Shown piece after piece: positions 1-64,000 of a stretch of 64,000 nt of DNA (its first letter is position 1; each line of letters begins with the position of its first letter). The stretch spans positions 27,581,501-27,645,500 of the forward strand of contig NC_091661.1 in the NCBI RefSeq assembly GCF_042453785.1, written 5' to 3'. Source of the stretch: Malus domestica (taxonomy: Eukaryota; Streptophyta; Magnoliopsida; Rosales; Rosaceae). The position numbers and the translations under genes were made by a program. The notes beneath the pieces are model-generated. The model was not told the DNA's origin. It searched no databases and saw nothing but the letters and a program-made list of their open reading frames with translations.

Positions 1-3000
1 CTATTGTTCTCTGGACTTCCACTCCATAATTGCAGAAAGAAGAGTATAATTTGGCATTACATTCTTGTTTGGCAATGGCACATTTGTCACCGGCGAGTTA
101 TCGTTCTCTTCGAGCCATGTCTCGATCGCTTTACGGTCGTAAGTGTAACCATCTGCCGCCACACAAGGCTCATTCATCACATCCTGCAACAAAAGATAGC
201 ATACAGATTACTAGGTGGAGTTATTGCATGAAACTATGTATTCTTTATTTTGGATATGTGGATCAAACACAATTGTCACGCATCGAGACTCACTAATGTG
301 GCGTTTAACGGTAAGAATTTGACATCGAACTGCGAGCGATTATGTGTACCTTAAGAATTCGACAGATGAAGTGGTTAGGAGGTAGGCAATGAACCGCAGA
401 AGCTGAATTTTTCGCTGCATAAGCAACCTCCTTCAATCTCTCAAGTAAAGGAACTACTTGTTCTTTCAAGTCAGGTCTGTCTATGCGTCGAAGCTCTGCG
501 CAGCTCAATCCCAATTCAGCCAACTGCCTTGTCTCTTCCATTGGCCAAAGACCGGCTTTAGGGTCCAAAATATCCATTAAATTTTTATCGTTAACAGCTG
601 TTTCTACCAGATGTGTTATAGCTCTTGCTGGTTTTGCAGTAAGCAACTGCAAGATCACCATTCCGAAAGCATAAACATCCGATTGTGGAGAGATTATTCC
701 TGTCCTTTGGTACTCGGGGTCTATGTAAGAGAGAGTGCCAACAGGCCCTGTGTCATTGTATATACTGGACGTAGAAGGATCTGAATTAAGCATTGTGGCA
801 AGGCCAACGTCGCCAATCTTGCTCACAAGTTTATGATCTAGCAAGATATTGGCTGGTTTCAGATCACGATGGATGATTGGTTTTGGCTTTGAGCTGTGAA
901 GAAAGACGAGAGTTGAGGCTATCTCCCAAGCAATTCGGAACCTCTCAAACCAAGGAATAGGAGGTGTACCGTTTTTCTGCAGCAACCTGTCCTCCAAGCT
1001 ACCGCTTTCCATGTACTCGTAGACTAGGCTACTGTGATCAGGACATGCTCCGAGAAGGAGAAGCAAATGGGGATGGCGGATTTTGCTCAAGATCTCAAGC
1101 TGCAAGCCAAAACGAAATGTAAATTAGTGTTCAGTACATGCAGGAAGGATAATAAGTTTACCGCTTTATGTCATGATTGTCGCTTACCTCCTGCTGGAAT
1201 TGCTTAGTTTGGTGATTCTCTATAGAGTGAAGGACTTTCACTGCTGCAGTTGTATGATGAAAGCTGCATTTATAGACATTTCCGTATGCTCCCATTCCAA
1301 TCTTATGATCCTCGGAGAAAGATGAGGTGGCTGTAACAATCTCATCCCACGAGAACTTCTGGTATAACACAGGACCTACAAGTGCATTTTCAAGTTTTTC
1401 GTTCTCCTTGGCACCATGCATGGCTTTCATCTCTGCTTCTCTCCTTAGTGAAACTTCTCTTTCGACACACTCTTTCATGTAATCAGCTTCCCTCATAGCA
1501 GATTCATACTTCTCCTTTTCTTTTGTTGCAAATACTTTCGCTTTCTCCTCCATGGAGTTTATCTCCTTGAGCCTTAATGCTTCTTCAAACCGGCGTTTAG
1601 TTAAATCATTTATCTGATTATCAAAAAGAAAATTTTCTTACCATCCAAATTAAAGATCTTAAGGATCATGAAGTATTTTCTGCTGTCAACAAGGATAAGA
1701 ATGCCTACCTTCCTAGAAGCATCCATAGTCTCACTTTGAGCCATTGCATACATTCCTTTGACATGTCTGAGTTCAATTCTCAGCTTTTCTATCTCGAGGT
1801 TGATAGTCGCCTGCGTGGAAATTGATCAATACAATCAATACTGAAAAACATACAACTCTCATATTGTTGAAATCAAAGAGAACTACCAACAATGTAATTT
1901 GTAAACCACATCTCATAAATGAAATTCCAACTATGTCTTTTTCTGCATGATTCATTGAGAAGCACCATTTAACCAAGTCAAAAGAAGTCAGGAAGTGCTA
2001 CCTGGCTCTCCGATGAATAATCTGTAACCACGTCTGAGGTGGACACTTGATCTGAAGTCCATGACTGGTTATCTGCAACAAAGCTTCCAAGATCCTGAGA
2101 TTGGCATCTAGAATGGATGGTGTCATTTGAATTTGTCTTTGTACGAAGAAGGGTCTTGTTGATATTTGTAAGAGATTGAAATCGCTGCACTGTCAGAGGA
2201 GGAGAACGGAAATGAGAGTATGAACCAACCGAGCTGCCATCTGTGCCTGAAAAACAGAAGACCAGAATTAAATATTCATCTGCTTGCATAGGTAGCACTA
2301 TTAGCGCACGACATATGAAGATGGCACTCAACCCTAGTCAAGTATCGTACCTGTCTGTAAGCTAGACGTGTAACTCGAAGAACTGCTGATAGAACATGTG
2401 TCACTGTTGTCATCTTTGATGCTTCCTACTGACTCAGAATCAGATGTGCGTAGGGATGACAGCTTTCCTTTTGAAACAGCGGGATCAGATGCACGTAGGG
2501 ATGACAACTTTCCTTTTGAAACAGCATACACCGTGCAAGATCTTGGAGTGCAGGCTGAGATTTTTAAGGAGAGTCCCTTTTGTTTCCTAAGAGCATTAAT
2601 TGTTAACATGATCACTCAGAAGGCAATTCTGACACAATTGCTCACAAAATACAAAGCAGATACATGGATGGTTCTCTATGTTCCTAATTAGTAATATTAA
2701 TTTGCGCTTGCATGTGTGAGTGCAGGCAGACGTGATTTATAACGACAACCTGAAAGTTTTATAACCAAATCACATATGCTCGGGGACCAAAGAGACAAGA
2801 AGAAAATTTGAATAACTAACAAATGATTAGCAAGGTCCAACAAGTGTTAATCCATTTGAACACCTGCATTTCAGCAAAATACCTTTTAAACATGCCACGA
2901 GATGGGGCACCTAAGACGAGATTGCTTATAGCAGACTCAGCAACCTCTTCTGCTATTGCATTTGCAACGTCATCTGATTCAGCAAGTGCAACTTCTACTT

Positions 3001-3518
3001 GCACCTGCATTTAAAATATAGTGGATTACGCTTTTGTCACCTCCGATTTTCTTACTATCAAACTTCACAGAATAAGAAAGTTAATTTACCTTCCTATAAG
3101 CACACATTTTCTTGTATGGAACAAGCATTTCACTCGCCTGCCACTCCATTTCCTTTCGATAGGCAGCTACTACGTCCTCTCGTACTCGCGAAATAGGAAT
3201 CAGACTTCCCACTACAATCACAACAAGAACAAGAATTTCTAAACATAATAGAAAATGAAAAATGTTCAAGACATGAGATTCAATTGTTTCGCGACACATG
3301 AACTCGAAGAAGCAAAGCTTACTTGGTGTTGGAACTCCGGTGATCCTTTCCCGGACATGAATCAACTTGAAGAAAACATTTCCCTCCGGAACAAACTTAT
3401 CCAGAGCCCACCTAACTATGTATTTGCTATTTCTGTCCCCACTGACAGCAATGCCAACAATTGAAAGAGAAGAAGGTTGAATATTTTCACCTCCTTCAGT
3501 AATTTCACTCCCATCCAT
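1..3518 (-). CDS. U-box E3 ligase / receptor-like cytoplasmic kinase with N-terminal USP domain
   Basis: Nine exons, read on the minus strand: 3323-3518, 3090-3211, 2883-3004, 2351-2586, 2002-2246, 1709-1810, 1188-1613, 350-1099 and 1-183. They join in frame to 793 codons, with the stop at bases 1-3, so the 3' end is complete. A universal-stress-protein (adenine-nucleotide-binding) region covers about residues 1-147 and is followed by a Ser-rich linker. A charged coiled-coil spans about 345-425. A protein kinase domain follows, with the AVK lysine near 467, the HRDLKPAN loop near 562 and DVG in place of DFG near 581. The C-terminal U-box (about 721-790) contains the DVMNEPCVAADGYTYDR stretch. 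Plant PUB proteins of this USP-kinase-U-box class ubiquitinate partners and probably phosphorylate them. The target here is unknown. The closest Arabidopsis relatives, from memory, are At5g61550/At5g61560. Catalytic residues look intact. Confidence 0.93.
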
Positions 3519-4367
3519 CTATCTGACTCTCCTCTGTGGAACTGGAAATCCTCTGTACCATGTAGAAACAAAGCACAATAGCACAACCAAATAAATCAGC
3601 ATTTCCAACACAACAAATTAGCAAATTGAAATAATGCTCAAACTACCAAAAAAATAAAAAATAAAAAATCTGAAAGAAAACGAGGGTGCGGAAATCACTA
3701 GGGGTGTGCAAAGAAAGAAAACAAGTGTGCGGAAATCACTTTCTGCTTCCCATATAAATATAAAATTCCACGAAGTGGCACTCAAAAGTTCAAAAGAACA
3801 ACAAAAACTCAAAACCCCAGAAAAGTAATGCACAGAAAACAAAAAAAAAACATACCAGCTGCTCAAGCTTCAAGACTCATCAGACTTGAAGCACTTGCTC
3901 AACTCCTCATGAGAAAAGAACAAAAACCCATCAATATATCTCTCTGGAAAAACACGTTGACATTCAAAAACACGTTGACATTCAACCACCATTTGCAAAA
4001 ATGGAAATTTGGAATAAGTTATAGCTGGTCAGAAGCAGATGACTTGAGAAATGCAACCCCACCAAGGTATGTTTGATTCTGGTACGACTTTTAAGTTTCT
4101 GTTTGTTTTCAACGCAACGTAAAACTTGTTTTTGTATTTATAATTGTAATAATCTATATTACTGCTTCGCGGAAGCGTTTGAAAATCCACCGCCTTTGGA
4201 CTCTTACCTAAAAGGCTTAGGATAAGAGCAAATTCGATGCTCCGGGGCGGAAACCACCATGAATTTTCTCCTATTTATCTGCCAATTAATTAGTAATTAG
4301 GCACTATCAGAAGTCACGAGGGGATAGAGACCTTCGCATGCTAAAATATTACAACCGCAATTTCCCC
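3519..4367 (-). promoter_or_regulatory. 5' UTR with probable leader intron, and promoter of the U-box kinase gene
   Basis: Upstream of the ATG, a plausible acceptor (TTCCAG on the minus strand near 3544) and donor (CTG/GTATG near 3854) suggest a leader intron of about 310 bases, which is common in this family. The rest is AT-rich upstream sequence without a recognisable gene. A direct repeat containing aaaaacacgttgacattca lies at 3948-3980. No TATA box could be assigned with confidence. Confidence 0.4.
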
Positions 4368-4396
4368 ATATATATATACACACACACACACACACA
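4368..4396. repeat. (TA)n(CA)n microsatellite
   Basis: An alternating ta run passes directly into a ca run of about nine units. It is a simple sequence repeat and likely to be length-polymorphic. Confidence 0.95.
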
Positions 4397-4493
4397 TCAT
4401 ATATTATATTAGCAGCTGGTACAGAGAACTTAACTAGTTGTTTCTTAGAATCTGGACGAAATTTCTTAGCATGTATGTATATTTATAATAGCA

Positions 4494-4675
4494 GAGATGA
4501 GATCTTCTGCACTCAAATACCCTTGTGGCCTCTCTGTGCCTTTGGTTTTTGAACTAAACATAATTAATGTTAACTTGATCATAATTAAAATAATAAATAA
4601 TAAATCAAATCATCAGCCAATTAAGGAAGACACAGAGAGACCACAGGGGTATTTGGGTGCAGAAGATCTCATCTC
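4494..4675. ncRNA. Candidate hairpin precursor (miRNA-like or foldback element)
   Basis: Bases 4494-4542 are almost perfectly complementary to 4627-4675, with an AT-rich loop of about 84 bases. I count four differences across about 49 paired positions. Read as plus-strand RNA, two are G-U wobbles and two are C-A mismatches. The arm contains gatcttctgcac followed by caaataccc and ctctctgtg. It does not match a plant miRNA family I remember. A recently inserted foldback element would give the same picture. There is no sequence evidence for transcription. Confidence 0.3.
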
Positions 4676-5778
4676 ATAATAGCACTGAATCAGAATGCAT
4701 AATCTTAATTAGAATTTAAAACCATTCAATTAATCCCAGAGTGAGTGGTTTATATAAATTATATTCATCTTGCGTAAGTCATTGCCTTAGTGGTATGTTT
4801 ACTCGATTAGTTTCTGAAATATGAGTATTAAAACTATTATGATCCTGATTCTCTACGCATATGAAAAAGAAAAATTGTTGGTTTTACATTAAAATTTGGA
4901 CTTCAATATTTTGAATTAATTATTAATTTTCTGTGTATAAATTGTCCAAGACCATGACATGCTTTTTTCTAGTAACATAAAAGTTTAGAGGGAGGTTGGC
5001 TATTATCACTATTAGGGCATACCTACAACCTCAAGTCGTAAGAACTTACACGTGATACCTAATTGCCAATTGTCATTGGTATGAATTTACGTAATAATTT
5101 ACATAACGTGCACCAACAAGAATCGATGGCGGGGTTCGACCTTGGATTAAAGATTAACCACATACACGTCCTTACCAACTGAACCAACTTTTGTTGGCCA
5201 AGGCCACGACATTACATATGAAAATATGATAGAAATAATCAAACATTTGCATAAGAATGATCCTTCAAAAAATCGAAGTCCAATGTATGTGGTAGCAAGG
5301 GAAACAAACATGACAAGAATTGGTCTATCAAAAAATCGAAGTCCAATGGGAGAAATATGAATTTTTTTTGTTTAATTTAGTTGGTCTATCATTTTTCCTT
5401 GCTTAATAAAGTATTTAGTTGGTGTCGACGACCAACAATTACCGTGGACTCGTCCAAGAGTACGACATTTGAAGCTTTTGACTTATTAGCTCAACCTTTT
5501 CCATGCATGTCGATTCAACACCAACTTTGATATAACCATTTTCTATTGCATTTTGTTGGTAGGTTGCTAGGTCGTCTTGTTTTCTTTGAGCCACACTGTG
5601 GACTTTTCTTAAAAAATAGAGCAGATGCTCACAAAAAGTATATGTAAACTTCTTGTCAAACATGATCAGAAGCGATTTTTTATTATTTGAAAGTGTTTTT
5701 GTCCATCACTACTACAAATTTGTTGCACCGTCAAGTTCACGTGAACCTTGGTTGTGTACACAGAGAAGATATATAGGC
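4676..5778. other. Intergenic, no supported gene
   Basis: AT-rich sequence in which I find no coding exon, RNA gene or clear transposon end. A short minus-strand open frame at 5439-5663 has no recognisable motif. The sequence up to 5778 is unique to this copy; the duplicated block starts at the next base. Confidence 0.6.
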
Positions 5779-8700
5779 AAATAATATTATCAATGTCTAC
5801 CAAATGTAACGCTCTAGAGAGCATAGCCATTGTTGTATCTCAGCTACAAATCTTTTGTAGCAATGATATCTGAGAGCTGATCATAGCGAACTAGCTAATC
5901 GATGACAGTTGAGGTGCCCGCCTGTTCCCCGGAAAGCAACTCCGTCAGCCTGACTAGCTAGTTCGCTGCTTGTTTGTCGCTGCACCGGGGACTGCTTGTT
6001 CTTGTACTCCCGTTGAGTCGAAAGCTTCTTCTTTGGAATGCAACTCTAGCATGTGGATTCCGCTCTTTAATAATTTGCGAGGACAAAGTTAGGATTCACC
6101 TTTGCGTTAGATTTTCCATTTCCAATATCGCTTGTATAAAATACACACTAATCAAAGTTCGGAAATGAAATTGTTGGATTTATTTTCTTGGAATTTATAT
6201 TTGGGTACCAAACTAGAAAATGGAAAATACAAAAAAAGTATGAATATGGTACATCATGGGCAAAGTTGTATCAAATTTCAGGACCGGAGGCAAACAAGCT
6301 AACAAGGCCTCGAAATACTTGCGCCGATAATTGGTGTGCTTGAAAGAGTTCCCCGTCCAAATTCCATACACTCTCGTTGCCGGAAGATGTGAACGTAAAA
6401 GCAGTGGTCTGTACCAAACATATGAACAAAAAATATTACAGTCGAGATTAATTTGACAACACGAGCGATGAAAACATGATGAATAAACATATATACCTTG
6501 TGGTGTTCAACAAACTTGAAATCGAAGGGGTTTCCGCCCTTCTTTGCAAGCTGGGTAAGATGCCTGCAAATTAATCATACATAAGAAACTTCTAGTATGA
6601 TCTTCATGGATAAAGCAGCAAAAAAGTATCGAATATGCCCGATAGTTGATGCCAAGAAAAGGTAAAATCTTCAGAATTTTGCATAAAAACCTCTGTAACA
6701 GATAATTCTTAAGGTGGTGAGAGGAATTATAGACAGATGGTTAAGAACTTGAAATCGAAACCTCCATAGAAGAACACTTCAGAAGACTAAACAAATAGAC
6801 GACTCTAGACTGCCATGTTACTAATGGGAGCCTTTCAAATGTATCATAAAAATCATTTGGCCGTCAAAAGACTGGTGCGGCTCCGAATGTGCCCATCCCA
6901 ACAATTTGAAACTCGAAATATTTTTCTAGCTTAAATTTGGGAACCGATATCAGTAATTATCCAATTCTCAAGGGGAGAAGGAAGGAATGTGCATTTAGAT
7001 GGGGGCAATAAATTATTACCATAGATAGAGAGCATGAGAGCAGTCTTTGATCAATATGAGATGCATGAAACCGTCTGAAAGGTGTGCATCGGCCACCAAA
7101 CCATCAGGTGCTCTTTCATTTCTATTGGAAATTACTGCGGCACCAATGCTAAGAAACTTTCCCTTTGATATGGACCATTTTGTTTCTCCTGGATATGAGC
7201 AAGGGGTGGTGCTGCTACAGACCTTGCAGTTAACACGGCATATTGCTTGATCGGATTTATTTGGGCTCCAAAATGGTCGCTTGTGATCGCTCAAACTTCC
7301 TCTTTCAGGAATTGACTTTCCTTCTGGTTTGACTTCTATATATGCTACTTCTGCCTCATAGGACCTGAATGATACAACATATATAAAGATAGATGGTTCA
7401 ATGTTGTTAATTGAAATAAAAGATAATTTGTTGTTAGTCACAATCATATAAAGCTAATGAAGAGAATCTACACGGTGAAAGTATATTGGGAAACAAATAC
7501 ACAGAGACCATATGAATGATTTAAGACCCAACATTCATGATTTTGGGACTCACATAGCAAAATATGAAATCAACTAGTAAATTACCGGTGCTTTAAAAAT
7601 ACCCTTGTTCCTGCATAATCATATCTTTTCGGACCCATCCAACTGTATTTTTCACTCTCAGTAATGACATCTCCATAAAATCCATACCTACAAAAAATAG
7701 AACATCTGGAATTTTAGAGAACTTAAAATGAGAATCAAATATCTGATTTTCCAGACCAGAGCATCATCCATATCATTGACTAATTGTAATGAGAAACTAC
7801 CCGGCAAAAGATGCTGCATAGCGCACAAAAGGTTCAACCTTTGATGTAGATGTTGTTTTCCACCTTACAACTTGGGCTACATCAAGGGAAACCCTTTTCC
7901 CAAGGACAATGTGAAATGTAGATGTTATAGGATCTCGAGCACCAGTTGTGCTGACAAAATGAAAAAAAAGTGAACACCTTACATTGGGCCAAAGGGACCA
8001 ATACCAGATGAAATAAAGGTAGAAAGATACTGAGATATGTTATTATGTCCAATAGACACACTGAATATTAATGGGTTTTGTGAAATGTGCATAGTGAATT
8101 CATATATGATAAACGATAAGAGATATACTTAAATAAACCCATGACAACAAACAGGAAGAGACCTAAAGAAGTTTCACATTCTGATTAGGCACTTCAAGTT
8201 CAAGATTTCTGATGCAACACTGAAAAAAGTGGATTCAACAAACTCCTACAAGATCTAGGACCAAGAATCATACTGGAACAGGATCGAGAGCAGCAATCTA
8301 TTAACATTTCTAATATCCATCACTACTCAGCAGAGGTTTACTATCATAAACACTAATTTCAAGAAAGATCCTTGGCATTTTGTAAGTTGGTGAACTATAT
8401 TACAATTTAAACGATCTAAATACCACATTATGTATGTAAACTACAGTCAAACGGTTAATTATGTTCAATTCAAATTAAGTATCAATTTGGACATGTGGGT
8501 AATGCAAGTCTAGACCCAATAAGGCAGAAAATTTTGAATGCTGGCTGAGAAGTGTAGAGAAGTACCACATCACAATGGCATCGGTAGAGCCAGCAGGAAT
8601 AATTCCAAATCTGAAATGCTCATTGGGGAAGGGAAACTCTGGATCTTCATCTGCTGGGTTTTTGAAAAGAGAAAAAACAGTAATCATGTTTTAGGCATTA

Positions 8701-10557
8701 GAAAATACAAGTACAAATACTATATACTATTATATCATGTTTGTACAACAGAACCAATCAGCCGATGGGGGAAGAAATATCCTCAATTCTTGTAGTGTTA
8801 GATACATCCAGTGATATGTACGAAAACAACCAGTTACAACTAAAAATCAAAGCTGATGTGTATGGAAAATATTATTATGATACATACTGATAACAGGGGC
8901 TCCCGAACCATCGTGGATTGGACTTGGGAGGAGAGGAGACTGCTCAATGTTCTGAGAAGAAGTTCCAATAACTGTTTCATTTGGATCATGAACACAGAAA
9001 CTGTCATGACATGTATCAGAAGGAAGAAAACCTGAAGGAGTTGGCGGGTATGGAGCTTTATGCCTTGAAGAAAGAAATCCATTGAGGATTTCATTGAAGA
9101 AACCATCACCGCCCTAGTTCCAAATCAATTATTACCAAGTAATCAACAATTAGGAATAGAATAAGTTCAAAATCCTAAGAAGTAATACAATATAGCATCA
9201 ACTGAAGAAGTATGCCAGTATAGATGTTCCTTTTACAAAGATTGAAATAAGTCTAGGAAAGTTATAACTTACAACGGCTATAACTCCGTCATATGAAGCA
9301 AGCACTTTGTTACCTATAGATGCCATCATATCATATGCATGCCCTGACCTTTGGGTCACAATGACCTGATGTTGGAATTGAAAACAAAATTTAAGAAGGA
9401 TCACGTTGTACATTCAATAGGTTTGCTTGTAGTCTTGATTCCCATTACAGGAGTAAATGAACAAGCTAGAACTCTACCTTTGTTTTCACTTTAGCATGGG
9501 AGAATATAGGAGCCACCGAGTCCCAAATTTTGCAGCCGTTTCCCTTCCCACTCTTTGGATGAACAAAAACCTAGTCAATCAGAAAAAGATTCCGGAAAAA
9601 TATAATACCACTTTATGCCAATTTTGATAAACCACCTAAAGGACTCAAAAACCCAAACAAGCATAATGATAAAGCGATTGGCAAACTACAAAACATACCA
9701 ACAGATTCTTTGGTCGCCCCTGTTCTAGGGCCAGAGAAGCATTAATCTGATCGACCCACATCTGACATGTTTGGAGATCATTATGACCAAATGTGTATGC
9801 AGCCAGGGCCCAAAGAGAAGGCAGAGTCTTTGACTGCTGGAAACCATGCACTGTAAAGCGGTAAACCTGAACCTATGTAAACACCAACGACATCAATAAA
9901 TACCATATGAGGGAGTGAAACAAAATAGCCAAGAATGGGAATTGAACAAACCTCAGATTCATGACGATCCGAAAGGCATCTTCTATCATTTGAAACCTTT
10001 GGTACATGGATCAAACCGTGGCTGATCAACTCAACGGAATACACATCGGAAAATTTGATCTCGGTTGCAACCTTTGAAGTAAAAATTTCAAAATTTCATG
10101 ATTAAACGGTATAATCAACTCATCGATTAACGATCATAAATGCTTCACCGAATAATAATACAGGATCCCGAGTAAATAAATTAACAAAGTAAAATGTTCA
10201 CAAAGCTCAGGCAAGCTCAGGCAAAAGTGATGAAAAATCAGAAATTTAGAAGAACCCAGTTGCCATTAGGCCTAATAAGCAGCAGTAATCCCAGAATCCA
10301 TACTAAAATTCAAAAGTATCACAAGTGTAGCACAATTAAGAACAAATCTCAATCTAGAGTTGATAAAAATAGAAATTTTACTATCAAATAAATCAATTTG
10401 AAGACAAAAACAAAAGGGAAAGAAGAGGAGAGAAATTAAATACATTTTCCAATGGCTCGAGCGATTTCCAAGACAACCCATCTGAGTTTAAGGAGAGAAG
10501 GACTTCCCCGACGCGGTCCAAGGTGAGGCTGCGGCTCAAAGCCGCCGCCGTGGCTCC
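5779..10557. repeat. Segmental duplication, copy 1
   Basis: This block matches 16648-21488 almost base for base, including introns and the 3' flank. It starts at gcaaataatattatc and ends inside the GC-rich first coding exon of ceramide kinase. Scattered substitutions and small indels separate the copies, so they are distinct loci and not an assembly echo. Copy 1 lacks about 47 bases present in copy 2 around 20967-21013. Confidence 0.95.
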
Positions 10558-10656
10558 ACCGTGGCTCCGCAGTTGCTGAGGTTTTTGAGGCCTGTTTGCA
10601 CTGCAAAAGTTCAAGGTGGTGAAGTTGTTCGGCTTTTGGGGTGCATAAGGCATCAT
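6271..10656 (-). pseudogene. Ceramide kinase copy 1, with lost native start and exon-2 acceptor (possibly still translatable)
   Basis: Exons 3-12 lie at 9699-9872, 9478-9570, 9273-9365, 8888-9113, 8566-8650, 7801-7950, 7586-7687, 7020-7364, 6497-6563 and 6271-6408. Each has exactly the length of its counterpart in copy 2, and no stop was seen. The GGDGFFNE active-site motif and the CxxxCxxC motif are kept. Two lesions are visible. First, similarity to copy 2 stops inside exon 1 near 10557, so the original start and about 25 codons are missing; an in-frame ATG at 10656 in unrelated sequence could replace them. Second, a deletion of about 47 bases removed the exon-2 acceptor and 13 codons, but a cryptic acceptor (TTCAAAG, exon from 10071) restores the frame. 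Together these would give 601 aa. Whether the gene works is unknown. Confidence 0.75.
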
Positions 10657-10735
10657 AATTTGGTGCCTCTTTTGGGATTTTATGCAGGGCCGAGAGGTGA
10701 TGATTCTAATTTCTCTTTCCTTGTTTGATCAGTTT
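10558..10735 (+). pseudogene. Receptor-kinase domain fragment
   Basis: Directly at the broken 5' edge of ceramide kinase copy 1, the plus strand encodes GGEVVRLLGCIRHHNLVPLL and continues GFYAGPRGDDS before a stop. This is the typical helix-C to beta-4 segment of plant receptor-like kinases (RHHNLVPLLG). Nothing else of a kinase gene is recognisable here. The fragment is antisense to the novel N-terminal frame of ceramide kinase copy 1. Confidence 0.55.
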
Positions 10736-10914
10736 GTATTTTTGTTCTGTTTGGTTGCCGAGAAAATCCCCAAGAATATGAAAAGAAAGAAACTTGATTC
10801 GCCTTTTTTGTTTGGTTTATGAGGATTTTGTGTTTTGCCATTGTGTTTCAAAAGAATTGTAAAAACCTGTTCTGTTTTTCGAGTCTGGATTGCTTCTGCT
10901 TTCTACTATTCTGG
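10736..10914. other. Intergenic spacer between RLK fragment and LINE tail
   Basis: T-rich sequence with no gene. It contains a stretch near 10750 (gtttggttgccgagaaaa) that resembles one near 44290 (gtttggttgccgagaaat), apparently a shared low-copy motif. Confidence 0.4.
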
Positions 10915-11078
10915 TTTTTTTTTTTGGTAAAAAGGAAATTCATTCAAAGCCAAACAGCCACCAGATACAACCGAAAGTCAGAAGCATCTGACCAACAAAA
11001 AACCAAGCAAGAAGGGGAAAAACAAAAGACGCAGCCAAACAAAGCTAACACGTCTTCCACATCCCGCAAACAGCCCAA

Positions 11079-11767
11079 ACTAAGAATAGAGATGATACTT
11101 CTAACCGTTAAATTCGATGATAATCGTGGATAACCGTCCGAATGGATTGGATTTAGGTATGAAAATTCGGGTATATTTTGGGTATGGGAAAAAACCGTGA
11201 ATATTATTCGGTTATGGTTTTGGATATGATTATAGAGGTCCCTAATCCATATCCGTACCCGAATCCGAACCGAATACTATATAATATAATTATATGTATA
11301 TATATGTATTTCATTATTCACCGAATCCGTTATCTTGAGAATACAAAAATTGCATTGTGTGAGTTTTATTTTGTGGCAAAGTTCAAAAGTTTTGATATGA
11401 ATCAAAATCTATGAGAATTTAATAGTATTCATGCGAGATATCAAAGATCAACCAACATTATCAATGTTTAGCTTTAATTTTTATGTTCCACAAGATCCAT
11501 TAATCAAATTATTTTATACATCAAATATTTAATGATGAAATTAATATTTACTAAATTATCATGCGTCAATTGGGCGAATATATTTTTTGTATTAATGAAG
11601 ATGGATATAACCGTTAACCGATGAGAAATCCGTTATCCGGTGGGTATGGTTATGGATAATACCCGATGATTAATTTACGGTTATGGATATGGTTAATTTT
11701 CATGGGTATGGGGATGGATATAGCATTTCCGTCCCCAAACCGATCTGTTGCCATCCCTAACTAAAAA
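11079..11767. mobile_element. hAT-type MITE with 8-bp target duplication
   Basis: The element is 11087-11759 and is inserted in the LINE 3' region. Its ends are tagagatg on the left and catcccta on the right, i.e. TAGRGATG inverted termini. The flanks are actaagaa (11079-11086) and actaaaaa (11760-11767), an 8-base target duplication with one change, as expected of hAT transposases. The interior is AT-rich with repeated ggttatggatatgg and gggtatgg motifs at both ends and no transposase frame. Confidence 0.75.
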
Positions 11768-11828
11768 TGAGGACATGGTAATCCGTCTTTGTTCAAAATT
11801 CTCACCAACGAAGATGGGGCCTGTCGAC

Positions 11829-12182
11829 CTAGACGTAATTGCTCATCTCCGCTCCACGACATCTAGCGACAAAGTTCGCCGCTTCATTCCCAGATCTTGA
11901 CACCCATGACCAAACGCAATTGAGAAATAAACCCCCCAATGGCCGTATGCGGCTCAGAATGGGGTATATCTCCCAACTGCAATTTTCAACATCACCATTT
12001 AAATAAGAAATGATTTGCTTACAATCAGATTCAACCATTATATGAGAATAGTTGCTTTGTTGAGCCAAACAACACCCTTCCAACACCGCCAAAGCTTCGG
12101 CAACAACTGCATCGGGGGCCTGCACTTCCTTTCTTCTTATTTTTAAATATCTATTCCTCGAATCTCTCATCACAACACCCAT
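11829..12182 (-). pseudogene. LINE RNase H domain
   Basis: The frame encodes an RNase H domain of the reverse-transcriptase-associated type: GVVMRDSRNRYL, then AVVAEALAVLEG, then VESDCKQIISYLNG. Flanking sequence continues the LINE open frame on both sides. The upstream KINVDASWKGG segment of the same domain lies beyond the solo LTR at about 14220-14260, so the LTR split this domain. Confidence 0.85.
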
Positions 12183-12639
12183 ATAGCTATTTGAAACCCT
12201 GATAGGAGCATATTTATGCGACTGAGTTAGCTTGTTCTCATGTATTTATGTTGTTATTTCTTAGTTAATTATGTATTTTAAGCTATTTTCGTGTGTTTGT
12301 AGGTCCATAGGCCTTATATAGCAATAAGGTGCATTTTGATGCATTTTGGAACAGTTTTGGGCTTGGAATGGTAGCACATGCATGGAGCAAGGTGGATGGA
12401 CGAAATTGAAGACTAAAGAGGCTTGGAATGTGTTAAAAAGAAAGAAGAATTAAGGACAAAGAGCTTAGTAACCAAAGAAGAAACACGAGTCAAGATTACC
12501 TTGATTTAATCTTTCCTAATCCTCAATGTCCCTAAGTTCCAACAACTTTCATTGTTTATTTCATTCACTCATTGCCTTGCACCACCCTTGTTCCCTCCAT
12601 CATTCCAAATTTCTTGCATCAATCATCACTCCATCTTAA

Positions 12640-12895
12640 CCCTTGACTCATTTCAACACTACTCTATTTTACCCCCCATGCTTTTCATCATTACTTCACT
12701 TTCACCTTTGAATCATTTCAACACCACTCCATTTTACCCATGTTTTGCATCATTACTTCACTTTCACTTTCACCTTTGCATCATTACTTCACTTTCATCT
12801 TTGAATCATTTCAACACCACTCCATTTTACCCATGCTTTGCATCATTACTTCACCTTCACTTTCACCTTTGAATCATTTCAACACCACTCCATGT
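12640..12895 (+). repeat. Tandem repeats inside the solo LTR
   Basis: Units of roughly 50-75 bases containing catttcaacaccactcc and catcattacttcac recur four to five times with variable spacing. The short His/Pro/Phe-rich open frames across them are a by-product of the repeats. Confidence 0.8.
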
Positions 12896-12920
12896 CCCCC
12901 TCCATTGCCTTGCACTTCCT

Positions 12921-12930
12921 CTATAAAAGG
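12921..12930 (+). promoter_or_regulatory. Putative TATA box of the solo LTR
   Basis: The sequence ctataaaagg lies about 720 bases into the LTR in a T/C-rich context, matching the plant TATA consensus. It implies plus-strand transcription of the former element. Confidence 0.5.
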
Positions 12931-14285
12931 AAGTGTGTGTAACATAAATTTAGTTGATATATTTTTAGATCATTCACTCCCATTTCAACACAACCTTCAT
13001 CCAAACACATCCATTCCTCCATACAACCAAACCTTCAAACACTCACCAACACCTTGTGCCGTAGCAAAGGAAGGAAAGGAAAGTGCTTGGACGTGCGTGC
13101 TGTCAACTTGGATCGTTTGAGCATTTAGGTGTTTTCCTTCTTTTGTTTCCAATGTTTAAATTCATTTTCTAATTTTGTTGCAATTATGAGTGGCTAAACC
13201 CTTATTTAGTTAGGGGGAAGTTTGAAGCCATGAACATGCTTGAGATATGAATTGATTTCTTCCAATTGTGATTTGATAAGTTGTGATTGCAATTCAATTA
13301 TCTATTTTATTCATAACTGATTCTTGTATGTTTATTAAGGATGCATACTTAGTTTTCATGCATGAATTAGATGCTAGAATATAAATGAGTTTCACCTAAA
13401 CGTTACAAGTTTATATTCATGAGTAGTGAAGGTTGTTTATCACAATCGCGTTAATTGAATTCTTGGCAAATGTATCATGCATTCATAGTTATAATTGCCT
13501 CGTCAACACTTATGATTTTCATTGCACATAATGATATCTGATTGTATCTCTATTATGCATTCATATAGGGGACTTTTAGAGAATGATTTGGGTTGTTGCA
13601 TGCATTCATCCAACTCAATGAGTAAAGGAAAATCTGAGGGTTAATTTGTGCATCACGGTTAATCTGGGGTGTTGAGCATCATAGTTTATTGGATAGCAAT
13701 TGGAAATCGATTCATGTACAATTGTGTCATGTGTGAAGAACGGACCTCTAACTAATCCATCCTTCATTTTATTTCTCAAATTCATTTTATAATTTGCCTA
13801 GTTTTATAACTTGCTTGTTTATTTCAAATTCATCCAAACCAAAATCCCCCTTTTACTTTCTTGTTTCAAAGTGTTAAATTTATGTTTTGTTTGTGTTTTT
13901 GACTGTTTTGATTCAAGCCAAAACACTAAATTCGTCCAAAGTTGTTTTAGAGTCCAAATCTGCCCAATTTGTGTTTTTAGGCATTTTTGAGTGTTTTTAA
14001 GTTGTTTTGAATCTTTAGAATCTGTTTTGAGTCCCTTGAGTCTATTCAAACATTTTTAGTTTTGTTTTTATGTTTTTGAGTCAGTTTAGAGGTTTTAGCA
14101 AGCCCTCATAATCCCCGGTTTAGAACGATCCCTACTTGCATTTATACTACAATTTGACAACAAGAGGGTTTAATTTGAGTGCTTAACTTTCATCGCATCA
14201 CCCCCCCCTCCCCCTCCCCCCTTCCAACTCGCATCAACATTAATTTTCACCATTTAGGAGGGGGTGGAGACCAAAAACCATCTTG

Positions 14286-16544
14286 CTAAACCAAAGGTCT
14301 AGCATCTTGATGGATTGTGTTTCCTTCCTTCGCCTTCAAGAACATAGCATAAGCACATTGGATTGCCTGAATAGTTTGCATAGGAGAAGGAGGTTTAAAG
14401 TTGAAAATAGACTTACATCGAGTCTTCCGTATATGCCAACACGTGAAGGCCAACAGGGTTTGAATTCTCTCCCTCTCCGCTTTATCCCCAAAATTCTCCT
14501 TAAACATTTTACAAAGCCAATCATCAAAATTAGTAATAGAATTCTTATCAACCTTATAATTCAAGGGGCCACCAAACCATACCAAATCAACCAAGGACAA
14601 AAAAATAATAGATGTTTAATAGACTCCTCACACTCATTGCAAATAGTGCAATGGGGAGACAAAACACACCTTCGCTTGAAAAAGGCTCAGCTGCGTAGCA
14701 ATAGCCCCCTTGATTCATCTCGATAAAAAATTACGAATTTTTGGAGGGGCATCCAACCTCCAAATCCCTTTCCACACCACCTGATCAACAAGCCTTGAAG
14801 AGGAAGGTCTCGAGTTTCGTCTTTTATCCTTGTTATTCCGAAGCTATTTGTAACCAGATTTAACAATGTAAATCCTCTTACTATCTACCGACCATATCAA
14901 CCTATCATCCCTCCTGGAATCACCCACTTGTATGTTAGAAATTGCCTTGAAGTCCTGATCAGAAATCAAATTGCGAATTGGCTCCAAATCCCATCTCTGG
15001 TCAACCGGGTGAATAACAGAAGCAACAAGCGTTTCGCTATCCACCTCAACTCCATTAAGAGGAATTGGGTGGCCACAATGAATATTCGGAACCCATTTAT
15101 CAACCCAAAATTTAATTTGATTACCACTCATAACTTGCCATTGCATACCCTTTAACAACTCCCTTCCCTCGATCAAGCTAGACCATATCCATGAGGCACG
15201 CCCACCCTTCTTGGCTTCCAAAAATGAGACATGAGGAAAGTATCGATCCTTTAAAACCTGGGCCCACAAAGAATTCGGATCATGAATTAATCTCCAACAT
15301 TGCTTGACTAGAAGAGCAATGTTAAACTCTTTCAAATTCCTGAATCTCATTTCTCCCTTGGATTTTGAATACCCCATAGCTTCCCAACTAACCCAGTGAA
15401 TTCTCCTCTCATCTTCTCTTTGACCCCACCAAAATCTTGCAAGAGCAGCATCAATCTCATTACATAAGGAATCAGGAAATTTAAATATGTTCATTGGGTA
15501 AGCAGGCACTGCTTGAGCAACCGCCTTAATCAACACTTCCCGTCCAGCCTGAGAAAGGAATTGTTGCTTCCACCCTTGTATGTTCCGAAGAACACGATCA
15601 TTTACATAGGCCAAAGCCTCTTTTTTTGAACTTCCCCAATCTGTCAAGATTCCCAGATATTTCCCTGGGTCCTCCACTTGTGGCATATTCAGAATGCCAC
15701 AAAGTTCTTGACGAACCACAACTGGAGTATTAGCACTAAAATAAACAACTGACTTTTGCAAACTAATATCCTGATCGGAAGCTTAACATTAGGCATTGAG
15801 AAGATTCACAATATTCTGATAGTTGCTTCTTGTGGCTTTCATGAAAATCAGAGTGTCATCAGCGAATAGAAGATGAGAAAGGCATGGTCCATTAGCACTA
15901 ATCCGGATTCCCTCCACAAATCCCATATCAGTAGCATATCGAATTAGACGAGACAACACCTCACTAACAATAAGAAATAAATATGGTGAAAGTGGGTCAC
16001 CTTGCCTCAAACCCCTTGTCGGCTTAAATCTCCTTCCCGAATGGCCATTGATCAAAACTGAAAACTCCACCGTGGTAACACAATTCATCACCAAATTCAC
16101 CCAATTCCTATCAAAACCCATCTTCACCATGACAGCCTCAAGAAAATCCCATTCCACCCGGTCATACGCCTTATTCATATCAAGTTTTATTCCCGGATCA
16201 TACTTTAGTTTCGCCTTTCTGAGTTTAAGAAAATGGAAAACTTCATGGGCAATGATGATGTTGTCTTGAATCTGTCTTCCTTCAACAAAAGCATTTTGAC
16301 ATGGAGAAATAATATTATAAAGCAGGGGTTTTAGTTGATTTGTTAATATCTTCGAGAGCACTTTATAGGAATAATTACACAAACTTATTGGTCGAAAATG
16401 GCTCACCGATTCGGGATTTGGTATCTTCTGAATTAAGACAATATTAGTGGAATTTAACTTTTGCAAACTTGTTCCCCCATTGAGAAATTCTGTCACATCC
16501 CGGACCCAATCCACATGACAAGATATTGTCTGCTTTGGGCCCAA
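14286..16544 (-). pseudogene. LINE reverse transcriptase and C-terminal region, disrupted
   Basis: The minus strand encodes typical non-LTR RT blocks: SHFRPISLCNYSYKVLSKIL, QNAFVEGRQIQDN, GLRQGDPLSPYLFLIVSEVL and the catalytic LLFADDTLIF. The frame then breaks with a stop near 15786. It resumes (15761 down to 14844) with WKQQFLSQAGREVLIKAVAQ and FWWGQREDERRIHWVSW, and continues with a zinc-binding and C-terminal part at 14286-14600. The catalytic aspartates (ADD) are present but the frame is broken, so no functional protein is expected. Confidence 0.9.
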
Positions 16545-16645
16545 CCCGCAAGGATTTGTTCTTGGGTTTCGGCACGAGAACTTCCCACGGAGTCACCCAT
16601 CCTAGGAATGCTCTCACCCAAACTCATTTAACTTCAGAGTTCTTA
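16491..16645 (-). mobile_element. Partial Cassandra-type TRIM LTR carrying a 5S rRNA-derived segment
   Basis: Read on the minus strand, the sequence goes from agaactctgaagttaaatg through ctaggatgggtgac and gggaagttctcgtg, which is the body of a plant 5S rRNA gene including its internal promoter region. It then ends with cccaaagcagacaatatc and cgggatgtgaca. A 5S region followed by this tail is the hallmark of Cassandra LTRs. Only the 3' part of the LTR is present. It sits exactly between the truncated LINE and the start of duplication copy 2. Confidence 0.8.
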
Positions 16646-16647
16646 TG

Positions 16648-19600
16648 GGCAAATAATATTATCAATGTCTACCAAATGTAACGCTCTAGAGAGCATAGCC
16701 ATTGTTGTATCTCAGCTACAAATCTTTTGTAGCAACGATATCTGAGAGCTGATCATAGCAAACTAGCTAATCGATGACCGTTGAGGTGCCCGCCTGTTCC
16801 CTGGAAAGCAACTCCGTCAACCTGATTAGCTAGTTCGCTGCTTGTTTGTAGCTGCACTGGGGACTGCTTGTTCTTGTACTCCCGTTGAGTCGAAAGCTTC
16901 TTCTTTGGAATGCAACTCTAGCCTGTGGATTCCGCTCTTTAATAATTTGCGAGGACAAAGTTAGGATTCACTTTTGCGTTAGATTTCCCTTTTCTAATAT
17001 CGCTCGTATAAAATACACACTAATCAAAGTTCGGAAATGAAATTGTTGGATTTATTTTCTTGAAATTTATATTTGGGTACCAAACTAGAAAATGGAAAAT
17101 ACAAAAAAAGTACGAATAAGGTACATCATGGGCAAAGTTGTATCAAATTTCAGGACCGGAGGCAAACAAGCAAACAAGGCCTCGAAATACTTGCGCCGAT
17201 AATTGGTGTGCTTGAAAGAGTTCCCCGTCCAAATTCCATACACTCTCGTTGCCGGAAGACGTGAACGTAAAAGCAGTGGTCTGTACCAAACATATGAACA
17301 AAAAAATATTACAGTCGAAATTAATTTGACAACACGAGCGATGAAAACATGATGAATAAACAATATATACCTTGTGATGTTCAACAAACTTGAAGTCGAA
17401 GGGGTTTCCACCCTTCTTTGCAAGCTGGGTAAGATGCCTGCAAATTAATCATACATAAGAAAATTTTTACTGTGATCTTCGTGGATAAAGAAGTGAAAAA
17501 GTATCGACATATGCACGATAATTGATGCCAAGAAAAGGTAAAATCTTCAGAATTTTGCATAAAAACCTCTGTAACATATAATTCTTAAGGTGGTGAGAGG
17601 AATTATAGACAGATGGTTAAGAACTTGGAATCGAAACCTCCATAGAAGAACACTTCAAAAGACTAAACAAATAGACGACTCTACACTGCTATGTTACTAA
17701 TGGGAGCCTTTCAAATGTATCATAAAAATCATTTGGCCGTCAAAAGATTGGTGCAGCTTCGAATGTGCCCATCCCAACAATTTGAAACCCGAAATATTTT
17801 TCTAGCTTAAATGTGGGAACCAATATCAGTTATTATCCAATTCTCAAGGGGAGAATGAAGGAATGTGCATTTAGATGGGGGCTATAAATTATTACCATAG
17901 ATAGAGAGCATGAGAGCAGTCCTTGATCAATATGAGATGCATGAAACCGTCTGAAAGGTGTGCATCCGCCACCAAACCGTCAGGTGCTCTTTCATTTCTA
18001 TTGGAAATTACTGCGGCACCAATGCTAAGAAACTTTCCCTTTGATATGGACCATTTTGTTTCTCCTGGATATGAGCAAGGGGTGGTGCTGCTACAGACCT
18101 TGCAGTTAACACGGCATATTGCTTGATCGGATTTATTTGGGCTCCAAAATGGTCGCTTGCGACCGCTCAAACTTCCTCTTTCAGGAATTGACTTTCCTTC
18201 TGGTTTGACTTCTATATATGCTACTTCTGCCTCATAGGACCTGAATGATACGACATATAAAAGATAGATGGTTCAATGTTGTTAATTAAAATAAAAGATA
18301 ATTTCTTGTTAGTCACAATCATAGAAAGCTAATGAAGAGAATCTACACGGCGAAAGTATATTGGGAAACAAATACACAGAGACCATATGAATGATTTAAG
18401 ACCCAACATTTGTGATTTTGGGACTCACATAGCAAAATATGAAATCCAACTAGTAAATTACCGGTGCTTTAAAAATACCCTTGTTCCTGCATAATCATAT
18501 CTTTTCGGACCCATCCAACGGTATTTTTCACTCTCAGTAATGACATCTCCATAAAATCCGTACCTACAAAATATAGAACATCTGGAATTTTAGAGAACTT
18601 AAAATGAGAATCAAATATCTGATTTTCCAGACCTGAGCATCATCCATATCATTGAGTAATTGTAATGAGAAACTACCCGGCAAAAGATGCTGCATAGCGC
18701 ACAAAAGGTTCAACCTTTGATGTAGATGTTGTTTTCCACCTTACAACTTGGGCTACATCAAGGGAAACCCTTTTCCCAAGGACAATGTGAAATGTAGATG
18801 TTATAGGATCTCGAGCACCAGTTGTGCTGACAAAATGAAAAAAAAAAAAGTCAACACCTTACATTGGGCCAAAGGGAACAATACCAGATGAAATAAAGGT
18901 TGAATGATACTGAGATATGTTATTATGTCCAATAGACACATTGAATATTAACGGTTTTTGTGAAATGTGCATAGTGAATTCATATATGATAAACGATAAG
19001 AGATATACTTAATTACACCCCATGACAACAAACAGGAAGAGACCTAAAGAAGTTTCAACTTTTGATTAGGCACTTCAAGTTCAAGCTTTCTGATGCAACA
19101 TTGAAAAAAGTGGATTCAACAAACTCCTACAAGATCTAGGACCAAGAATCATACTGGAACAGGATTGAGAGCAGCAATCTATTAACATTTCTAATATCCA
19201 TCACTACTCAGCAGAGGTTCACTATCATAAACACTGATTTCAAGAAAGATTCCTTGGCATTTTGTAAGTTGGTGAACTATATTGCAATTTAAACGATCTA
19301 AATACCACATTATATATGTAAACTACAGTCGAACGGTTAATTATGTTCAATTCAAATTAAGTATCAATTTGGAGAACATTGTGAGTAATGCAAGTGTAGA
19401 CCCAATAAGGCAGAAAAAATTGAATGCTGGCTGAGAAGTGTAGAGAAGTACCACATCACAATGGCATCGGTAGAGCCAGCAGGAATAATTCCAAATCTGA
19501 AATGCTCATTGGGGAAGGGAAACTCTGGATCTTCATCTGTTGGGTTTTCGAAAAGAGAAACAGTAATCATGTTTTAGGCATTTGAAAATACAAATACAAA

Positions 19601-21488
19601 TACTATATATTATTATATTATGTTTGTACAACAGAACCAATCAGCCGATGGGGAAAGAAATATCCTCAATTCTTGTAGTGTTAGATACATCCAGTGATAT
19701 GTACGAAAACAACCAGTTACAACTAGAAATCAAATCAAAGCTGATGTGTATGGAAAATATTATTATGATACATACTGATAACTGGGTCTCCCGAACCATC
19801 ATGGATTGGACTTGGGAGGAGAGGAGACTGCTCAATGTTCTGAGAAGAAGTTCCAATAACTGTTTCATTTGGATCATGAACACAGAAACTGTCATGACAT
19901 GTATCAGAAGGAAGAAAACCTGAAGGAGTTGGCGGGTATGGAGCTTTATGCCTTGAAGAAAGAAATCCATTGAGGATTTCATTGAAGAAACCATCACCGC
20001 CCTAGTTCCACATCAATCATTACCAAGTAATCAACAATTAGGAATAGAATAAGTTCAAAATCCTAAAAAGGAATACAATATAGCATCAACTGAAGAAGTA
20101 TGCCAGTATAGATGTTCCTTTTACAAAGATTGAAATAAGTCTAGGAAAGTTATAACTTACAATGGCTATAACTCCGTCATATGAAGCAAGCTCTTTGTTA
20201 CCTATAGATGCCATCATATCATATGCGTGCCCTGACCTTTGGGTCACAATGACCTGATGTTGGAATTGAAAACCAAATTTAAGAAGGATCACTTTGTACA
20301 TTCAATAGGTTTGCTTGTGGTCTTGATTCCCATTACAGAGTAACTGAACAAGCTAGAACTCTACCTTTGTTTTCACTTTAGCATGGGTGAATATAGGAGC
20401 CACCGAGTCCCAAATTTTGCAGCCGTTTCCCTTCCCACTCTTTGGATGAACAAAAACCTAGTCAATCAGAAAAAGATTCTGGAAAAATATAATACCACTT
20501 TATGTCAATTTTGATAAACCACCTAAAGGACTCAAAAACCCAAACAAGCATAATGATATAGCAATTGGCAAACTACAAAACATACCAATAGATTCTTTGG
20601 TCGCCCCTGTTCTAGGGCCAGAGAAGCATTAATCTGATCGACCCACATCTGACATGTTTGGAGATCATTATGACCAAACGTATATTTAGCCAGGACCCGA
20701 AGAGAAGGCAGAGTCTTTGACTGCTGGAAACCATGCACTGTAAAGCGGTAAACCTGAACCTATGTAAACGCCAACGACATCAATACCATATGAGGGAGTG
20801 AAACAAAATAGCCAAGAATGGGAATTGAACAAACCTCAGATTCATGATGACCAGAAAGGCATCTTCTAGCATTAGAAACCTTTGGTACATGGATCAAACC
20901 GTGGCTGATCAACTCAACGGAATACACATCGGAAAATTTGATCTCGGTTGCAACCTTTGAAGTAAATGTGATGCCCAAACAAGTTGAGTCATCCTGATAT
21001 ATTAGACAGTAATAAAAATTTCAAAATTTCATGATTAAACATTATAATCAACTCATCGATTAACGATCATAAATGCTCCACCGAAAAATCATACAGGATC
21101 CCGAGTAAATAAATTAACAAAGTAAAATGTTTGTCACAAAGCTCAGGCAAAAGTGATGAAAAATCAGAATTTAGAAGAACCCAGTTGCCATTAGGCCTAA
21201 TAAGCAGCAGAAATCCCAGAATCCATACTAAAATTTGAAAGTATCACAACTATAACACAATTAAGAACAAATTTCAATCTAGAGTTGATAAAAATAGAAA
21301 CTTTACTATCAAATAAATCAATTTAAAGACAAAAACAAAAGGGAAAGAAGAGGAGAGAAATTAAATACATTTTCCAATGGCTCGAGCGATTTCCAAGACA
21401 ACCCATCTGAGTTTAAGAAGAGAAGGACTTCCCCGACGCGGTCCAAGGTGAGGCTGCAGCTCAAAGCCGCCGCCGTGGCTCCGCCGTC
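16648..21488. repeat. Segmental duplication, copy 2
   Basis: Counterpart of 5779-10557. It contains an intact ceramide kinase gene with its start codon and upstream region, so it more likely keeps the ancestral arrangement. Similarity to copy 1 ends in the first exon, where copy 2 continues into its own N-terminus and copy 1 into a receptor-kinase fragment. Confidence 0.95.
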
Positions 21489-21554
21489 AAACTGCGCGTG
21501 CGGGAGAGGGGGAGATTCATCTGGTTCAATACAGCAATCTACATCACGTTCCAT
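17143..21554 (-). CDS. CERK: Ceramide kinase (ACD5-type), complete
   Basis: Twelve exons: 21369-21554, 20835-20993, 20586-20759, 20365-20457, 20161-20253, 19776-20001, 19452-19536, 18677-18826, 18462-18563, 17896-18240, 17371-17437 and 17143-17280. They join in frame to 605 aa, close to the Arabidopsis enzyme ACD5 (about 608 aa, from memory). The diacylglycerol-kinase-type catalytic region starts near residue 174 (VFVHPKSGKGNG) and holds GGDGFFNE at about 236-243. The ceramide-kinase-specific CxxxCxxC motif is Cys465/469/472. The enzyme phosphorylates ceramide to ceramide-1-phosphate. In plants its loss lets ceramide accumulate and triggers spontaneous cell death. The start MERDVDCCIEPD was chosen because it is the first in-frame ATG before the conserved exon. 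Confidence 0.93.
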
Positions 21555-22667
21555 TCAACGAGGTTTGAATTATATGAAGGATAATGTTGAAGGCGGCGAA
21601 AACGGAAGAACTTTCAGGTGGAATTTCAAAAAACCGGTGATCGCGTTCGTTGGCCGAAGTGGAATTTGGCGCTTTTATTGACCACAAAAGGAAACAAAAC
21701 GACAGGAAAACGGGCCGTTGCAACCAGAGATCTAGGCTTCTAGCATGTTTGCTTTTCTCTGGTTATTTTCTTATTACCCTTTGACCATGGTCATTGTTTG
21801 TTGGTCAGTGCATGAAGCCAAATCCAACCAGTAAAATCTGGTAAAAATTATATTTATAATTAAATTATAAGTTTGTTGGTCAGTGCATTGCGCTTATCTT
21901 TGTATTCAAGCTTCAATATTTCTTCTCATATATTAGATTGGTCCAAAATACCACATTGTAAAACAAATTTGCAAATTAAATTGTCCAAATATTTCTTTAT
22001 TTTTTTTCAAAAGTAAAATTCTTTTTTTTAGAAAACATAACATGATAAAACATCAAACAAAAAAGGATCTATGCGCTACCTAAATTACAATCAATTGGAG
22101 TATATTAAATTGCGAGTTGAATTAGAGGAGTTTAAAAGTCTTTTTACTCAAAATGGTCATCAGATTGGTATAACTTTTCACTTTGGTTCTTGAGATTTCA
22201 AATCGTAGAAATGGTCATTGAGTTGGTCCACTGTCAATAATTTGGTCAAACTTATAATCAGTTCTATCGATTTCAAATCTTAAGGACCAAAGTGAGGAGT
22301 TATGTCAATCTTGAAAATTATTTTAGCTCAATGCCGAGTTTAAAATACTCCTCCTCTGCCAGTTAGTACTACAGTTTAGTGATATTCATTTTTACTTATA
22401 AGTTTAGTGGTATTCCTCTTTACTTGTAAGTGAGAAGTCTTAGGTTCGATTATTGCCACATGGAAATTTGAACCACATTATTGCTAACCCATTGTGAGGC
22501 GTAACCTACTATCCCACATCTTAGTGTAGATAATATCGTTTGCTAAAAAAAAAAAACCCTACTCTAATTAACTGCAACAGCATGTTGTTTTCATGCTCTA
22601 ATGTAACAGATTTCGTAGACAATAGAACGGTGCAATAACAGGACTCTTGTTGACAAGCGGAGCCTTG
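21555..22667. other. Ceramide kinase upstream region and gene-free AT-rich spacer
   Basis: The first 150 bases or so are the 5' leader and promoter of ceramide kinase copy 2 on the minus strand. The remainder is AT-rich. Near 22430-22545 lies a stretch (taggttcgattattgcc to the A-run at 22543) resembling short dispersed elements common in apple. No gene was found. Confidence 0.5.
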
Positions 22668-23471
22668 TCACGGTAGCACGGTATAAACCGTCACATCGTC
22701 CATGTCCAGGCTTCTCACTGAGTACTGAAATGTCCATCCGTGGCAAGCTCCGGCGTGCACGCCCTTCTTATTGATGGCAAAAACAGCTCCAACAAAACCA
22801 GGGAATTTTCTCGTGATTGTGATATCGCATCCTTCGCAGCGAGTTTAGGTTCCATCCCTAATCTCATACTCTCCACAACTTGATAACTGTGGTTCAATCA
22901 TTTAATAGATTCAGTATAGGAGCATATTGGGGACTAAATACACAGGGCATGACAGAAAACAAAGCCTGCTTGACGCACACGCAATGCATTCTTTACCGGA
23001 GTTGCAAAATGATGGATCGGATTGTTACGTTCAAAACTCAAGCCACCAGGCCGGAAGGAAACCAGTTTTTAATGCTTGACAAGCCTCCAACTGGTATAGT
23101 TTGATTAATGACAGTATTTGCTTTACATTTAAGACAAACTGTACTTCTTGATTAAGGCTTTAAGAAGGCAAGTCAATAGCAACATTCATAACTTCATCGT
23201 CGCCCAAAAGGAAAACTTCAAAAGTGGTAAACTGTTGATATTGTTGGAGCAAAAGCGAATTTCAAATACGAAGATTTGTAATTGTTGACTGAAATTAGCA
23301 TCCCATAGCAATATACTCTACAAGAGAAGAACGTAAGACCAGGAGCAAAGATGACCAGTGCATTACCATGGAAAGAAAGGCATCGTGACATCACCATCTC
23401 CGGATGCACCACAAGCACCAACTTCGTCATCTGCATATGCAGATGATCCTGCAATGCGTCCATAACCCACC
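22668..23471 (-). pseudogene. 3' fragment of an isoaspartyl peptidase / L-asparaginase-type (Ntn hydrolase) gene
   Basis: Two exons remain. Exon 23367-23471 encodes [20 protein letters not shown] and then [15 protein letters not shown]. Exon 22668-22886 encodes YQVVESMRLGMEPKLAAKDA and later GVHAGACHGWTFQYSV, ending in VYTVLP and a stop. The junction is in phase (TG/T makes the cysteine). A frameshift near 22820 puts the two halves of the last exon in different frames. The upstream exons with the autocatalytic Thr nucleophile are absent before the MYB gene. From memory the best relative is At5g61540 (probable isoaspartyl peptidase/L-asparaginase 3). No function is expected. Confidence 0.85.
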
Positions 23472-24079
23472 CTGCAGTCAAGAAACTGTGCTTTCACTCA
23501 TGCACTCATGCAATCATGCACTCGGAGTTCTGTATTAGACTCCCCTTCGTGCCAACCCGAGTAATCGCATGTATCATAATCTTGATCACATCCAACGGTG
23601 ATCCATGATATTGCAAATCATACCAGAGGACATATACGTAATTTTATCATCTATTTTGAACAAGCAAGGAAACGGCGGGGGTGTGGGGTGCTTACCACTA
23701 ACCGCCATAACCGTCTTTACGTGGTAGTGGGATAAGATTTCCACTGTTTTTCATACACAATTTAGATGATCAATTAGAAACGTGAACACCGTAATCAGGC
23801 CCTTCATTTTTCATCATCTTTGATCCTTAATGGTCCCACAATCTAAGTACTTGATTCAACGGCTAGCTTTAATTCACCAGTTACGTTTCCATAAGATGCG
23901 CCGTGTGCATGCAAACCCTAACATGATCGAGATTTAAAAAAAAAAAAAAAAAAAAAACTCATACCTCAAAAGTTCATATTCCATCATCTCATTTTTTCCA
24001 AGAAACCCAATTAATTTACGGAAGAAGATTTTGTTTCCCGTCGGAGTGAAGAAAATTGAGAGATTAATTTTGTTGAAAA
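23472..24079 (+). promoter_or_regulatory. Upstream region of the DUO1-type MYB gene
   Basis: About 600 bases without coding sequence between the asparaginase relic and the MYB ATG. Contents include an A-run of about 21 bases at 23937-23957 and the probable leader just before the ATG. No TATA box could be fixed. The region is the likely promoter, which for DUO1 genes is active in the male germline. Confidence 0.4.
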
Positions 24080-25215
24080 ATGGCGAGGCAAAAGCAAAAC
24101 GATGGAGCATACATCAGGAAAGGGCCATGGACTGCTGAGGAAGATGAGGTGCTCATAAGTCATGTGAAGAGAAATGGTCCTAGAGACTGGAGCTCCATTC
24201 GATCCAAAGGACTCTTGCCGCGAACTGGAAAATCATGCCGGCTCAGATGGGTTAATAAGCTCCGACCGAACTTGAAGACGTAAGTAAGCCCTACGAATCC
24301 TTGGAATATTATATAGATATCAAACACTAATTAGTTTTTGTAAGTTTAGTTGACGAGTGTTCATTAATTTGTTATGTTCACGTTTTTGTTGATTATTGCT
24401 GGGTTTTTGGCAATTTAGTAGTTGTAATCTGTATTTTCTTGCTTAAGATTGACGCTAACAAAAAATGTGAACTTGAACAACAAAGTGGATGCAAGTTTTC
24501 TGGAGAGGAGGAGAGGATGGTGATACAACTGCAAGCGCAATTCGGGAACAAGTGGGCGAAAATTGCGACGTATCTGCAAGGCAGAACGGACAATGATGTA
24601 AAGAATTTCTGGAGCGCTCGGCGAAAGAGGTTTGAGAGGATTCTGCAGAAATCGACATCCTCAAACTCCCAAAAAAACAAGGGGAAGAGCCTTGTGCATC
24701 ATGAATTTCCAGTGGATAAGGTAAGGTAGCATTGTTCTCAAATTTCCAAGACAAATTTTTTCAAATTAACAATTGTGAATTCTCAGGTTTCTTCTCATCC
24801 AAGCAATTGCTTTTTGAATTCTGAAGAGTTGGGAATGGTGGATCTACCGGATTTGGTGAAAGCGAACCAACTGCTGAATGTGGAAGCAGAGCAGCAGCCC
24901 ATGCTTGAGGCCACGCCGATTAATATGATCCCGTCTTCTGATTTCCCACCACACTTATCTTTGTCTCAGCTTCCTCAGCCCCAACTAGACCTCTCATTTT
25001 TATCAGGATGCAAAGAAATTGACCAGGACCCTATCGTTCTGAACTTGCTGGACGTGTTCGGGCAGGATATCCCACCTCTTGGACTGGAGGAGAATGTTCA
25101 AGGTAATAAGTTAGGAGAGCTTAAAGACCTTTCGACCCCTGACATTTTCTTCGATGAATTCCCACCTGAGATGCTTGATTATCTCGAAACTCTTACAAGC
25201 TCGTCAGAGTTATGA
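24080..25215 (+). CDS. DUO1: R2R3-MYB transcription factor, DUO POLLEN 1 (DUO1/MYB125) type
   Basis: Three exons (24080-24279, 24486-24720, 24787-25215) join in frame to 287 aa. The R2 repeat spans about residues 12-63 (KGPWTAEEDEVLISHVKRNG, PRDWSSIRSKGLL) and R3 about 66-115 (FGNKWAKIATYLQGRTDNDV, KNFW). The tryptophan spacing is typical of plant MYBs. The acidic C-terminus ends PEMLDYLETLTSSSEL, like the activation region of DUO1. DUO1 switches on sperm-cell genes in the male germline of flowering plants and is needed for generative cell division. The exon structure and miR159-like site also fit DUO1. Its neighbours are unrelated in function; from memory the Arabidopsis gene (At3g60460) lies elsewhere. 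Confidence 0.88.
24188..24208 (+). promoter_or_regulatory. miR159-like target site within the MYB R2 coding region
   Basis: The 21 bases from tggagctcc to gatccaaa match the complement of miR159 with about three differences, one of them a G-U wobble. They encode WSSIRSK of R2. Arabidopsis DUO1 is an established miR159 target, which supports post-transcriptional control here. Confidence 0.8.
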
Positions 25216-25707
25216 ATTCCTGGGAGTCTTGTGTAACTGTTATTTGGTATGAATTCTGGGACACGATTGTTTGATACACTAGAAATGAAGATTAGAACTT
25301 GTTTAATAAATATTCTGTTTAATTGTTGAACATGACGAAAATCGCTTCTTTATACAATGTGCTAGTGCAATATACTGCAACCTGAGTCCATAAACTCAGT
25401 GTTCACTGATCTTATTAAGAAATTTACATAATCAATGGTGATGAAATACATTTTCCTAATACTAACTACCCAAAGTAAGAAAAAAATGCCAAAACCAATC
25501 ACAACATCCAATTCAGTATTAAATCCAAGCTTTTTTCACAGCTGCACCAAACAATTCATGGTCTACCATGCTCCAACTCGAAATAAATTTTGAACCTTCG
25601 TAGGACTGGCAAAGGTCATAAATTCTTCTACTTTGTAATCATCGTCTCAGCCAGATCTGGTTTCAGTCTCAAAGCGTTAGTCAGTTAGACTGCCCAAGGA
25701 ATTTGTA
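25216..25707. other. Convergent 3' ends of MYB and RhoGAP genes
   Basis: About 490 bases between two stop codons facing each other. It should contain both 3' UTRs. On the plus strand, aataaatattctg at 25306 may serve in polyadenylation of the MYB transcript. No other gene is seen. Confidence 0.5.
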
Positions 25708-28474
25708 TCATCTCCAGATTGTTTCATTAGCATCTGTGAAAATTGCGTTGTGATGTTCCATGAGGCACTGGACAACCTCAATGGCGCCGAAGTCCATGGG
25801 CACGTCATCATCCAAGGGGATGGAATCATCTACAGCATCACCTTCATCTGAATCCACAATAAAAAAAAAATACGCGCAAAAGAGATGAATATGTTCTTTC
25901 GAAAAACCAACAATATAACACCTTTAGTTCACATAATTTCTCTAAAATAGAAATAGGTTGCTAATGAAGAACCGCTCACCAGAAAGCATGTCCCATGCAG
26001 TATAAGTAGGCTCAGGATCCAAGTTCTTCCTGGAAGGACCTTTTGACAGTTGATTCCAATATTTCCTATATAGGTCCGGTGTTTTACCCTTCTGCCAAAT
26101 TATAACAGGGGCCATCTCCATCGCGAGACTTTGGGTGCTCATCTGTGTACAGTTAACAACTATTTAAGCAAGCTTATCAACAATTCAGGCTATGAACAAC
26201 CCGCCATGCATACAACACGGAGAGAGAGAGAGAGAGAGAGATGCTTCCTGCCTTGTTAAGAACTGACTTCTGGCTAACACGGAACAGTAATGCAGTGACA
26301 AATTCTAGGGTTGTGTAGTTGACTGTAGGAAGCCTCCTGAGCATGTTTCTTATCGCATGTATGCTGGATCGAGCACCTTTGATCTCATTATAAAGCTCAA
26401 ATGTGGTTAGTGGCTCAGGAAGGGTAGCTAGGTAACATTTGACTAGAGCCGCTACGTCAATTGGGTTTACACCCTCTGGTAATGGTGCATTTGAATCTGA
26501 TATTACAACACTAGATTAGTGTCATCCAAATAGAACTAAGAAAATTATGTTTCAAAGCAATAAATAAAAAGAAGTTATACACACTTCACATACCTTGGTT
26601 GTACAGTGAAACCAGTTGTTGAATGACTTTTCTATCTCCCTCGCCTTTAAATAGATATGGTGTATTTAGTCCTAGAAGTCAAAAACATCACGAACAAGTT
26701 AATCATACTTGCAAAGGAAATCAAAGTAATATATGTGTAAGTGATCATACATGCACCAGAAGTGTATAAATTAGAGAAGTATAGACTATAGAGTACCTGA
26801 TAATATGAGATAATCTGCACATCTGACCAAAATTTGAGGAATGGGCCTACTAGATTGTTGCCGTTGAACAATAACTTCAATCGGAACTCCAAAAACTGAA
26901 AATAAAAATTTAAATAATTATCACCATTCACCATTTAACCCAAGATTAAAAGCAACTACCATCCTGATACAGTTTATCTTGACACAGAAACCACCAAATT
27001 AGGGAGATGCAGAGGATCCAGAATTTCACCATTCTTCAAACAATGCTAACTATAAAAAACCTGAGTCATTTTCTATAAATTCTCAGCTACAAATTTCACC
27101 TTACAGCTATAAGTACAAATACATTTTAGGGGGAACCCCGTGTAACAGAAGGTCACGTGTAATACTATCAGAAGTCAAAGAAACAAAGCTTTCAATGTTT
27201 CCTCAATCCCAACTTCGTCCACCAGCACTAACTGCTACCCACTATCTCATCTCCTACAGTTAATATGTATATTCCTTGCTTGTTGATTCCAGAGAAAAAC
27301 CAGACATGGGTCACTGGAGAAGAAGTAGCCAGATAGCCAAACAAGCCACAAATCCTCAACAATCCCCACTATAACCCTCAAAACCAAATGTAGTACAGTA
27401 TCTCAGTTTCAAATTCCATCCAATTTAACACTGTAAATCTCACAGATAAAAAGCTGTTTCCAAATATTACAATTAGGGGTGTGCTATCCACACACCCCTT
27501 GTTAATTTATGTCATTGATCTTCTTTAATTTAGTCGATCCGACAACTACAAATTAAGAGGGTGTGTATGAAGTAAAAAGGGGTTTGTGAATAGCACACCC
27601 CTACAATTAATGATGCTAGGCAAAAAAGGATATGGAGGGTGTAGAAAATCCAAGAAACTTACCGTCGGTGCTTGCAACACCCTGAAAATGAAAAGAACAA
27701 GATTAGACTTTCAAAATATGTATAACAAAGAAGAAAAAGAAAGGTAACAATTGTTTCAAAATTCTATACCTTCTGCCATCTTTCGATATCACTCAAAATG
27801 CTTTTGCTCTTTTGGGCAGTCTTCTTTGCCACCTGAAGGAAAAATCACCATTTCAAATGTGTCAGTGATGAGTTCAACTAAAAAACATGCTCTAGGCACA
27901 CACTTAGATTGTCAAGCTCAGGAGCATTTACAAGTCAGGGTTTACGATCAATTGCATTCACCGTTGGGGTTAAAGAAACAGAAAAATAGTACGATACGTT
28001 CAGTGACTTCAGTCTAAGTTCAAGTTGGATATGAATCATTATCACCTAACAAAGTTCTAGCCAGTTTACCTCCTCAACTTTTATCTTCCCAACAGAAACC
28101 TTTTCCTTTGTCTCTGATAAGCCCTTCCTAAACAATGTACCAGTTGTTGCAGCAGCAGTTATAAGGCGTTCCTGCACAGCATGTCTTGTAGCTGGTTGCT
28201 GAAGAATCGCCCATCGACTTTTGAACATTGACCCAACTCGTTCTGCCACATCAGCAACATTCACTTTTGCATCTTTAGTGACCTCTCCAACAAATGTTCC
28301 AGCTTCTTTAATCTTCACCCCTGCATTAAAATATAGTTGGCTATAGTCAAACACCAATCTTTTTCTTAGAAAATGATTAAACAATAAAAAACGGTGTAAT
28401 CGGAAGGTACCTGAGGAAGAAAAGAATTCGGTAGCTGTCTCTTGTGTGATGGGGGGTGAGAACGGGAAAGCCAT
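25708..28474 (-). CDS. RhoGAP-domain protein (At5g61530-like)
   Basis: Nine exons: 28411-28474, 28070-28320, 27770-27832, 27663-27681, 26797-26895, 26594-26671, 26252-26496, 25980-26142 and 25708-25847. They join to 373 aa with consistent phases, including a 19-base micro-exon. The N-terminus (AGTFVGEVTKDAKVNVADVA) is a helical region specific to this family. The GAP domain runs from about residue 130 to 310 (PIPQILVRCADYLILSG, then SLAMEMAPVI). Proteins of this domain stimulate GTP hydrolysis by ROP/Rho GTPases. The usual arginine-finger position (F-R-x-x-G) reads FKGEG, with Lys174; from memory Arabidopsis also has Lys there. The intron after AACAAG starts with GC. A hAT MITE sits in intron 4. 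The C-terminus (ETIWR) matches the family. Confidence 0.92.
26220..26241. repeat. (GA)n microsatellite in RhoGAP intron
   Basis: About eleven ag units directly downstream (on the transcribed strand) of the GC splice donor. On the transcript it reads as a CU-rich run. Confidence 0.9.
26250..26252 (-). other. Non-canonical GC-AG splice donor
   Basis: The exon end AACAAG is followed by GCAGGA on the minus strand. Reading frame and protein similarity (LNK joined to MSTQSLAMEM) require the splice exactly here, and no GT donor fits. GC-AG introns make up about one percent of plant introns. Confidence 0.75.
27468..27609. mobile_element. 126-bp hAT-type MITE in RhoGAP intron 4
   Basis: The element 27476-27601 starts GGGGTGTGCTAT and ends ATAGCACACCCC, inverted termini with further internal ggggtgtg-type repeats. 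It is flanked by a perfect 8-base duplication, tacaatta, at 27468-27475 and 27602-27609. It is too small to code for anything. Confidence 0.92.
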
Positions 28475-29968
28475 TGTAGCAGTTGCAGAGACCAGAATCA
28501 AGTTGTAAAGGCAAAGACCAGTTCAGCCTGTTTTGAAGGGAACAGATGAAAAATATGTCAAAGAAGATCGAAAGCCACTACTTTTCATAGGTTCTACAAA
28601 TTCAAGAAAAAAAATTGCAATAAATCACAACGGTTTCCCTCTTTCGTTAAGAAAAACCAGCTTTAATTTCACAGGCAGTAAGTCTCTTGAATCCATTTAT
28701 TAACACGAACTCGAAAACCAAGTTAAACAATAAATCATCAAAGTTTCCCTCCACTCCAATAAATCAACGTAAACAATAATCTTTCTAAGTCAACTGTTTG
28801 GCTGGTGAGAAAATGAAAGAAAGTCAAACCCCTCCCCCCATCATTCCCAAATACAAAATTTCTCAACTTAAAATTAAAAAAAATTATGATCTCAACTCAG
28901 CCAATCAGCTCGAATCAATTCTCTTTCACTGTAATCTGTCTAAAGATTATTCCCTTTTCATCAAATTTTATCCAATTATCAAAACCCAGTTCCTACTAAC
29001 TACATACAAAAATTGGCCAAATCAACATCAATCAACCTGATTAAAATTTTAATTACAAATTGAAAAGAAAAATAGTACTAATACAGCAGTAGTTGAAGAA
29101 AATTTTAATTTAGTTTCCACTAATTAAAAACAAACAAAAACCCCAGTTTTAATCAGTGAAATTCGAGAAAAGATTACCTCTGTGGGGCTTGCTGATCAAG
29201 GAAGCTGGAAGCGAGCAAATAGAAAAATCCCTTCTTTTTAGAGAGAGAGAGAGAGGAGAGAGAAAGTCGTCCTCTCTAGAAAATTCAAAAAAAGGCGCTT
29301 GCCTGCGATTGGTTGGGCATTCAGTGGGGTAGGCGGAAGAATAGTATGACGTCATGTAGGCGCTAACTGGCGAACACGCGGACTGGGACCCGCGTGTGAT
29401 CCTGGAGGTTTTTTAACTGATATAACCGTCGTGTGTGCAGACTGAGATTAACACTTTTGTTTGGTTTAAAGTTTAAAGTTAAGACAGAGATTAACGTATT
29501 CTTTTGTTGAAAGTAGACTGAGATTAACATCCCCCTGTCCCCACCTTAATCCTTGAATATTCAACTTTTTAATCAAACTGCCTGCGTCAAGGGCCCCACT
29601 CCACTCCCACGTTGTTATCTTTTCTGTTATGGTGACGATGTTACGTAAATCAAGGGTGAGGATTGAGGGAATCAATCAAACGGTTGACAATAAATAAGAA
29701 AGTTGGAATAATAAACCTGCTCATAGCAGGTAAGGGAAGGAATAAGATTCTCTTAGGATCCGTTTAACCGAAAAATTGAACACTTAGGAATTAATTTTTT
29801 TGTTTACGTTCATCTTTTTTATAGGAATTTTAACGAAATGTTTATAGTACTGTTTATTTTAACGAAAAATTATATTTTTACACTAAAAAGTCAATCATGA
29901 TACTATTCACTTTATTTTTTATTTTATTCTTATCGTTAAAACTCAAAGTTTTTCGAGCTATTTTTATT
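28475..29968 (-). promoter_or_regulatory. RhoGAP 5' UTR with leader intron, promoter and spacer
   Basis: A donor at 29177 (GAG/GTAATC, minus strand) and an acceptor at 28528 (AAAACAG/GCTGAA) define a probable leader intron of about 650 bases. The first leader exon, GA/CT-rich, lies near 29180-29290. Upstream sequence to 29968 is AT-rich, with a dispersed-repeat-like stretch at about 29750-29950 (cgaaaaatt / aacgaaaaatta). No gene was found. Confidence 0.5.
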
Positions 29969-29973
29969 AGTTT

Positions 29974-30222
29974 TGTTGTGACATATGTTCTTATCAATAT
30001 GTGATTGTGTAAATCCTAAGTAGAGATAAAATAGGAATCCTTTGGGATCTAGAAGATCTTTCCTAATATACTTTGTATTACTTGGAGAGCAAGTTTCTCT
30101 CCTCCTAATTACTATAAATAAAGGCACAAGGACTGGGGAATTAACACACAATTCCTCAAACCTATTCTCCATTCTCTCTTCTTCTCTTTGCCGCACCTAT
30201 CTATTAAATATAGGCCACAACA
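29974..30222 (+). repeat. 5' LTR of the Copia-type element
   Basis: 249 bases, TG...CA. It contains actataaataaagg (TATA-like), followed by a CT-rich stretch. Reading base by base I see no difference from the 3' LTR. Confidence 0.95.
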
Positions 30223-32549
30223 CGTTATCAGCACGCTCTTCACGCTGTGCTTAGAAGAATTTAAAGAGAATTTATTCGTCTACAATCAGGGGAGTATTAC
30301 GTTTCAATTATTTTTAATTGATTAAATCTTGATTTTATTGAATTCATATATTGTTATTGATTCAATTTATTTTTCTTCTTATGTTGAACGTGATACAAGC
30401 TTGAAGATGAAAGCCGAAATTGAAGAAATAATTTTTCTGCATCAAACCAGTTCATTCATATCATCACGCAATCAGGTTCTTCCAAAACAACGGCTTTTAA
30501 CTCGATATTTTTGAAGCCCTGATCGCATGAACATTCACCATGATGCATGACCCAACTTTACGTTTAACGTATTTTAGATTCTACATAAATTGTGTATGCC
30601 TCATAACCAAAATTGCTGCAATTATGTGAATTTGATATTTGCCATGAATTGAAACATACATATGTAAATGCATTGAAACTATTATTTTGCATATGCATCA
30701 AATTACATATGTGTTTCATTGAAATATATATACTATTGAATTATATATGCATATAATTGAATTGAAAAAAATTGAAAAATTAGGGTTTCGAGACCCTAAC
30801 CAGCGAGCTGCAGGCTTTAAGCCGCGCCGCTTTGTAAGCCATAGGGCTGCGATGCACTGGAGCATAGCTCTGCTATGCTGAGAACCCAACACGATGCCGT
30901 TTGCGTCATCCCCAACCCATAAAACATACCCTCACCGGAAGCCGAGACCATGGCGTTGCCATTTTTTTCTAGATTTCACGACCTGCAGTCGTGATAGTTT
31001 GGGGTTTCATCGTCGACTACAACGATGTTATTTGAATTTCCGTTGAAATTCAATACTAAAATCGAAGATTCCCGAATCGAATCCCTGGGTTCCACACTTC
31101 CCCGATGTCGAGGACCCTCCTCCGTCGTTATGATTAGTTCTTGGATGAACCACCATGCCTCGAACTCACTCCTAAGGTTCCCCGTGCTTCGCCGTGCCAC
31201 AACCTCAGAGGACAGTCGCCTGAAGCGACACTGGTGTTCTTCCCCGGCTATACACACCCAATAAGACTGGGTTTGTGACCCATATTTTTGGGTTGGACCC
31301 TCTCTCGGTCTTCCTCTTTCGCCTTGGGCTCACGCGTCGTGACCCAAACATTTTTTTTAGGACCTCCTATTTTGGCCTTACTGTTTTCCACGGCCCGTAT
31401 AACAAAAAAAATAAAAATAAAAATAAAAATTCTTGGGCTTGCCTGAAGCAGCCCGCGCGATCAAAAAGCAAGGATTTTTTTTTTTTGGCTGCCCACAGCA
31501 GCCTAGTCTTTTTCTGTGGGCCTGCAGCCCCACCCGAGACCCCTAGCCCAATTTTTGGGCCTAGGTAGAATGAACCATATTTTTATTAAGCGACCCCGTG
31601 GACTTATTTTTTTTGGGCTCCCGAATTTTATTCGCCTAATTATTTTAGGCCCAATGGGTTTTATATTTTTTCACCCACATTTTAATTTGGCCCGAAGTCC
31701 AAATAAATTAATTCAATTATAATTATCCACCTAAAAGTTATATTTTTGCACATACTTGTTGCATATTTGCTTGCATATATATTTGTGTTTGCCTGCAGAT
31801 ATTATGAACTTAAAATTCATACTTCCGAACCCGAAGTTTCGGAAAAGTGCCATATGAACCTGAAGTTTCTTAATGCGCAACACTCATGTTGAGACCCGAA
31901 GTTCTCCATGCTTAAATCCGTTTAAACCAAACCATGTCTTAGAACCTGAATGTTCTAAATTTGTTGTTTATGGAAATTTTATTTCCTAAAACACCAATCA
32001 CATTCTTGTTTCCTCCATTCAGCGTATTGTCGAACCGTAACAAGTTCGATTTCACTGATTTGGAAGTTTCGAATAGTAAACTACTTTATGTGGATACAAG
32101 ACGTGAATAAGCATCCGTCATGATCCTTATTCGAAGAATTATGCCTGAAGCATATCCAATGGAAGTACTCCCTGCTGAGGACTCTATGACTCTTCAAATC
32201 CGTTATGGACTGTTTCAAATCATGCAAAGATGAATTTTTGCCTGAAGCAAAACATGATTGAAACTGTTACGTCCATGAATAGGTACAATTCTCGTAGTCC
32301 ATTTGTGAGACTCATTTTGCTCCACCTAATACATTTGGAAGAGCGAAATTTGACATGGACGGCCTATTGGCCGAACCCCATTGTTTTTTTTGGTTTATTT
32401 TGTGAATAATTTATTTTGTTCTCGGATTTAAGATTAGTGTTTGGATGTCACCATTATTCTCGAATAAAAGAGTTAATTAACGAAGATTACCACATGTGAC
32501 TACAATTAACTCATGGTTAGGTATGTTTTGTGGGGAAGTTAGCTGTCTG

Positions 32550-35290
32550 GTTCTATGCTAACTTCATACCTAATCATCCCCCGACAACCTTTCAGGCTTA
32601 TCCAACCTGATTGTGGGGCATGGCACTGCCCTATATTGTCCAATGGTATTAACTTTACCATAAAGGGAAGCCTTATACTCACTTCGTTCCGGAAGAACGC
32701 ATTTTTGAGCTTTAAGGATATTCGAGAGTATTATTACCATATTGAAACCAATGTAGAAAAATGGAGTAAAATTCCTTGGCATATTACCATTTTGCACTTC
32801 TTACGAATATAGTTAAATGCATATTCTAGAGAAGATGGAACGCTTAACGAATGGATTACATCCATTCAAGTCCACTATGTGGCCGGCCAGAAGCCCGCGA
32901 TTCCTAAGGAATTTTCGCTATGGATGTACGTTTGGGATATCTAGGATGATTCGTGATGCGCCGTTTTGGGCATCCTTTTACCAGAAGTAAAGAAATCATA
33001 CCTGGACACGTATTATACCTTAGCACCCTCCATCTTTTTACAAAGGATTCAAATGGGACATTTGTGGATAGATTCAACCACCCTACGGACCATTTAAATA
33101 TTCTATAGTATTGGTTGATGCTTCTACACGTTTGTCACACGTGTGGTTGTTGTCCACAAGTTGCATTCTCCACACTGGTAGCTCAGATTAACAAGCTCAG
33201 GGCTCACCACCCTGATTATCTGATCAAATTTATTTGATTGGATAAGTTGGAGAATTTACATCGACATTTACATCGAACAATTTAAATCTCGATGGATATT
33301 GCATGTCGATTGGGTTTTTGAAAGTTGAACATCCAGTCCCATGTTCATACCCAGAACGACCCAGCAGAAGTATTCATTAAACGCCTTCAAATGATTGCGT
33401 GGTCGACTGGTCATAAGTACCACAGTTCCCGACCTCTGCTTGGGGCCATGCAATATTGCAAGCAACCATGTTGGTCTGCCTGAGGCCCGTCACGACCCAA
33501 CCTTATAAAGCGCGTGTCAGTTGGTTACCAGATACGAACCCGACATATCGCATCTGCGCGTCTTTGGTTGTGCGGTCTATGTGCCATTTTGCGCCGCCCT
33601 TACGTACAAAAAAACAAAGGGGTCCTCAGGGAAGGATGGAAATCTATGTCGGTTATGATTCTCCTTCTAATATTCGTTACTAAATAACCTTTGACAGGCG
33701 ATCTCTTTACCGCTCATTTTGCGGATTGTCACTTTTATGAGACAGTCTTCCCGTCGTTAGGGGGAGATAAGAACGTCACCGTTCCTAAAGAACGACGCGA
33801 ATTATCGTGGACGTCCCCACTATGTCTCATATCGATCCCAATCTAGATCGTCAGAGTTTAACCAGACATTTCCTCTGATCTAGAAAAAGTGACGAGATCA
33901 CATATACCAGCTGCAAATGTGCCTGCAAAGATGTGTACCAAATGTACTTCGGACCTTTGTCCTGAAAGTAGGAAAGCCACAATTATGGCCGACCCTCGTA
34001 CATTGGCGGCTAGCCAATCAATCTATCTTATGCCAGAAGCATGGTAGATCACTCGGTTCGAGGATTCACTTCCCCAAAAGAGGAGGAACGTGGCACAAAT
34101 GAATCCGCCCCTCGATCGCTGTCTCAGACCTTTTCATCTCATGAGATTAAATCCGGATTACTCCCGAGACCTGAAGTTCTTGGTCCAGTATACTAGTTTG
34201 GATGAGATATGGAATTGGAATGAGATTATCATAAATGATGTTTCATTTATATGGTATCGACATAAATGAAAAGCGACGATAACGAACCGCGTTCCGTTGA
34301 TTAATATCAACGTAGAATTGATTGGTCAACTAAAAGAATCAATCTATGACGAATGAGATGAATGAAATAGTGCAATATGACGCCTTGTGGCGCAAGGTTT
34401 CTCTCATACGCCATGTGATTGATTGCAGCATTACAAACGTGGTTGTAGTATCTCTGGGATCGTGATATGAACCTACATGGAGTTTCCAAAGGACTTACAT
34501 GTACTGATTCAAATAGTTCTAGACCACAAGAACATCCTCTTGATTCTCAAGCGGCCTTCACTTTACGGATGCAGAACTATCCGGGCAGATGTGGTATACC
34601 CGTCTAAGTGAATATTTGATCAGTTAGGGATATATGCCCCTGCGTGTATAAAATCCGAAATTGCTAAAGTTGAGAAAATTAACTCGCATATCGGACTATA
34701 AGATGAATGATCTTGGGAGAACTTGACATTACCTCGACCTGAAGTTTCGAGCTAGTTTTGATGGTATTCTGGTCCACCACTCAAACTAGACCCAGAAGGT
34801 GTTACGTCTGAGTATATCCTGATCATCTATATGCTAGATGCAAATGAGACCTTTACGGAGGGTATGGAGCATAAGGTTCCTTATTGGAACGTGAGGCAGC
34901 CATATCTAAGTACCATTGGCGTTTGTTGTACTTAGCTCAAATGCACTAGATCAGACATCTTATGTGCTGATAATCTTTTGGCATAAAGCAGCACTGCGCC
35001 TAACACGCCACCACCAAACTTGGTGTTAAAGACGTTTTTCTGTTACTACGGATTTGGGCTTATTCCCTATGCATCTCAGAATAGATCACACCCCCTTGAT
35101 CTTCGGAATGATGCCTACCTTGTGGGATTCGCTGAATCAGACCATTTGTCTGACCGCACAAGGTACGTCCCCGCATGGTTATGTCTTTACCATTAAGGAA
35201 CACCGCAATATCTTGGAGGTTAACTAGATAGACCTTTTTGTTGCGAAACTTTGAATCGTTCCAAGACTCACTATATCTCATCACGTGAAA
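32550..35290 (+). pseudogene. Decayed gag-pol remnants of the Copia-type element
   Basis: Short plus-strand stretches are recognisable. An integrase C-terminal piece at 33590-33700 (GPQGRMEIYVGYDSPSNIRY) is typical of Copia. At 34813-34850 a segment EYILIIYMLDANE sits where active elements have a YVDD catalytic box, and here it reads YMLD. A degenerate RNase H segment lies near 35080-35200 (GFAESDHLSD). Stops and frameshifts separate them, so no polyprotein can be made. Confidence 0.7.
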
Positions 35291-36023
35291 GATGTAGTCG
35301 AGAATTCTTGTTGAGCATATTCAAAATCCTTGCGATTTTCATCCATCGTTGAGTCCCAACAACGATCCATGAATACAACGCTGTATGTATCGACCAGATC
35401 ATGATACATCCAACAAAGTCAACAACAAGCATATTGTGTCTACATCAGCATGAGCATCAGAAGATTGAAGTCAAGCAGTCCAATCCCAGACAACTTTACC
35501 GACATCTACACAAAGTCACTACCAAAGTCTACCTTCCAGAAGCTTGTCCAATGAATTGGTATGCGTAACTTTCTCATTTGTAATGCTTGTAGTTTCATTT
35601 GGAAGTTTTGTCAAACTCAGGGGGAGTATCTAGAAGTATACTCACTTGATCTTAATGTACCCTTTTTCCCTACGATTAGGAGCATTTTTCCCACTGGGTT
35701 TTTGCTACCTAACTAGGTTTTAACGAGGCACCCATCCTGGGCTGATCATACCCTTGTGAGCTCTTCTACTTGCGTCCAGAAGACGTATAGTTTTGACTTA
35801 ATGCAACTTCTCACTTTTCTCCTTAGCCTATGGGCTTTTCTCCCACCTTGGGTTTTGCCATAGTAAGGTTTTGTGAGTTTTACCACTCCTGCATTCTTCC
35901 GTCTTTTGAGACTCGCATTCGCTACTTGTGCCGACTAAACGAGACGATTTCATCCACTACTTCTACATTTGCCTGAAGATCTGATGCGCCATCTACTTGA
36001 GTATTTGCACACTCAAGGGGGAG

Positions 36024-36272
36024 TGTTGTGACATATGTTCTTATCAATATGTGATTGTGTAAATCCTAAGTAGAGATAAAATAGGAATCCTTTGGGATCT
36101 AGAAGATCTTTCCTAATATACTTTGTATTACTTGGAGAGCAAGTTTCTCTCCTCCTAATTACTATAAATAAAGGCACAAGGACTGGGGAATTAACACACA
36201 ATTCCTCAAACCTATTCTCCATTCTCTCTTCTTCTCTTTGCCGCACCTATCTATTAAATATAGGCCACAACA
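36024..36272 (+). repeat. 3' LTR of the Copia-type element
   Basis: 249 bases, apparently identical to 29974-30222. Preceded by the polypurine tract aagggggag and followed by the target duplication AGTTT. Confidence 0.95.
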
Positions 36273-36277
36273 AGTTT

Positions 36278-36700
36278 TCATTTTTTTGTCCATCTTCTTT
36301 ATATCTTCACCTTTTACTGTTTATCTTCTTCTATTTTTTTTTCCGGTTAATCGTATCATGTTCATTTTCTTCTCTCTTCACATTCATTTAGTAGGATAAT
36401 GTTTGGTTGTTATTGTTGTTGAACTTTTTTTTTTTAATAAATGATATTATTTACATTAACGGAGTGGACTCAACCTTACAATAAGCTAACAATGATATGG
36501 TTCAAATTTTCATTTGACGAGAATCGAACTTAAGACATCTTGCTTATAAATAATATTGTTATTGTATTTAAATCTTGGATTTTTAGCTTTTTTTATACAG
36601 AAAATAAATGGTTAATATTAAAAAGAAAATATTTGTAACACTGAATAATAAGTAGCAATGATGCCATACTCGAAAATATTTGTAACACTGAATACATCTA
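36278..36700. other. Spacer downstream of hexose transporter
   Basis: AT-rich, with a short dispersed-repeat-like stretch at 36420-36560 (T-run followed by aataaatgatattatttac). The first bases left of 36701 are the transporter's 3' UTR. The motif aaaatatttgtaacactgaat occurs twice (36626 and 36674), a short local duplication. No gene was found. Confidence 0.5.
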
Positions 36701-38325
36701 TTACGGAGCTTCCATCTTGGTGTCCTTGCTAGAGTCCCCCACAATCCTCCTCCAAAACCAGTGCTCCTGCCACACACTCTCCATCTTCTCAATCGGCACA
36801 TTCTTCGTCTCCGGCAAAAACAAGTACACAAACACCGTCATCACCGCCACCCAACCCCCGAAAAAGAAGAAAATCCCAGCCTTGAAGTGGCACAGCATTG
36901 CTAGAAAAGTTTGAGCAACAATGAAAGTGAACAAAAAGTTCACCACCACATTGATACTTTGTCCCGCTGATCGAATTTCCAACGGGAAAACCTCACTCGG
37001 AACCAACCATCCGAGCGGCCCCCATGACCACCCGAATCCCGCTACATAAATGCATATCAAAACCAGCACCAAACAGGCATATCCTTTGCTCACTCCGCCG
37101 CGATCACCAAGCTGAGCTGCCATTACACCTCCCACCATAATTTGTGACACCAACATTTGAATCCCACCGGCTAAAAACAACACTCTTCGCCCAAATTTGT
37201 CTACGATAAGCATAGATACGAATGTTGAGCTTGTACCAACCACTCCAGTCAGGACAACGGACAAGAGTGAAGCGCTTTCTCCCAACCCAATTGTTCGAAA
37301 AAGTACGGCAGAATAAAAGGATATGACATTAATCCCTGTCACTTGCTGAAAAAATGGTATGGCTATTGCCATCACAAGCTGAGGCCTATACTTTCTCTCC
37401 AGGATTTTCTTGAAAGGGTGTTTGATGTTTTTCGATATGTTGTTTGCCTTGATCAGATCATCGAGTTCTGCTTGGACATCATCGACACCTCTGATACGTT
37501 GTAGCATTTTCTTGGCTGTTTGGTGATCCGTGCTACGCTGGATTAGGCTGTTAGGTGTTTCGGGAAGGAAAAATGCGCCCAGTGTTAGCATTGAGGCAGG
37601 GACTGCAGCCATGGCTAGGGAGATTCGCCACCCCCAACCGCCTTTGATCTTCTCAGAGCCGTAGTTGATGAGGTTAGCTGATAATACGCCAATGCCGACG
37701 CTAAATTGGAAGCCATTGTTAATTGCTCCTCTGTATTTTGGTGGTGCCATTTCCGAAAGGTACAATGGAACAGCCTGCACAACACAAACACAGATTACAC
37801 GAGTACCATGAAAAATAGAAACATCGAATAGGGTATGCTTATATGATTAATGTTGGGGGCAGAAAGTACTACCTGATTTCCAAAACCAATACCAACTCCA
37901 AGCAATAAGCGGCCGAGGATGAGCATGTAGATGTTCATAGCTGCGCCATTTAGAGCTGAGCCGGCAAGGAATGCAGCTCCACCGGCAAGGATTGAAGGCT
38001 TGCGGCCGTAAGCCCTTGTGACCAAACTGGCAAAAAGGGAAGCCACAAGACCAGCTATGTAGAGTGAGGATGTGAAGGAGGTCAACAGTTCACTGTCAAA
38101 TTTACAGTAGTTGCTGATTTTGGTGTCCGATTTCATCTTAGTGTTTACTTCAGGGAAGAATTTTTTAAGAAACGGCTCCATTGATGTCACGCCGCCTGAA
38201 ATTCCAATGTCGTAGCCGAAAATTACACCTCCTATGGCTGCCATCATGCAAGAGAGGATGACAAACGGCGTCATCCTGCCATTGTATTGCCCAGCTTCGC
38301 CTGCTATTGCTAACCCAACTGCCAT
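36701..38325 (-). CDS. Sugar/H+ symporter of the STP (hexose carrier HEX6-like) family
   Basis: Two exons (37873-38325 and 36701-37774) join in phase to 508 aa, the usual STP length. The twelve-helix major-facilitator fold is evident. Family motifs in order are [17 protein letters not shown] in helix 1, RAYGRKPSI in the loop after helix 2, [10 protein letters not shown] before the central loop, QQVTGIN in helix 7, [19 protein letters not shown] and [12 protein letters not shown] at the end. Such proteins import hexoses with protons across the plasma membrane. The start [16 protein letters not shown] was preferred to an ATG eight codons upstream because it matches the family N-terminus. From memory the positional relative is At5g61520 (STP3), while overall sequence resembles castor HEX6. 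Confidence 0.94.
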
Positions 38326-39435
38326 TGCTTCTTCCAAGCTCACACACAAAGAGATATGAAGAGAGAACTCAAAGTTGTGAGAAGTCTTGCTCCATTTTCT
38401 GACAAATACGGTATTTTAAACTACTGTAATTTACGGAGAACGAATTCTTTCTAACCACGTCTGCAAGAGCAGTCTTACTTGACTGGTATATTTCAACAAA
38501 TGGTTTTGGACTTGTACGGAATATGTAGGCAGTGGTTGCAATCACTACCACTACCAGACAACTTCAGGCAGGACCATAAGCATTTGTCTGAACTCTGAAG
38601 AAAGTTAAGGGTCTATTTGGCCACTCTTCAGCTGCCATTGCCTGGTTTAACAAACCCTTTTGTACTTAATCACTCTTTTTTGCTGCTTTAATATCTGCTT
38701 TGCCGTTAATCGCGAGCACTTAAACTTGTCGACCGCTGCCACCCGTTGGTACCCTGCCGGAGCTACTTGGTATGGTAGTCCGGATGCCGCCGGAAGGGGC
38801 GGTGTAGTGCATGATTAATGTATACATGTTTTGTAATTTTTGGTTTACAGATAATACAGTACTGTTACTTAATTATTAATATTAATAGCATATGCTAAAC
38901 TAATTAATTATTGTCATATTATTCAAAGTGATTTCAAAACTACTTTCATTTACGGTAAGAGAGGCTCGGAACTAATACAAAGAACAAAAATAAACAGCGA
39001 ATGTGCATGAGGAGAAAAAAAAATGTGTAGGGAAATCGTTTCCCGAATTATTCTAAAGTGAATGGCATGAAAGCGAAAAGATAGAGAGAGACTACCAGAA
39101 ACAATAGTGTGCCAGTCGGGGACCTTGGCATGCTTCCCACGTCACTCTAGTTACATTGGCACCCTAGCATGAACTCCACATGCTAGAATTCGAGGGCTCA
39201 CTTGAGAAAAACTGTGTCCATCCTCACGTGATGAGAGAGAGATACGTTACGTGATACATACCCTGCTGTTTCATAGAAACAGTTTTGCCTTTCAGCAGAA
39301 ATGCGAAAAATACGATTGCCTTTTTTGCTTGCTTAACAAGTCTGTCTGTCACTAAAGTTGGAGATAACATCATTGCATTTTGCAAACCAACTCATATTAA
39401 TCTGTTCACAAAGAACAGCAGTTGAGGCAGAAATT
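38326..39435. other. Transporter promoter and intergenic spacer
   Basis: About 1.1 kb between the transporter start and the quinone oxidoreductase stop. The part near 38326-38560 is the likely transporter leader and promoter. The rest holds no open frame with recognisable similarity and no clear repeat. Confidence 0.5.
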
Positions 39436-42353
39436 TTAGGGTATAAGCACAGCCGAGCCGGATGTTTTCCTGTTCTCGAGGTCTGCATGAGCTTGTGCTG
39501 CGTGAGACAATGGGTATTTGTGATTTACTCGAACGCGCAATACGCCTGATGCAACATTAGCAAATACCTCTCCCGCAACCTCTAACAATTTGTCTTGAGC
39601 TGCAGTGTACTGGAACAGGGCTGGCCTGGTCAGGAAGAGTGACTTTGCTGCAAGGGCTGATAGCGGGACCGGATCAATTGCACCTGATGCTTGTCCAAAA
39701 CTCACCATGTATCCACGAGTCTTCAAACATGCCAATGATCCCTGTAAACATGCCCCAATTAAGTACTAATTATAAAATTCACCATCAAGAAATTAGACTA
39801 GCTAATCTTCTGAACTGAAAAAATCAAAGGGTAACTAGCATTTGCTTTAACAGTTTCATAAAACTAGCTCAACGGAACAGTATAAAGATTTGGTATACCT
39901 GGCCTAGCATTGAGAAACTTCAACGCTAGATTAGGTAATAAGTCACGGTAAAGCAGAAGCATTAACAGGCTGTGTTGATACTCAATGAAACCAACAACAT
40001 CAAGGGAAATGCGCAGAAGGAGAACCTAGAATCATTTCGGTAACTTCTGTATAAAATTGAGGGATGAAAAGTTAGATATACCTGAAAGGTATCCTTCCCT
40101 ACAGAATCATAGACAACATCAACCCCATTGTCAGATGTTATTTCTGTCACTCGAGCAACAACATCCTCTTCCGTATAGACTATGACATGGTGACACCCAT
40201 CATCCTTGGCCTGAGCTGTCTTCTCTTTAGTTGATACAGTTCCAATGACAGTTGCACCAAGCGCATTAGCCCACTGGCATAAAAGGGATCCAACTCCACC
40301 AGCTGCAGCGTGAACAAGGACTCTGTTTCCTGGTTTGACCTGTATAATTAACAGCACAAATTCAGATCGAACATTAAAAGCAGCAGCATTTAAATTTATA
40401 CACAATTTCTAACATTGAATCAACCTTGTTTGGATAATGAAATTACAAATTCAGGAAGCATTTAGTTACAACTTGACCACCAATATTCGTCAGTTGATTG
40501 TACTTTTTCGGCACATAAATCACATAGTTAACAACACAGAAAATCGTACCAAAAAACAACCTTGAAAGACTGCCGTAGTAGAACCTGAGCTGTCATACCC
40601 TTAAGCAATACGGATGCTGCAACAATAGGATCAATTGAAGGGGGAACGGGCACCACTTTGTTTGCAGGAAGGATCTGTTCTTCCGCATATGACCCCATCG
40701 GAGTACCAACATAGGCCACCAGATCTCCAACTCGCCTGCCTATTACTCCAGGTCCTACGGCTGTCACAACTCCACAAGCTTCCATACCTGAAATGAAAAT
40801 TGATTTGTTAACGAATACGGTTTATCGGTCAGCCTTCTGATCAAGAACTAGAAGGCCAAAAGAAGGCTGGACTCCAAGTTGTTCAAGAATAGTGATGTTG
40901 AGTTTCTCGACCATTTCTCTTAGGATTAGTCAGTTCTATTTCAAACAGCAGGAATGGCTAATCTGGTTTCATGCCCGGCATTCTTATATGTTTGCTAAAT
41001 CATTCTTGATCATATCTGAAAACTGTAATCTCACGCGAAATGTTTACTCGAGAAACTGTTAAGAAAAAACTAAACTTTGAAATTATGCCTTCAAAGAGTG
41101 GACTAGATGTCAATCCTTCCTACATTTCAGAACTTGGAAATGAAGCAAAACCTGGGGTGAAGGGCATTGTATCAGCCTTATAATAAAGTCCTTTGCGGAA
41201 GTATACATCGATGAAATTAACCCCTACTGCCTTGTTCTTCACACGAACCTCCCCCTCCTTCAGCTCTCCTATTTCCACATCTTCCCATTTCAAGACCTAG
41301 CAGCATTACATCACAAAATTAAGTGAAATGGGAATAGAAAGCATTGGAAATTTGGATAATGACTTGTAGCTGAACCAGATGCAGATCAAAGAAAAATTAC
41401 GAGCAAAGGAAACTTCTTTCAAGGAAAACAAACTGAAGTAAAACTCGAAAACAAACGGGTTTTGAATAATATGTTTCAAAGATTGTGTATGAACACACTT
41501 GATATGGCTCGAGATAAACTATAAACACAATATAAACTCAAGTTTACAAACTCAAATACTTCAAGGCCTCGCTCGATGTCTATGATTGAATTGGACTGAA
41601 AATTCGCTAGATTCAATGTATGTCAAAGAAAGAAATTTGGAAGGCAGAAGAAGGATTAATCGTGTAGAACATTCCAATAGCCAAAGAAATGGTAGGATTG
41701 GAAGGGATAAGCTTACTTCATGACCACTCCTACTTCTACTTTTAACTTATGGCTCGTGTGTTTTTAGAATGATTGAAAGCGTTTTTGGTGAAACTGATTT
41801 TGGATTCCAAAAACACTTGGAAGAAGCATCAAATATGTGTTTCTTGCAAGAAGCCCTTCAAGTGTTTTCTAAGATTCACTTAGATTTTTACTAAGAATTA
41901 GTTTTAAAAATATTTCACAAAAAAGGCTTTCTGTTATTTTAAATGTACTTCCAAAACGGCCATTAGACAAAATTTAGAAGTTGACTTCCATTTCTTCCTT
42001 CGACATTGAAACATTGTGAGTTATCGAATCCAGTCAAATCTTTGACACCAAAAAAGAACTAACCTTCTCTGGACTAGTCCGATGAATACAACGGCATAAG
42101 AACTCATGTGCTCTTGGCTAAAAGCAGAAAGGCTATCTCTTTCAGCTTGTTACCAGATTTCCCATCAAACAACTCGGATTTATTGTAAACAGAAATAGTT
42201 AACAAATGAAATCAGACACTTAATATTGCAACTGACAAACAAGCCTTGATTTTATGATCAAACATTCAAGTTACCCAAAAGAATACAGGAGAGAGAGATA
42301 GAGAGAGAGACCTGAGGACCACCAAGTTCATGAACTCGAATGGCTTTCACCAT
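39436..42353 (-). CDS. NADPH:quinone oxidoreductase (zeta-crystallin type, MDR superfamily)
   Basis: Five exons (42312-42353, 41152-41296, 40561-40787, 40082-40339 and 39436-39741) join to 325 aa with consistent phases. The N-terminus MVKAIRVHELGG and GVNFIDVYFRKG form the GroES-like domain. The nucleotide-binding turn AAAGGVG lies at about residues 149-155, inside RVLVHAAAGGVGSLLCQWA. VDVVYDSVGKDTFQ and the C-terminal HKYPLSHAAQAHADLENRKT are typical of QOR enzymes. No zinc-ligand cysteines of alcohol dehydrogenases are evident, as expected. Members reduce quinones or alpha,beta-unsaturated carbonyls with NADPH. From memory the positional relative is At5g61510. No subcellular targeting sequence is visible, so it is probably cytosolic. 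Confidence 0.93.
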
Positions 42354-42623
42354 CTTTGTTCGCGATACTGCTTGATTTCTGGGTACGAACTACTTTCCGG
42401 TCAAAAGTGTGATTTCTTGGTATTTATCCCTTAATAATTAGCCTAACTCTTGTTAATATTATAATGTTGGACCTGCATATTTTTTTAGTCTATGTCTCAT
42501 ACACACACCTGAAATCATAAATTGTAATGATTTTAATACTCGTTTCAAGGTAAATAAACTGGTAATGATAAGCACATTAAAACTATACATTTTGATTACA
42601 AATAACACAAATTGAACATCGAA
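42354..42623. other. Quinone oxidoreductase upstream region
   Basis: AT-rich leader and promoter. A (GA)n run at 42290-42310 lies just inside intron 1 of the gene. No other feature was seen. Confidence 0.4.
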
Positions 42624-43009
42624 GACCATCTCCAAAGGAGATGTCAAAATATCCAAATCAACAATAACAGTAATAAAATACAGCATTAATGTTTTCCAAT
42701 CGAGAAGCCAAATCTGATGTGGCAGAATATAAATTGACATCTCTCTCCCTTGCTGACAAATTTGATAGCACCTTCAGATTTTTTTAATTAATTATTAAAT
42801 GCTTTTTATTAATTTATTATTGATTTAAAGCATTATCCTTTTGTTTGTTTTCATTCCCAATGCATAGAAAATACATATGAATTATTATTTTATGTTTAAA
42901 ATTTGACATATCGGTTGGAGAGAAAAAGTTTAAAATATGTAAAAGTACCATGTAAGCCTTCAAATTTAAATTTTTTGTTTAAAATTTGACATCTCATTTG
43001 GAGATGGTC
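42624..43009. mobile_element. MITE-like element with 25-bp inverted termini
   Basis: The left end gaccatctccaaaggagatg and the right end catctcatttggagatggtc are near-perfect inverted repeats, each also internally palindromic (ctccaaaggag). The interior is AT-rich and non-coding. I could not resolve a clear target duplication beyond cga on both sides. Confidence 0.7.
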
Positions 43010-44039
43010 GAATGTTGTTTTTTTTTCCTTAACAAAGGATATTATCTACCCTCAAGAATCTCAACGAAAAGTCTTATCTTATTCTTCATAACTTCTTACG
43101 TTTCAAAACTTCATGATGAGGCATCGGTGAAAATAAATTGATTGAACAATGATTTAACAACGTCTGAACGGGGATTGATAGCGTGATACCGATTTTTCCC
43201 AATTCCAATTTATTTATTTGTTTTTTGTTTTTTTTTCTTTGAGTTTTTTATTTATACATTACTTTATTTGAGTAACTATTATTAAATTCAAATATCTTTA
43301 AATTTCTGTTTTAAATCGTTGATTATAAGTGCTAAAAATGAATTATAATACATTTTGCGTGGAAAAATATATTTGAAGAACATGAATACAATAATTTGTT
43401 GTTATGTTAAAAGAAATAAAAGAAACATTAGCAAAAAATATAAATAAAAAAATTGAAAATAGGGGATCGGTATGATACTAGCAATTGTTAATAAAAAGAG
43501 TCGCTATGTATGTACCGACAATTCTTGTGAACAATCAGTAGTTAAGCACGATCGTATCATTTTTCTATTTTATTATTATTTTCTTTTTTTTTCTTCCTAC
43601 ATTAATTTATTTAGATTCAAATACTTTTAGATTTAAATGTATATCTTCATTTTTCGGGCGCTGGCTGGTCTCGTTTTGTGTGCTTTGTTTATCCGAAGCT
43701 GAGCCGACCGTAATTTACGCGATGAATCTTGTTTTGTTTTCGATGCATCGAGCCTACCTTGTTTACGGAGTCCCCTCCTCACTTTTCATGCCAAAAGCTA
43801 AAAAAATAAGTGAAAAATATAGTAGTAAGGTCCAAAACAGTTTTAAAGTAGAGACTCCCGTAAACAATAAAAATCATATCAGAAATTACAAATAAAATTA
43901 TTTTTTATTATTTTATAAAATAAAAAATACTAATATTTTATTTTTCATTGCCAGACTGTTGAGTTTAAAGATGACGATGCAAAAAACAGTTAAATGACGT
44001 CCCTGCGCACCTTTGCAAAGTTGGAGTTGCTCGGAGTTG
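43010..44039. other. AT-rich gene-free stretch
   Basis: Long A/T runs and no recognisable coding exon. A second small dispersed-element remnant is possible at 43130-43560, but its ends were not found. Confidence 0.5.
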
Positions 44040-44170
44040 CTCTTACAGAGAGGAGGAGAGATAGAGGGGGAGGGAGAGAGAGAGAGAGGGATTCGGTGAA
44101 GGGAAGGCATGCGGCTTGCAGAGAGGAGGGAGGGAGGAGAAGACGAAAAACAACTGCAGCAAGTTCATGG
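44040..44170. repeat. GA-rich stretch
   Basis: Purine-rich sequence with several gagagaga runs. Because ceramide glucosyltransferase exons follow on the same strand, it may be the leader of that gene fragment, but no start codon of the enzyme was found. Confidence 0.5.
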
Positions 44171-44915
44171 ACAGGGAGAGAGCGTGCTGCAGCCCGCTAG
44201 CAGTTTTCGTTTAGATCCAGGTTTGTTTTTTTTTCCCTTAAAATTTAGATTTTTTTTCGACATTTTATGTTTCGTTCGGATCCGGGTCCGTTTGGTTGCC
44301 GAGAAATTCACTTGAAAATTTTCCTTTCGTTGGGTTTTAATTTGTTATTTGGGGTCGCGTCTGGGATGAATTGCCTGCCGGCATTTGAATTCGGCTTCTG
44401 GGACTGCGAAATTCTTCGATTCGAAGTATTGCTTGTCCGCATTTCATAGATCACATTATGCATTATGTTAGTGAAACGTGTGAATCCTGCTCTTGATGAT
44501 TCAATATGCCATCAAACATTACTTAGGCTTCTAATTTCATACAGAAATCGAAAACCCATTTGGTGAGCCCTTGAGTCAGGGGCTACGCTAGAACATTTGG
44601 AATGAGAGTGGTCAAAGCCAATCACGTTTTTGTATTATTTTCGAGTTGAAAAATTAGGTTTTTCTTCATAAGTTCAAATTACACTCCATTGGGTCTGAGA
44701 CTTGGAAACTCAATATCTTTGTGATATTAGATTAACATAGTTAAACTATATTTTCTTTTGATGGGCATGTCTAAAATTCTGTATTTGCGCTGTAGGGATG
44801 TATTATCTGGTGAAGTGTTCAAAATCCTTCTGCTAAGTGATTTAATAGGTTGAATTTGTATCCAAGGTTTTCTTCCAATATGGTCTGAACTATTTTGTTT
44901 AATTAACGAAAACAG

Positions 44916-45250
44916 GTCACTTCTCTCTATGGTGGTCCCTTAGAGTTTATGTTTATTGTGCAAAGCACAGAAGACCCTGCTTATCGGGCTGTATCTATGC
45001 TACTATCAGAGCTTAAGGTATACGCAACAATAATCATGGTTTCTTTAATATAAGAAGAACATCCAGGACAAGTCATATATAATATATGCTTGGAAGCACA
45101 AGTTTAATGCATAACACTTTTTAGGTTACATGTATTCCCAGAATGATCTGTTTTACGTTTAACTTCATTTCGTTGTGGGACGAGGTTGATGCTAAGATTG
45201 TTGTGGCTGGTATTTCAACAGCCTGCAGTCAGAAAATTCACAACCAATTG
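44916..45250 (+). pseudogene. Two exons of a ceramide glucosyltransferase (glucosylceramide synthase) gene
   Basis: Exon 44916-45017 encodes SLYGGPLEFMFIVQSTEDPA and YRAVSMLLSELK. Exon 45185-45250 encodes VDAKIVVAGISTACSQKIHN and QL. Both are bordered by good splice sites and both have phase 0. In the plant enzyme these blocks are adjacent, just before the LDDDVRLHPG metal-binding motif. That next exon and all later ones are missing up to 46 kb, as is the N-terminal membrane segment. This is a partial gene copy. A functional enzyme would transfer glucose to ceramide in the ER/Golgi. Confidence 0.8.
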
Positions 45251-45980
45251 GTATGTACCTGATTAAAATAATTTACGCTTTGCTGCCATGCTGGTGCAAT
45301 AGCAAGGTGTTGCACTGTTTAAGTGTTATCTTATCAAATCATTATGTACCTATAATTGTTCCATGTGACGAGTTTCTTTTCTTTATGGAATACAGGAATA
45401 TAAATTTATTACTAAGTCTTAATGGTGTAGGGTATATGTAAATGAATTCAATTAGAACTCACATTTTTGTTTTCTGTTTTGTAGTTGCCTTGATCATTAG
45501 TTGGTGATATTTGGGAGATTGGGTCATCTGGTTATTTGGATTTAAGTGGGATTGAGGTTATTTTTGCCGCTTTTTGTAATTAGGGTCTGGGTTATGGTCA
45601 AGTTACTGCTATTTATTCTGGGTATTTGCTAAAATTTGTGTTCAATTAGTGTGAGTTCTGTAATTGGTTTGTGTTCATTCATATAACCTTCTGTTCTTGG
45701 AATGTGATTTAGCTGTGGCTATTTCATTTGATTCTTAATTCTTTATGATTCAACACTATGTTGATATTGATGATGAATTTTTCATCGCAATTAATGCTTT
45801 CATGTTTAAATCTTAATAACCGTAGTTGCTTCTCTTGGGTGCATGTTCTGCTGGTCATGAAAAACTGTCGGCCAGTCTTTTTGCACCACTCTTTCGCACT
45901 CTTTTCCATGGCTATCATGTTTCTCTCTGACCTTATAAATTTTGCCATCATTCACAGCAAAAAAACCTTGCGGCAAGCAA

Positions 45981-46179
45981 ACAGGCACAACCAATTCTGC
46001 CAGAATTGCTGGAGAATTCCACAACCAAGGTCATTGAGTACGGCCGGAAGCATGTCGAGGGTCGAGACGGCGATAGCACCGACGTCGGCAAGAGCGGCGA
46101 TTAGGCTCTCAAGAAGTTTGACGGACTTCATCAACAAGATCAAAGCTGATCAGAATGTTCTCTTTGATCTGTCTTGGTG
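45981..46179 (+). pseudogene. SKP1-like gene fragment
   Basis: The plus strand encodes ILPELLENSTTKVIEYGRKH and VEG, then after a stop and a frameshift DFINKIKADQNVLFDL. These match the middle of plant SKP1/ASK proteins (TKVIEYCKKHVE followed by the WDAEFVKVDQATLFDL region). The ends are missing and the frame is broken. Functional SKP1 links cullin to F-box proteins in SCF ubiquitin ligases. Confidence 0.7.
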
Positions 46180-46300
46180 AGTATCGTGACCCCAACTCTT
46201 TGTTATTATTAGTTCAATTTTTTTATGCGTATACCCTTTTCAAGGTACGGTCTTCACTGATTTGAATTTTTTTATGCGTATACCCTTTGTTATTATTAGA

Positions 46301-46463
46301 GGTCGCACTTGGTGCGATGGCAAGTGCCTTCGCCCATGAGCGGTAGGTCTCGGGTTCGAGACTTGGGAGCAGCCTCTCCATAAATGGGGGTAAGGCTAGC
46401 CGACATTCACCTCTCCCAGACCCTGCGTAAAGCGGGAGCCTTGTGCACTGGGTACGACCTTTT
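46301..46463 (+). mobile_element. tRNA-derived SINE
   Basis: The 5' part contains an A-box-like region (tggcaagtgcc) and a B box, ggttcgagac, at 46353-46362, as in RNA polymerase III promoters. The body ends in gggtacgacctttt. This is the arrangement of Au/TS-type plant SINEs. A duplicated tttatgcgtataccctttt stretch lies just upstream (46223 and 46271). A clear target duplication was not resolved. Confidence 0.8.
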
Positions 46464-47075
46464 GGATTTGTAATTTATCCTTTTGCACCTGACAATTTGT
46501 GATCCATTTTTTTTTTTTTTTGGTGCGTTTTGATTTTCCTGTGAATTTTTATGGGTTTAGATTTTTATTGTTAATTTTCTGATGTTGGGGGATCATTTTG
46601 GCTTCTAGATTGGTTTGAACATTTTTCTGTCTTTGTTTTTTCCTTTGTGTAGTTTTAGTCAGATTGAAGTGTTCTTTTCAATTTGAGATTTATTTGAAGT
46701 GTTTAGGATTATCTATATATATATATAATCAATGTTGAAATTTTAAACTAAATCACTATGCTGCAATCAAACCCACAGATTGTTGGGTCCAAAAGAAGAA
46801 GGAGTGAACAACACGAAATTGGCTTTGAGTAAGCTTCCACTCTCTTCTGTGTATGATCTCTTTGGAAGTGATTTTGGTTTGTGCTTTCAAAAAAGATGAT
46901 GGCAATTTCATATTTGGACAGAGAAGACAATAGGCATGTATAATGAAGTGGAATTTTTTGTGGTATTATCAACATGCATGTTATGAAGCATGCTTCATTT
47001 AATTTTTTGGGTTGTGTGTTTTGTGCTGTTTCATTCGTGACTTGTGTGTTTTGTTGTATCTGATTTGAGTATACG
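46464..47075. other. Gene-free T-rich stretch
   Basis: T-runs and ordinary AT-rich sequence. An antisense open frame of about 130 codons (46748-47143) shows no motif and is probably chance. Confidence 0.5.
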
Positions 47076-47229
47076 TCACTGAAGAATGTTAATGAATCCA
47101 AACATGGGTTTTGGGGTGTTCTTGCTAGAAACGCTAAAGACATTCTTGACGATGATGATAATGGAGTTCAGGATTATGATTCACCCCGAACAACAAGGAC
47201 GGATATGCTGTCTATGCCAACAAGGGGGT
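47076..47229 (+). pseudogene. Unidentified coding fragment
   Basis: A plus-strand frame encodes SLKNVNESKHGFWGVLARNA, then KDILDDDDNG and ends RTDMLSMPTRG before a stop. The composition looks like real protein: acidic run, GFWG motif, no low-complexity bias. I cannot assign it to a family with confidence. No start codon or splice context could be fixed, so it is probably an exon remnant. Confidence 0.35.
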
Positions 47230-48639
47230 AAGGTGAGATATAGTTTTCGTCATGTCTTTATGGTAGCTTGTCATTTTCCAAGGACTTTTAATTGCTGCTG
47301 CATTGTTGAATACCTTAAGAATGATCAGAACTTGGATGTCGTCCTCGGAGAAGCCGTTGCGGTCGACGGGGCATCAGTGCATTCGTCTGACGTCGTTTAT
47401 GCAGCCTTTGAGCTCCGCCTTCGTTCCTTGGTAGTTGTATCCTATCCGCACTGCCTTTTTCACCATTTCTGAACATTTCCAATCACTCTCACTCTGTTTT
47501 TTGTTTTTTGATTTTTTTTTGTGAGAGAAGGAGAATTGCATTGTGATGCTCTGTTTTTTATTGCCTTAAAATTAGAGTTTTATTATTTATTTATTTCGGA
47601 ATTACAATAATATTTTAATATACAAATCTTTTGTTTAATTAATATACAAGTTGAATAGTTTTTTTTAATTCGATTTTGGTATGGGTTGGTGCCGACAAAG
47701 AAGAACAAGATAAGGACTTGGATGCACGTCCAGGCTTTTAATTGCATACCAATTGCTGCAAGATATATTTTGCCATATTGGCAAGATATTGTGTGAATGA
47801 CAATCTGTCTTTTAAAATTGGTTCAAGTTAAATTTAGAGTTATCTTGAAAATATTTGTAGTATCTTAAGCAGTCTTGAATATACCCATAACTTGGCTGTT
47901 TAATTCCTGTTTGAACTGTCTTTGGCTGAACGCAGGTGCCACGACCGCCACTCAAATACGTTTTTCAATTTGTGTAAGCCTTTTCACTTTTTCTGAAATC
48001 AAATTTCTTTCTATGTAATTTGCATGTTAGGTGGGAGACTTGGTCTCTAAAAAATTTCTGTTTTCCGATTGTGTTTCTTGCTGGAATTTGAACGCTGATA
48101 TGGTTATTTGTAGAGATATTTTTTGGTATTTATAGGATACTGATTGTATTATGCATTGCATGGTAGGTGGGAGGTAATATTTGGGCGTTTTGGCACCGGG
48201 TGTTTCCAGCAATGGGGATAAGATACAGGAAAACTGGACGTTTTCAATTTTTGGTCATACTTATCTACTAGAGGGAGACCAGGTGTTTGACTAAACGCAT
48301 TTTTTTTTTTGTAATACTGCTTTTACATGTTTTTAACTGCACTTTTTAAGCAGTATGAGAAACGTGGGAAGAATTGAAGAGAACGTATTAGTGATCCTCA
48401 ATTCTTCCAAACGAGGGAGACCAGGTTATTCAGGCTATTGCATTTGGTTCCAGACTCCTATACATGTGTTGCTCATCGTGGAAGGAAAGACGGATGAAAA
48501 AGCCGAGCTCTCTCTCAAGCATGCAAGAAGGTCCGTCTCTCTCTCACCCTTCTCTCGCTCTCAAACCTCGACTTCTCTCATTCATTTTCTTGCTGAAAAC
48601 GATTGTTTCTTTGGTACTTTCACTCTAAAACTATGAAAC
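47230..48639. other. Gene-free stretch
   Basis: AT-rich sequence with no convincing exon. The plus-strand open frame at 48355-48636 has no recognisable motif. It runs into the RLP fragment that follows. Confidence 0.5.
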
Positions 48640-48860
48640 TTTTGTCCAAGATTCCAAGAGTCCGACTGAAGGTAGAGAACCAAAAACCTTCAGTGGATTT
48701 CTGGTCTACGCTACGCTATCTCAATCTCAATAGTTACAGTCTGAAGGTAGAGAACCTTCAGTGGGTTTCTGACCGGTTGCAAGTTACAAACACGCTCCCT
48801 TCTCTGCCAGAGTTAATTATGTCTGATTGTCAACTTGATCCAAGTGGGGTCTTAATATAA
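48640..48860 (+). pseudogene. Fragment of an HcrVf-like LRR receptor-like protein gene
   Basis: The segment encodes LRYLNLNSYSLKVENLQWVS and then RLQVTNTLPSLPELIMSDCQ. This corresponds to LRYLNLS..LKVENLQWISG and DWLQVTNMLPSL in the RLP at 50.7-50.9 kb, with rearrangement and an internal partial duplication of the KVEN..PSV segment. It is a relic of another member of the same cluster. Confidence 0.8.
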
Positions 48861-49572
48861 AGCAGAATGAATAAAGGGGGGTTTTAATAAAATGGAATGA
48901 TAAAGTGAAGTGAATGCATTTTGATCTCATGCATGATGAAATCGTGCATTTTCTCCACTATGAATTAAATACTTGTTATTGGATTCAAATTTCAGTTTGT
49001 TGTATGCTATTTCATGAATACAAGTTGTGGCGTCAACGCGGTTTAATTAATTAATAGTCAAGCAAGTCTCAAATGGTCTAATATTATCTCCAATTGGGTC
49101 AAACTTATGCACTTAGTGGTGTTAGTCTACTGGAGGATGGTCATTCATTATAATTGGACTCGCTCTTTTTTTTTTCCTTTTCTGTATTCCCACTTTTGTT
49201 ATCAAATTATTCCACATGTAAATAGTTTTGAATTCAGAGTTTAGTCTTTCAATTTCAAGCTGGCATATGATCTTTGAATAGTTCAAGCATTTTTGTTATC
49301 ATTCTAATTTTCTGAAGGTAGATAGAGAAATTGCATGTAAATCGAACAATGTTTCATAATCTTTTGCATGTTGGTACTATTGTTGATCCAAAGCCACAAG
49401 AACTTTGTTGGTCTAATCTTTTTTGCATGTAAATAGAAGTCTGATCTTTTGTGTGTATACAAGCAACAGTATCATTTAAACGCTTTAAAAACCCTCAGCG
49501 TCGTGTGGGCAATTTTTGCTTGTTATAATCAAATATATGAAATTGAAATGTTGTACGAGGTTACAATTGGAG
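48861..49572. other. Gene-free spacer
   Basis: No gene seen. The start may include relic flanking sequence of the RLP fragment (aagtggggtcttaa recurs at 49938). Confidence 0.4.
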
Positions 49573-49735
49573 AGATTTTTCAGTGTGATTGGAATACGGA
49601 ATTGTACACCACGTGTCACTATACAAATAGTAGAATATATTTGTTAAAAAATTAATAATTTAAAAAATAAAATTTTCACCACTTATATAAAAACATGTGG
49701 TGTACCACTCGTATTTCGATCACAATGAAAAATTT
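49573..49735. mobile_element. Foldback MITE-like element
   Basis: Ends are inverted repeats. The left side contains gtgtgattggaatacgg and tgtacaccacgtg; the right side reads catgtggtgtaccac and gtatttcgatcacaatg. The arms pair over about 40 bases and the short interior is A/T only. It is typical of small non-autonomous DNA elements. Confidence 0.65.
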
Positions 49736-50125
49736 GTCGTTACAATTGTACCAAAATTTAAAGAAGTAAATTGTAATTTACCCTTCTTACTTTCACTTGC
49801 ACATTTACTTGTTTGACGCCCGGCTTAGTTGGGAGTATTATATCCCAGTAAAAATATCACATCCATAAAAATAAAAAATAAAAATTTCATCTATATTAAT
49901 ACAATGTATTTGAAGGACCGACGATTCCCAATTCCAAGTGGGGTCTTAAATTAAACTAGCTAGTCCTAAATAGCCGCTTAGTTTATTCCATCTTATCATC
50001 TATGAAACTTTTGTCCAAGATTCGAAGAGTCCGTCCGACGACTGTTACTCTCATTGATGTGCACCGATTTTGAAAATGCGGTCTCATGCCGTAGAGGATG
50101 GTTTAGAAAAGGTGAGGCTCCCTAG

Positions 50126-50136
50126 TATAATATATA
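50126..50136 (+). promoter_or_regulatory. Putative TATA box of the RLP gene
   Basis: The sequence tataatatata lies about 64 bases before the ATG at 50200, a plausible TATA position for a short leader. Confidence 0.5.
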
Positions 50137-50199
50137 GGTAGCTCTACTCTGGATTGTTCATTGCTCATACACATCACCTGCTTCATACACTTGAACTTT

Positions 50200-52572
50200 A
50201 TGGAGAGAACCATGAGAGTTGTTTTACTACTAATCAGGTTTCTAGCCATTGCAACCAGTACTTTCAGTATTGGTTTATGCAATGGAAATCCAGGTTGGCC
50301 TCCACTTTGCAAAGAGAGCGAAAGACGAGCACTTCTGATGTTCAAGCAAGATCTCAAGGACCCTGCCAATCAGCTTGCATCGTGGGTTGCAGAAGAAGGT
50401 TCAGACTGTTGTAGTTGGACAAGAGTAGTCTGTGATCACATGACCGGCCACATCCAGGAGCTGCACCTTAATAATACCAACCCTTATTGGGATTTCGACT
50501 CTTCCTTCGGTGGTAAGATAAATCCTTCTTTGCTCAGTTTAAAGCATCTCAACTTCTTGGACTTGAGTAACAATAATTTCAGTGGAACACAAATTCCTAG
50601 TTTCTTTGGTTCTATGACAAGTTTAACACACCTTAATCTTGCGTACTCATTGTTTGATGGAGTAATTCCTCATAAACTGGGAAATCTCTCCAGTCTGCGC
50701 CATCTCAATCTCAGTTTAAACGATCTGAAGGTTGAAAACCTTCAGTGGATTTCTGGTCTTTCTCTGCTGAAACACTTAGACTTGAGTTATGTAAATCTTA
50801 GCAAAGCATCTGACTGGTTGCAAGTTACAAACATGCTCCCTTCTTTGGTAGAGTTAGACATGTCCTATTGTCATCTTCATCAAATCCCCCCTCTACCCAC
50901 CCCAAATTTTACTTCCCTGGTCGTCCTTGATCTTTCTAGAAACATTTTTAATTCTTTGATGCCGAGGTGGGTTTTCAGTCTTAAAAATCTAGTTTCTATT
51001 CATCTTAGTGCTTGTGGTTTCCAAGGTCCAATTCCTAGCATTTCACAGAATATCACATCTTTGAGGGAAATTGATTTGTCATCCAATTATATTAGTCTTG
51101 ATCCGATTCCCAAATGGCTGTTTAACCAAAAAGATCTTGCATTGAGTCTAGAATCCAATGAACTTACAGGACAACTTCCAAGCATCATTCAGAATATGAC
51201 TGGTCTTAAAGTTCTTGATCTCGGATGGAACGACTTCAATTCTACCATACCTGAATGGTTGTATAGCTTGAACAATCTCGAGTCTTTACTTCTTTCTTAC
51301 AATGCCTTGCGTGGTGAAATATCGAGTTCCATTGGAAACATGACATCTCTTGTCAATCTTCACTTGGATGGTAATCAGTTGGAAGGGAAAATCCCAAATT
51401 CCTTGGGACATCTTTGTAAGTTGAAAGTTCTTGATCTGTCAGAGAACCATTTCACGGTTCGAAGACCATCCGAAATCTTCGAAAGTTTGTCCAAATGTGG
51501 TCCAGATGGAATAAAGTCATTGTCATTGAGGTATACTAATATATCAGGTCCCATTCCAATGTCACTAGGAAATCTGTCAAGCTTAGAAAAATTGTACATA
51601 TCTGGAAATCATTTTAATGGAACTTTCACAGAAGTTATTGGTCAACTCAAAATGCTAATGGATTTGGAAATATCTTATAATTCGTTAGAAGGTGCAGTGT
51701 CGGAAGTGTCTTTTAGCAACCTTACAAAGTTGAAGCATTTCATTGCAAAAGGAAACTCATTTACTCTGAAAACCAGTCGAGATTGGGTTCCTCCTTTTCA
51801 ACTTGAAATTTTGCAGCTGGATTCCTGGCATTTGGGGCCTGAATGGCCAATGTGGTTGCGGACACAAACGCAATTAAAAGAACTAAGCTTGTCTGGTACA
51901 GGAATTTCAAGTACTATTCCTACTTGGTTTTGGAACTTAACTTTCCATGTACAGTATCTGAATCTCTCTCGCAATCAATTGTATGGGCAGATTCAAAATA
52001 TAGTTGCTGGTCCTCTTTCAACAGTTGATCTTGGTTCTAACCAATTCACTGGTGCATTGCCTATTGTTCCCACCTCAATAATGTGGCTAGATCTTTCCAA
52101 TTCATCATTTTCTGGATCTGTTTTCCAGTTCTTCTGTGATAGGCCGGATGAACCAAAGCAACTCTATATTCTTCGTCTCGGGAACAATTTTCTCACTGGA
52201 AAAGTACCCGATTGTTGGATGAGTTGGCAATACTTGGTATTCCTAAATTTAGAAAACAACAACCTAACTGGGAATGTCCCAATGTCCATGGGATACTTGC
52301 AACACTTGGCATCGCTGCACTTGCGCAATAATCACCTGTACGGAGAATTGCCACATTCCCTGCAGAACTGTACCTCGTTGTCAGTTGTTGACCTTAGTGA
52401 AAATGGGTTTTCCGGAAGCATACCAATATGGATAGGGGAAAGCCTTTCAGGGTTGAATGTTCTTAACCTTCGTTCAAATAAGTTTGAAGGAGATATTCCT
52501 CATGAAGTTTGTTATTTGAAAAGTCTCCAGATATTGGACCTTGCACATAACAAACTCTCAGGAATGATACCA
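50200..52572 (+). pseudogene. HcrVf-like LRR receptor-like protein, N-terminal part (gene interrupted)
   Basis: The ATG at 50200 starts MERTMRVVLLLIRFLAIA, a signal peptide. It is followed by the LRRNT cap (LCKESERRALLMFKQDLKDP, with the paired-Cys SDCCSW). About 27-28 extracellular leucine-rich repeats of the plant type (LxxLxLSxNxLxGxIP) and many N-glycosylation sites follow. There is no intron and no stop for about 790 codons. The frame then runs at SGMIPR into LINE sequence and stops at 52585-52587. Without the C-terminal part the product would lack its membrane anchor. The family (Malus HcrVf, related to tomato Cf/EIX receptors) senses pathogen molecules at the cell surface and signals through SOBIR1-type kinases. 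A secreted truncated receptor is conceivable but unproven. Confidence 0.9.
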
Positions 52573-52757
52573 AGACGCTCCGATTAGAAGATGCGACTAT
52601 GGGACAGAGGTTCAGGGCCGAAGGGGTAGAGGAAGACCTAGGAAAACTTTGGAAGAGACTCTAAGAAAAGACTTAGAGTACTTGGATCTAACGAAGGACA
52701 TGACACATGATCGAGCACAATGACGTTCTAAGATTCATATAGCCGATCCCACTCAGT
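52573..52757 (+). mobile_element. RTE-type LINE 3' fragment, left of the insertion
   Basis: Matches 57582-57760 closely (gacgctccg to gccgatcccact) and therefore is the C-terminal end of an RTE-clade ORF. It lacks the TTG tail and joins directly to a different element at about 52758. The junction with the RLP gene lies within ccaagacgctcc. Confidence 0.85.
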
Positions 52758-53033
52758 GACTTGGATTTTCCAAGTCTCCAACCGAGAAGTTTTCCTCACT
52801 CGGAAAATTAAGGGAACACTACCCCAACCTACATGCTCCACTCAGAAAGCTTCAACATACAAGCTTCAACATACAAGCTTCAACAAAAGAAAATTCAAAG
52901 AACTTAGCGAAGAAGGCTTTGGTGTATCTAACACAATACGTTGAAATGAAGGAAAGCTTATTTATTGATATCCCCGATAAGCTACAAATATGTACATATA
53001 CACGAGTCAAAATAAACACACAAGAGGGAGCCT

Positions 53034-53714
53034 TCACAAAGGTTGCTTAGGAGAAGTCTCAGCAGTCGGTAGAGCCCCAGAAAGAGAAGGCACCGGAGGG
53101 GGATCATTTGGAGCCTCAGTACTGGACAGAACCCTAGAAGGAGGAGGCATCAGAGGTTGATCATTTGGAGCTTCATTACGCGGTACAGCCCCAGAAGACG
53201 AAGGCAATAAATGCCTTTGGAACAAACCCACAAATCTCTGATGATCAAGTAAAACCTGACCATCAGTTTCCTTCATCTGGTTAAGCTTCCTCTTCATGTT
53301 TGTAGCATAGTCATGTGCGAGCCGGTGCAACTGTTTATTCTCATGCTTGAGCCCTCTAATCTCTTGTTTGAGACTCATCACTTCAGCCGCCAATGATTCA
53401 ACTTGGCGGGTTCGAGCAAATAGGCGTTGGGCCATATTAGACACAGAACTTGCACACTGAACACTGAGAGCCAGCGAATCCTTAACAGCTAACTCATCAG
53501 ACCGTTTGGAAAGTAGTCTGTTATCTTTGGGAGTGAGAAGGTTCCTGGCCACCACCGCAGCGGTCATATCATTCTTCATCACGGAATCCCCAACGGTAAG
53601 AGGACCAGTAGGGGAGACGAAGGATGGGCGCCATATGTTGTCTGGAGAAGGCGGGACTGCCTCTTCAACAAGGTTCAAGTCAAAACGACGGTCGGAGGGG
53701 CCAGACATTTTCAA
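53034..53714 (-). CDS. Unknown 226-aa protein encoded in the non-autonomous element
   Basis: An uninterrupted frame of 226 codons. It starts MKMSGPSDRRFDLNLVEEAV, and a second in-frame ATG two codons in gives MSGPSDRR. A hydrophilic N-terminus is followed by a helical segment with heptad-like spacing at about residues 105-150 (VESLAAEVMSLKQEIRGLKH, ENKQLHRL), probably a coiled coil. The C-terminus is rich in Pro and Ser with an imperfect repeat (EAPNDQPLMPPPSRVLSS, EAPNDPPPVPSLSGALPT). There is no membrane segment and no known catalytic motif. I recall similar frames in unannotated Rosaceae repeats but no described function; a Gag-like or element-encoded structural role is only a guess. Confidence 0.5.
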   Translation of the reverse strand: MKMSGPSDRRFDLNLVEEAVPPSPDNIWRPSFVSPTGPLTVGDSVMKNDMTAAVVARNLLTPKDNRLLSKRSDELAVKDSLALSVQCASSVSNMAQRLFARTRQVESLAAEVMSLKQEIRGLKHENKQLHRLAHDYATNMKRKLNQMKETDGQVLLDHQRFVGLFQRHLLPSSSGAVPRNEAPNDQPLMPPPSRVLSSTEAPNDPPPVPSLSGALPTAETSPKQPL

Positions 53715-53849
53715 AGGTGTTGAAGAGAGAAGAGGTCGGACAAATCAAGATCTTAGAAGTGCAAGAATGAAGCTTCTACTGGTGGAGATTCAAGTGTGCT
53801 TTGGAACTTAATGCCAGCCCCTATAAAAATCTGCACTCGACGGAGCTTC

Positions 53850-55800
53850 AGAAATCGAAGAGGCGCCTGCTCAGAAATCGAAGAGGCGTTTGCTTTCTCA
53901 AAAGCTGGGCTGCTTAGAGATCACGAGGGTTGATCTCAGAAATCGAAGAGGCGTTTGCTTTCTCAAAAGTTGGGCTGCTCAAAGACCTCGAAGGCTGATC
54001 TAAAAAATCGAAGAGGCGCTCGCTTTCTCAAAAGCTGGGCTCCCCAGAGACCACGAGGGCCGATCTCAGAAATCGAAGAGGCACCTACTTTTCCAGCCTT
54101 GTCAGCACCTGTCACACGCACACTCAGCTTTGCGAAAATTATGGGCATTCTGTCGAAGACTTCTGGGGAAGTAGAAAACACATGAATCTTACTGTTCAAT
54201 CACCCACTTCCCACACGCAACAATAGCTCATGGGTACCACAGATAACTTTGCCAAAGTTCTCTGCCAAAGTTGAGCACGTGAAGCTTGCAGCTCCTACTA
54301 CATCGCTCCCATAAATTTTGAAGGTCTAGCTACCATATTATTACCCACAAGGGTAAAGGAACAGTACCACTGCTGGATAATTGGAAAGTCCTTGTGTGTC
54401 AACCTCTGTGCTTCGTGGCAAGGTAGACTAGCAAACATGCCCAACCTTTACTCACATTCGAGAAAACACTCCCAATAAGATTGCTTGCTCCAAAATCGAA
54501 GAGGCACCGTCCTCCGAATCTCGAGAGCCAGACTCTCAACATGACTACTTTCTTAAAAATCGAAGAGAGGGTAAAGGAACAGTACCATTGCTGGATAATT
54601 GGAAAGTCCCTGTGTGTCAACCTCTGTGCTTCATGGCAAGGTAGACTAGCAAACATGCCCAACCTTTACTCACATTCGAGAAAACACTCCCAACAAGATT
54701 GCTTGCTCCAAAATCGAAGAGGCACCGCCCTCCGAATCTCGAGAGCCAGACTCCCAACATGATTACTTTCTCAAAAATCGAAGAGACACTGCTCCCCGAA
54801 TCTTCGAGAGCCAGACCCCCAGCATGATTGCTTTCTCAAAAATCGATGAGGCATCGTTCTCCGAATCAATCGAAGAGGCGCTCGCTTTCTCAAAAGCTGG
54901 GCTGCTCAGAGACCACGAGGGCCGATCTCAGAAATCGAAGAGGCACCTACTTTTCTAGCCTTGTCAGCACCTGTCACACGCACACTCAGCTTTGCAGAAA
55001 TTATGGGCATTCTGTCGAAGACTTCTGGTGAAGTAGAAAGCACATGAATCTTACTGTTCAATCACCCACTTCCCACACGCAACAATAGCTCATGGGTACC
55101 ACAGATAACTTTGCCAAAGTTCTCTGCCAAAGTTGAGCACGTGAAACTTGCAGCTCCCACTACATCGCTCTGACCAAGAAAGGTAAAAGAATAACAAAGA
55201 AACAGCACTAACAAAGTTTAGACACATAAATTTTGAAGTTCTAGCTACCATATTATTACCCACAAGGGTAAAGGAACAATACCACTGCTGGATAATTGGA
55301 AAGTCCCTGTTTGTCAACCTCTGTGCTTCGTGGCAAGGTAGACTAGCAAACATGCCCAACCTTTACTCACATTCGAGAAAACACTCCCAACAAGATTGCT
55401 TGCTCCAAAATCGAAGAGACACCGTCCTCCGAACCTCGAGAGCCAGACTCCCAACATGACTACTTTCTCAAAATCGAAGAGAGGGTAAAGGAACAGTACC
55501 ATTGCTGGATAATTGGAAAGTCCCTGTGTGTCAACCTTTGTGCTTCGTGGCAAGGTAGACTAACAAACATGCCCAACCTTTACTCACATTCGAGACAACA
55601 CTCCCAACAAGATTGCTTGCTCCAAAATCGAAGAGGCACCGCCCTCCGAATCTCGAGAGCCAGACTCCCAACATGATTACTTTCTCAAAAATCGAAGAGA
55701 CACTGCTCTCCGAATCTCGAGAGCCAGACCCCCAGCATGATTGCTTTCTCAAAAATCGAAGAGGCATCGTTCTCCGAATCTCGAGAGCCAGATACCACAG
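53850..55800. repeat. Complex tandem repeat array inside the insertion
   Basis: The core aatcgaagaggc (with variants agagac and agagag) recurs about 15 times, often followed by gctttctcaaaagctgggct. Larger units are superimposed. A segment starting gggtaaaggaaca occurs at about 54352, 54568, 55266 and 55484. A segment starting cgatctcagaaatcg (54061) recurs at 54923 with about 230 bases of matching sequence. The array therefore grew by nested duplication. Confidence 0.9.
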
Positions 55801-57165
55801 ACCACTTTTTCAAAGTGCTCTGACAGAGTTAAAACATGTGAAACTGGCAGCTCCCACTACCGTACTATGACCAAGCAGGGTAAAGGAATAGCATTACTAC
55901 TTGTTAGGGAGACTCCTATATATGTCGACCTCCATCCCCAACAGACAGGCAGACCTGCAAAAATGCTCAACCCTTCATCATATCTGAGAGGGCACTCCCA
56001 ACGAAGCCTTTCGAAATATTCAGCTTTCTTTCCCCCCGATATTACCTCCGCAAACAAGCTATACTAGAGCAAGAATATCTCATATCATCAGGGTTAAAAG
56101 CAAGAGTATCCCATATCATGCTTTTTCCCTGTCTTTTCCTTTGGCCTTGTTTTTACCTGCAAGACAAGGAGAAAGAGAGCAATCAGTCAGCACTTGGAAT
56201 CAAGCTTCCAGCCAGGAACTGACTGCCTGGAACCCCTTACCTGATTACTTACCTGGCATTGCTCTCGAGTACTCATCTTCAACATCTTATGTTTCCAGGG
56301 AAGATTCCGCATCTGCTTGAGGAACAGATAGGGCAAGTGCGAAGGATACAAGGAAGCATGTGGAGACAAGCGTAACAGCACACGTGCCGATACATCCATT
56401 ACTCTGTCAAAAGCAAAAGTATCTCATATCAGCAGGGTGGAACGTACTCTAGATTTGATGGACTTGTTTTGACCCTCAAATTCTTCAGTCGGCCTTATAC
56501 TCTGGAGGAAACCAGAAAACCCTCCAGCTCAGTTCAAGAATAAGCCTGTGGAAAGTTACTTCTTCAAAAGCAAAAGTATCTCATATCATCTCTTCTCATT
56601 TTTCTTCTCTTTATCCTTCATGCTGCTGCAAGATGGGGAGAAGGTGAACAATTAGTCGGAGCTCTGATTGCTTACCTTGTCTGTCACCTCTTTCAGCAGA
56701 CCCCCTAGCTCGGCGACTTGGGGGACTCTTACTACATGGTTTGTATCGCGCTTGACCAAGCCTGAAACTACAAGTAAGCTTCAAGTGAAATTGATACATT
56801 ACCTTGTGCATCTCCACCAGTTAAAGATACCACCCCTGGATGGAGGAAGAGTACTTCCAGAGAAGATGCCACATCTACCTATGAGACAGATAAGGCAAGT
56901 CAAGACGACACCACACTCCGATACTTAGAAGTTTCGTGATTACGAGATCATTCTCCCACAATATTTCCTAATGTCATTTGTACTAAATCATTCACTTGTA
57001 CTCACTAAAGGAGAGCTTGAACCTATGTACTTGTGTAAACCCTTCACAATTAATGAGAACTCTTCTATTCCGTGGACGTAGCCAATCTGGGTGAACCACG
57101 TACATCTTGTGTTTGCTTTCCTATCTCTATCCATTTATATACTTATCCACACTAATGACCGGAGC

Positions 57166-57803
57166 AATCTAGCGAAGATCATAAAAAGCGACCGTTTTCG
57201 CTACCTAGGATCTATCTTGCAAGAGAACGGAGAATTAGATGGAGATCTCAACCATAGAATACGAGCTGGATGGATGAAGTGTAAGAATGCATCCGGCGTG
57301 TTGTGTGACCGTCGTAGGCCACTGAAGCTCAAGGGAAAATTTTATAGGACGGCAATAAGGCCAGCAATGTTGTATGACACAGAATGTTGGGCGGTGAAGC
57401 ATCAACACGTACACAAAATGGGTGTAGCGGAGATGAGGATGCTTCGTGGGATGTGTGGGCACACGAGAAAGGATAAGATTGGGAATGAGGATATCCGAGG
57501 TAAAGTAGGAGTAGCCGAAATTGTAGGAAAGATGAGAGAAAATCGGCTCCGGTGATTTGGACATGTGCAAAGAAGGCCGAATGACGCTCCGGTTCGAAGA
57601 TGTGACTACGGGACAGAGGTTCAGGGCCGAAGGGGTAGAGGAAGACCTAGGAAAACTTTGGAAGAGACTCTAAGAAAAGACTTAGAGTACTTGGATCTAA
57701 CGGAGGACATGACACAAAACCGAGCGCAATGGCGTTCTAGGATTCATATAGCCGACCCCACTTAGTGGGAAAAGGCTTTGTTGTTGTTGTTGTTGTTGTT
57801 GTT
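57166..57803 (+). mobile_element. RTE-type LINE 3' part, right of the insertion
   Basis: The plus strand encodes the end of an RTE-clade polyprotein: FRYLGSILQENGELDGDLNH, GVLCDRRRPLKLKGKFYRTA, MLYDTECWAVKHQHVHKMGV and RGRGRPRKTLEETLRKDLEY, ending IADPT. The conserved Trp of LRWFGHV is a TGA stop (57553-57555), so the copy is dead. It is 5'-truncated and ends in a (TTG)n tail at 57777-57803, as RTE elements do. The RLP sequence resumes immediately after the tail. Confidence 0.88.
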
Positions 57804-58475
57804 GGTCTTTCGGGTACAAGTACACACATGTCTGAACTTTCAGATAATGCAATCTTGGTAACGAAAGGGATAGAAATGGAATATAGCAAGATTCTGGGAT
57901 TCGTAAAAGGCATGGATCTTTCATGCAACTTTATGTATGGAGAGATCCCTGAAGAACTTACTGGCCTCCTCGCATTGCAGTCACTCAATTTATCGAATAA
58001 TCGCTTCACCGGAAGAATTCCTTCAAAGATTGGTAATATGGCAGGGTTAGAATCTCTCGATTTTTCCATGAACCAACTTGATGGTGAAATTCCTCCAAGC
58101 ATGACGAATTTGACATTTCTGAGTCACTTAAACTTGGCCTACAACAATTTGACGGGACGAATTCCAGAAAGCACTCAACTGCAAAGCCTTGATCAGTCGA
58201 GCTTCTTCGGCAACGAACTATGCGGAGCTCCACTCAACAAGAATTGCCGCGCGAATGGGGTGATACCGCCACCAACAGTTGAGCAAGATGGAGGAGGAGG
58301 ATACTGTTTACTCAAAGACGAGTGGTTCTACGTGAGCTTGGGAGTTGGATTCTTCACGGGGTTTTGGATGGTGCTTGGTTCTTTGCTGGTAAACATGCCA
58401 TGGAGCATTCTTCTTTCACAGTTGCTGAATAGGATAGTGCTTAAAATGTATCATGTAATTGTTGAATATGTTTAG
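57804..58475 (+). pseudogene. HcrVf-like receptor-like protein, C-terminal part
   Basis: The frame continues the receptor: the island region (NAILVTKGIEMEYSKILGFV) and last repeats (GMDLSCNFMYGEIPEELTGL), the membrane-proximal motif FFGNELCGAPLNKNC, a transmembrane helix (VSLGVGFFTGFWMVLGSLLV) and a short cytoplasmic tail ending YHVIVEYV and stop. Compared with HcrVf proteins as I remember them, about 25 codons between SGMIPR and this part are missing, so excision of the transposons would not restore the original gene. There is no start codon of its own with a signal peptide. Confidence 0.88.
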
Positions 58476-58740
58476 CTTTGTTTTGTACTTTGAGTAAGTT
58501 TGTTGGCATATTCCTTGCTGTGATGAATATGCCAGTATGGTTGTGTTGTATGATTTTGAAAATACAGGTTTGGCTTTAGAGGAGTTAGGTTTCATGTGCC
58601 CCCTCCCTTGTATCGTTTTTGTTTTCGTTTCTAGAGGGGTAAGGTTTATGTCTCCTCCTGACTAAGTGTAATTTTCTTTTTCGTTATCAATAAAATATCT
58701 CTCATACCGTCGATGTTTTCTTAAAAAATTAAAAAAAAAA
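58476..58740 (+). terminator. RLP 3' UTR with polyadenylation signal
   Basis: AATAAA at 58689-58694, about 215 bases after the stop codon and preceded by T-rich sequence. This is a suitable plant near-upstream element. Confidence 0.55.
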
Positions 58741-59477
58741 ATATCCCATATAAAATTAAAAGACTTGTTTTTTTAACAAGTAACTGTTCGTTCAGCAGAA
58801 GTAAATTGAATGACATGAAAATTATGGTTTAGAGATTAGTTACCTATTAATTAAGTTTAGTAAACTCATATTATTCATATTATTTCGTGGTTGTATTTTT
58901 AATTATTTTTCATTTACAATTTTACCCCTCGATCTTTCTTTTGTTCTCTCTCTCTTCTTCGTACTAATTCACGTGACACATCTCTCTCTTCTACGAGGAA
59001 ACCCAATTGTTATGCAGCTTTGAAATGCTCGTGAAGCAAGCAAATTGGTGACGACGGAGTTAGCATGTTCCTATGTTATTTAGAGGCATTCTCTGTCATA
59101 AAACATTCGTATTGATGCCAATATACGCAAAGTTTACAGACTTGAAACTGGATATATTATGAAGCAACTTTGTTCCTAGAATAAATAAAATCGACTCGAC
59201 ATATATCGATCTTTAGTTGCTTGACATCCTAAGCTTAAGGGTTAAGAACAGGGGTCTGTTTAAATCTCTGAAAAGAAACAAGGGCATATATTGCATGTAC
59301 AAAAGACCCAGAAACAAAGTCTTACGACAAGAAAGAAGAAAAAAGAAATTCCAGAAGTATAGGGACGGTCCCTCGTCTCTGCATGTGGATGAATGCATCA
59401 TGCATGCTACAATGACGGTGAAGGAAGGATAGAAAGTTTCGAAGAATCTGACTCCAGTACTCTACGAGTCTCTAGCA
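58741..59477. other. Gene-free spacer
   Basis: AT-rich, including a CT-rich stretch near 58940-58990. No coding exon was recognised. The last part is the downstream flank of the CIP7-like fragment. Confidence 0.5.
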
Positions 59478-60666
59478 TTAGTGAAACTTCATCTCATTTG
59501 GTTTGCTGCCCCTAAACGCTGAAAGAGAGAAGAATGACCTTGTTGCAGCTGAAACACACATGGTAGAGAGTCTTGGAATCTTAATCAAGCGAATTAGAAA
59601 TGGCACGTAGATATTCTGTATGCAGGTGTAGAAAAAATTTGCAGGAAGATAAAAAATCATAGAAAACGATACTGTGTGTACTCGTCAAGTGGAAAGACAA
59701 CCTTTAGTTGCAGGTCCTGCAGCTGCATCGCGGTTCTCTTGTGACTTATGTGAACTCTGCCCGTCGAATCTGCTAATATTTGATTGAGCTGCATGCAGAA
59801 ATCCAAAATGATTATTAGCATGAGGAAAAAATGAACATCCATCCATCTAACTTTTCTCTACTACAATATGAAATACAATCTGCTTTTGTCAACTATCTGC
59901 TTTCCCAACAAATTAAAGCAAGGGTTAGTGAGGGAGGGAGGAAAGGAGCAAAAGAAAAAAGACACGAAGGCAGGACGAAATTCTAACAAAGCAGGAAACT
60001 TACTAGAGTACGGTTCATACTTCCTTGTTTGAAGCGAAGCCTTTCTGAGTACACTGGCAGCATCAAACTCTCCTTCAGAGAAAACTGACGGACTAGACCA
60101 ACCAGCCAAATTGGCATCTCCCTTGCTCTTCCGAGCAAATTTTAAGAGCCTCTTCAGTCCTTTTGGTGCATCCTTTTGGAACACAATAGCAGGAGGATTT
60201 TCAGCATTTCCCTCTCAATATTATCTGGTTCGTTACTTTCTTCTTGCAGCATCTGGGACAAAGAATGATGGACACAAGGACATGACAGTCCAGCCGGTGC
60301 AACATTGGCTGAAGTGGTTACTTGAGATGAGTCGTTACATGGGGACATGGCCTGATGCTCCTCTATTTCCACCCAAGCACTTGGGGAGAAGGTTGATTCT
60401 TCTTCAGCTTGGACTTGCAATGACAATTCTGCAACATTTTTTAAGTCATCATTACGATCAGGAGAAACTGGGTCAAGATGTTGTGTCTCACCACACATCG
60501 GGCTATCATTTACCAGAGCTTCTGGTTCCACAGCATAATTTGAAAGGCCGACTGACACAATATCTGGCTCTTGATGCTGACTCACAGGATCAGAAGCGCT
60601 ACCAATCACCTCATCCTCTTGAGATTCAATAATATTTATGTTGTTTCTGAAAGATGATATCTTCAT
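59478..60666 (-). pseudogene. C-terminal part of a COP1-interacting-protein-7-like gene, truncated
   Basis: Three exons (60004-60660, 59702-59788 and 59478-59548) join in phase. The large exon encodes an acidic Ser/Glu-rich segment and then [20 protein letters not shown] and [11 protein letters not shown]. The last exon encodes TRSFFSLSAFRGSKPNE. The combination of KRLLKF(G/A)RKS and a final SFFSLSxFR motif is characteristic of CIP7-like plant proteins, light-signalling regulators of nuclear type. A one-base loss near 60210 shifts the frame between the acidic segment and the RKS motif. All upstream exons are missing where a Copia LTR remnant begins. Confidence 0.65.
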
Positions 60667-60915
60667 GATCTCTTGAGATTGTTTCCTATTTCATCATGAT
60701 TTCCTGATTTCCCTTTATTATTAAAACATTCCCTTTATGTATTATTTGTATATTAATTATACTTGTAAATCGAGTCATTGTACACTATTTAAATCAATTA
60801 TAATGCACCCTCCAAGGTATCGAGGGATTGAGCCAAATTACCTTCGCTTACCTTTGCTGTCTTTTCTGCAATTGCTGCTGTGCATTATCTTTTATGGTAT
60901 CTCAGAGCCGGTGAC
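60667..60915 (+). mobile_element. Copia-type LTR remnant with primer-binding site
   Basis: AT-rich LTR-like sequence ends shortly before tggtatctcagagccgg (60895 onward). This matches the initiator-Met tRNA primer site (TGGTATCAGAGCC) with one extra base. No gag-pol follows. It separates the CIP7-like and Agenet gene fragments. Confidence 0.6.
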
Positions 60916-60990
60916 TAGCATATTTTTTTAGGCTACAGTGTTCTATTCCACTGTGCTTAGTGGATTTTTAAGGTTGTTAGCCTCTCATAC

Positions 60991-63819
60991 CTTTCAAATC
61001 CAATCTTGTGATCATAGACAATTCGAATACATCATTTGTGCAATCCACAGCCATAGATCCACCGCCATTATGTTCCTCGCCTGCACACATTAGATTTTGA
61101 AATAATTACAGATCTAAAGAATGCTGTAGCTTTGACATATACACACCTATTGCTGGATCTTTCGAGTATTCAACAAGCAATTCAGTCAGTTTTCCATTCC
61201 GTTCCACTGCACTGCTCACTCCATCTTCATTCTGTCCAACCCCCTGAATGAGTTAAGAACAAACATTGTGATCAATAAAACTAAATTAGAAGCAAAGAAA
61301 TCCCAATATGGTACCTCCAAATCCATAACTTTTCAAGACATAATAGGACAGCTGAATACCTTCAAATTAATTATGGATAAAGAAAAACAACACTTCATAG
61401 TTATGTCTAATAAATGTCTTTCAACAAACAAGAGAAACATCTCTTTGTTTTGAACAGAAATGTCTTGCATTGTCATATTGGTCATGCATTGGAATTTACG
61501 CAAAAGCTTAATGTAGGCTACAGTTCTGAACTTCTGATATGTAGAGACAAATGAAAGAAGCATAGCATATAGGCTTCAGATATAAATACCTCCATAGGGA
61601 GCAGACATGATGTTCCAGCATGAGATCCCCCTGTTGCTTCAGACTCTGACCTGATACCAGAAGAATCAGTGTTGTCCATTGCATGCTTATCTCCAACATT
61701 TACTTCACCAGTCTTTTCGATTTCACTGGCTTTCTTGCCTGCAACAGATTATACACATTTATTTTATTTGGATTATCCAATGAACCTATTAGCATAGGAA
61801 TAATATCATGTAATGTTAAGAGTTTCTCATGTCTTACTCTAGGCCATCGGATATCAGCTTGAGATATTCACGGTTTACCCTTGCTTTTAAAAGTACTTGG
61901 TTGTGTGGACCTATCATGTATTTGTCCGTTTATGAGGACTATTGATTTTTTTACCATGCAATTTCAGTGGTCTGCCTTCCTATCATGTCCTACTCTAGGT
62001 CGTGGGATATCACTTTGAGATTTCCATGGCTTACCTTTTCTTTTAGAATGAGTTAATGCTTGATCATCCAGTCCTCTAACCTTCTGTTTCGCAATCTTCT
62101 GCAAGAGCAAAGAACGCATATTAATCAGGACCAGTAGGTTTTAGAAGAAACAAAATCAGAGGAAAAATAGTGCAAGGCTTTCTTTGTATAGAACTTCCTA
62201 CTTTCAAATAATGAAGATGAAAACATTTGATTCGAATCATGCTTGAATGGACCTAAAAGAAGGCAAGCTGCTTGGACTTCTTACTCAAGCAAAATGAATG
62301 GATACAAAGGCCTCCTAGGATATGAACCTAACCTTAATCTTGGAACATTTCCAACAGGCATTATTATGCCATACAAACCATAAAGGCAACAGAGGCCTAG
62401 TCTTTGTTGTTTTCCTTTTAAATATCATGCAGAGATGAAATTTGGGTAGTTTTATGTAATGACATGTCCCCAGTAATGAGCACTAGTTAACCCTACTCTT
62501 GGAATCACTTGAGTCGGTGAGTGTGGTCAGTATAGTTTAAGTAGTTCTGATAATACTCACCGACTCAAGTACTTTGATCAATACTAAGTGAACCAACACA
62601 CTTCTCTTTGATTACAGGGTATCTTGAGTAAAATGCATAGAATAGAGCAAGTTAATGAGGTTTAGAAAGGGAAGACTGGAATCGTGAATTTGTATACCAC
62701 AAAAAAGCACTCAGCTATAGGAGAATAAATAACTAAATACCAACAACATTTTTCTGAGAGTTCACTTACCAAAACATTAATAACTGGGGATTCTTTGTTA
62801 AGAGATTTAACAGGCGTTCTCCTTGGAAATGATTTCTCCAAGGATAAGGAGTCTTCTGAATGCCCACCTTTTAACTTCTTGTAAAGACTTAAAAATTGTT
62901 GCATCATCTTTAGGTTGCAGGGACATTTTCAGTTTCTTTTTGGTCTCTCCATAAGGTGATCTATCCGTGCAAGGACTCAAGTGATTCGATTGAATTATCA
63001 ATGAGATCCTAGAACAAGGTGTTTTCCTTCGAAGTGGTGTAGCTACATCAGAGTTTCCGAAACTCTCACAAGATTGTAATTTATAATCACTTTTGGAACT
63101 CGGACATGAATGCTTTGATTGTGCTTCAGAAACCCTTCTAAAGTGAAATTCCTGAACATAACCGCCAGAATTTTAGTCACACAACGAATTTGAATCCATC
63201 AAATGCTCTTCAGCATAGCAACTTGAATTTACATGGACATCATTAAATCTTTCTGAATAAAATTACATCTTAATGACCTCATTTCCAAGAAACAGAATGT
63301 TTCAAACATGATTACCATCTTGCCCATAAGAAACAAGTAATGACCATCACCTTTCCCCTTATAAAACAAGAGGAAAAAAATACATCGTACCCGAACTTCA
63401 GTAATCCATCTTCCATGCCTCATTGTAGCCCATCCTCCATCATTCCAATCCATGTGAGTCCTCAATTCTAAAAGGTTGAATTCCATCTCCTGCTTTGTGC
63501 AACTTAAAGTGACCGCATACTTGTTTCCTTTAAGAACTTTTGTAATATCTCCGACCCACCAACCCATGTCATGGAATGCATCAACTTTATCCAACAAGAT
63601 AAAATCTCTTTCAGTCGAATTTGGAGGCTGAGACTGAATCTGATGGCCACGTACGACAATTTTAACATCGCTGTTGTTTGATTTCTTATATTGAAGCAAG
63701 AAAGATTCGATCCCTAGTTGACCAAGATAAATTGCTGGAAACCAAGCATAAAATAGTCTTTCTTCGTTGGGATTCATTTCAACTGCTGTCCCAGGGCTGA
63801 AATTTGATCCCATCATCAT
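60991..63819 (-). pseudogene. Tandem-Agenet (DUF724-like) gene, 3'-truncated and frameshifted
   Basis: Exons at 63391-63819, 62770-63151, 62035-62098, 61590-61738, 61147-61243 and 60991-61080 keep phase across every junction. The first encodes two Agenet/Tudor-like domains: FSPGTAVEMNPNEERLFYAW, then DKVDAFHDMGWWVGDITK and LLELRTHMDWNDGGW. Such domains bind methylated histone tails or RNA. Later exons are polar linker. In the second exon an extra A in the run at 62867-62873 shifts the frame between KSLQEVK and GGHSEDSLSLEK. After the donor at 60991 no further exon is present, only Copia sequence, so the usual C-terminal DUF724 part is gone. The 5' end may lie beyond the window, since an AG acceptor directly precedes the ATG at 63819. 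Confidence 0.65.
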
Positions 63820-64000
63820 CTATGAAACAATAGTGAAAAATATCAGTTTCTGTCTGTGACAATTGACAAACCATATATAGCATAAGGAAATTTTCTATCC
63901 TCTCCCAAAATTAGAAGAAAGTCAGATTCACTGCAAAAGAGATCAATACAAGCATTCAAGGTAGAGAAATACAACATTAGCCAATATATGATGAAACTGG
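63820..64000 (-). other. Intron or upstream region of the Agenet gene at the window edge
   Basis: Immediately upstream of the Agenet exon the minus strand reads ttgtttcatag, a good splice acceptor. This stretch may therefore be an intron, with earlier exons outside the window. No coding signal is visible here. Confidence 0.4.

Follow-up and report, generated by a model that had tools for sequence, protein, structure and literature searches.

The window analysed here, a stretch of 64,000 nt of the Malus domestica genome, contains two copies of a ceramide kinase gene segment that form a direct repeat, both lying in the same orientation with their genes on the minus strand (Table 1). When the window was compared with itself by BLASTN, this pair was the top-scoring repeat, with 7693 bits against 1281 for the next one; its alignment extends over 4864 columns with 95.1% identity, gaps counted, and 18 gap openings. 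The two duplicated blocks of ca. 4.8 kb proposed by an earlier reading of the letters only (the sequence-only reading) were thus recovered. Along the minus strand, copy 2 is found upstream and copy 1 downstream.

Table 1. Features of the duplicated ceramide kinase region (window coordinates)
Feature	Position	Strand	Evidence or remark
Copy 1 of duplicated segment	5772..10562	-	BLASTN self-comparison
Copy 1 exons 3-12, 488 codons	6271..9866	-	Lengths as in copy 2, AG/GT at internal junctions, no premature stop
Copy 1 exon 2 remnant	9952..10083	-	132 of 159 bases; 50-bp gap relative to copy 2
Copy 1 exon 1, shortened	10444..10562	-	119 of 186 bases aligned, 5' end broken, donor intact
Fused sequence giving copy 1 exon 1 an in-frame ATG (10656-10654)	10563..10656	-	Antisense to the receptor-kinase-like fragment
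Plant leucine-rich-repeat receptor kinase-like fragment adjoining the copy 1 break	10564..10725	+	phmmer, PDB 5uv4_A, E 0.00067
Spacer between copies, 6.08 kb	10563..16643	.	Receptor-kinase-like fragment, RVT_3 piece, short tandem repeats, reverse transcriptase, weak 5S-like stretch
Copy 2 of duplicated segment	16644..21487	-	95.1% identity to 5772-10562 by BLASTN
Copy 2 ceramide kinase gene, 12 exons, 603 aa	17143..21554	-	Gene model; Pfam DAGK_cat and CERK_C
Copy 2 exons 1-6	21554-21369, 20993-20835, 20753-20586, 20457-20365, 20253-20161, 20001-19776	-	Gene model
Copy 2 exons 7-12	19536-19452, 18826-18677, 18563-18462, 18240-17896, 17437-17371, 17280-17143	-	Gene model

Copy 2 corresponds to a complete gene. 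The raw prediction comprised 14 exons, the last two of which were removed by hand while exon 12 was prolonged to its stop; the sequence-only reading had described a normal gene of 605 aa, a description that holds for the gene and differs from our model by two residues in length. In Pfam, the product matches DAGK_cat (PF00781) at residues 170-268 with an E-value of 1.1e-21, and CERK_C (PF19280) with an E-value of 5.7e-17 and 62.4 bits for a cut-off of 33.5. A C-x3-C-x2-C motif, read as C-RVN-C-KV-C in the translation, occurs at residues 463-470 and agrees with the CXXXCXXC definition given in the available text of PMC3069040, where the motif is said to be conserved in all ceramide kinases. The same text describes the PH domain of human CERK as indispensable for activity; in the copy 2 protein no Pfam PH match was detected at E 0.001, and plant versions of this domain may be too divergent. 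When compared with solved structures, the best of 11 matches were chains of sphingosine kinase 1 (7.4e-16).

Copy 1 combines a damaged 5' part with well-preserved downstream exons. Homology breaks off within exon 1, position 10562 of copy 1 corresponding to 21487 of copy 2, so that copy 1 has neither the native start nor the first 22-23 codons. The 50-bp gap spans the acceptor of exon 2 together with the first 27 bases of this exon. Loss of the start and of one acceptor had both been noticed earlier and are confirmed, with the additions that the fused sequence supplies a new in-frame ATG at 10656 and that an in-frame AG persists in exon 2 at 10073-10072. Native start loss and splice damage are both features by which pseudogenes are recognised. 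The claim that exons 3-12 keep the same lengths with no stop was likewise borne out, the first stop encountered being the one common to both copies, and the cysteine motif and the GGDG loop are the same in copy 1 as in copy 2.

The break in copy 1 is joined to sequence rich in mobile-element debris. The receptor-kinase-like fragment next to it, which gave six more phmmer matches with E-values of 0.6-0.96, resembles an exon in the orientation opposite to copy 1. Toward 16643, RVT_3 and RVT_1 matches occur with short tandem repeats. At E 0.01 the spacer displays no similarity to 1-5790 or to 21470-30000, the latter being the promoter side of copy 2, and no remnant of the native promoter was found in it by this comparison. 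A 5S gene at the border of copy 2 was considered and rejected: no Rfam match at the gathering score was obtained within the window, and the 5S-like stretch, detected by E-value, reaches 25.1 bits for a gathering score of 38. This stretch is perhaps a piece of a 5S-derived transposon (Cassandra).

Between the copies, 119 of 3057 aligned non-coding sites differ (3.9%; 101 of 2557 in introns and 18 of 500 in the 3' flank), and 16 non-coding indels were counted in addition to one gap extending into exon 2. Because of this divergence the copies are not near-identical, as had been stated, and a very recent origin, also proposed, is rejected on the same figure. Rates of roughly 6e-9 to 1.5e-8 substitutions per site and year, as commonly assumed for plants, would place the duplication at one to three million years ago or so. 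In exons, divergence falls to 2.0% (34 of 1717 aligned sites). Gene conversion as the cause of this low value was set aside, the longest stretch of identity, 209 bp, being unremarkable at ca. 3% divergence according to a hand estimate. Methylation-type decay of copy 1 was also considered: among unpolarised C/T differences, T occurs in copy 1 in 39 cases and in copy 2 in 56, with 18 and 14 cases, respectively, in a CG context. T is thus not in overall excess in copy 1, and its excess in the CG context is slight, so that the decay to be expected of a dead copy under long-standing methylation is not clearly visible.

The dN/dS between copies, put forward earlier as a check on function, was computed over 571 of the 603 codons, without the 23 that lie at the break or upstream of it and the 9 that copy 1 has lost. 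In these codons, silent and replacement changes number 17 each (dN/dS 0.29-0.34, according to how transitions are weighted), and in the 488 codons of exons 3-12 they number 14 and 12, respectively (dN/dS 0.25-0.28). Both values are below 1 with P <= 0.002. The more demanding comparison is with ca. 0.5, the expectation for a pair in which strict constraint acts on one copy and none on the other, and here binomial tests were not significant, with P 0.09-0.17 for all codons and 0.06-0.11 for exons 3-12. Nine of the 17 replacements fall in exons 1-3, in the N-terminal region that also bears the start loss and the exon 2 damage; dN/dS is 0.45-0.53 in these exons (139 codons) and 0.19-0.22 from Met152 onward, where the test against 0.5 gives P 0.03-0.06 for a cut that was picked after seeing the data.

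Simulations were more restrictive. In these, the non-coding rate was divided equally between the copies, copy 1 evolved neutrally and copy 2 was held at a dN/dS of 0.05-0.3. A neutral copy 1 carrying half of the divergence shows 12 replacements or fewer in exons 3-12 with P 0.001-0.016, and a replacement to silent ratio as low as that observed with P 0.013-0.057. Such a copy retains exons 3-12 free of stop, frameshift and splice loss with P ca. 0.005, the indel expectation being taken from non-coding sequence. This last figure is softened because homopolymer runs are sparser in exons than in introns (runs of at least 5 number 21 in 3100 non-coding bases and 3 in 1466 bases of exons 3-12); once run-type indels are removed, a rough hand estimate gives ca. 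0.02. All these tests draw on common data and are not independent. The scarcity of replacements and the undamaged state of the exons, both improbable under simulated neutrality, argue that copy 1 was probably under purifying constraint for part of its life. The continued selection suggested by the sequence-only reading is thereby upheld as a likely past constraint, to the extent that the simulations are followed and with the binomial tests against 0.5 short of significance. The data are compatible with a loss of function that took place only recently, and the constraint could equally be present-day.

With regard to kinase competence, one difference lies at position 402, which is Arg in copy 2 and Ser in copy 1. 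In the structure-match alignment, the counterparts of Arg402 and Arg408 of copy 2 in sphingosine kinase 1 are Arg185 and Arg191; Arg402 faces residue 182 of chain 3vzc_A, and the offset of +3 was counted by hand against Asn22, Thr54, Glu55 and Asp81 as named in the available text of PMC4466670. There, Arg185 and Arg191 are described as binding the ADP beta-phosphate, with alanine mutants having substantially reduced activity. Introduced alone into copy 2, R402S lowers the CERK_C score by 2.9 bits (from 63.5 to 60.6), while E223V lowers DAGK_cat by 0.1. Two double changes have the opposite effect, T195S with G447D raising DAGK_cat by 0.4 and CERK_C by 0.4 bits, and I233V with R448H raising them by 0.8 and 0.1, respectively, so that some of the differences may have arisen on the copy 2 side. 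Overall, copy 1 and copy 2 score 78.9 and 78.0 bits for DAGK_cat and 62.2 and 63.5 for CERK_C, which tells against a general degradation of the catalytic domain of copy 1 by profile score. Ser402 and the loss of both promoter and acceptor nevertheless argue against copy 1 being an active kinase now. The damaged N-terminal region of copy 1 corresponds to the part in which human CERK has its PH domain.

The interpretation that we favour, with a probability of about 60%, is that copy 1 is an ordinary tandem duplicate, probably once constrained, that has been beheaded and is now probably a young pseudogene. In this reading, a segment with a plant ceramide kinase gene was duplicated in tandem, giving two copies on the same strand; copy 1 probably encoded at first a kinase with full or partial function, on which purifying selection acted during much of its existence. 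The break joined to transposon-rich sequence would then have removed its promoter and part of its first exon, and a small deletion the acceptor of exon 2. Copy 1 would now most likely yield no active kinase product, and copy 2 would be the plant ceramide kinase that does the work.

An alternative, which we consider unlikely, is that the duplication itself began within exon 1, copy 1 having been promoterless throughout and having drifted neutrally with its frame kept by luck. The break coincides with the end of homology, which is the simplest geometry that a tandem duplication can take, a dN/dS of 0.5 is compatible with the binomial tests on either codon set (all codons, exons 3-12), and an intact frame has P 0.07 when only a quarter of the divergence is placed on copy 1; it is the simulations in which copy 1 receives half of it, for the replacements as well as for the intact frame, that weigh against a copy dead from the beginning.

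Rather less likely is a chimeric gene transcribed from the fused sequence, which would start at the ATG at 10656 and encode a predicted protein of 599 aa with a new N-terminus. Splicing of its transcript would join exon 1, with its donor following 10444, to exon 2 sequence from 10071 on, just behind the in-frame AG, 13 residues being gone from the start of exon 2. The 599-aa frame is indeed open from end to end with a single terminal stop, and the cryptic acceptor scores 0.80 by an approximate table, within the range of the 11 acceptors of copy 2 (-1.07 to 4.88). Two other AGs score higher, however (1.63 at 10353 and 0.91 at 10021), two more ATGs lie within 300 nt upstream, and an in-frame ATG ahead of a stop arose in 21% of 5000 shuffles. 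Given the shuffles and the higher-scoring AGs, the frame is permissive and is no evidence of use; the product would, moreover, carry Ser in place of Arg402.

An equally doubtful reading turns copy 1 into a set of alternative 3' exons. Transcription would read through from the copy 2 promoter, and exon 2 of copy 2 (donor after 20835) would be spliced to exon 3 of copy 1 (acceptor before 9866); the locus would then be one composite gene in which exon 2 of copy 2 joins either copy of exon 3, a proposal to which we give little credence. On the strand shared by the two genes copy 1 follows copy 2, it has preserved exons 3-12 with their splice ends and not exons 1-2, and such splicing would keep the frame since the lengths of exons 3-12 are equal. 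A partial precedent is provided by PEP1 of Arabis alpina, for which the available text of PMC3527215 describes two copies of exon 1 located 6.3 kb apart, both seen in cDNAs to be spliced to shared exons 2-7. In PEP1 it is exon 1 that is duplicated, whereas here nearly the whole gene is, with one copy startless. The 3' end of copy 2 would also have to be skipped and an intron of 11 kb spliced out over transposon debris. Finally, an uncollapsed allele left by the assembly is very improbable, as the sequences to the left of, between and to the right of the copies have no mutual similarity at E 0.01, differences occur along the full length of the repeat, with 4-14 in every 250 aligned bases, and copy 1, being truncated, does not form another complete locus.

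With DAGK_cat, CERK_C and C-x3-C-x2-C, copy 2 resembles known plant ceramide kinases such as ACD5 of Arabidopsis and OsCERK of rice, from which copy 1 departs by having no native start and Ser at 402. Rice has a single ceramide kinase gene according to the text available for PMC3069040. Plant tandem and proximal pseudogenes are in excess relative to functional loci according to the abstract of PMC7935947, and copy 1 is similar to these in being adjacent, truncated and provided with introns but differs in its undamaged exons 3-12 and its low coding divergence. Among the matches listed in a literature search, none by its title concerns a ceramide kinase pseudogene (one plant review, on poplar, is included), and ceramide kinase searched together with tandem duplication, sphingolipid and genome-wide returned, as far as the titles tell, work on blood cancers and cancer treatment.

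These data suggest that copy 1 is a tandem duplicate seen soon after its beheading, with the likely mark of selection still carried by its later exons. Automatic annotation may label it a second functional ceramide kinase, which the present evidence does not establish. Loss of ceramide kinase in acd5 leads to spontaneous cell death, as related in the available text of PMC3069040. If copy 1 were still used, it would represent a natural ceramide kinase altered at the ATP site within a cell-death pathway, and if its exons were joined to those of copy 2, a full-length Ser402 isoform, damped or acting as a decoy, could tune ceramide-triggered cell death.

Retroelement-like sequences were found in the spacer that separates the truncated ceramide kinase copy (copy 1) from the intact gene (copy 2). 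The LINE-like element there (see table) carries an RVT_1 match (Pfam, 7.7e-30) at 15792-16592 on the minus strand, and Pfam returned no match for the adjoining open frame at 14847-15782. The same spacer contains an RVT_3 match (Pfam, 2.5e-17) at 11832-12245. A weak 5S rRNA-like stretch (16564-16656, minus strand), whose 25.1 bits fall short of the gathering cut-off of 38, spans the left border of copy 2 and is perhaps a piece of a 5S-derived retrotransposon. Left of copy 1, a near-palindromic inverted repeat (4494-4675, 71% identity across 196 columns) detected by self-BLASTN of the window is perhaps a small foldback element.

Features located in the window
Feature	Position	Strand	Remark
Kinase-like gene, open frames	308-3518	minus	Pkinase match (Pfam, 9.1e-29) at 308-1123
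LINE-like element	14847-16592	minus	RVT_1 match; in spacer between ceramide kinase copies
LRR-rich frames	50131-52584 and 57741-58472	plus	

Self-BLASTN also revealed a 257 bp direct repeat (29974-30230 and 36024-36280, 99.2% identity, 6 kb between), possibly the two ends of a young LTR element, and a tandem duplication of ca. 0.9 kb (54006-55780, 90.5% identity) containing inner 219 bp repeats with 95-96% identity. The first LRR-rich frame is probably a receptor-like protein gene and the other a second LRR piece; a 93% repeat linking 52574-52758 to 57583-57767 in the same self-comparison suggests partial copying.

On the 3' side of copy 1, the kinase-like gene probably encodes a U-box or stress-domain kinase. 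Its frame at 3084-3518 (minus strand), for which Pfam gave no match, looks like a universal-stress-type domain. In Arabidopsis a comparable gene sits close to ACD5, the ceramide kinase gene; on that basis the copy 1 side would represent the ancestral 3' flank.
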